From NCBI GenBank assembly GCA_030537595.1, contig JAUNVR010000011.1:22874-56473 (forward strand): 33,600 bases of DNA. Reading direction: 5' to 3'. Below, piece after piece: positions 1-33,600 of this stretch. The stretch is from Eubacteriales bacterium (GTDB lineage Bacteria > Bacillota > Clostridia > Saccharofermentanales > DTU023). Position 1 is the stretch's first letter; each line of letters starts with the position of its first letter. The notes beneath the pieces were generated by a model that saw only the letters and a program-made list of their open reading frames with translations, did not search any database and had not been told where the DNA came from. A program made the position numbers and the translations under genes.

Positions 1-641
1 TCTGCCAAAAAGATGACCCTATCCACCAGCTCCTTTAAGAATCCAAAGCGGTGCTCGGCAATGACTATGCTTTTATTTTTCGCCTTTAAAATCCGCAGCA
101 TTTCCCCGACTTTTTCAGTGTAAATATGGTCCAGATTTGCAGTCGGCTCGTCTAAGACAATGACGTCATTAGCGCTCATATAGGCCTGGGCTATGGAGAG
201 GATTTGCTTCTCCCCTCCGGAGAGCTCGAAGACCGAGCGATTTAAAAGGTGCCCTATCTGGAAAAGCTCGACCGTTTCCTCTAGCCGCTCCTTCATCACC
301 TCTCTTGGGGTGCCGATATTCTCCAGATAAAAGACGAGTTCTAGCGTCGTCTCTGTATTGAAAAAATGGGTTTTCGGATTCTGAAAGACCGTCGAAACCA
401 GCTTCGAGACCTCGTAGAGCTCCATTTGTGCGGGATTTTTTCCTGCTACTAAAATCTCACCTTCGACTGACGCCGCTTCATAGTGCGGAATTAAGCCGTT
501 GATGAGCTTTAAGATTGTCGATTTCCCACTGCCGCTAAGGCCCGTCAAGAGTACGGTCTCGCCTTTCTGAAGCGAAAAATTGAGATTTTTTAGGATTTTC
601 TCATCGCCGTATGAGAGCGAGAGATCTTTGAATTCAATCAT
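1..641 (-). CDS. ECF transporter ATP-binding protein (EcfA/CbiO-like), partial
   Basis: This is the ATPase of an energy-coupling-factor importer, which drives uptake together with the T and S components encoded just upstream in the operon. The 213 visible residues form an ABC domain: Walker A GLSGSGKST at residues 34-42, a Q-loop QNPKTHFF, the signature LSGGEKQ, Walker B with DEPT, D-loop ANLD and an H-loop His in AEHR. The ATG at 641 overlaps the TGA of the T-component gene in an ATGA junction, so translation is probably coupled. The gene runs off the left edge. In this type of operon the ATPase is often a tandem protein with two ABC domains, so a second domain may lie outside the window. 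That is inference. The substrate cannot be read from the ATPase. Confidence 0.9.
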   Translation of the reverse strand, partial: MIEFKDLSLSYGDEKILKNLNFSLQKGETVLLTGLSGSGKSTILKLINGLIPHYEAASVEGEILVAGKNPAQMELYEVSKLVSTVFQNPKTHFFNTETTLELVFYLENIGTPREVMKERLEETVELFQIGHLLNRSVFELSGGEKQILSIAQAYMSANDVIVLDEPTANLDHIYTEKVGEMLRILKAKNKSIVIAEHRFGFLKELVDRVIFLA

Positions 642-1339
642 AGTAAGTCCACCACTAGACACACAAGTATACTGCCCAGGAAGATGAAGTCAGTGAGGCC
701 AAAGGAGACCTCCTTAAGTCTAGTCTTCTTGCACGGGTCTGAGAGCGCCTTCGTTTCGGCGTATTGTGCGATATCTTCAGCAATTTCTGAGGAGATTGAC
801 AGGAGTGGGACGTAGACGTATTCCATGGCTAAAAGAGGGTTTTTTAAGGAGATGCCGCGCATCTTCATGGCAAAGCGAATTGTCTTATATTCTTCGCGAA
901 ATGATGGGCCAAAGCGAAACATCGTCGCAATCGGAATGCTGAAAACTCGCGAGACATGAAGCTTATCCATTGAGGAAATGATGCTGCCGACGTCTGAAGT
1001 TTTGACCAGGAAGGCGCCTGCCATGAACGGCAGATAGAATACCTTGATGATCGTCAGCGCGACGAAAAACATGTAAAGAATAGCTGGAACTTGCTCTAAA
1101 TCGACGTATTTGACACTCGCTAAAATAAGCAGATAGATCCCGATCGTCTTGATGCCGTCCTTGACTCGCCCTATGAGTAAATAAAAGAGCGAGAAGATAA
1201 GGACAATAGCAAGTGAGGTCCATTCTCCTTTTAAGGCGGTCAAGGAAAAAGAGAGGATCAAGACGACTATGAGCTTAGATATGGGATTAGGATTTAACTT
1301 TTCCTCTTTAAATCGCTTCGGCGAATCCATATTAGGCAT
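638..1339 (-). CDS. ECF transporter transmembrane component (EcfT-like)
   Basis: This is the 233-residue membrane coupling subunit of an ECF importer, linking the ATPase to the substrate-binding S protein. It has about five hydrophobic segments (roughly residues 20-55, 60-75, 85-110 and a C-terminal one at 212-232). A long cytoplasmic region around residues 145-205 carries the coupling motif AMKMRGIS. The second coupling motif, usually ARG-like, is changed to AETKAL. It sits between the S component and the ATPase, overlapping the latter by 4 bases. I see no clear Shine-Dalgarno before the ATG at 1339 or before the in-frame ATG at 1330, so the start is less certain than for its neighbours. A hairpin lies just upstream at 1354-1375. 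Confidence 0.85.
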   Translation of the reverse strand: MPNMDSPKRFKEEKLNPNPISKLIVVLILSFSLTALKGEWTSLAIVLIFSLFYLLIGRVKDGIKTIGIYLLILASVKYVDLEQVPAILYMFFVALTIIKVFYLPFMAGAFLVKTSDVGSIISSMDKLHVSRVFSIPIATMFRFGPSFREEYKTIRFAMKMRGISLKNPLLAMEYVYVPLLSISSEIAEDIAQYAETKALSDPCKKTRLKEVSFGLTDFIFLGSILVCLVVDLL

Positions 1340-1353
1340 AATTAATTGAAAAG

Positions 1354-1375
1354 AGGGATCGCTTACGCGATCCCT
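1354..1375 (-). terminator. Intercistronic hairpin over the stop codon of the S component
   Basis: A perfect 9-bp stem (AGGGATCGC at 1354-1362, GCGATCCCT at 1367-1375) has a four-base loop that holds part of the TAA stop codon of the S-component gene. In the direction of transcription it is followed by CTTTTC, a short and imperfect U-tract. It could act as a partial terminator or as an RNA-stabilising element that sets lower expression of the downstream T and A components. Confidence 0.5.
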
Positions 1376-1956
1376 GCTTTTGCAAAGTGTTTTTTCAGTA
1401 GCTTCTTGCCAATGAGCGCACCAAGGTAGCCACCAAGTAGGGCGCCGAGAATGACAAGCAGCATGCTGGGCCAGCTGATTAGTTTCTCGAGGGCATTGAA
1501 ATAGCCTTGGGGCATCATGCTCTCGGTCATGGCCTTGTATGTATCATACATCAAGAGCATTTGCATCAAGGAGAAGCAAATCCAGACATTGAAGACGGCA
1601 CAGGCCAAGATGTCTTTTTTCAGGCTTTGGTAGCCGCCACTTTTTCTGATCAATTCAGCAATGAGCATGATCACGAGTGCGCCTAAGGGCAGTACGTAGG
1701 TATGGCCCATAAAGAACATGATCAATGGTGACAGCATACCAAAGATGAAAAGCGCCCCCGGTTTTGGAACTTTCGCCTCAAAGAGCATGACGATAGTACC
1801 CGCAACAATACCGAGTATTGTCGGATAGATTAGGAAGAGAATGGGCACCATGCCCATCATGCCGATCGCGACCAAGACAATGAAATAGATGATGGCAAAG
1901 ACGCCAATTAGGATTAGGTCTTTGACCTTGAGTTTTCTTTCTTGTACGTTATTCAT
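1363..1956 (-). CDS. MptD/Trep_Strep-family ECF transporter S component
   Basis: This 197-residue, very hydrophobic protein has about six membrane segments. It ends in a basic tail (GKKLLKKHFAK), which fits the Trep_Strep (TIGR02185) family of putative ECF substrate-binding components of about 190 residues. It would bind the transported small molecule in the membrane and hand it to the T/A module encoded downstream. The gene overlaps the end of the upstream ABC gene by 8 bases, which indicates operon organisation. The substrate of this family is not established. Placement behind a pair of exporter-fold ABC proteins and a TetR regulator resembles metal, siderophore or heme uptake clusters of Firmicutes, but that link is inference from context. 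Confidence 0.8.
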   Translation of the reverse strand: MNNVQERKLKVKDLILIGVFAIIYFIVLVAIGMMGMVPILFLIYPTILGIVAGTIVMLFEAKVPKPGALFIFGMLSPLIMFFMGHTYVLPLGALVIMLIAELIRKSGGYQSLKKDILACAVFNVWICFSLMQMLLMYDTYKAMTESMMPQGYFNALEKLISWPSMLLVILGALLGGYLGALIGKKLLKKHFAKAGIA

Positions 1957-3697
1957 TTAACACCTCAATTTCTTTTAAACGTTGATAGTAATCGTATTGA
2001 TTCTTGTAGATCCCAGCTTGCTTTATAAGTTCTTCGCTGGTTCCTCGTTCGACGATGCGGCCATCTTCTAGGACCAGGATCTGGTCCGCATTTTGGATAG
2101 TAGATAGCCGGTGTGCGATAACCACCAGAGTCTTGTCTTTGACAAGGTTTTCTATGGCTTCTTGTATATATTTCTCGTTATCTGGATCCACGCCCGCTGT
2201 CGCCTCATCTAGCAGGACTAGCTTGGCGTCCTTGAGCATGGCTCTCGCGATTGAGATACGCTGTTTTTCTCCGCCCGATAGACTGGATCCACCCTCACCA
2301 ATGACGGTGTCATAGCCTGCAGGGAGCTTCATAATAAAATCGTGACATCTCGCCTTCTTCGCTGCCTCTATCACCTCATTTCTTCTTGCCTCGCTGTTGC
2401 CAAAGGCGATGTTGTTGAAGATCGTGTCATTAAATAAGAACACGTCCTGGAATACCATTGAAATATTGCTCATCAGTTCAGAGAAGGGATAATCCTTGAT
2501 ATCCCGGCCATCGATGAGAATCTGGCCTTTTTCCACATCCCAAAATCTCGCCATCAGGCTGGCTATTGTCGACTTGCCTGAGCCCGATTCACCAACTAAT
2601 GCTGTGAAGCTGTGCGGCTTAATCTTGAAGTTGATGTCCTTGAGGACTTCTTGTTCTTCGTAGGCAAAAGATACGTCCTTAAACTCTATCTTCATTTCCT
2701 CGATTTTCAGAGAATTTACCTTGTCATCCAGCATCTTCTCCTTGAGGATCTGCCAGGTGGCTTTAAGCGCGGCATCACCAACAGAGAGGAATTCACCCGC
2801 ATTGCCGAGTATTTCAATCGGCTTGAATAAAATGAAGGAGAAGACGATGAAGCCAATGGCCCAGGCTAGCTCGAGCTCGCCTATCTGCAGGAGGTAAATG
2901 ACGCCCAGGCAGAATAATCCAGTCAAAGCATTGGTGATGACGCGATAGATAATCAGCAAGTTGGAGGCGTAGATGACGTGGTCTACAGAATCATCGCCCA
3001 TCTTCTTGATAGCGTAATCGATCTCTGTGTTCTTCTCTTTCATCATGTTAAAGGCCTTAATCGTGGGCAGTCCCTGGATGAAGTCCAAGACGGCTTGGGA
3101 TAAAAGGCCCAAATTATCCTGTCGGCGATACACGCCGTAGCTCAGTGCCTTGCTGGAGATTTCCAGTCCGATGACCCCGAGTATTGAGCAGAGCAGGTAG
3201 ATCAAGCCCAGCTTAATATTGAAGACGAAGAGGAAGATCACTGACAAGAACCATGAGGCAAAAGCCGAGACGGCGACCCCCAGTTGGATGTAGACAACTT
3301 CTTCGATCAGGTTGATCCCACCTGCAACGACACCTGAGATATTGCCGATATTGGCTTCACTGTAGTAGCCCATGTTCAGCTTGGAGAGATGGTCACTGAT
3401 TTCGAGCCTCTTTTCTGTCAAAGCATAGAGGCCACGATTTTGCTGCAACTGGTCTTGCTTCCGCTTACAAATTGTCCTTAAGACGACGGAAAGCAGCATG
3501 ACGATACTGATAATAATTATGTCCCTAGGCTCCAGTTCTCTTTTTAGCCGCACTGCAATTATGTAGAAAAGAAGCATGTACGGCACGAAGGTAAAGCCGG
3601 ATTCGAAGAAGGCTGCAATATAGCCCTTCTGCACGTCTTTTTTATACTTACCTAAGAGGGAAAGGGCCATGCGGATGTATTCGATGATTGCTCTCAT
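1949..3697 (-). CDS. ABC half-transporter, permease fused to ATPase (second of pair)
   Basis: This 582-residue protein has an exporter-type fold. The N-terminal six-helix membrane domain (about residues 10-320) is followed by a nucleotide-binding domain: Walker A GESGSGKST near residue 365, Q-loop VFQDVFLF, signature LSGGEKQRISIARAM, Walker B LVLLDEAT and H-loop AHRLST. The D-loop reads AGVDPDNE rather than the common SALD. That DPxNE style occurs in half-transporters that import siderophores (IrtAB/YbtPQ type), though it is weak evidence. The start overlaps the stop of the other half-transporter by 4 bases (ATGA), so the two almost certainly form a heterodimer. The 3' end overlaps the S-component gene by 8 bases. 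It could equally be a drug or peptide exporter. The ECF neighbours favour an uptake role. Confidence 0.88.
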   Translation of the reverse strand: MRAIIEYIRMALSLLGKYKKDVQKGYIAAFFESGFTFVPYMLLFYIIAVRLKRELEPRDIIIISIVMLLSVVLRTICKRKQDQLQQNRGLYALTEKRLEISDHLSKLNMGYYSEANIGNISGVVAGGINLIEEVVYIQLGVAVSAFASWFLSVIFLFVFNIKLGLIYLLCSILGVIGLEISSKALSYGVYRRQDNLGLLSQAVLDFIQGLPTIKAFNMMKEKNTEIDYAIKKMGDDSVDHVIYASNLLIIYRVITNALTGLFCLGVIYLLQIGELELAWAIGFIVFSFILFKPIEILGNAGEFLSVGDAALKATWQILKEKMLDDKVNSLKIEEMKIEFKDVSFAYEEQEVLKDINFKIKPHSFTALVGESGSGKSTIASLMARFWDVEKGQILIDGRDIKDYPFSELMSNISMVFQDVFLFNDTIFNNIAFGNSEARRNEVIEAAKKARCHDFIMKLPAGYDTVIGEGGSSLSGGEKQRISIARAMLKDAKLVLLDEATAGVDPDNEKYIQEAIENLVKDKTLVVIAHRLSTIQNADQILVLEDGRIVERGTSEELIKQAGIYKNQYDYYQRLKEIEVLNE

Positions 3698-5427
3698 GCT
3701 TTTACCTCCTCTTTAAACTTAAATCCCTTGGCTTCCGTGAAGCGATCCCAGAGATTCTTATATACAGGGTTTTTCAGCAATTCTTGATGTGTGCCTGCTT
3801 CGGCTATCCGTCCCTCTTCTAAGAGGTAGATCCGGTCGGCATGGGCGATCGTCGAAAGCTTGTGGGCAATAGAAATTAGAATCTTACCTTTAGAAAGTTC
3901 CTCTACCGCGCGATTGATCTTGTATTCGTTTTCAGGGTCCGTGTTGGACGTCGCTTCATCGAGGATCAAAATGTCCGCGTTCTTTAAGATGGCTCTGGCA
4001 ATGCAGATCCTCTGCTTTTGCCCTCCAGAGAGCTTGGAGCCCGACTGCCCGACTAGCGTGTCGTAGCCGTTTTCCAATCTCAATATTTCCTCGTGGATCA
4101 TGGCTTTTTGGCAGGCTTCAACGAGCTCTTCCTCACTCGCGTCGGGCTTACCCACTAGGAGATTGTCGCGAATTGAAATGTCAAAAAGGAAGTTGTCTTG
4201 CGACACGTAGGAGATCCGCTCCATGAGACTCTCTAGAGAGAGTTCTTTGAGATTCTGATCATTAATCGTAATCTCGCCGCTCGTGACATCATAGTAGTGC
4301 ATCAGGAGTTTTACGAGGGTCGACTTGCCGCTACCGCTCTCGCCCACGAAGGCTACTTCTTCACCCTGATGAATCGTGAGATTGACCCCCTTGATCACCT
4401 CTTCTGAGCCGTAGGCGAAATGCACGTCCTTGAAGCAAATTTTCTCTACTTCACCGAGCCTCGCCTCGCCCACTTCCAATTCTTCCACCTCGAAATCTTT
4501 TTCGATATCACCGAGCCTTTGAGAGAGGTTCATGTAGGCCGAGAAGAAGGTCATCATGCTAAAGATGGAACTGCTCTGGGAAAAGGCCAGGAGGCAGACA
4601 AAGATAAAGGTGCTGAGCTCTAAGCTCTGCCTCATCAGCATCCAGGATCCGACAGGAATAATCGCCAAGGTAAAAGTTGTCCCTGTGGCAAAAGCCACGG
4701 CCATCGGCGTGTACGAGATGTCATACCAATTCAGGGTAAATTCTCGATAGTGGTCGATTGAATCTTTTAATTTCTTATATTGATTATCCTTGCGATTAAA
4801 GACCTTAATTACTTCTATGCCGCGAATATATTCCGTCATATTACCCGACATATTCTTGACCGATTCGTAATAGGGTCCCATGAGGTTTTTACCATTTTTC
4901 TGCATGATGCCCATGGCTGTCATTGCAAGGCTGATTGGAATAAGGAGTAGTAAACCCAGTCGCCAGTCGATAATGAAAATAAAGGCCGTCGTGAGCATGA
5001 AACTCATGAAGTAGGGAATACCCTCGGGAACCATGTGGGCCAAGAAGATTTCCAGCTGCTCGACTGAATCGACGATCTTTTGCCGGATATATCCTGAGGA
5101 AAATTTCAAGCTTTCGCCGAGCGGGTTATTGGCCATCTTTTCGATGAGGGCACTGCGGATGACTGCCAGGGTGCTGTAGGCAAAGATATGGGAGTGCTTC
5201 AGGCCAGTTGTCAGGAGGAAGGCGCGAAGAATTTTCAGCAGGAGGAGGCTTAGGGCCAGGGTGAAAATATCTTTAAATACGATCTTAGCGGCCAAGAGCC
5301 CCTTGATTATTTCATAGCCTTTATAGAAGGCGAAGAGATTGCAGAGGGTGGATAAGAATATTAGAACGAGCGAGATATAGAGGTGTTTTTTGGTCTTCTC
5401 TCCGTACTTGAAGATAGAAGAATTCAT
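3694..5427 (-). CDS. ABC half-transporter, permease fused to ATPase (first of pair)
   Basis: This 577-residue exporter-fold half-transporter has a membrane domain over about residues 15-315 and a nucleotide-binding domain in the last 240 residues. That domain has Walker A GESGSGKST, Q-loop SQDNFLF, signature LSGGQKQRICIARAI, Walker B ILILDEAT, D-loop SNTDPENE and H-loop AHKLST. All residues needed for ATP hydrolysis appear present, so neither half is obviously degenerate. The ATG at 5427 lies one base after the tetR stop codon. Its ribosome binding site (AAGGAG) lies inside the last codons of tetR, which ties the two genes together in translation and regulation. It probably dimerises with the product of the next gene. 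The transported compound is unknown. Confidence 0.88.
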   Translation of the reverse strand: MNSSIFKYGEKTKKHLYISLVLIFLSTLCNLFAFYKGYEIIKGLLAAKIVFKDIFTLALSLLLLKILRAFLLTTGLKHSHIFAYSTLAVIRSALIEKMANNPLGESLKFSSGYIRQKIVDSVEQLEIFLAHMVPEGIPYFMSFMLTTAFIFIIDWRLGLLLLIPISLAMTAMGIMQKNGKNLMGPYYESVKNMSGNMTEYIRGIEVIKVFNRKDNQYKKLKDSIDHYREFTLNWYDISYTPMAVAFATGTTFTLAIIPVGSWMLMRQSLELSTFIFVCLLAFSQSSSIFSMMTFFSAYMNLSQRLGDIEKDFEVEELEVGEARLGEVEKICFKDVHFAYGSEEVIKGVNLTIHQGEEVAFVGESGSGKSTLVKLLMHYYDVTSGEITINDQNLKELSLESLMERISYVSQDNFLFDISIRDNLLVGKPDASEEELVEACQKAMIHEEILRLENGYDTLVGQSGSKLSGGQKQRICIARAILKNADILILDEATSNTDPENEYKINRAVEELSKGKILISIAHKLSTIAHADRIYLLEEGRIAEAGTHQELLKNPVYKNLWDRFTEAKGFKFKEEVKA

Positions 5428-5428
5428 C

Positions 5429-6019
5429 CTATTTCTCCTTTCGATGCTTTCTGATGTAATTACGGATAATGTCTCGGAAAAGATCGGACTGCTTTAGATA
5501 GAGATCTTCTAGGTCAAAGTAAAGTTGGGCCACGTACATGGATTTCATCAGCATGAAGAAGTCCTCGTTAGCAAGGGGTACGAGTTCTTCTAAACCATGA
5601 CCCGCCGTGGCGATAAAGTCCTGGATCTGTTCCTCTTCCATGGTCCGGCAGGCTTTTCTCGCTTCCTCGTCACTGGCGCTCACTTCCAGGAGCATAGAGT
5701 AGAGCTTGATGTAGTCGCTTTGCTTAAACATCTTGATCAGGGTGAGTTCAATCATCACATCTTCCTCGCTCATCTCTGGATGATTCTGTTGAAAGTCATA
5801 GGTGATCTGCTCTCTAAATTCCGCGCCGATGAAGCAAAGATCGATGAGCATCTCGAGGGTGGATTTGTAATAGTAATAGACACCGCCCTTAGACATACCA
5901 ACTTCTTCAATTACGTCCTCCATGGTGGAATTCTTGAATCCCTTGCGGATGAAGACGTCCTTTGCAGCTAGGCAAATTTCACGTTTTCTCTTCTTACTGA
6001 TCCGACTCTCTTCTGCCAT
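5429..6019 (-). CDS. TetR/AcrR-family transcriptional regulator
   Basis: This 196-residue repressor has an N-terminal helix-turn-helix over residues 10-58: it begins RISKKRKREICLAAKDVF, has the recognition helix region MSKGGVYYYYKS and includes the typical TMEDVIEEVG helix. The remaining helical domain would bind a ligand and dimerise. It is the first gene of the transport operon, and its own promoter region contains a perfect inverted repeat that overlaps the probable start of transcription. It therefore probably represses itself and the whole ABC-ECF operon until a ligand, perhaps the transported compound, is bound. The ATG at 6019 is preceded by GAGGA at about 10 bases. Confidence 0.9.
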   Translation of the reverse strand: MAEESRISKKRKREICLAAKDVFIRKGFKNSTMEDVIEEVGMSKGGVYYYYKSTLEMLIDLCFIGAEFREQITYDFQQNHPEMSEEDVMIELTLIKMFKQSDYIKLYSMLLEVSASDEEARKACRTMEEEQIQDFIATAGHGLEELVPLANEDFFMLMKSMYVAQLYFDLEDLYLKQSDLFRDIIRNYIRKHRKEK

Positions 6020-6041
6020 ATTATCTAGTCCTCAATTCATT

Positions 6042-6059
6042 TTCGACGCTACCGTCGAA
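6042..6059. promoter_or_regulatory. Candidate TetR operator (7-4-7 inverted repeat)
   Basis: TTCGACG at 6042-6048 and CGTCGAA at 6053-6059 form a perfect inverted repeat with a 4-base spacer, 18 bases in all. It lies just downstream of the tetR -10 box, where a bound dimer would block initiation. Length, symmetry and position match a TetR-family operator. Binding is inferred. Confidence 0.7.
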
Positions 6060-6063
6060 TTTG

Positions 6064-6092
6064 ATTGTAGTATAGTTTTTCTGTCTTGGCAA
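6064..6092 (-). promoter_or_regulatory. Promoter of the tetR-ABC-ECF operon
   Basis: Reading the minus strand, a -35 box TTGCCA (plus coordinates 6087-6092) and a -10 box TACAAT (6064-6069) are separated by exactly 17 bases. Each matches the sigma-A consensus at 5 of 6 positions. The predicted start point falls at or beside the inverted repeat at 6042-6059. Confidence 0.7.
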
Positions 6093-6343
6093 TAGCGTTT
6101 AGGGATCTAAAATTGCAGTTTGAAAGAGCTGAAAAATCAAATAAAAGACAGCTAATAAGCCGGCATCTAAAGAAGGATAATAAAGTCTAAAATAACTCCA
6201 GATTATCCTTTAAAAGGCCCTGCCTTACTTTAATTTGAGACTTTGTGAAAATCTATTAATAAATAAGAAAAAGCGCTTTAGCCTGCTGGAGCCTTTTAAC
6301 TTATGAGCATAGAACTATTGCCAAAGTTTATTCAGCTTCAAGC
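6093..6343. other. AT-rich intergenic gap with an inverted repeat
   Basis: Together with the tetR promoter this is a 324-base gene-free stretch between tetR and the DUF503 gene. The only clear structure is a perfect 9-bp inverted repeat, AAGGATAAT at 6173-6181 and ATTATCCTT at 6202-6210, with a 20-base loop. It has no good U-tract on either side, so it may be a weak terminator for the DUF503 gene or simply a folded spacer. I see no coding potential. Confidence 0.4.
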
Positions 6344-6652
6344 TTAGTAAATTTCGTAATAGAAATCTCTTAAAACTGCTTCCCCTTCTGTTAGGTCCAG
6401 GATGTATTCTTTAATTCTTTCTATCATTTCATAGGCAGTCGATTCATTGATTGCCAGGTAGGCAGCACAGAGCTCTAGGCGACGATAATCGTCCTGTAAA
6501 TCACTTTCAATAATCGATAGATTAAACTTTCTTTTTAAGCGCTCCAAAAGACTTTGCCGCAGCTTTCTTTTTTCTTTTAAAGAAAAGCTAGAATGTAAAT
6601 CTAGGCTGATTTCTATTGCCACAACTCTGACCTGACTGTTTAATCCCGACAT
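6344..6652 (-). CDS. ylxP: DUF503 (YlxP-like) small protein
   Basis: This 102-residue protein matches the DUF503/YlxP family in length and pattern. It has an N-terminal beta strand (VRVVAIEISLDL), the family motif HSSFSLKEKRKLRQSLLERLKRKFNLSI, then acidic and polar residues leading to RRLELCAAYLAIN. Members are small cytoplasmic proteins of poorly known function, often encoded between infB and rbfA and proposed to act in ribosome maturation or RNA binding. Here the gene stands alone, far from any translation gene. The ATG at 6652 has an AGGAG about 13 bases upstream, a longer spacing than usual, so the start is moderately sure. Confidence 0.75.
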   Translation of the reverse strand: MSGLNSQVRVVAIEISLDLHSSFSLKEKRKLRQSLLERLKRKFNLSIIESDLQDDYRRLELCAAYLAINESTAYEMIERIKEYILDLTEGEAVLRDFYYEIY

Positions 6653-6689
6653 TAAGCTAGATACTCTCCTCTTAGGAATATTTGATTTA

Positions 6690-6698
6690 ATTCTAGCA
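6690..6698 (-). promoter_or_regulatory. Possible extended -10 promoter of the DUF503 gene
   Basis: On the minus strand TGC followed by TAGAAT forms an extended -10 element (TAGAAT at 6690-6695, TG at 6697-6698) about 40 bases before the start codon. No good -35 box is visible at the right distance, so this is a weak call. Confidence 0.35.
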
Positions 6699-6790
6699 CA
6701 GCAACTTTCTCAGCAGCTTCAAAGAGATCCCCTCAACTATAAATTCTCGGGAGGTCTAAAAGCAGCAGCTTGAGAACTATTCAGCTCAAA

Positions 6791-6820
6791 AAAGCCCCTC
6801 TATTTAAATAAAGGGGCTTT
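6791..6820 (-). terminator. Rho-independent terminator of the EIIC-dehydrogenase unit
   Basis: An 8-bp stem (AAAGCCCC at 6791-6798, GGGGCTTT at 6813-6820) with a 14-base AT-rich loop is followed on the minus strand by a run of six T. It lies about 34 bases after the stop codon of the dehydrogenase gene, exactly where its transcript should end. Confidence 0.85.
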
Positions 6821-6853
6821 GCTTAATCTTTATTAAAGCTAAAAATCTAGGGC

Positions 6854-7852
6854 TTAGGCCTTGACCTCTGTCGGACAATCCTCAGCATTTAGGATCTGGA
6901 CAATACCTTCGAGTGCGACACCGACCAGCGAGGCAATTGCATCGTCAGTGTAGTATGCAATATGTGGCGTGTAGAAAATCTTTTCATGCTGGAGAATCTT
7001 CTTCATCGCAGCATCTAGCTCCTCAACTGGCACTTCCTTGGTAATAAAGGAGCCCTCAAATTCATAGCAGTCTAAGGCTGCACCGGCCAAATGCCCACTG
7101 TCTAAAGCCTCAATTAAGGCTTCTGTATCGACGAGAGCGCCACGCGCTGTATTGACTAAGATAGCTCCCTCAGGTAAGAGTTTTAGGCTCTCTTTATTTA
7201 AGAGGTGGTGGTTTTCCTTAGTTGCGGGCATATGTAAAGAAATAATATCCGAACGTCTTAAAAACTCGTCAAAATCATCAACGTAGCTCAGAACTTCCTC
7301 AACCTTGGGGTTCGGATAGAGGTCGTAACCAATAACCTTAGCGCCTAGAGCGGAGAACATCTTTGCAGCTTCAAAACCGATTCTTCCGGTACCTGCAATT
7401 CCGACTGTCTTATCTTGCAAGCGTCTGGCCATCAGTTCTGGATTCCAGCGGTAATCGCCCTGCTTTGCCCGGGAGACAAACTGCGGCAATCTACGATTGA
7501 TCGCCATCGCCGAAGTCACCGCAAATTCTGCAATTGACGAGGGTGAATAGCTCGGCACTGAGCAAAAGCGGACACCCGCTTTAATTAGGCCCTCTACATC
7601 GTACATGTCATAGCCCGCAGAACGGGTTGCCATAACTTTTACACTTGAGTTTTTAATCGCGTCATAAACTGCCGCTGTTAACTCTTGCACCTGTGATACA
7701 CAGATTGCATCGGCGCCCTCGAGACGATCCATATTCTCCTCAGTCAGATTCTCGTGGATTCTTTCGAGGCTGAATTCAGGATGCTCCTTTTCAAAAGCAT
7801 CAACGGTCGGAATTTCTTCATTTCTCAAAGAGAAATACACTATTTTCTTCAT
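6854..7852 (-). CDS. ldhA: D-lactate dehydrogenase-type 2-hydroxyacid dehydrogenase
   Basis: This 332-residue NAD-dependent enzyme of the D-isomer-specific 2-hydroxyacid dehydrogenase family would interconvert pyruvate and D-lactate or a related 2-ketoacid pair in the cytoplasm. It has the nucleotide-binding motif GTGRIG at 154-159 with Asp177 at the end of the next strand, which favours NAD over NADP. The catalytic set is complete: Arg237 in NTARGALVDT, Glu264 in DCYEFEG and His297 in TPHIAYYT. The TPH-AYYT context and the length resemble fermentative D-lactate dehydrogenases, but hydroxyisocaproate-type enzymes look similar. The ATG at 7852 has GGGAGG 8 bases upstream. It is 15 bases downstream of the EIIC gene and clearly co-transcribed with it. 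Confidence 0.85.
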   Translation of the reverse strand: MKKIVYFSLRNEEIPTVDAFEKEHPEFSLERIHENLTEENMDRLEGADAICVSQVQELTAAVYDAIKNSSVKVMATRSAGYDMYDVEGLIKAGVRFCSVPSYSPSSIAEFAVTSAMAINRRLPQFVSRAKQGDYRWNPELMARRLQDKTVGIAGTGRIGFEAAKMFSALGAKVIGYDLYPNPKVEEVLSYVDDFDEFLRRSDIISLHMPATKENHHLLNKESLKLLPEGAILVNTARGALVDTEALIEALDSGHLAGAALDCYEFEGSFITKEVPVEELDAAMKKILQHEKIFYTPHIAYYTDDAIASLVGVALEGIVQILNAEDCPTEVKA

Positions 7853-7867
7853 GCTAAAACCTCCCTT

Positions 7868-8986
7868 TTACTTCGAGCCCTGGAACTCGAAAATCTTATG
7901 ATCATAGAGCTTTAAGACCTTCACACATAAGAGGTCAATTAGGAATGCTCCGACAAAAGTAATGACAAAATACGCGAGGAAGAGGTAGAGCAGTCGAATT
8001 GCCGGCGCCTGGGTCATGAAATGGTAGGCGTTAATTGGGCCGACCAGACCTGAAAAACCGAATCCGGCAGACTTTGCTGTACCTTGCAGGTTAAAGAGCC
8101 AAGCTGTAACACCGGCCAAAATCGCATTTAAGATGATTGGTAAATTCATAATGGGATGGCGTAACCAGTTCGGCATATAGAGCTTCATTGAGCCCAAGAC
8201 AACTGCTAGAGTAACACCCGATTTATTGACATGGGCAGAACCTACTGCCAGTGTCATTGCGCAGGAAGCAATCCCAATGTTTGCCGCACCGGAAGCAAGA
8301 CCAGTCAAACCAACGGCCAGAGCAATTGCGACTGTTGAAACAGGTGAAACAATAATGATTGCAAAACTTACCGCAAGTAAAATCGACATTAACAGGGGCT
8401 GCAGGGTGGTGAAATGCAAAATCAGATGACCCAGAGCCTGAGTAATTGAAACTGAGTAAGGTAAGAGGAAGAGACCAACACCACCCACAATTACACTGAC
8501 CAAGGGCGGAAGCAGAATCATTGTCAGTGAACCTAGGCGCCCATGCAAGAAACGAATCAAAAGCACCCCTAGAACTGCAACAATTAAAGTGTTAATTAAA
8601 TCGCCAATACCAGCAAAGCGCCAGCCTTCAGCTGTGAAGCTTGCCACGCCTGAGGCAATAAAGGTCGTTAACGACAAAGAGCCGAGCTCGATTGGCGTCA
8701 TTTTGAACTGGAGACCGACCATGGCTCCAACCAATGCAGGAACTGTGAATTGAACACCGCTGACAATTTGGTAAAGGACATTCCAAACTGATCCATAAGG
8801 CATTAAAGCCTTGAAAATCTCACCTAGAATAGCATTCGGGATTAAACCTACGACGATTGCAACGGCCAGACCATTGAGCACGCGCATCATAAAATCGCCG
8901 GCTTTTAGGACCTCGAGATTTTGCTTGTTTAACTTAACTTCGCTTGCTTTTTCAGCACCATCTTTGACTGAGCTTTGAGCACTCAT
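7868..8986 (-). CDS. PfoR-like PTS EIIC-family membrane protein
   Basis: This 372-residue membrane protein has about nine or ten hydrophobic segments after a charged 30-residue N-terminal tail. Sequence such as GLIPNAILGEIFK, VPALVGAMVGLQFKMTPIELGSL and SPVSTVAIALAVGLTGLASGAANIGIA fits the PTS_EIIC_2 family (PF13303), which includes the PfoR regulator-like proteins. No EIIA, EIIB or phosphorylatable domain is fused to it or encoded nearby, so PTS-type transport is doubtful. It may be a secondary transporter or a membrane regulator. It precedes a D-lactate-type dehydrogenase, which suggests a role tied to that hydroxyacid or its source. The ATG at 8986 has AAGGGGTG upstream. Confidence 0.8.
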   Translation of the reverse strand: MSAQSSVKDGAEKASEVKLNKQNLEVLKAGDFMMRVLNGLAVAIVVGLIPNAILGEIFKALMPYGSVWNVLYQIVSGVQFTVPALVGAMVGLQFKMTPIELGSLSLTTFIASGVASFTAEGWRFAGIGDLINTLIVAVLGVLLIRFLHGRLGSLTMILLPPLVSVIVGGVGLFLLPYSVSITQALGHLILHFTTLQPLLMSILLAVSFAIIIVSPVSTVAIALAVGLTGLASGAANIGIASCAMTLAVGSAHVNKSGVTLAVVLGSMKLYMPNWLRHPIMNLPIILNAILAGVTAWLFNLQGTAKSAGFGFSGLVGPINAYHFMTQAPAIRLLYLFLAYFVITFVGAFLIDLLCVKVLKLYDHKIFEFQGSK

Positions 8987-9029
8987 AAGACACCCCTTTT
9001 TTTCTAATTTATACTTTTAGGCTAGCACT

Positions 9030-9045
9030 TTAAAAGGCCTTTTAA
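9030..9045. promoter_or_regulatory. 16-bp perfect palindrome upstream of the EIIC-dehydrogenase unit
   Basis: TTAAAAGGCCTTTTAA at 9030-9045 is its own reverse complement. It lies 44 bases upstream of the EIIC start codon and just upstream of a minus-strand -10-like TATAAA (plus 9009-9014 region), so a bound protein could control that unit. It is flanked by GGCTA (9020-9024) and TAGCC (9046-9050), which can extend the symmetry with a 5-base bulge. The regulator is unknown. Confidence 0.45.
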
Positions 9046-9072
9046 TAGCCTTAAATAATCTTCACTTGATTT

Positions 9073-9101
9073 TTGTCAGGCTGACTATTAAGAACAATAA
9101 A
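9073..9101 (+). promoter_or_regulatory. Possible promoter of the first etfB-etfA fusion
   Basis: TTGTCA at 9073-9078 and AATAAA at 9096-9101 are spaced by 17 bases. The -35 is good (5 of 6) and the -10 is weak (4 of 6). It lies about 84 bases before the gene, in the 198-base divergent region between the EIIC gene and the Etf fusion gene. Confidence 0.35.
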
Positions 9102-9184
9102 AAACTTATATCTTCAGCTAAAAATGCACAATAAAACAATTTAAATAATGGCTGATTTTTGATACATTTAATTAGGAGGTATTT

Positions 9185-11002
9185 ATGAAACTGCTCCTTT
9201 GTTTGAAACAGGTTCCCGACACAGCCCAAATGCGTTGGGATTCAGAGACTAACACCCTTGACCGCTCTCGTGCAGCTGCAATCTTAAATCCCTTTGATGC
9301 TTTTGCACTAGAGCTAGCTTTGAGCTTAAAAGAGCAGGCTCAAGTCAGCAAGATTGTGGCTCTTTCAATGGGTCCAGCGAAGGCCGAGGAAATCTTGCGG
9401 CATGCTCTTTCTCTCGGTGTCGACGAAGCCTATCTGCTGACTGACCGAAAGCTGCAAGGTTCTGACAGTCTAGTTACAAGTAGAGCCTTAGCAGCCTGTG
9501 CCAAAGAGCTCGGCCCGTTCTCCTGCATCCTGGTCGGCAAACAGAGTATCGATGGCGATACAGCTCAAGTCGGGCCACAAATCGCAGAGTTTTTAAATCT
9601 CCCCCACCTCAGTCGTGTTGTTGCACTGGAAGCCCTAGCAAAGCAAAATAAACTGCTGGTCAAAGCTGAAGATGATTATGCTTTGTCAACTTATAAGATT
9701 TCTACTCCTTGTCTCCTAACTGTCGATAAATTCACACATGAGCCACGAACTCCTTCCTTGAAAGCCAAGCTGGCCGCCCGTAAAAAAACTGTCCATCATT
9801 TGAGCTTAGAGGATATAAAAGAACTTTCCGCTGATTCAGTCGGGCTCAAAGCATCACCAACTAAGGTCAAAAAAGTCTTTACACCAAAGCTTCATAGCCG
9901 TGGCCGGACTGCCCTGGAAGATAGCCCAGAAGCACTCGCCAAAGAGGCTTTCAGCTTTATTAAAGGAGCACTTTCTACGCCTGAAACGAGGGCTAAAAAG
10001 AAAACTCTCGAACGGATTAAGGCTAGTTCTGAGCGTGAAGTCTGGGTGCTTTTAGAAAACCTCGATTGTACTATCAGAGAACATGGCTTTGAGCTCTTAA
10101 GTCTAGCTCAGGAACTGAGCAAAGGATCTTACCGTACAGTTGCCATCAAAACAGGCGATCGGCCTAGCCCAGAACTCAGCAGCCAGCTAAACCGCGCTGG
10201 TGCTGATGCTTTAATTATGCTTGAAGGCCAAGCTCGGCCCAATATTTTAGAACTGTCTGAGACTTTGGCCGAGATCGCGCGCAAAAAACGCCCCCTCGCA
10301 ATCTTAGTGGGTGCGAGTACTTATGGCCGAAGCCTCGCTCCGCGCCTCGCTGCAAAACTGGCTACAGGCCTAGTTGCAGATTGCACAGGAGTTACTTACA
10401 ATTCCGAAACAGAACTCTTTACCTGGATAAGACCCGCATGTAGTGGAAATCTCTATGCCGAAATTCTCTGTCCCGATCAACAGCCACAGATGGCTAGCAT
10501 CAGGCCACAGCAGTTTTTAAAGCAAGACTTTAGGCCGAAGAATGAACTCACAGTAGAAAGCTTTGAGCTAAAAGAACTTCCCCCTCAGCTTGAACTAGTA
10601 GAATTTGAGGCTTTTGATGAAAGTAGTGAAGATCGCTCAGCAGAAGTCGTAATTGCGGTCGGGCGTGGGGCAGATCAGAACACACGTAAGCTAGCTGAAA
10701 AGCTCGCAGATATACTTGGCGCTCGCCTCATGGCTTCACGTCCCCTCGTCGACCAAGGCCTTTTCTCCCACAGTCGACAAGTCGGTCAAACCGGCCAAAA
10801 TATCAGTCCAAAACTCTACATCGCCCTCGGTATTTCTGGAGCCGCCCAACACCTCGTTGGCATCCAGCATGCAAAGAAGATTCTCGCTGTTAATAAGGAT
10901 GCTGACGCTCCAATTAAGGAACTTGCAGATTTATTTATCCCAGCTAAACTTGAAGATTTTTTACCTGCAATCCTCGAGGCCTTAGCTCGAGAAAGTCTAT
11001 AA
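9185..11002 (+). CDS. Fused electron transfer flavoprotein, EtfB-EtfA in one chain
   Basis: This 605-residue protein joins both Etf subunits. Residues 1 to about 260 are EtfB: LKQVPDTAQMRWD at the start, and GKQSIDGDTAQVGP matching the conserved AMP/FAD-binding stretch. Residues from about 285 are EtfA: WVLLENLDCTIREHGFELL, then SRQVGQTG at 530-537, GISGAAQH at 549-556 and NKDADAPI, the complete FAD-binding signature. It should accept electrons from flavin dehydrogenases and pass them on. EtfB and EtfA are normally separate genes, so the fusion, in B-A order, is unusual. AGGAGG stands 5-6 bases before the ATG. The likely donors are the FAD oxidases encoded on the other strand (12035-13408, 15475-16926). 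Whether it takes part in electron bifurcation, as LctBCD does with lactate, is open. Confidence 0.88.
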   Translation: MKLLLCLKQVPDTAQMRWDSETNTLDRSRAAAILNPFDAFALELALSLKEQAQVSKIVALSMGPAKAEEILRHALSLGVDEAYLLTDRKLQGSDSLVTSRALAACAKELGPFSCILVGKQSIDGDTAQVGPQIAEFLNLPHLSRVVALEALAKQNKLLVKAEDDYALSTYKISTPCLLTVDKFTHEPRTPSLKAKLAARKKTVHHLSLEDIKELSADSVGLKASPTKVKKVFTPKLHSRGRTALEDSPEALAKEAFSFIKGALSTPETRAKKKTLERIKASSEREVWVLLENLDCTIREHGFELLSLAQELSKGSYRTVAIKTGDRPSPELSSQLNRAGADALIMLEGQARPNILELSETLAEIARKKRPLAILVGASTYGRSLAPRLAAKLATGLVADCTGVTYNSETELFTWIRPACSGNLYAEILCPDQQPQMASIRPQQFLKQDFRPKNELTVESFELKELPPQLELVEFEAFDESSEDRSAEVVIAVGRGADQNTRKLAEKLADILGARLMASRPLVDQGLFSHSRQVGQTGQNISPKLYIALGISGAAQHLVGIQHAKKILAVNKDADAPIKELADLFIPAKLEDFLPAILEALARESL

Positions 11003-11047
11003 ACAAATATAATAGAACTCTGCCTCGTGATTAATAATTAGGATAGA

Positions 11048-11056
11048 TGTTAGAAT
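11048..11056 (+). promoter_or_regulatory. Possible extended -10 promoter of the YhfZ-like gene
   Basis: TG, one base, then TAGAAT (11048-11056) forms an extended -10 element 38 bases before the ATG. No matching -35 is seen, so the gene may also be read from the upstream Etf promoter. Confidence 0.3.
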
Positions 11057-11093
11057 AAGCGTAATCAACGGGTTAATCCGGGGGAGGTCTGCG

Positions 11094-12038
11094 ATGACGG
11101 ATACATTGGATCGCAACACAATCTATAAAAAAGTCGGCCTTGTTTTGAGGGCAATTGCGCGAGATCTTTACTTAATGGATACCTCAGAACAAATCCCAAC
11201 CATCCGGCATTATGTTGATGCTTTAGATGTCTCGAGAAGAACGGTACAGGATGCCATGACGCAAATGATTGAAGCCGATGCTATCAGACTAGAGCGTCGC
11301 GGTTGTAAAGGCAGCTATCTGGCCTATAAAGATTCAAAAAAGCTTTATCTGATGAGTGGCTGGGCCTCCATCACAGGGATGATGCCCGTGCCCTTGACTG
11401 ACGGTTTAAAATCTCTGGCTACAGCCATCTACCAAAGCCTTTCGAAGTATCCTGAATTAAGTTTTTCCTTCGCCTTTATCCAGGGCTCTGTGCAGCGGGC
11501 AGAGAATTTAAAGCATATGCCCTCGACCTTCATGCTTTGTTCTTTGAGTGCGGCTAAAGCAATCTGCGAGAGCTCGAATGAATACCAAATCGCCTTTACT
11601 CTGCCTAATTGCCTCTATGCCAAGCCTTTTGTTTTAGCCTATCGTAAGGGTGAAAAAGCGAGTTTTAAAGAGGGCGGTAAGCTCGGCTGCGACCACAGTT
11701 CACACGACCAGAAATTTTTAGCCACGAAATTAGCTGAACTCTACCAGATGGACTGTGTAGACACTCCCTACGTCGGGCTTCTGAAAGCTCTAGTCGATCA
11801 TCGCATTGATGCCACAGCCTACCGCAGTGAGACTTCGCTCACCGGGCACCCTGGCTTGGAGTATACGGAACTTCCGCAAGACTTTAACTTCAGTGACGAT
11901 GTCACCACTCCCGTTGTACTGGTCCATCGTAAAGACTACGGTCTGGCTGAGCTCCTCAAGGACAAAATTGATTTTTCTGAACTGGCAGAACAGCAAAAGC
12001 TGATTCTCGAGGAAAAAGCTGAGGCTATGTTCCGCTAA
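11094..12038 (+). CDS. YhfZ-family transcriptional regulator
   Basis: This 314-residue protein resembles E. coli YhfZ over its whole length. The N-terminal GntR-like winged helix-turn-helix (about residues 10-80) contains RTVQDAMTQMIEADAIRLERRGCKGSYL, which matches the YhfZ pattern ending in RLERRGxxGSYL. The rest is the YhfZ C-terminal domain, which resembles periplasmic-binding-protein-type sensor domains and probably binds a small ligand. It follows the etfB-etfA fusion on the same strand and faces the redox operon, so it is the best candidate local regulator of region 9185-23320. GGGGGAGG lies 6 bases before the ATG. Its TAA overlaps the TAG of the convergent FAD-oxidase-like gene. The effector is unknown. 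Confidence 0.8.
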   Translation: MTDTLDRNTIYKKVGLVLRAIARDLYLMDTSEQIPTIRHYVDALDVSRRTVQDAMTQMIEADAIRLERRGCKGSYLAYKDSKKLYLMSGWASITGMMPVPLTDGLKSLATAIYQSLSKYPELSFSFAFIQGSVQRAENLKHMPSTFMLCSLSAAKAICESSNEYQIAFTLPNCLYAKPFVLAYRKGEKASFKEGGKLGCDHSSHDQKFLATKLAELYQMDCVDTPYVGLLKALVDHRIDATAYRSETSLTGHPGLEYTELPQDFNFSDDVTTPVVLVHRKDYGLAELLKDKIDFSELAEQQKLILEEKAEAMFR

Positions 12039-13408
12039 AGTTTGCCATTCGGATCGAAATGCTGCTTTAGTTCCGCCCTACGCTTCCGTTGCTTCTCGCT
12101 TGAAAATTGCTCCCAAAGCTCTCTTTTCATCCGTCCGACTCCATTTTCATTTTTCCACTCAGCATAAATTTCAAAGCTTTTTTTAGCTGCTCGCAATTCT
12201 TTTTGAGTAAATTCTGCTCGGGCTTCAGCTGTCTGTAAAAGTTCGAATAAATGAATTCTTCCACTTAAGCAATGGAGCAGAAGATAAGGCTCTTCGATTC
12301 CAGCTTCCAGCACTTGCTTTAATAATTCCTCTGGAGGCAAGATGCAATCTAGATGAGCCAAGGGAGGAGCCTTGCGTAATTTTTCTAAGAGTAGGGTGAC
12401 TAATCCGTGACGCATTTTTTGGAAATTTCTTCGCTCAGCTTCAGTTTCAGCAGCAATCGTATTTTCTTCGGCTTCCCCCAAGGCTAAAAAGCTCTCTAAA
12501 AGAGTGACTAGAGCGTTTTCCAACCTGGCTTCATCTTCAGACTCGAGTACTAAATATAAGGCTGGACCTTCTCCCGCTATATTCGGTAAATCTTTGAGCT
12601 CTGAAACGCTGCCTTTTTCCGCATTATAAATTTTCACAATCTCAGCAGAAATGAAATCTAGCTGCACCAGCTCCGGCATTTTTTGCTCTAATCTTTCTGC
12701 CCAGAAGCTGTATAAGTTTTCCTTTTGCTCGAAAGTAAAGAATAATTGCCAAGAAAAAGCCGGGATAGCTTCAAGTAAAAAGAGAAAACGGATGAAGAAT
12801 AAAAACTCCCCTTCACTGCCCACGACTTCTGCCGCCTTGATTTCGCTCTGCTTACTTAGGAGCACAGTCTCACCTTCGGCTGTCAGCGCCAAAACGCCGA
12901 TGAGTGAGTCGAGTAAAGCTTCCTTCTCGCTACGCCCTCCCTGCAAACTGCCTCCGGCTGCGCCATTACTTACGACACCGCCGAGGCTTGCATTAGTTTC
13001 GGAAGGTCTAAAGGGTAAGCGGTAGCCCTTTGTTTTTAAGAAGGCTTCGACCTCTTCAATCGTGCAGCCTGCATCAGCAAGCAGACAGGGCTGACCAGCG
13101 TAGTCCTCCAAACTGAGACATTGATTAAAGCTAGAAAAATCAATCCCGATGAGCTCAGCATCTTCGCTGGGTACTGCTGCAGCAGTCAAGGAGGTCAAGC
13201 TAGCATAGGCTTGATAAGACAGAGATTGATCCTTTTTCTCTTTCAGAAAAGTAGCCAGGCTAGAGCTTGAGGACACGACGAAATTCGCTGCAAGCTCCCC
13301 TTCCAGCATTGACTCATCGCTCAAGATACGGGCTGGGCCGAGTTTTTTGGCCGAAGTCTCTGATCCCTGATCCCCTGCCAGTAGAAGTTCTTCGATTCTT
13401 TCTCTCAC
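12035..13408 (-). CDS. Diverged GlcD-like FAD-linked oxidase
   Basis: This 457-residue protein is related to GlcD/D-lactate dehydrogenases of the PCMH-type FAD family. The second half of the FAD domain is recognisable (ETNASLGGVVSNGAAGG, then GRSEKEALLDSLIGV near residue 160), as is the C-terminal cap (VGRMKRELW). Key parts are altered. The stretch that should be the glycine-rich diphosphate loop (PRGxGTGLSGG) reads SYQAYASLTSLTAAA, the usual EHGIG reads ENGVG, and the C-terminus stops at DPNGKL without the usual NPGK. It may no longer be a normal flavoenzyme. The start is GTG at 13408 with AAGGAG 8 bases upstream, directly after the second Etf fusion gene. The two are co-transcribed and probably work as partners. 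Confidence 0.7.
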   Translation of the reverse strand: MRERIEELLLAGDQGSETSAKKLGPARILSDESMLEGELAANFVVSSSSSLATFLKEKKDQSLSYQAYASLTSLTAAAVPSEDAELIGIDFSSFNQCLSLEDYAGQPCLLADAGCTIEEVEAFLKTKGYRLPFRPSETNASLGGVVSNGAAGGSLQGGRSEKEALLDSLIGVLALTAEGETVLLSKQSEIKAAEVVGSEGEFLFFIRFLFLLEAIPAFSWQLFFTFEQKENLYSFWAERLEQKMPELVQLDFISAEIVKIYNAEKGSVSELKDLPNIAGEGPALYLVLESEDEARLENALVTLLESFLALGEAEENTIAAETEAERRNFQKMRHGLVTLLLEKLRKAPPLAHLDCILPPEELLKQVLEAGIEEPYLLLHCLSGRIHLFELLQTAEARAEFTQKELRAAKKSFEIYAEWKNENGVGRMKRELWEQFSSEKQRKRRAELKQHFDPNGKL

Positions 13409-13410
13409 TT

Positions 13411-15078
13411 TTATTTCTCCTTCATATCTGCAAATTCTGCAATTAAAGCTTCGATAAAGTCAGCACTATCTCCAATCAGCGCTAAATCCGCTTGGCGATT
13501 AACGAGAGCCTCCATATTTTCATTTACCGATACGAGCATTTTCGCATCTTTTATTCCCCACATCAGTGGTGTTGCACCAGAAACACCTAAAAGCAAAGCC
13601 AGCTGCGGCGCTAAACTCAAGCCCGAAATACCAAGCATCTCTTCTTTTACTGCCAGACCTTGGTGGACAAGTGCTCGAGAAGCAGTAAAACCCCAGCCTC
13701 GAGCTGCAGCAAGCTCACGTAAACGCGAGATATCTGCTTCACTGACCCCACGTCCAGCCACTACAACTACAGCTTTATTCGCAATTCCAGAACTGGCTTC
13801 TAGTGGCTGCTGAGAGTATATGCTCGCTTCATTCAAGTCATTTTTAAAATATGCTTTTGTCTCAAATAGTCTAGCTGCAACTTCACTTGCCGAGCTTTCA
13901 AAGCCTTTTTCCAAGACAAAAAAGTATGGCCCATGCCCTGCCTCGAGCCTTAAACTTTCGTGTAAATTATGGGCATATGCCATCCGTTCGACATAGATTG
14001 AATCCTGGAAGCTAATCTCTGTGACTTGTGTCAGGGCCAATCCAGAGCTCGAGCGGGCAAGATATCCTGCAATTCCTTGCGCCGTTTCTCGGGGCGGCAA
14101 GAAGAAGCAGCAATTTTTTAAGTCTGGGATTGCTTTAAGAGCTTCAAGAATTGCCTGGAAATCTAAAAGTCCGGGATGTAAATCCAGGAAATATGGCTTG
14201 TATGAATGCGCCTTTGCCGCTTGGAAAAAGCTCTCCGACCAGCGCTCATCCTCTGCTTCTGAATTCTCTTCTACAGTGGCTTCGGCTGCCTTTATATTTT
14301 CTAAGAAATTGAGCTCTCGCAAGGCTAGACGTGCTGCTTCAAGATTCTCAAAAGGCTGTTTCCGACCATCGCGCAAAAGAGCCTCATGGCGGTAAGCTTC
14401 GAGCCTCATGCCTGTCAAAGATACCCTCTCAACAGCAATTTCCTGAGCTATTTTATGCTTGGCACGCATCTTCTCCATCAGTGTTGCGACGCGCAGATAG
14501 GGGCTATAATCTTTAAGTGCAAGCACATGCGGTAATGAGAGCTCGAGGGCTTCTTGCACAGCGCCATTACGCCGCAGCACCCGCAGCCCTGCCTCGACTT
14601 TATGAGCAAGATCAAAGGCTTCGACCCCTGTTGTTAAAGGAAGGCCTAAAGCAGCAGCTACAGCTCCAGCAGTCAAGCCCAAGTCTCTGGGTAGAGCGCT
14701 TTGCCCAAATAGCAGAAGATCTGCCTGACTACTTTCAAGATAAGTTTTAAAGATCTCTGCTGTGTCAGTTATCGCTAAAGACTCAGTCTGAGTTTTTAAT
14801 AGGGTTACCTGATTAATTCCGACTGCGTACAATTGGCGCACGAAATCTGCTGCTGAATTGTCCTCTTCGCATAAGAGCACAGCCTCAAGTTCAAGCTCTG
14901 TCCCAGCTTTACTTAACGCCTCTTTCAAATCTAGAGCTGCTTCCAATGCCCCCTCATCGTCTGGAGACCAAATCCGCGGAGCAAATGAAAGATCACGATC
15001 TTCGACGAACTTAGCCCATTCAAAGCTGCGTAAGTTTTCTACTTCACGACATATTTTTGAAAAAACAAGAATTCTCAT
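13411..15078 (-). CDS. Second, diverged EtfB-EtfA fusion
   Basis: This 555-residue protein has the same EtfB-then-EtfA layout as the gene at 9185 but is strongly changed. The EtfB half (to about residue 240) keeps ALDLKEAL and a GQSALPRDLGLTAGAVAAALGLP stretch in place of IDGDTxQVGP. The EtfA C-terminal domain is recognisable from VVVVAGRGVSEADISRL, SRALVHQGL, LGVSGATPLMWG and VNENMEALVNRQADLALIGD. In it VGQTG has become LGISG, QH has become PL and API has become ALV, so FAD binding is uncertain. It is followed 2 bases later by the diverged GlcD-like gene. It may be a redox partner specific to that protein, or a structural or regulatory relic. The ATG at 15078 has AAGGAG directly after the hairpin at 15092-15117. 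Confidence 0.78.
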   Translation of the reverse strand: MRILVFSKICREVENLRSFEWAKFVEDRDLSFAPRIWSPDDEGALEAALDLKEALSKAGTELELEAVLLCEEDNSAADFVRQLYAVGINQVTLLKTQTESLAITDTAEIFKTYLESSQADLLLFGQSALPRDLGLTAGAVAAALGLPLTTGVEAFDLAHKVEAGLRVLRRNGAVQEALELSLPHVLALKDYSPYLRVATLMEKMRAKHKIAQEIAVERVSLTGMRLEAYRHEALLRDGRKQPFENLEAARLALRELNFLENIKAAEATVEENSEAEDERWSESFFQAAKAHSYKPYFLDLHPGLLDFQAILEALKAIPDLKNCCFFLPPRETAQGIAGYLARSSSGLALTQVTEISFQDSIYVERMAYAHNLHESLRLEAGHGPYFFVLEKGFESSASEVAARLFETKAYFKNDLNEASIYSQQPLEASSGIANKAVVVVAGRGVSEADISRLRELAAARGWGFTASRALVHQGLAVKEEMLGISGLSLAPQLALLLGVSGATPLMWGIKDAKMLVSVNENMEALVNRQADLALIGDSADFIEALIAEFADMKEK

Positions 15079-15091
15079 GCGACTCCTTTTA

Positions 15092-15117
15092 AAAGGCCGG
15101 GAAAAATCCCGGCCTTT
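15092..15117 (-). terminator. Hairpin terminator/attenuator between tautomerase and second Etf fusion
   Basis: A perfect 11-bp GC-rich stem (AAAGGCCGGGA at 15092-15102, TCCCGGCCTTT at 15107-15117) with a 4-base loop begins 3 bases after the tautomerase stop codon. On the minus strand it runs into TTTT and then AAAAGGAG, the ribosome binding site of the next gene. The U-tract is short, so read-through at some level is likely. The overlapping palindrome CCTTTTAAAAGG (15085-15096) could form an alternative fold that hides the ribosome binding site. Confidence 0.75.
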
Positions 15118-15120
15118 AGC

Positions 15121-15474
15121 TTATTCAATAGACTTTAAACTGCCTCGAGTACCCCAGCTGTCATACTCTGTAATTGTCAGATAGACACTATCCTCCTGGA
15201 GATCCAGGACATCTTCGAGGACACCATTCACCGCTTCGGTGAATAGCTTATTATCCTTGAAGGGCGCTTTTCTAAAGCACCTGACGTCAACATATAGTAG
15301 GTCCTCGCGGACATTGCCGTTACGGCTCATCCGAACTCCGTCAATGATTTCGATTAAGAGTAGTTCTTGGCTTTTGCCAGGGATTAGGCTGATCGCTTCG
15401 TTGAGGCCATTTTCCAGGCGCAAAGCTTCATCAGTCGAGAGTTTCTTAGCACTATGTACGGCAATATAAGGCAT
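15121..15474 (-). CDS. MIF-type tautomerase-superfamily protein
   Basis: This 117-residue protein starts MPYIAVHSAKKLS, placing a proline directly after the initiator Met, the catalytic base of the tautomerase superfamily. Length and the stretch LNEAISLIPGKSQELLLIEI fit the MIF/phenylpyruvate tautomerase-related branch. The expected role is keto-enol tautomerisation of a 2-keto acid or similar compound in the cytoplasm. The ATG abuts the stop codon of the FAD oxidase gene (TAAATG), with GGAG inside that gene's last codons, so the two are translated as a pair. This suggests the tautomerase acts on the oxidase product, for example a 2-keto compound, though that is inference. A terminator hairpin follows at once. 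Confidence 0.75.
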   Translation of the reverse strand: MPYIAVHSAKKLSTDEALRLENGLNEAISLIPGKSQELLLIEIIDGVRMSRNGNVREDLLYVDVRCFRKAPFKDNKLFTEAVNGVLEDVLDLQEDSVYLTITEYDSWGTRGSLKSIE

Positions 15475-16926
15475 TTATTTCTCCAATTCTACCAGCGTAC
15501 CAGGGTTCATGATACCGTTGGGATCCATCATTTTCTTCAAACCCTTCATTAATTGATAAGAGCTGCCATGCTCTCTAGCTGCAAAGTTTACGCGACGCTT
15601 GCCCATACCGTGATGGTGCACTACGCCACCTGTTGGATATTTTATAACTTCTTCGCAAATTGCGTTAATAATCTGACGATGTAACTTATCTGCGAGTTCT
15701 GGCTGCGGCACCTTATACTCATAGACAAAGTAAATATTGGTACCGTTGATGTAGCTGTGCGATACATGTCCGCCGAGGACGGTCAGGACATCTTCAAATT
15801 GACCAGGCACATTGGCCATGACGTCATTGTAGATTTCCTTGATTTCAGACCAGTTGGCGGCAATTTCTGTAGTTGCATAGTAGGCCTTCTGGCTGCGGAA
15901 CTTCGCTGAGCGCTTTTCGTGGACATAACCCTCGCAAAGATCGTTTCTGTGGATCATCCAGTGCTCAACACCCTTGGTGCCAATCCAGCGTGCACCATGT
16001 TCTTTAGCAATTCTATCAATTGCTTCACCAGTTGCCTTGGCGATTTCCGGTGGTCCATCGGTGACGAAGAACATGAAGGCTTCATCGTCCTTCAGCTCTT
16101 GGCTCTTGTAGTTGTAGTCGTAGTCGGCCTTATCATAAAGACGTACTACGGATGGCTTATAGCCCTCACGCATAATCTCTCGAATCGCGTCGAAGCCCGT
16201 CATAATATCGTGCACGATATAGCCGCCAAGCCAACGTGAATCTGGGTAGTAAGGCTGTAACTTCAAGGTGACTTCAGTGATAAAGCCGAGTGCACCTTCA
16301 GAACCCATGAAGAGATGGCGTAGATCCGGGCCAGCTGCACGGCGGGGTACGTTCCGGATTTCGATCTCTTCTCCATTAGGTAAAAGACCCTTGAGACCAC
16401 AGAGCATATCTTCAATGGCACCAAAGTAGGTGGAGAACTGACCGATACTGCGGGTTGCTACTAGGCCGCCGAGGTCTGCCATCGGCAGAGACTGAGGCGC
16501 ATGGCCAGTCGTGTAGCCCTTGGGATTCAAGATCTCTTCTTCGAGGCGCTCGAGTGGCATACCACACTCAGCAGTGACCATCATATTCTCCGGATCAAAG
16601 GAGATTAGTTTATCCATCTGAGATGCATCGAGAACAATTGTGCTATCGTTGACAACCTCGAGTAGACCTTCTCCGCCTGAGCCGCCTGTCCGTGGAATTA
16701 CTGACACACCGTGTTCATTACAGTATTTTAGTGTCTTGACTAAATCCTCTTTGTTCTCTGCCATGACAATGGCGAGAGCCGGCGGGGTAAGATAAACCTC
16801 AAAGGCCTTTTCATAACCACGGTTCCAGGTGTCTGCATTGCGGCAGCTTGCCTCGTCGGTTAAAACCTTTTTCTCACTCAAGAGATTCTGTAAATCCTTA
16901 ATAACTTCGCTTTTTTCTTTGTTCAT
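15475..16926 (-). CDS. AGPS/GlcD-like FAD-binding oxidase
   Basis: This 483-residue flavoenzyme is of the PCMH/FAD_binding_4 family with an intact FAD loop (VIPRTGGSGGEGLL near residue 76), VTAECGMPLERLEEE, a GSEGALGFITEVTLKL stretch and a C-terminal cap with GGVVHHHGMGKRR and DPNGIMNPGTL. The HHHG motif and overall pattern are closest to alkyldihydroxyacetonephosphate synthase-like proteins. In bacteria such proteins are often 2-hydroxyacid or D-lactate-type dehydrogenases that pass electrons to Etf or quinone. Here an Etf fusion is encoded nearby, so Etf is the likely acceptor. It lies between the MFS transporter and the tautomerase in the operon. AGAGGA stands 5 bases before the ATG. The substrate is unknown. 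A phosphate or carboxylate bearing hydroxyl compound would fit the context. Confidence 0.8.
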   Translation of the reverse strand: MNKEKSEVIKDLQNLLSEKKVLTDEASCRNADTWNRGYEKAFEVYLTPPALAIVMAENKEDLVKTLKYCNEHGVSVIPRTGGSGGEGLLEVVNDSTIVLDASQMDKLISFDPENMMVTAECGMPLERLEEEILNPKGYTTGHAPQSLPMADLGGLVATRSIGQFSTYFGAIEDMLCGLKGLLPNGEEIEIRNVPRRAAGPDLRHLFMGSEGALGFITEVTLKLQPYYPDSRWLGGYIVHDIMTGFDAIREIMREGYKPSVVRLYDKADYDYNYKSQELKDDEAFMFFVTDGPPEIAKATGEAIDRIAKEHGARWIGTKGVEHWMIHRNDLCEGYVHEKRSAKFRSQKAYYATTEIAANWSEIKEIYNDVMANVPGQFEDVLTVLGGHVSHSYINGTNIYFVYEYKVPQPELADKLHRQIINAICEEVIKYPTGGVVHHHGMGKRRVNFAAREHGSSYQLMKGLKKMMDPNGIMNPGTLVELEK

Positions 16927-16961
16927 GAAATCCTCTTTTCTCTAATTAAATCTTTAGTAAA

Positions 16962-18185
16962 TTAATTTCTTTGTTCTTTGTATATCGACTTCGGGCCACC
17001 GGTTTCCGGCAGGAAGAGGGTGAGAACACCGAAGAGGACGGGAGATATGCAGCAAATCGCTAGTGCCATTTCTAGGCCGACAAAGCCGGCGAGATAACCC
17101 GCAACGATGGAGCCTAAAGACGCACCGAAGCCATTAATTGCGATGATGCAGGAGGTGCCGACGGAAATGCCCTCCGGGCTAAAGCCTGGGATTTTGAATA
17201 AGGAGGTTAAAGCCACCGGAACAAAGGCATAAGCACCGTAACCAACTAAAAATGAGCAGACTGATAAGAGTGCAACGCTGGTAAACTTGGTTAAACCAAA
17301 GTACAAGAAAGGTAGGATGAAGCCCCAGGGCCAGATTGCATTCTTATCTGACTTGATTAATTTCGGAATCTGGGCACCGGTGATTGAGCCAATCGCTGAA
17401 CCAATCGGTAAGAGTCCTAAGATGACCCCTGCTTGTTGCAGGCTTAAACCGAGATTTTCCGTTGCAAAAGTCGGCCAGAAGGTATACATTGCTACCCACA
17501 CAAAGCCTGTTCCCGGCCAACCGAACATCAAAAGTCTGACCGAGCGATGACTCCAAGCTTCCTTGAGCGGTTCGAGGAAGGCTTTTTTCGGACCAGTTTG
17601 AAGCGGAAGATCAGGGTTTTCTTGATAATTTAAAATCCAGAGCAGAGTCAGGATACCGGCAATTACACCTAAAATGATATTCGCCTTACGCCAGCCACCA
17701 ACTGCGGCAATGAAATATGTCATTACTGCTGTGCCCATCGCCTGCCCCATTGGAGCGATGAAGTTTTCAATTCCGTTCATGTTGGCGATTTGATCTGTAT
17801 GGAACCAATTATGTTTGACCATTGCTAGGGGTGCTACACAGCCACCGAGAGCGATAGCAATTAACATTTTTCCGACATACAACATAAAAACGCTATTCGC
17901 TGCACCAAAGAGCAGCAAACCGGCAAAGAGGCTGAAATATACCAGACTCAGGACCCACTTGGGTTTGAAGCGTGCTACGAATAAGGCAATAGGAATGGTA
18001 AAACCTGCTTTTACTAACCAGCCGATTGAGCCTAAAGTCCCTGCCTCGGCAGTGGTGAATCCAAGCTCGTGCATCATATCAGGCAGGATAATGCCGTAGG
18101 CAAAATTGGCAAGGTTCGCAAAGAGCATCGCGACCCAAGCGATGATAATGATAATTAGGCCTCGTTTAGCCATTTTGTGTTTCAT
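16962..18185 (-). CDS. Major facilitator superfamily transporter
   Basis: This 407-residue protein has about twelve membrane segments and the usual central break near residues 190-215, between the two six-helix halves. The first half shows FARFKPKWV-type basic residues in the loop between helices 2 and 3, characteristic of MFS proteins. It sits between the DUF1667 gene, whose end it overlaps by 20 bases, and the FAD oxidase gene, so it most likely imports the substrate of this pathway or exports its product. AGGAG lies 8 bases before the ATG at 18185. An in-frame ATG at 18173 is possible but has no better site. The pattern fits anion or organic acid porters in general, and the substrate cannot be assigned. 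Confidence 0.85.
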   Translation of the reverse strand: MKHKMAKRGLIIIIIAWVAMLFANLANFAYGIILPDMMHELGFTTAEAGTLGSIGWLVKAGFTIPIALFVARFKPKWVLSLVYFSLFAGLLLFGAANSVFMLYVGKMLIAIALGGCVAPLAMVKHNWFHTDQIANMNGIENFIAPMGQAMGTAVMTYFIAAVGGWRKANIILGVIAGILTLLWILNYQENPDLPLQTGPKKAFLEPLKEAWSHRSVRLLMFGWPGTGFVWVAMYTFWPTFATENLGLSLQQAGVILGLLPIGSAIGSITGAQIPKLIKSDKNAIWPWGFILPFLYFGLTKFTSVALLSVCSFLVGYGAYAFVPVALTSLFKIPGFSPEGISVGTSCIIAINGFGASLGSIVAGYLAGFVGLEMALAICCISPVLFGVLTLFLPETGGPKSIYKEQRN

Positions 18186-18558
18186 GTAGTGTTCTCCTCT
18201 CTTTCATGCTGATTGCAGCAAGAATGTTGGTGTCCGTGCCACCGATGTTCGCAATCAAGACCTCACCTGCCTCAATCGGTGCCTTTAGCTCAAGATGATG
18301 CAAAATATTCAAGCAGTCTTTGAGCTTTGCTCTGGACGTCTCCTTATCTCCGATGACGGGAATTCTGGGATAAATACCTCCTTTGACTTTGACAGTTGTT
18401 GTGAGCATTCGTTTCGGCTCCGTCATCTCACTGATGCCGTATTCAATGCCCCGTTTACAACCGTAATCTTCAACCTGCCATTCCTGCTCTTCATCCTGAA
18501 AGACCTTGATGTGACAGCCTCTAGGACAAACGATGCAGACCATCTCTTTCTTCTCCAT
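18166..18558 (-). CDS. DUF1667 protein with four cysteines
   Basis: This 130-residue DUF1667 protein has Cys8, Cys11, Cys15 (CIVCPRGC) and Cys33 (YGCKRG) near the N-terminus, a pattern suited to a metal or iron-sulfur site. The rest (TTTVKVKGGIYPRIPVIGDKE) is the family core. Genes of this family commonly follow glycerol-3-phosphate-dehydrogenase-like and FAD oxidoreductase genes in Firmicutes, as here, where it may be a small electron-transfer partner comparable in role to GlpC. Its ATG directly follows the TAA of the upstream gene, with GGAGG 9 bases back. Its end overlaps the MFS gene by 20 bases. Confidence 0.85.
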   Translation of the reverse strand: MEKKEMVCIVCPRGCHIKVFQDEEQEWQVEDYGCKRGIEYGISEMTEPKRMLTTTVKVKGGIYPRIPVIGDKETSRAKLKDCLNILHHLELKAPIEAGEVLIANIGGTDTNILAAISMKERRTLHETQNG

Positions 18559-19818
18559 TTACAGTTCCTCCAAACCGACGCTGTATCCCTCACCTTCTCC
18601 GAGTTCTTGAACCTTGACTTCAACTTCCAACATCTCGGGAGGTGCCACAAAGTTCTTTCGCTTCTTTGAAAGCTGTGCTTCGCCTCTATTGACCATCAAT
18701 GAAGCCTTTTCCATTGGCCGCGTGACCCGCATGTATAAGGGTAAAGTGAAGTTTTTCGCCTCCTTACGAACCCTTTGCGGAATCACATAAAAGACATTAT
18801 CTCCAGCCTCTACTGGGACATATTCAGAATTCATGTCTAGCTGTCCCTTAAGGTAGGCCGCCGCTCCCCGTGCCGCATACTCAGCGGTCTTTGACACATA
18901 ATCCACCAGGTCAAAAACAGCGCAGACATTACCAGCAGCGAATACACCGGGCAGGCTAGTCATATAGCTTTCGTCTATAGTTGGACCCTGGGTGATCCGG
19001 TCAATTTCAATTTCTGCCTGCTGCGATAGCTCATTTTCAGGAATTAAACCGACAGAGAGCACCAATAAATCACAGGGTATATAGCGTTCAGTGCCTGGAA
19101 TTGGACGGTAGTTTTCGTCAACCTTCGCAACCGTTACACCTTCAAGGCGGCGTTGTCCGTGTACCCGAACTACGGTCGTACTGAGATGGAGTGGAATCTG
19201 ATAATCGTCAAGACATTGCACAATATTCCTAGTTAAGCCTCCGGGAGAAGCTTTCAACTCGTAAACCCCTTCGACTTCAATGTCTTCAAAGACCATCCGC
19301 CGCGCCATAATTAGCCCAATATCACCTGAGCCCAGTATCACAGCCCGTTTCCCCGGGAGATAACCTTCCATATTGATATACCTTTGGACGGCACCTGCAG
19401 TTAAAACGCCGGCGGGTCTGGTGCCACTGACAAAAACCTGATTCCTGGTTCGTTCGCGGCAGCCCATGGCCAGGATAATGCTCTTGCAGCGTAGGCATTG
19501 CATACCATCTGCTTCTGAAATTGTGTAAAGTTCTTTGTTTGCAGTCATCTCAATTACAGTGGTATTCAATAGATACTCGACACCTACAGCTTCCAGCTCA
19601 TCGATGAAGCGCTGAGCGTATTGCCCGCCAGATAGGCGAACACCAAAACGCTGGACTCCGAAACCATCATGAATACACTGTTGTAAAATCCCTCCGAGCG
19701 CCACATCGCGCTCGATTAGGAGGACGTCCTCAATGCCTTGTTTCTTCAATTCAATGGCAGCAGCCATTCCTGCCGGCCCACCACCGATGACGACACAATC
19801 TACGTTTCGCTCACGCAT
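18559..19818 (-). CDS. NAD(P)/FAD-dependent oxidoreductase (GlpB-like partner)
   Basis: This 419-residue flavoprotein has two dinucleotide-binding sites: GGGPAG at residues 12-17 for FAD and LGSGDIG near residue 163 for NAD(P). It also has an LPGVFAAGNVCAVFDLVDYV stretch near 300 that closes the FAD domain. It belongs to the pyridine-nucleotide-disulfide oxidoreductase fold without an active CxxC. In Firmicutes this family is encoded between a GlpA-like dehydrogenase and a DUF1667 protein, the same order as here, so it probably forms a complex with them that moves electrons between the dehydrogenase and NAD(P) or another carrier. AGGAGG lies 6 bases before the ATG at 19818, which overlaps the end of the upstream gene by 8 bases. 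Confidence 0.85.
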   Translation of the reverse strand: MRERNVDCVVIGGGPAGMAAAIELKKQGIEDVLLIERDVALGGILQQCIHDGFGVQRFGVRLSGGQYAQRFIDELEAVGVEYLLNTTVIEMTANKELYTISEADGMQCLRCKSIILAMGCRERTRNQVFVSGTRPAGVLTAGAVQRYINMEGYLPGKRAVILGSGDIGLIMARRMVFEDIEVEGVYELKASPGGLTRNIVQCLDDYQIPLHLSTTVVRVHGQRRLEGVTVAKVDENYRPIPGTERYIPCDLLVLSVGLIPENELSQQAEIEIDRITQGPTIDESYMTSLPGVFAAGNVCAVFDLVDYVSKTAEYAARGAAAYLKGQLDMNSEYVPVEAGDNVFYVIPQRVRKEAKNFTLPLYMRVTRPMEKASLMVNRGEAQLSKKRKNFVAPPEMLEVEVKVQELGEGEGYSVGLEEL

Positions 19819-21571
19819 CCTGGACCTCCTCTGTAAACTCTCTTGTATTCTTTAATAAGACCTCACTGCCAGCTTCTTTTAGGTTAATTTTGCACCAATC
19901 TGTTTGGAGTGCTTCGGCCAAGAGCTCAACTACCCTCGGTTGGCAGAATCCGCCCTGACAGCGTCCCATGCCTGCCCTTGTTCTCCGCTTAATGGCATCT
20001 ATTGAACGAGGTGGAATTAAAGAATCCATACAATCTAAGATCTCGCCTGCGGTTATCTGCTCACAGCGGCAAATTATTTGACCATATTTGGGATTTTCTT
20101 CGATCAGCTTTGCCTGCTCCTCGCGACTCAACTTGCGAAACTCTGGCTTGCGCTTGCGGATCGGATTAAAGCTGGCTTTTCGCTCGAGTGGCTGCCCATC
20201 AGCCGCTCTTTCTGCTTTGAGAATATTTTCTACAAGCTCGGCAATTGCAGGCGCAGAGGCCAAGCCGGGTGACTGAATTGCAGCGCAGTGAATTAGACCT
20301 TTGACATGTCTTGAAGCTTCAATTATGAAATCCTCGGTATAATCTGCCGGTCGAATCCCAGAAAAAATCGCGATCACATCACGGCGCTGAATGCCCTCAA
20401 CGACATCCATGCCCCGTCCCAGTGCATATTCTAAATCTTCAGGGTTGAAACCGAGGTCTTCTTTGTCTGGAATTTCGCTCGCTGACGGTCCTAAAAGAAT
20501 ATTGCCCTCAACTGTAGTTTGAGCTCCGCCACCTTTAGAATCTGGATTCTTAGCTTTGGGCACAGAGCCAAGTGTGCCTTTTAAAACACCTTGGATACCC
20601 TTATCTAAAAGCAGGATCGTACCGCGGCGGCCGTGGATCGTAAAGAACTCGTCATCTGCCATTACGGCGATGTCATCGGCGTAAATTCCTGCCGCATTTA
20701 TTAGGTACTTAGCTCTGACAATGCCTTGCTTTGTGACAACCCCTGCGATCCTCTGATCTTCGATTAGGACATTTGCAACTTCAGCATCGAAAATGAACTT
20801 AACTCCATTTTCGGCAGCATTTTCAGCCAAGGCAATAGTCACAAGATAGGGTTCAACCACTCCCATGGTCGGGGCTAGAACCGCCATCAAAGGTTCACCC
20901 TTAACACCTGGTTCTCTTCTTTTTAATTCCTCGCCGCTAAATAACTCCATGCCGGGCACGCCATTAGCCACGCCGTCATCATAGATTTTTTGCACCTTTG
21001 GCAGATCGTCCTCATCGTAGGCGAAAGAAATCGCTCCGATTCTTTTAAGATCAAAATCTAGTTCTTCAGCCCAGCGATCGTACATCTCGTTACCTAAGAC
21101 GTTGAGCCGTGCTTTCAAGGTACCGGGTTTGGCTTTATGGCCTGGATGAATATCTCCATTATTGGCTCTGGTTGCGCCCTCAGCGACATCAAGGTTTTTT
21201 TCGACTACTACGATATCCAGATCGTACTTCGAAAGCTCTCTGGCAATGCCACAGCCAGATATTCCTGCCCCAACAATGACTACGTCACAGTCAGCAATTA
21301 CGCCCTTTTGGAGCCCGGCCTCAAGGCTTTGTGAATAATCTTTGCGGTAGGCTGCCATGTCTGGAATTTCCAGATGGTTGACGACATTTCGCACACCGTC
21401 AACTTTAGCCGCCTGGTGTCCTAAATCGACGACATCGCGCCATTCAGGAACCTGCCCCTCTAAGACCACTATATCGCCATCCTTGACACGCACATCCAAC
21501 TTGCCTTCGCAAGCCTCAACCCGAGCAGCAAGCTGCTCTTGCACCCTGGCTCTCAATTCATTATTCTGCAT
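19811..21571 (-). CDS. GlpA-like dehydrogenase with N-terminal BON domain and BFD [2Fe-2S] domain
   Basis: This 586-residue protein has three parts. Residues 4-70 look like a BON domain (two-layer pattern with LDVRVKDGDIVVLEGQVPEW and a VDGVRNVVNHLEI end). Residues 95-455 are a DAO-type FAD dehydrogenase with GAGISG at 101-106, like anaerobic glycerol-3-phosphate dehydrogenase GlpA. The last part is a BFD-like [2Fe-2S] domain with Cys501, Cys503, Cys538 and Cys543. It would oxidise sn-glycerol 3-phosphate or a related phosphorylated polyol. The BON domain is unusual in such an enzyme. BON domains are mostly known from envelope proteins, and no signal peptide is present, so here it may bind membrane lipid or a partner. 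It sits 20 bases after the kinase gene with AAGGAG 6 bases before the ATG. Confidence 0.85.
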   Translation of the reverse strand: MQNNELRARVQEQLAARVEACEGKLDVRVKDGDIVVLEGQVPEWRDVVDLGHQAAKVDGVRNVVNHLEIPDMAAYRKDYSQSLEAGLQKGVIADCDVVIVGAGISGCGIARELSKYDLDIVVVEKNLDVAEGATRANNGDIHPGHKAKPGTLKARLNVLGNEMYDRWAEELDFDLKRIGAISFAYDEDDLPKVQKIYDDGVANGVPGMELFSGEELKRREPGVKGEPLMAVLAPTMGVVEPYLVTIALAENAAENGVKFIFDAEVANVLIEDQRIAGVVTKQGIVRAKYLINAAGIYADDIAVMADDEFFTIHGRRGTILLLDKGIQGVLKGTLGSVPKAKNPDSKGGGAQTTVEGNILLGPSASEIPDKEDLGFNPEDLEYALGRGMDVVEGIQRRDVIAIFSGIRPADYTEDFIIEASRHVKGLIHCAAIQSPGLASAPAIAELVENILKAERAADGQPLERKASFNPIRKRKPEFRKLSREEQAKLIEENPKYGQIICRCEQITAGEILDCMDSLIPPRSIDAIKRRTRAGMGRCQGGFCQPRVVELLAEALQTDWCKINLKEAGSEVLLKNTREFTEEVQDA

Positions 21572-21591
21572 GTCTCTCTCCTTAAAACTTG

Positions 21592-23073
21592 CTAAACGGC
21601 ATCAGCCTCATACCAATCCAAGCAACGCTCCAAGGCTTTAAGCCACATTTTATAGGCCTTTTGCTCTTGTTCTTGTCGCTCATTCGGTTCAAAGGTACTG
21701 AGTGTTTCGCAAATTGTTTCAACATCCTGATACTCAATCCAGCCGAGTTTCAAAGCCGCAAATTCAGCTGCACCGAGAGCCGAAGCCTCTACCGTTTTCT
21801 GACGTATAATGTCCAGATCAAAGAGATTTGCCATTTGCTGAGCTAGGACATTTGACTGACTCAAACCACCTGAAATTTTCATTGATTTGAATTCCATTGA
21901 AGTCAGGGAACGAATGTCGTTGAATATGTTGTAAATACTGAATCCAACACCTTCCAAAGCAGCCCGAATTAAGTGGTTCTTTGTAGTCGAGCCTGAAACT
22001 CCCATATATGCGGCGCGTGCGGATTTTATATGCGCATATCCGGTCAAAGCTGGAATAAAGTAGACGCCGCCATTATCTGGGACTAATTGGCTTTGTAAAT
22101 CGATCAGTTTGACATCGTCCATGAGACGTAAATGATGGACCAGCCATTCCATTACCGCACCGGTAGTCGCGACAAAGCGCTCGGCCATGAAGGTTGGCTT
22201 GCCATCAACTGTCCAGGCAATTCTTAAATAGCTCGGATCCTTAACTGCGTAGTAATCTTGGCCGAGGTTTGCGGTAATAAAGCTACCGGTTCCATTCGTA
22301 CACTTTACAGTGTTCGGCTCCAAGCAGCCCTGGGCAAAGAGGGCTGACTGCTGATCAGCGACAACTCCGTAAATTGGAATCCGCTTACCTAAAATCTCTT
22401 CATCCAAATAGCCGTAACAGTCGGCTTCATTTTTGACCTCGGCAAACATCTTACGGGGATAGCCGAGTGCATCAATTAAATCGTAATCCCAATCACCCTT
22501 TTCCACGCTTGCTAGCTCGATTGAACTCAAATTGGAAGAAGAGGTGGCAAAGCATTCTCCACCGGTCAACTGGTAAATTAACCAAGTGTCAACAGTCCCA
22601 AAGCAAAGCTCACCCTGCTTGTACAGCTCCTGAGCTTCCGCATCGCAGTTAGCGATTACACGCTCAAGTTTTAGTGAAACTGAGGAAGGAACTAAACGTT
22701 CTGCATAGCGCGGGAAACGGCTGCAAATCTCGGGATCAGCCGTCGTCACATCACCGGTTTGATCCTGCCAGACGATTGCCGGATGAACGAGATGACCGTG
22801 CTCGCGCTCCCATAGCGCCCAGGTTAAACGCTGGTTGGTCATCCCGATGGCAGCGATGTCTTCTAAAAGAATTTCATGATCCGCCAAACAGCGCTTCATG
22901 GTGAGAACTGTCTTGTGGTAGATATCGTCAAAGGACTGCTCCACGCGTCCATCCTCACCGTAGTCGATATCAATTTTTTCATAGGCCTGGCCGACAATAT
23001 TGAACTTGCGGTCAAAGATTAGAGTTCTTACCCCTGTCGTGCCTTCATCGATTACCATTATTTTTTGATTCAC
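21592..23073 (-). CDS. FGGY-family kinase, GlpK-like with altered substrate residues
   Basis: I place the start at the GTG at 23073, giving 493 residues, because AAGGAGGG lies 5 bases before it and the product then begins MNQKIMVIDEGTTGVRTLIFD like other kinases. The longer frame from the ATG at 23118 would read through that site. The ATP/fold motifs of glycerol kinase are present: DEGTTGVR at 9-16, NQR at 80-82, AIVWQDQ, ADQQ at 239-242 and GTGSF. By eye alignment, the residue equal to E. coli GlpK Glu84 is Leu83 and the Tyr135 position is Ser, while Arg82, Trp102 and Asp240/Gln241 are kept. It is therefore probably a kinase of a related polyol or sugar and not a plain glycerol kinase. First gene of the operon. 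Confidence 0.8.
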   Translation of the reverse strand: MNQKIMVIDEGTTGVRTLIFDRKFNIVGQAYEKIDIDYGEDGRVEQSFDDIYHKTVLTMKRCLADHEILLEDIAAIGMTNQRLTWALWEREHGHLVHPAIVWQDQTGDVTTADPEICSRFPRYAERLVPSSVSLKLERVIANCDAEAQELYKQGELCFGTVDTWLIYQLTGGECFATSSSNLSSIELASVEKGDWDYDLIDALGYPRKMFAEVKNEADCYGYLDEEILGKRIPIYGVVADQQSALFAQGCLEPNTVKCTNGTGSFITANLGQDYYAVKDPSYLRIAWTVDGKPTFMAERFVATTGAVMEWLVHHLRLMDDVKLIDLQSQLVPDNGGVYFIPALTGYAHIKSARAAYMGVSGSTTKNHLIRAALEGVGFSIYNIFNDIRSLTSMEFKSMKISGGLSQSNVLAQQMANLFDLDIIRQKTVEASALGAAEFAALKLGWIEYQDVETICETLSTFEPNERQEQEQKAYKMWLKALERCLDWYEADAV

Positions 23074-23100
23074 GCTACCCTCCTTTGCAATTACGCCGAT

Positions 23101-23193
23101 AAAAGTATCTTTTAGCATACATTTGCTAAGCTGAACGAGACTTAAAAGAAAATAGCCTTAGAGGCTAAGTTATGTATGCTTTTTTATACTTTT
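23101..23193 (-). promoter_or_regulatory. Structured leader RNA of the kinase operon
   Basis: Two perfect nested stems pair across this stretch: AAAAGTAT (23101-23108) with ATACTTTT (23186-23193), and AGCATACAT (23114-23122) with ATGTATGCT (23172-23180). They are separated by a symmetric 5x5 internal loop. Inside, a small hairpin TAGCC-GGCTA and CTTAG/CTAAG repeats could form further arms. It lies between the predicted transcription start and the ribosome binding site, so it would be part of the 5' untranslated RNA. It has no terminator U-tract. It matches no riboswitch class I recognise. Confidence 0.5.
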
Positions 23194-23220
23194 TAAATAT
23201 TAGGATTTTCGTTCACTCTC

Positions 23221-23249
23221 ATTCTCACCAGCCTTAAACAATTTGTCAA
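23221..23249 (-). promoter_or_regulatory. Promoter of the kinase operon
   Basis: On the minus strand a perfect -35 TTGACA (plus 23244-23249) is followed after 17 bases by GAGAAT (23221-23226), a 4-of-6 -10 box. The transcript would have a leader of about 140 bases before the GTG start. The weak -10 is consistent with a promoter that needs an activator. Confidence 0.55.
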
Positions 23250-23283
23250 GAAAAGCGACGCTTAGCAGTCCTTATTTGTGCAT

Positions 23284-23315
23284 TTGCATAATAACATTAA
23301 GCCCCTATTATGCAA
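23284..23315. promoter_or_regulatory. 10-bp inverted repeat, candidate activator site
   Basis: TTGCATAATA (23284-23293) and TATTATGCAA (23306-23315) are perfect reverse complements with a 12-base spacer, giving a centre-to-centre distance of 22 bases, about two DNA turns. The site lies about 35-65 bases upstream of the kinase-operon -35 box and within the divergent 23074-23606 region, a typical place for an activator dimer. The YhfZ-like regulator is one candidate for binding. Confidence 0.5.
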
Positions 23316-23606
23316 GAGGGCAGGTTAAAATCTCAATAATTGTTATGGATATAGCTTTTTGAGCTGATTTCTACGTTCCTGCCACTTTTCTCATCAACAG
23401 GAGAGAGCTTTCTTTTTAGACTAATTAAATATTCGTATATTAGTAAAATTTAACAATAATTATAGAGATATATAATCACTATACTTTTACTTTACTCGCT
23501 AAATATTTAAATCTGGTGAGGAAGTTAAAAAAAGTGATATCCTGAACAGGAGAGAATTGAGGAGCCTTTGAATCACTCCTATTTGTATTAGAAAGAAGGC
23601 TCAGAA
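23316..23606. other. AT-rich divergent intergenic region
   Basis: This is the remainder of the 533-base gap between the kinase operon and the MurNAc operon. It holds the plus-strand promoter (23450-23476) and, in the leader RNA of the MurNAc operon, short pairings: CCTGAACAGG at 23541-23550 inside AGTGAT/ATCACT (23533-23538, 23572-23577). There are two AGGAG stretches (23549-23553 region, 23560-23564) that can pair with CTCCT at 23576-23580. No coding potential is visible. Confidence 0.4.
23450..23476 (+). promoter_or_regulatory. Possible promoter of the MurNAc salvage operon
   Basis: A perfect -10 box TATAAT at 23471-23476 is preceded by TTAACA at 23450-23455 (5 of 6 to consensus) at a spacing of 15, shorter than ideal. 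The leader to the first ATG would be about 125 bases. Confidence 0.45.
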
Positions 23607-24503
23607 ATGCAAGAATTACACGATTTAATCGTTATCGGTGCTGGACCGGCAGGTGTCAGTGCCGCAGTTTACGCCAAGTCACGCGGACTAAATGTACTAA
23701 TTTTAGAGGCCGAGGCTGTCGGCGGCTTAATTGGCAAAGTTTCCAAGGTCAGCCACTTTGCTTCAGCCATAGTTGATGAAACGGGGCCGGAATTTGCCCA
23801 ACGTTTGCAAGCACAGATCGATGCTGCAGGCATAAAGCTCCTCTATGAGCGTGTCACAGCCGTAAAGAAAATACCCGAGGGCTACCTAGTCCTCAGTGAG
23901 CAAAATGAGCACAGGGCCGCTAAGCTGATTATCGCCTCCGGCGCCCATCCGAAAGAGCTGCCGCTAGAACTTCCTGAGGCAGTCGAGATTCAGCATTGGG
24001 CCTTAGGTCAGGAGGCTGCAGTCAAAGATAAGCTAGTTGTAGTCAATGGCGGTTCCGACGGAGCAGCCAAAGAGGCTCTCTATCTGGCGCGTTTTGCACG
24101 AGAAATCCACCTGGTGCAGGATCAAGCTGAGCTAATGTGTATTGCAGAGTTCAAAGCTGAGCTGTTGGCGAATCCGAAGATTCAGATTCACTGTGGCTCG
24201 ACCCTCGCAGAAATCAAGGCGGACGGCTCGAAAATTACTAGCGTCAGACTGCAAGGCAAGGATTCTAGCACAATTACAGATCCGGCTGGAATTCTCGTCT
24301 TTGCCCAGATTGGGCTCGCGGGTAATAGTGATTTCCTCGAGGGCTTCTTAAACCTAGAGAATAGCTTTGTTCCGACTGAGGCTGGCAAGAATGAGCTCCC
24401 CGAGGGACTCTGGCTCGCCGGTGATATCAAGGTCAAAACTGTGCGTCAGGTTGCCACTGCTGTTGCCGATGGCTGTCTGGCCGGAATTGCCGCCGCAAGG
24501 TAA
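23607..24503 (+). CDS. Thioredoxin-reductase-like FAD oxidoreductase lacking CxxC
   Basis: This 298-residue flavoprotein has the fold of low-molecular-weight thioredoxin reductase. FAD motif GAGPAG is at residues 11-16 and is followed by GGLIGKV. A second nucleotide site GGSDGAAKEALYLARF lies near 150, and the C-terminal AGDIKVKTVRQVATAVADGCLAG closes the FAD domain. The region that should contain the redox-active CATCDG is shortened to a stretch without cysteine just before KDKLVVVNGG, so it cannot reduce thioredoxin by the usual mechanism. It may be a ferredoxin- or flavodoxin-NAD(P) reductase or another NAD(P)H oxidoreductase. It is the first gene of the unit, 41 bases before murQ. Why it leads a MurNAc operon is not clear. 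The site AGAAGG stands about 7 bases before the ATG. Confidence 0.8.
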   Translation: MQELHDLIVIGAGPAGVSAAVYAKSRGLNVLILEAEAVGGLIGKVSKVSHFASAIVDETGPEFAQRLQAQIDAAGIKLLYERVTAVKKIPEGYLVLSEQNEHRAAKLIIASGAHPKELPLELPEAVEIQHWALGQEAAVKDKLVVVNGGSDGAAKEALYLARFAREIHLVQDQAELMCIAEFKAELLANPKIQIHCGSTLAEIKADGSKITSVRLQGKDSSTITDPAGILVFAQIGLAGNSDFLEGFLNLENSFVPTEAGKNELPEGLWLAGDIKVKTVRQVATAVADGCLAGIAAAR

Positions 24504-24544
24504 ACTAAGACTAGAGCTTTAAATGCTTCTAGAAAGAGGTCAAA

Positions 24545-25465
24545 ATGCCCACAAATCAAAAGGCAAAAATCGATCTGAGTCAATTGACGACTGAATCTCG
24601 CAATCCTGAAAGTTCGAGGCTCGACGAAATGTCGGCTTTAGAAATCGCGACTTTGATGAATCGTGAAGATCAAAAGGTCCCACTCGCCATCCAGCCTATT
24701 CTAGGGGATATCGCCCTAGTCATTGAGCGTGTTGCCGCAGCTTTTCAAAATGGCGGCAGGCTCTTTTACATTGGTGCTGGAACTAGTGGACGGCTAGCTG
24801 TTCTCGATGCGGCTGAATGCCCCCCAACTTTCGGAGTTTCTCCAGATTTAGTCGTCGCTTTAATTGCCGGCGGAGAAAAGGCCTTTGTTCAGGCGGTTGA
24901 GGGTGCTGAAGATAGCCTCGAACTCGCTGCTAGAGACCTTCGCGCAAAGAATTTGACTGCAAATGACGTGGTCATTGGTCTTGCAGCCTCGGGTCGGACA
25001 CCCTATGTCCTCGGCGGCCTAAACTACGCCAAGTCTCTGGGTGCTTTTACTGCAGCGATTGCCTGTAATCGAAATAGTGAGATTGGCCGTGTAGCTGATC
25101 TCGCCTTAGAGATTATTGTGGGTCCAGAGGTCCTCAGTGGTTCGAGCAGATTAAAGGCTGGAACTGCGCAAAAGCTGGTCCTCAATATGATTTCTACTGG
25201 AGCTATGGTGCTCTGCGGCAAGTGCTATCAAAATCTGATGGTCGATGTCGTGCAGAGCAATGAAAAGCTAAAGGTCCGCGCTGAAAACATTGTCATGGAA
25301 GTCTGTGGCGAAAGTCGTGAGCGAGCGAGGGCAGCGATTGATGCCGCCGATGGTGAGCTTAAAACCGCTATTGTTAGTTTAATGCTCGGCTCGACTCCTG
25401 CTGTCGCCAGGGCCCGTTTGGCCGAACACGGCGGCCACGTCCGGAAGGCTAGCCAAGACAAGTAA
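24545..25465 (+). CDS. murQ: N-acetylmuramic acid 6-phosphate etherase
   Basis: This 306-residue SIS-domain enzyme cleaves the lactyl ether of MurNAc 6-phosphate to GlcNAc 6-phosphate and D-lactate in the cytoplasm. It shows the MurQ opening TESRNPESSRLDEMSALEIATLMNREDQKVPLAI, the SIS sugar-phosphate loop GAGTSGRLAVLDAAECPPTFG with the catalytic-type Glu of AAECPP, and the second Glu in VEGAEDS. Length is normal. GAGGT lies 5 bases before the ATG. The next genes encode the matching PTS permease and MupG, so its function is well supported. The D-lactate released is the substrate type handled by the dehydrogenase at 6854 and perhaps by the Etf-linked oxidases in this window. Confidence 0.93.
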   Translation: MPTNQKAKIDLSQLTTESRNPESSRLDEMSALEIATLMNREDQKVPLAIQPILGDIALVIERVAAAFQNGGRLFYIGAGTSGRLAVLDAAECPPTFGVSPDLVVALIAGGEKAFVQAVEGAEDSLELAARDLRAKNLTANDVVIGLAASGRTPYVLGGLNYAKSLGAFTAAIACNRNSEIGRVADLALEIIVGPEVLSGSSRLKAGTAQKLVLNMISTGAMVLCGKCYQNLMVDVVQSNEKLKVRAENIVMEVCGESRERARAAIDAADGELKTAIVSLMLGSTPAVARARLAEHGGHVRKASQDK

Positions 25466-25500
25466 GCAAGAGGATTCCGTGTTCAAGATCTGAAAAGCTT

Positions 25501-25538
25501 CTGCCGAGCAAGCTAGGTTTACTAGTAAAGCCCGGCAG
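25501..25538 (+). repeat. Imperfect hairpin in the murQ-murP gap
   Basis: CTGCCGAGC (25501-25509) pairs with GCCCGGCAG (25530-25538) at 8 of 9 positions, closing a 20-base loop that itself holds two CTAG copies. It lies in the 169-base gap between murQ and murP and has no U-tract after it. It may protect the transcript end or set relative expression of the two genes. Confidence 0.4.
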
Positions 25539-25634
25539 CAGCCAAGTCCTAGAACCCTTAGTCCTGCTCGCTAAATTCTAATTAAAAAGTAGAATTCTAG
25601 CTAAGCATAAATTAAAGAAAAGATGAGGTAGATT

Positions 25635-27119
25635 ATGAGTGAAGTTAAATTAGCCCAAGAGCTTCTGAATCTAGTCGGAGGCAAGGAAAATGTGCGTCAA
25701 GCCAGTCACTGTATGACTCGCTTGCGCGTTGATTTATTCGACCGTAGCAAGGTCAATATTGATGGTATAAAGGCCGCCGGCGGTGTGCTCGGGGTGGTCG
25801 ATGATGAAACCTTGCAGATCGTTTTAGGTCCGGGCAAGGCGCGGAAAGTCTGCGAAGACTTCGCCGCTCTTGCAGCGATTGATATGCCAGTCGAGGATTT
25901 AAGTGGCCAGGTCAGAGAAGAGATTAAAGGTAGTGATGGAAAGTCCAGAGCAAAACTTGGCCACTGGCAAGAAACTAAGGCCGAGCTTAAAGCAGGCCAA
26001 AAGGATAACTTCCTGAAGCGCGGCTTACGCACGATTGCCAACATCTTTATTCCAATGATTCCTGCAGTTATTGCTGCCGGTCTATTCTTTGGTCTTTCTA
26101 GCCTAGTCGCTCAGCTTTGCCCTAGACAATTCGAAATTAAGGCCGGTCTCGGCTATGTGCTGACCGTTCTTTTCCAACTCTTTGGCTCCTCCTTCCTCGG
26201 TTATTTCGCAATTTTCACCGGTGTCAGTGCTGCCCAGCAGTTTGGTGCCACTCCGGCAATGGGCGGAATGATTGGTGCAATGTCCCTGGGTGGCCAGATC
26301 ATCGCCCTCTCGACCTGGCTCGGCCTTTATAATGTCGATGAACCCCTAAAATCCATCCTCACCACAGGTAAGGGCGGGATTATCGGGGTAATCATTGGAG
26401 TCTGGATTCTGGCCAAAGTCGAGAAGTTCTTCCGCAAGCGGATTCCCGATGTGCTGGACTTAATCCTAACTCCCCTCTTCACAATCTTCATCACAGGAAC
26501 AATTTTCGTCTTTGCGATTATGCCTTTGGCCGGTTTAATTTCAGATGGCCTAGTCTTTGTCTTAAGCCTTTTAATTAACTCTGCAAACCCCGTAATTTCA
26601 GTTATCTCCGGTTATGTGCTCTCTGCCGTTTTCCTGCCTATGGTGCTGCTCGGCTTGCATCACGGCTTAATTCCGATCTACGCTGTCCAGCTCGAGCAGA
26701 TGGGCGGAGTCTCCCTCTTCCCCGTCCTCGCAATGGCCGGTGCAGGTCAGGTCGGTGCTGCTATAGCAATTTATTTGAAGGCTGCCAAAAGCCGTAATCT
26801 GAGCCTCAAAAAGATTATTTTAGGCGCCTTACCCGCCGGTCTTTTAGGTGTTGGTGAGCCCTTAATCTACGGTGTCACCTTGCCGCTCGGTAAGCCTTTC
26901 ATCACTGCTGGGCTGGGCGCTGGCTTCGGTGGTGCATTCGTCATGCTGATGGGTGTTAAGGCCATCGCCTGGGGTCCTTCAGGTCTGGTTGCAATCCCCC
27001 TGATGAAGACTCCGGCAATGATGCTCTACTACTTCCTCGGTCTGCTGATCGCTTACACCGGTGGCTTCATCATAACCAGTCTCTTCATTAAAGAAGACGA
27101 TATCGCAAAGATTAAATAG
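25635..27119 (+). CDS. murP: PTS EIIBC permease for N-acetylmuramic acid
   Basis: This 494-residue PTS permease has an N-terminal EIIB domain (residues 1-85) with the phosphorylated Cys26 in ASHCMTRLRVDL. A linker follows, then an EIIC membrane domain from about residue 130. The EIIC part has the substrate-pocket motifs GLHHGLIPIYAVQLEQMGG and GVGEPLIYGVTLPLGKPF, close to MurP. It imports MurNAc and releases MurNAc 6-phosphate, using an EIIA from elsewhere, since no EIIA is fused or encoded here. Glucose-family permeases for sucrose or trehalose look similar, so the assignment rests on both motif and neighbours. GAGGT stands 7 bases before the ATG. In some Firmicutes the imported form is a MurNAc-containing disaccharide, which would fit the following mupG gene. 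Confidence 0.9.
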   Translation: MSEVKLAQELLNLVGGKENVRQASHCMTRLRVDLFDRSKVNIDGIKAAGGVLGVVDDETLQIVLGPGKARKVCEDFAALAAIDMPVEDLSGQVREEIKGSDGKSRAKLGHWQETKAELKAGQKDNFLKRGLRTIANIFIPMIPAVIAAGLFFGLSSLVAQLCPRQFEIKAGLGYVLTVLFQLFGSSFLGYFAIFTGVSAAQQFGATPAMGGMIGAMSLGGQIIALSTWLGLYNVDEPLKSILTTGKGGIIGVIIGVWILAKVEKFFRKRIPDVLDLILTPLFTIFITGTIFVFAIMPLAGLISDGLVFVLSLLINSANPVISVISGYVLSAVFLPMVLLGLHHGLIPIYAVQLEQMGGVSLFPVLAMAGAGQVGAAIAIYLKAAKSRNLSLKKIILGALPAGLLGVGEPLIYGVTLPLGKPFITAGLGAGFGGAFVMLMGVKAIAWGPSGLVAIPLMKTPAMMLYYFLGLLIAYTGGFIITSLFIKEDDIAKIK

Positions 27120-27163
27120 TTCTAAGAGATTGTTCCATCCTAGGGTGGTGGACGGAGGCATAA

Positions 27164-28234
27164 ATGAAGCTAAGTAGTAGTAAACAAAGTATTGGTTTTT
27201 CAGCCTTTTTGACCGGCTTTGAAAGTCAAAAACCGCTCCTTGCCGAGGCCGCTAAGGCCTCGGCTTCGGGGCTGATGTTGTTCACCTCGCTCCATGTATA
27301 CGAGGAAGTTTCTGCGACCTATGCAGCTGAGATGAAGGAGCTTTGTAATTGGCTTACTGCGCATAATTTTCGCATTATTGCTGATGTTTCGAAGCGCACA
27401 AAGGATTACTTTGAGCAGGAAGATTTAACTGTCCTGGCAAAGGAACTGGGAATTTGGGCACTGCGCCCCGACTACGGTTTCGAGCTCGAGGAGATTAAAT
27501 ACTTCGCAACTCAGCTCCCCCTAGTCGTCAACGCAACAACTACAGGGATTGAGACCATAGTTGAGTTGCAGGAAGTTGCAAGAGAACTTTATGCTATGCA
27601 TAATTACTATCCACGGCCTGAGACCGGCCTCGACCCGCCTTTTTTCCAAGCTCTAAACGCAGAGCTGAGAGATTGTGGAGTGGGTATCATGGCCTTTGTC
27701 CCGGGGGATACTAAGGTGCGTCAGCCTCTCGGTGAGGGCTTGCCGACTCTGGAAAGCCAGCGTGCTTTACCGCCTTCTGTAGCTTATGTCGAGATGCTCG
27801 TGCGTTACGGGGTCGATTATGTCTTCTTAGGTGACCCTGGTATTTCAGCTTCAGAATTAGCTAGAATTCAGGACTATGCTGAGACTTCAATCCTGAAGCT
27901 CCCGGCTCGTCTAGACCCTGCTTACCACAGTCTGTATGGGAAAGTTTTCACCCATCGTGTAGATTCTCCCAGTACTTTAATCCGCTTTGCTGAGTCGCGT
28001 GAATACGCTGTTCAAGGTGCAAAGACTGAGGTCGGACTTACGCTGCCTCGACCCCGCGGTTCTTTGACCATAGATAATGAAAGGTATAAACGCTATTCTG
28101 GCGAAATTCAATTGCTCCGCGAGGATTTCCCCGCTGATCAAAGAGTAAATCTGATTGGTGCCATAGATGAATCATATCTAGCGCTAATTGATTGCATTCC
28201 CCGTGGTTCACGCCTAATGCTGATTGAAGCTTAG
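27164..28234 (+). CDS. mupG: MupG-family 6-phospho-N-acetylmuramidase (DUF871)
   Basis: This 356-residue protein is of the DUF871 family, now known as MupG from Staphylococcus aureus, where it cleaves MurNAc 6-phosphate-GlcNAc in the cytoplasm. It starts with a TIM-barrel-like part (FSAFLTGFE, ASGLMLFTSLHVYEE, IIADVSKRT, LRPDYGF, LVVNATTTG). The C-terminal beta-barrel domain begins near residue 250 with YHSLYGKVFTHRVDSPS. The S. aureus operon mupG-murQ-murP-murR contains the same enzyme set. Here the order is murQ-murP-mupG and no murR follows. It lies 44 bases after murP with GGAGG 6 bases before the ATG. It would make MurNAc 6-phosphate available to MurQ. Confidence 0.9.
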   Translation: MKLSSSKQSIGFSAFLTGFESQKPLLAEAAKASASGLMLFTSLHVYEEVSATYAAEMKELCNWLTAHNFRIIADVSKRTKDYFEQEDLTVLAKELGIWALRPDYGFELEEIKYFATQLPLVVNATTTGIETIVELQEVARELYAMHNYYPRPETGLDPPFFQALNAELRDCGVGIMAFVPGDTKVRQPLGEGLPTLESQRALPPSVAYVEMLVRYGVDYVFLGDPGISASELARIQDYAETSILKLPARLDPAYHSLYGKVFTHRVDSPSTLIRFAESREYAVQGAKTEVGLTLPRPRGSLTIDNERYKRYSGEIQLLREDFPADQRVNLIGAIDESYLALIDCIPRGSRLMLIEA

Positions 28235-28278
28235 GTGGGGACCTTATTTTTATTATTTTTATGAAGGAGGTTTCCAGA

Positions 28279-29700
28279 ATGAGGAAAACCGCTTGTACAT
28301 CCGTAATCGTCGGCAAGAAGGCCAGTATTGACGGTTCTATCATGATTGCTAGAACTGAGGACTACCACGGCCCAGTCAATCCTAAAACCTTTGTCGTCCA
28401 TGCCCCGGAAAAGGCTGAAAACAGAAGCTTTTTCTCGGAAAATACGAAATTAACCTATGAGCTGCCAAATGAGGCTCTACGCTATACCGCAACCCCCTCT
28501 GATGACCCCAACGAGCTTGGTAATTATGCCTCTGCCAGTATCAACGAGGCCAATGTTGCGACCAGCGCGACTGAGAGTCTCTACGGCAATGAAAAGGTTC
28601 TAGCCTACGACCCCTTGATCCCAGGTGGGGTGGCTGAAGATGCCATCAATGACGTCGTCGCCCCCTATATCAAGTCGGCTCGTGATGGTGTGATCTACCT
28701 TGGCGAAATGATTAAGAAATATGGCTCTGCAGAAGGTAATGGGATCCTCTTCGCCGACTGTGAAGAGGCCTGGTACATGGAAATTCCCACAGGTCATCAC
28801 TGGGTCGCAGTGCGGATTCCAGATGACTGCTATGCCGTAGCTCCTAACCACGTCTGCATCGAAGAAATCAAATTCGACGATCCAGAAAACTACCTCTATT
28901 CAGAGGGCATCCAGGACTTTGTCGAGAAATATCAGCTAAATCCGAATCCTGACGGCTTCAATTTCCGCAAAATTTTCGGCACTTATCGTGAACTCGACCG
29001 CGTTTACAATACACCGCGCCAGTGGTTTGCGCATAAGATTCTAGACCCCAGCACCAACTACGATCCACTCTCTGGAGACATCCCCTTCCTCGGCAAGGCT
29101 AAGCGCCTGATTTCGCACGAAGATGTCGCTGCTGTCCTCTCCTCTCACTACAACGAGACTGTCTACGATCCCATTGGCCAGCTCGGCACCGAGGCTGAGA
29201 AGAAGCGCTTCCGCTCGATCTCCCTCTCACGCACCTCGCAGGGCCACGTTTTGCAAATGCGCCCAGAGCTGCCCGAACGCCTCCGTGGCATTATTTGGCT
29301 GTCCTTTGGTACCAGTGCCTTTAACCCCTATATTCCCTATTTCAGCTACATCGAAGATACCCCTGTCCAGTACAAGACAGTTCCCCAGGAGGTAGACCTC
29401 GAAAACGCTTATTGGCTGGCCAAAATCTTTGGCTACTACGCTGAGCATCACTACGCTGAGTTCCACCGCGAGACCGAGGAGTACCGCTATGCCATGATGG
29501 CCTACGGCCGGCGTCGGGTGGCGGAGATTATTGAGGGCGCAAAAGACAAGTCCGACGCAGAGCTTCTGCGCTATCTGACAGAGGAAAACCAAAAGACCGC
29601 TGATTACTATATCGGCGAGACTCAAAAGAAACTAAAGTCCTTTATGAAGCGAGCATTAGCAGATTCTAAGCTCTCCTTCCTGATGGATAAGAACCTCTAA
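28279..29700 (+). CDS. C69-family dipeptidase
   Basis: I choose the ATG at 28279 (473 residues), because AAGGAGG lies 8 bases upstream; an earlier in-frame ATG at 28261 would include that site. The product begins MRKTACTSVIVGKKASIDGS, where Cys6 is the N-terminal nucleophile of this Ntn-hydrolase family, exposed after removal of the short leader. The following motif SIMIARTEDYHG is typical of C69 (PepD-like) dipeptidases of Firmicutes. These cleave dipeptides in the cytoplasm. Placed directly after mupG it may act on peptides released from peptidoglycan, or on peptides in general. The gap to cobT is only 16 bases, so the two pathways may be on the same transcript. Confidence 0.88.
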   Translation: MRKTACTSVIVGKKASIDGSIMIARTEDYHGPVNPKTFVVHAPEKAENRSFFSENTKLTYELPNEALRYTATPSDDPNELGNYASASINEANVATSATESLYGNEKVLAYDPLIPGGVAEDAINDVVAPYIKSARDGVIYLGEMIKKYGSAEGNGILFADCEEAWYMEIPTGHHWVAVRIPDDCYAVAPNHVCIEEIKFDDPENYLYSEGIQDFVEKYQLNPNPDGFNFRKIFGTYRELDRVYNTPRQWFAHKILDPSTNYDPLSGDIPFLGKAKRLISHEDVAAVLSSHYNETVYDPIGQLGTEAEKKRFRSISLSRTSQGHVLQMRPELPERLRGIIWLSFGTSAFNPYIPYFSYIEDTPVQYKTVPQEVDLENAYWLAKIFGYYAEHHYAEFHRETEEYRYAMMAYGRRRVAEIIEGAKDKSDAELLRYLTEENQKTADYYIGETQKKLKSFMKRALADSKLSFLMDKNL

Positions 29701-29716
29701 AATTTGGATACTTGGG

Positions 29717-31036
29717 ATGCAGCTTAAAAAGAGTGGAAAAACTGAGAATGGCGCAGTAAATAAGTGGCAAAGCTTAATTAATTCAGCGGCAGCTGAGCTC
29801 GACTTTGAGGGCTTAAACGAGGGCTTAAAGAAGCTAGTCTTGGACTCTTTTAGCCAAGAGTCTGAAGCTTTAGACCTAAAGGCCTACCTGAAAGCTCTAG
29901 CTGCTGCCAAAGCCGATTCTGCGGCGAACTGGAACCAGCTTTGTAAACCACTTCACTCCCTGGGTGTGCTCGAAAGTAGCATCAATCAAATCTATGCCTT
30001 GCAAACAGCCCGCAGGGGTCGCAGCTTCGACCCTAGGCGGGCTGTTTCGCTGCAACGAGGTCTGGTCGCAGTCTTTGCTGCCGACAATGGTGTAGTCGCA
30101 GAAGGCGTCAGCCAAGTCGGAGCCGAAGTCACTGCTACTGTGCTTAAAAACATTGCTCAAAAGAAGGCAAGTGTAGCAATTTTGGCCCAGGATCAGGGGC
30201 TAGATATCTTAGCCGTTAATCTCGGCTGTCGCGATTTGCCTAGCAGTAAAACTGTCGAAAGCGATAATTTAAGCACAGAACTCCTGGAGTCTATAGCTCA
30301 GGCCGAGCGCATAATTGCGGCCGACTCAAATTACCTGGACTTTGTTTTACGTCCAGCGGGTAGCCGCAACTTGATGCGTGAAGCAGCTCTCAGTAAAACT
30401 GAGTTAATTGCAGCCATAGCTTTCGGCTATAATCTGGGAATTTATGCAGGACAGGCGGGCTACGACTTCGTGATTGGTGGTGAGATGGGAATTGGTAATA
30501 CCACTTCTTCTACCGCCTTAGCTGCGGCGATTTTAGCTATAGCTCCTGCCGAGATTGCCGGCCGAGGTGCTGGCTTATCCGATGCTGCTTATGAGCAGAA
30601 GGTTCAGGTTTTGCAGCAAGCCTTAGAGCGCTGTGCTGGAATCTCAGAACCACTCGGCCTTTTAGCTGCTTTAGGCGGCTTCGATATCGCAGCCTTAGTT
30701 GGCTTCTACTTAGCTGCCTTCGTCTGTTCTCTACCAGTTTTACTAGACGGTCTAATCACAATTGTCGCTGCCACGGTCGCCAGCTTAATCATCCCTGAAG
30801 TTAGCACAGTTCTAATTCCCACGCATAGACCGCGCGAGAAGGCTTCACTTAGACTTCTAGCAAAGCTTGGGCTAGAAGCTCCGCTCGAGCTCGACCTAGC
30901 TTTGGGTGAAGGTGCAGGTGCGCTTTTTTACCTCCCGATTTTGCGAGCGGCAAATTTAATCTACCGTAAGCTTCCTTCTTTCGCCGAGGGGAAGGTTGAG
31001 CAGTATAAGGATTTTAAAGATGAAGAAGCAAAATAG
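29717..31036 (+). CDS. cobT: Nicotinate-nucleotide-dimethylbenzimidazole phosphoribosyltransferase
   Basis: This 439-residue enzyme activates the lower-ligand base of cobalamin by moving phosphoribose from nicotinate mononucleotide to it. Family motifs are clear: VFAADNGVVAEGVSQVGAEVT, GGEMGIGNTTSSTALAAAIL, GRGAGLSD and LALGEGAGALFYLPILRAA, which holds the catalytic Glu. The usual length is about 350. The extra residues are mostly an N-terminal extension of about 80 residues with low complexity in Ala and Leu. The ATG at 29717 has only a weak binding site, so the start might lie further in, or translation may be coupled to the upstream gene 16 bases away. It overlaps cobU by 17 bases. No cobalamin riboswitch precedes it. 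Confidence 0.92.
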   Translation: MQLKKSGKTENGAVNKWQSLINSAAAELDFEGLNEGLKKLVLDSFSQESEALDLKAYLKALAAAKADSAANWNQLCKPLHSLGVLESSINQIYALQTARRGRSFDPRRAVSLQRGLVAVFAADNGVVAEGVSQVGAEVTATVLKNIAQKKASVAILAQDQGLDILAVNLGCRDLPSSKTVESDNLSTELLESIAQAERIIAADSNYLDFVLRPAGSRNLMREAALSKTELIAAIAFGYNLGIYAGQAGYDFVIGGEMGIGNTTSSTALAAAILAIAPAEIAGRGAGLSDAAYEQKVQVLQQALERCAGISEPLGLLAALGGFDIAALVGFYLAAFVCSLPVLLDGLITIVAATVASLIIPEVSTVLIPTHRPREKASLRLLAKLGLEAPLELDLALGEGAGALFYLPILRAANLIYRKLPSFAEGKVEQYKDFKDEEAK

Positions 31037-31652
31037 AAATTTCGAACTCAAATTACCGGAAGAGATTTTTCGACCTCATGAAATGAGCCTGATTATCGGT
31101 GGCGAAAAATCAGGGAAATCTGACTTTGCAGAACAGGCGGCCTTTCAATTGGCGCAGTCCATGAACCAGCCCCTACTCTACCTGGCCACCTTATACATTG
31201 GGGACGATCTAGAAAATCAGGAGCGGGTTAGAAAACATCGGGAGCAGCGTTCTGCCTATGGTTTTTCTAACCATGAAATCTACTTTGACTTCAAGGATCA
31301 GATTGTCAATCTTCCGAGTGGGCATATTATTCTTTTAGACTGCCTGACTAATCTGCTCACTAACCGCCTTTACCGTCCTGTCGGTGACGAGTGGGAGACC
31401 AGTGAAGATAGTGACGAGCTGATTATTGATGAGCTGTTATTGGCCTTAGAGAGTCTCGCTTCGACTTCCTCTCACCTTTTTATTGTGGCCAATGATTTGC
31501 ATCGCAATCTCCCGGTACAAAGTCCTGAAATGCAGCGTTTTTTACGCTTACATGGAAAACTATTACAAGCAATCGCGAAGCGCCCCGGGAGCAATTTATT
31601 TGAACTCAACTTTGGCCAGGCAGATTTAATCAAGGCCAGTTTCTCAGGCTAG
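31020..31652 (+). CDS. cobU: Adenosylcobinamide kinase/guanylyltransferase
   Basis: This 210-residue enzyme phosphorylates adenosylcobinamide and attaches GMP. I start it at the ATG at 31020, which has AAGG about 9 bases upstream and overlaps the end of cobT. The longer frame from a TTG at 30996 is less likely. The P-loop reads GGEKSGKS (usual GGARSGKS) near residue 25. The guanylylated His is present in RVRKHREQRS, and LLDCLTNLL is conserved. The later family motif NEVGxGIVP is replaced by NDLHRNLPV, and the usual FRDxxGxxNQ is FLRLHGKLLQA. The kinase half looks sound, but the C-terminal half is diverged. Neighbours cobT and cobS fully support the pathway role. Confidence 0.88.
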   Translation: MKKQNRNFELKLPEEIFRPHEMSLIIGGEKSGKSDFAEQAAFQLAQSMNQPLLYLATLYIGDDLENQERVRKHREQRSAYGFSNHEIYFDFKDQIVNLPSGHIILLDCLTNLLTNRLYRPVGDEWETSEDSDELIIDELLLALESLASTSSHLFIVANDLHRNLPVQSPEMQRFLRLHGKLLQAIAKRPGSNLFELNFGQADLIKASFSG

Positions 31653-31733
31653 ACTAAGTTAGGATTTTTTGCGAAAATAGGCAGGAGCGCTATTTCTAGG
31701 CCTTTAAACTAAAGCTGTTGTTAGGAGTTAAAG

Positions 31734-32387
31734 ATGTCATATTGTCCATTTTTTATCGAGCTTGAGAATCAAGCGGTAATTATCGTAGGCGGCACTGATG
31801 CAGCTTACCAAAAATGTCGTGAATTAGTTGCACACGGGGCTTTAGTGACCTTGTGGGCAGCCGAATTTGTCGAGGATTTAAGACTTCTAAAGGAAGAGCA
31901 GAGTGATAATATCTCTATTCTCAAGGCTGAACTAACTCCCGATATGGCCGAACAGATTTTCAAGGGTAAAAATGCTCCCCTACTTTTAGTTTTGGCTGGA
32001 CAGGATGCCGAGTACAATGCTGAGCTAGAGAAGATTGCTGAGGCGAATAAGGTTTTAGTCAATAATCTCAGTAATCCTGAATCGCGGCTGAACTTTTCTG
32101 CCAATTTGAAGCGGGCTGAAATCTCTTTTGCAGTTCACGCTGCAAAAGCTCCGCAATTGTCCTCAGCCGTTGCGCAACGCCTCCACGAGCTCTTCCCCGC
32201 CCATTGGGCTCAGGCCTATGAACGTTTCATGGCCTTAAGTCAAAGCGAGCAATTAGCTTTAATGAAGCCAGCAGAACGAGTCTCCGAGCTGCGAAAATTA
32301 GCCAGCGCCCTCGTTCAGGCAGATGGTAATATCGAGGATGCTCTGGGTCTTCTAGCAGGCGCACTTGAAATCACCGAAAGCGAGTAA
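31734..32387 (+). CDS. Precorrin-2 dehydrogenase/siroheme synthase N-domain protein
   Basis: This 217-residue protein resembles the N-terminal part of CysG and yeast Met8p, which oxidise precorrin-2 to sirohydrochlorin with NAD and may insert metal. The opening MSYCPFFIELENQAVIIVGG is the family signature with the NAD-binding GG loop (normally GGGxxAxxK; here GGTDAAYQK). The second region NNLSNPESRLNFSANLKRAEISFAVHAAKAPQLSSAVAQRLHELF is also conserved in type. Sirohydrochlorin feeds both siroheme and anaerobic cobalamin synthesis. Among cobT, cobU and cobS the cobalamin route is likely, although early cob genes are not in the window. AGGAG lies 8 bases before the ATG. The altered loop could mean different cofactor use. 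Confidence 0.85.
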   Translation: MSYCPFFIELENQAVIIVGGTDAAYQKCRELVAHGALVTLWAAEFVEDLRLLKEEQSDNISILKAELTPDMAEQIFKGKNAPLLLVLAGQDAEYNAELEKIAEANKVLVNNLSNPESRLNFSANLKRAEISFAVHAAKAPQLSSAVAQRLHELFPAHWAQAYERFMALSQSEQLALMKPAERVSELRKLASALVQADGNIEDALGLLAGALEITESE

Positions 32388-32391
32388 TTAG

Positions 32392-33390
32392 ATGGCTTTA
32401 AAGGCTGGTATCGATGAGCAGAGTAAGGACTCTGGACAATCCTTAGTCCACAGTCTAGGCATTGCTTTTGCTCTGTATTCAGTCATTCCTCAGCCTAAAT
32501 TAAATTTCTCAGCTGAAAATCGACGTCGCTCGATTCTTTTCTTTCCCCTTGTCGGTTTTGTTAAAGGCTTTACACTAATAATCTTAGCCCTAGCTCTTTC
32601 TGCCCTAGGCTCTTTGATCTTTACTGAGAAGATTGTCCACTCAGCAGCTTTTAGCCTCCTCTTGGCTTTAGCTTTAAGTTTTTATCAGCATGCCTTTTCA
32701 GGCTTCATCCACCTGGACGGTTACTTAGATGTGCATGACGCTCTAGCTAGTCGGCAAAGTCCAGCTAGACAGTTGGAGATTATGGCCGACCCCCACATCG
32801 GCGCCTTTGCCCTAATTCGTGCATTCTTTTATCTTGCTGGGGAAGTCGGATTATTTTTCTTCTTAATCTATAAAGCTCAGCTATACGGCTTATTTTTAAC
32901 TCAGGCTAACTTGGCTTATGCTCCTAAGAAGGCCTTGCTCTACCTAGTTCTAGCAATTTCTGCTGGGTCCTATACGGCCTTTTTGTATAGTTTTTCTGGC
33001 AAGAGTATCTACCACTTAGCAAAAGCCAAAGCTGAGGGGATGGCTCAGCTAATCTGTGGTCGTGAAGAGAAAGCCTTGACGCGACTTCTCTATTTCGAAT
33101 CTTTCCTGTTCATTAGTCTAGCTTCTCTTTCAGTCTACCTTCTCTCAAGCCTCATTCCATTCACTTCTAATCCGCAAGACTTCGGCCTACTTACGGCCTG
33201 GGCTGCAAGTCAGGCTAAGCTTGCTCTAGGCCTTTTTTGGGCAGGGATTGCCTGCTTCTATTATCTTCTCGATTGCCTCAAGCTAAAGTGGATAAAGGCT
33301 AAATTTGGAGGGATTACAGGGGATTTGGCAGGACATTACCTCTGCCAAATGCAGCTATTTTTGCTGCTTATTTTTGCACTTACACTGTAA
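32392..33390 (+). CDS. cobS: Adenosylcobinamide-GDP ribazoletransferase (cobalamin synthase)
   Basis: This 332-residue membrane enzyme joins adenosylcobinamide-GDP and alpha-ribazole, the last assembly step of the cobalamin nucleotide loop. It has the CobS signature FSGFIHLDGYLDVHDALASRQSPARQLEIMADPHIGAFA near residues 102-142, with the metal-binding Asp residues. About seven membrane segments surround it. It is about 80 residues longer than usual. The extra sequence is in the middle and C-terminal part (around residues 160-300), including a charged loop near 205-225. It starts 4 bases after the precorrin-2 dehydrogenase gene with only a weak binding site, so coupled translation is likely. 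It is the last gene before a strong terminator. Confidence 0.9.
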   Translation: MALKAGIDEQSKDSGQSLVHSLGIAFALYSVIPQPKLNFSAENRRRSILFFPLVGFVKGFTLIILALALSALGSLIFTEKIVHSAAFSLLLALALSFYQHAFSGFIHLDGYLDVHDALASRQSPARQLEIMADPHIGAFALIRAFFYLAGEVGLFFFLIYKAQLYGLFLTQANLAYAPKKALLYLVLAISAGSYTAFLYSFSGKSIYHLAKAKAEGMAQLICGREEKALTRLLYFESFLFISLASLSVYLLSSLIPFTSNPQDFGLLTAWAASQAKLALGLFWAGIACFYYLLDCLKLKWIKAKFGGITGDLAGHYLCQMQLFLLLIFALTL

Positions 33391-33541
33391 ATTTGAAAAT
33401 TATTAAATAATTTTATTTTTCAGTACTTAAATACCTTTGGAATCTGATCTAAAGGCTTTATTCTTAGGCTAGAAGATTAGAGCAGCAGATCAATATTCAT
33501 GCTTAATTGCAAAGTTAAAATTTATTTATAGGGGTATACCA

Positions 33542-33581
33542 AGTAGGGGGTTTCTCGTCCGAGAAGCCCTCTACTATTTTT
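33542..33581 (+). terminator. Rho-independent terminator after the cobalamin genes
   Basis: A 16-bp stem with two G-U pairs (33542-33557 with 33560-33575) and a two-base loop as drawn is followed by A and five T (33577-33581). It lies about 150 bases after cobS. The gap 33391-33541 is AT-rich and shows no gene. A GGTATACC palindrome at 33533-33540 precedes the stem. Confidence 0.8.
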
Positions 33582-33600
33582 GTGCAAAAAAGCTAAATCT

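Follow-up and report, generated by a model that had tools for sequence, protein, structure and literature searches.

A GlpK-like kinase with a changed glycerol pocket, encoded beside GlpA-like and AGPS-like flavoenzymes, suggests an oxygen-free breakdown of glycerol derivatives

Alkyl-DHAP synthase (AGPS), an enzyme of ether-lipid synthesis, acts on O-substituted dihydroxyacetone phosphate (DHAP) by a chemistry that runs through a C1 carbanion, attack on the flavin N5 and loss of R-OH. Homologues of this enzyme are in use as metagenome markers of ether-lipid synthesis (excerpt of PMC11868695). The opposite process, cleavage of the alkylglycerol ether bond, is assigned to the tetrahydrobiopterin-dependent monooxygenase AGMO, which an excerpt of PMC3617469 calls the only enzyme known to carry it out. 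Glycerol kinase (GlpK) belongs to the FGGY kinases, whose range spans many polyols and sugars, and is recognised by the specificity signature Arg83, Glu84, Tyr135, Asp245 and Phe270 (excerpt of PMC3245297). The glycerol hydroxyls are bound in the Plasmodium falciparum enzyme by Glu84, Arg83, Asp246, Tyr135 and Gln247, and Trp103 and Phe271 pack on the glycerol carbon chain (excerpt of PMC2680290). A clostridial cluster that codes for a kinase, GlpA, a FAD protein and a DUF1667 protein is found in Pseudoclostridium thermosuccinogenes (excerpt of PMC7282089).

The window, which is the whole stretch of 33,600 nucleotides that was analysed, belongs to the 1.55-Mb genome of an anaerobe (G000; 96% complete). 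Downstream of a kinase gene lie five genes, spaced at 20, -8, 0, -20 and 35 bp, and further flavoprotein genes and a regulator gene lie beyond them:

21592-23073, minus strand: GlpK-like FGGY kinase with Leu for Glu84 and Ser for Tyr135 (open reading frame, Pfam, HMM, alignment, fold model)
19811-21571, minus strand: GlpA-like flavoprotein with BON, DAO and BFD-like [2Fe-2S] domains (Pfam, solved relatives)
18559-19818, minus strand: FAD/NAD(P) flavoprotein of the disulfide-reductase type, in the GlpB position (domain scans)
18166-18558, minus strand: DUF1667 protein (Pfam)
16962-18185, minus strand: MFS transporter (domain scans)
15475-16926, minus strand: AGPS-like FAD enzyme of 483 aa with FAD_binding_4/FAD-oxidase_C domains (profiles, residues, model)
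13411-15078, minus strand: fused electron-transfer flavoprotein (ETF), second copy, 396 bp past the AGPS-like gene
12035-13408, minus strand: FAD-linked oxidase-type protein whose EHG motif is changed to ENG, a recurrent neighbour of ETF and AGPS-like genes
11094-12038, plus strand: divergent regulator with a YhfZ_C domain (domain scan)
9185-11002, plus strand: fused EtfBA electron-transfer flavoprotein (domain scan)

The kinase frame opens on a GTG codon that yields 493 aa, with an alternative in-frame ATG at 23118 that would yield 508 aa. A strong Shine-Dalgarno sequence (AAAGGAGGG) lies upstream of the GTG and none precedes the ATG, which makes the boundaries 21592-23073, also those of an earlier sequence-only reading of this DNA, the likelier ones. 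The nearest solved relative of the GlpA-like protein is the L-alpha-glycerophosphate oxidase 4x9m; the scores of the GlpA-like protein lie below all curated cut-offs (NF033460, 254 bits for a cut-off of 460; TIGR03377, 140 for 553). The flavoprotein in the GlpB position has ~55-64% identity to its counterparts in many relatives that share this gene arrangement. Relatives of the MFS protein occur in a matching setting in Angelakisella (49%) and in a Roseburia MAG (39%), and the search for solved relatives by sequence returned none at the thresholds used, so that it gives no substrate hint; the same search was also negative for the FAD-linked oxidase-type protein. Both fused ETFs are single polypeptides that correspond to separate genes in many relatives. 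An Rfam scan of the window gave no match. Promoter-like sites are no more frequent than in shuffled sequence (13, with 13.9 in shuffles), unlike terminator-like sites (23, with 11.9), and neither kind was used as evidence.

Other regions of the window code for different functions. Positions 24545-28234 hold a set for MurNAc cell-wall recycling formed by a SIS-domain protein, which we take to be MurQ-like, a PTS EIIBC and a MupG-type 6-phospho-N-acetylmuramidase. The chemistry of MurNAc recycling would set lactate free, on which the ETF and FAD proteins at 12035-15078 might act. Positions 29717-31652 code for DBI_PRT (CobT-type) and CobU-type cobalamin lower-loop proteins, with the MurNAc recycling genes and a C69 peptidase as neighbours.

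The product of the minus-strand kinase gene scores above the Pfam FGGY cut-off, and its AlphaFold model (pLDDT 89.1) ranks GlpKs first in Foldseek (best match 6ude, E 4.5e-51), with GlpK fold matches of Z up to 46.5. The sequence-only reading had taken it for a GlpK-type kinase, and these matches confirm the family. It scores below the models that define GlpK more narrowly, with 371.7 bits on the GlpK equivalog TIGR01311 (cut-off 590 bits), and does not reach the GlpK subfamily cut-off NF000756. The XylB model gives 131 bits for a cut-off of 380.

The pocket was compared in a MAFFT alignment of 85 rows: the window kinase, E. coli K-12 GlpK and 83 further rows. Numbered from the GTG, the residues D9, R82, W102, D240, Q241 and F265 are the kept equivalents of Asp10, Arg83, Trp103, Asp245, Gln246 and Phe270. 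Glu84 is unambiguously replaced by L83. The Tyr135 column holds S130 and is ungapped; pairwise HMMER alignment to solved GlpKs sets a two-residue deletion there, with Val opposite Tyr. The sequence-only reading had reported Arg83, Trp103, Asp245 and Gln246 as kept, Glu84 as Leu and Tyr135 as Ser. The first two statements hold as made, and the third holds to the extent that the residue is Ser by MAFFT, Val by HMMER and Tyr in neither, so that neither alignment places Glu at 84 or Tyr at 135. That both lost residues contact glycerol, as was also stated, agrees with the P. falciparum enzyme (excerpt of PMC2680290). The window kinase thus reads R, L, S, D, F at the five signature positions and departs from the signature at two of them: the predicted catalytic frame is intact, and two of the five specificity residues are gone.

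This departure is found in a wider group. In 59 genomes that share its family or order, no match to the window kinase exceeds 34% identity, and the best matches by E-value among 391 genomes of the class (36-38% identity) all come from one family (f56) and are likewise devoid of Glu84. A single-protein scan of genome contigs with the window kinase returned no relatives; the wider comparison was opened through the profile of its AGPS-like neighbour. Glu84 is absent from 43 kinase rows (duplicates included), replaced by A, L, V, T, N, S or G, and Tyr135 is V, F, H, S, T, N, I, L or R in these rows. Asp10, Arg83, Trp103, Asp245, Gln246 and Phe270 are kept in all 43. Rows that keep Glu84 (E. coli left out) have Tyr135 in 38 of 41 cases and Asn in 3. 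Since the six other active-site residues are constant and Tyr135 accompanies Glu84 so closely, the loss of Glu84 and Tyr135 is more than chance drift. The kinase tree, built by a quick method after dropping 11 duplicate rows, with the columns at issue left in and with several long branches, places 33 Glu84-lost and 41 Glu84-kept rows on the two sides of one branch (SH-aLRT 100); the window kinase pairs with that of Angelakisella massiliensis (support 89). All seven relatives tested score 375-573 bits on TIGR01311, and three canonical GlpKs 718-766. The group of the window kinase is thus a putative new subfamily of a known kinase. Its members at loci L122, L053 and L115 exceed the NCBI GlpK subfamily cut-off, and kinases that do so will probably be given the name glycerol kinase.

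The last gene of the run, at 15475-16926, looks GlcD-like when only its Pfam domains are considered. Its closest solved relatives are AGPS (137 and 135 bits), followed by glycolate oxidase (91) and LctD (75). A profile of 41 sequences widens this distance: AGPS reaches 337 and 310 bits over nearly the full length, and glycolate, lactate and hydroxyglutarate dehydrogenases remain at or below 190 (glycolate oxidase 190, D-lactate dehydrogenase 189, LctD 169). Arg419, Tyr578 and His615-617 of guinea-pig AGPS, which we take to be functional residues of that enzyme, correspond to R262, Y399 and H437-H439, and the mutants Arg419His and Tyr578Phe of AGPS are named in PDB titles. The R-Y-HHH set is kept in 95 of 98 relatives, a count to be read with the fact that HHHG was among the patterns of the scan that supplied 80 of the loci, next to a second pattern, the R and Y columns being unselected; E. 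coli GlcD has EHGEH at this place. Arg515 of the guinea-pig enzyme, presumably also an important residue, is not kept and aligns to a column with a non-Arg consensus. An identity as GlcD/glycolate oxidase was rejected on the HHH for GEH (no EHG motif), on the TIGR00387 score (128.6 bits for 568) and on the profile. The AlphaFold model (pLDDT 91.8) finds AGPS first in Foldseek, whereas the structure-only ranking of VIA-align puts D-lactate dehydrogenase (Z 39.0, rmsd 2.7, 440 aligned) before AGPS (Z 36.2, rmsd 2.7, 460 aligned), so that the fold alone is not decisive. The enzyme is probably closer to AGPS than to glycolate and lactate dehydrogenases, and is best described as a candidate sister of AGPS.

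Linkage between the two families was measured in two ways. In the first, 49 kinases were collected with no criterion other than kinase similarity, and an AGPS-like gene was found within 10 kb of five of the nine that lack Glu84 and of one of the 40 that keep it (Fisher p 0.0004, computed on events that are not independent, since three of the five AGPS-linked kinases are paralogs in one genome). In the sole Glu84-keeping exception (G420), the AGPS-like protein has 579 aa and shares its operon with another FGGY kinase. No AGPS-like gene lies within ~8 kb of the Glu84-lost kinases of G145, G346 and G237 (one genus) or of one of the four in G432. The G432 kinase adjoins an apparent glycyl radical enzyme and activase, identified by eye (L054:8158-9639 and 5746-8130). 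In G145 the neighbours are methyltransferase- and corrinoid-protein-like genes, also by eye. Glu84-lost kinases at L056:8436-11865 and L055:4309-7738 adjoin UroD-type methyltransferase and corrinoid-protein genes, again by eye, which suggests a link to C1 or O-demethylation metabolism.

In the second, 90 AGPS-like loci were examined and the 68 with at least 38% identity to the window protein were counted, with co-location profiles built partly from the counted loci; L183 (37%, with the GlpA set) fell below the threshold, and L185-L188 were not given to the count. The same fetched stretch holds an FGGY kinase in 48 of the 68 loci, an ETF in 48, a GlpA-type protein in 34, an SDR in 14 and a YhfZ-type regulator in 14, and more rarely a BCCT transporter (4), a G3P-responsive antiterminator (4), Fe-ADH (3), a window-like MFS protein (2) or a GlpD-type enzyme (1). 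Over the GlpA, GlpD, SDR and Fe-ADH types together, most of the 68 loci have a polyol or polyol-phosphate dehydrogenase. Ten loci have neither a kinase nor any dehydrogenase; several of the 68 are short contigs of a few kb, so that absences there mean little. Of the 48 loci with a kinase, 42 have their nearest FGGY gene on the same strand, and 43 have it no more than 6 kb away.

The gene sets fall into several variants. Variant A, found in the window, Eubacterium, the Roseburia MAG and Angelakisella, joins a GlpK-like kinase, GlpA, the FAD/NAD protein, DUF1667 and the AGPS-like enzyme, often with ETF; in A' (Paenibacillus herberti) the kinase and AGPS-like genes are accompanied by a GlpO/GlpD-type enzyme. 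Variant B joins an SDR, another FGGY kinase, the AGPS-like enzyme and ETF, with BCCT in several loci, and B' joins Fe-ADH, a G3P-responsive antiterminator, an FGGY kinase and the AGPS-like enzyme (two Lacticaseibacillus species, including Lacticaseibacillus zeae). Variant C has a periplasmic-binding-protein importer, an extended SDR, a Glu84-lost kinase and an AGPS-like protein (59-61%) in G041, whose AGPS-like protein is the closest one within the same order, and, by eye, in Synergistaceae. Variant D has a longer AGPS-like protein, GlpA and another FGGY kinase. Whether phosphorylation would precede oxidation (A, A') or follow it (B, B'), the product would be of the same kind, a substituted DHAP, and substituted DHAPs are the class of compounds on which AGPS acts. 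Loci L064 and L089 are overlapping stretches of one Angelakisella contig with two different AGPS-like genes. A 375-aa protein with no Pfam match (L055:14567-15694) and a similar-looking one of 377 aa (L122:11245-12378) are each encoded directly 3' of a second AGPS-like subfamily.

From the observed gene order, residues, family relations and recurrent co-location we infer a substrate class and a series of catalytic steps. The window kinase is seemingly not a dedicated glycerol kinase; that it phosphorylates a C1-substituted glycerol, which is then oxidised at C2 and relieved of its substituent by the AGPS-like enzyme, is the reading we favour, with confidence that is evenly balanced. The substrate would be R-O-CH2-CHOH-CH2OH, or its analogue with a different leaving group, imported by the MFS protein and phosphorylated at C3. 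A pocket devoid of Glu84 and Tyr135 would give up the contacts to the masked hydroxyl and make room for R, and the double loss is in keeping with a substrate that has one of its hydroxyls masked. The GlpA-like flavoprotein, the FAD/NAD protein and DUF1667 would convert C2 to a ketone, giving 1-substituted DHAP. The AGPS-like enzyme would work in reverse of ether-lipid synthesis: the C1 carbanion would attack the flavin N5, R-OH would leave and water would free DHAP. Release as in AGPS would yield DHAP with no net redox. The recurrent ETF linkage led us to consider also an oxidative release, in which electrons would stay on the flavin and be taken by the ETF, leaving an oxidised C3 phosphate. 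The identity of R and what the ETF and the second FAD protein do are inferred as well, and the ether linkage of R is a guess.

Points that count against this proposal are the structure-only ranking, the loss of Arg515, the ETF in 48 of 68 loci, which suits redox and non-redox chemistry alike, the Glu84-lost kinases that have no AGPS-like gene, the single GlpA-like gene of the genome and the ten loci that have none of the core partners.

The alternative that stands nearest to the sequence-only reading is a kinase for a longer polyol or ketose, e.g. a tetritol or pentitol, whose product the GlpA-like protein would turn into a ketose phosphate, the AGPS-like enzyme and ETF being a plain later dehydrogenase. 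The breadth of FGGY substrates (excerpt of PMC3245297), the first structural rank of D-lactate dehydrogenase and the frequency of ETF speak for it. However, R-Y-HHH in place of the GlcD EHGEH and the large profile advantage of AGPS are at odds with a plain dehydrogenase, no sugar-phosphate aldolase or isomerase is present among the operon genes scanned, and the GlpD-type enzyme and G3P-responsive antiterminators of related loci favour C3 chemistry. We regard it as unlikely. The sequence-only reading had proposed another polyol or sugar instead of glycerol: its negative part is probably right and its positive part probably wrong, since an adjacent GlpA-like dehydrogenase and AGPS-like flavoenzyme point to a C1-substituted glycerol derivative rather than to a longer polyol or sugar.

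A relaxed yet ordinary glycerol kinase, in a glycerol/glycerol-3-phosphate operon with functionally unrelated neighbours, would be in keeping with the GlpK fold and family, with the retained Asp245, Arg83, Gln246, Trp103 and Phe270 and with the GlpA-like protein, which is the sole assembly match to its own sequence and the sole near-full-length DAO match. Against it, the genome codes elsewhere for the second, canonical GlpK whose presence the sequence-only reading had left to be checked (G000:C8:19194-20672, which is L002:1486-2985). That enzyme has all signature residues and 718 bits on TIGR01311 (cut-off 590), and shares 35% identity with the window kinase. Given this canonical GlpK, the missed GlpK cut-offs and the loss of two of five specificity residues, the window kinase is unlikely to be the glycerol kinase of the cell. 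The specificity residues are moreover lost across the subfamily and the AGPS-like linkage recurs; we give this alternative little credence. A search of the assembly for a MIP/GlpF glycerol facilitator (PF00230) gave no match. Being the only one in the assembly, the GlpA-like protein may also oxidise ordinary glycerol-3-phosphate, and the suggestion that the operon might not be for glycerol at all is therefore too strong.

The same logic could apply to a leaving group on glycerol C1 that is not an alcohol, namely an amine, quaternary ammonium, thiol or sulfonate. Four of the 68 loci have a BCCT (betaine/choline/carnitine) transporter together with SDR, FGGY and AGPS-like genes. Such transporters adjoin these genes at L178:15514-17154 and L176:3295-4839, which hints at quaternary-ammonium compounds as substrates, conceivably the head groups of betaine lipids, and G041 has a methylenetetrahydrofolate-reductase-like gene and the periplasmic-binding-protein importer by its kinase and AGPS-like genes. 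However, AGPS acts on an O-substituted substrate, the window has an MFS protein and not a BCCT, and a betaine-bearing ether, conceivably a deacylated DGTS head group, would suit a BCCT yet be an ether; such leaving groups are quite improbable here. Ether-lipid synthesis or salvage, with the kinase phosphorylating free alkylglycerol and the AGPS-like enzyme making alkyl-DHAP for membranes, would suit the AGPS family, whose Myxococcus xanthus member participates in ether-lipid synthesis (excerpts of PMC11868695 and PMC9131029), but is very unlikely given that the window genes scanned include neither an acyltransferase nor a fatty-acyl reductase, in contrast to the M. xanthus operon (excerpt of PMC9131029), and given the catabolic look of the transporter and dehydrogenase genes and the linkage with SDR/Fe-ADH and G3P-responsive antiterminators.

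The favoured reading, a C1-substituted glycerol as substrate, has a bolder extension. The combination of a changed-pocket kinase, a dehydrogenase and an AGPS relative suggests O2-free breakdown of glycerol derivatives, e.g. glycerol ethers. A tentative generalisation, which we hold as possible and somewhat doubtful, is that O2-independent cleavage of glyceryl ethers is widespread: an FGGY kinase and a dehydrogenase would lead to 1-O-R-DHAP, from which the AGPS relative would expel R-OH hydrolytically or with electrons passed into ETF, and the operons would differ by R, those with BCCT perhaps acting on betaine-lipid head groups. If true, AGPS-type flavin chemistry gains a catabolic role, and a catabolic sister family would confound the use of AGPS homologues as ether-lipid markers. 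Among the literature matches listed, from a coverage that leaves most subscription journals outside, no report joins kinase, AGPS and DUF1667 genes.

Compared with the closest described systems, the window kinase resembles GlpK in its two FGGY domains, its fold and its catalytic and most pocket residues, and differs by the replaced Glu84 and Tyr135, by scores below TIGR01311 and NF000756 and by its separate branch. The GlpA-like protein has the DAO and BFD [2Fe-2S] domains in common with GlpA and type 2 glycerol-3-phosphate oxidase, and differs by its N-terminal BON domain and its sub-cut-off scores. AGPS (2uuu, 4bby) is the best profile match to the window flavoenzyme and shares Arg419, Tyr578 and His615-617 with it; its chains have 584 and 658 aa, whereas the window enzyme has 483 aa, lacks the extra N-terminal part and Arg515, is not found beside acyltransferase or reductase genes and would probably run in reverse. 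The P. thermosuccinogenes cluster has the same three redox genes by a kinase, to which the window adds the changed pocket, the MFS protein and the AGPS-like enzyme. AGMO also cleaves the glyceryl ether bond, as the proposed pathway would, with the difference that the proposed route needs no O2; AGMO being described as the only such enzyme, an anaerobic route would explain the disposal of ether glycerolipids by gut and sediment bacteria.
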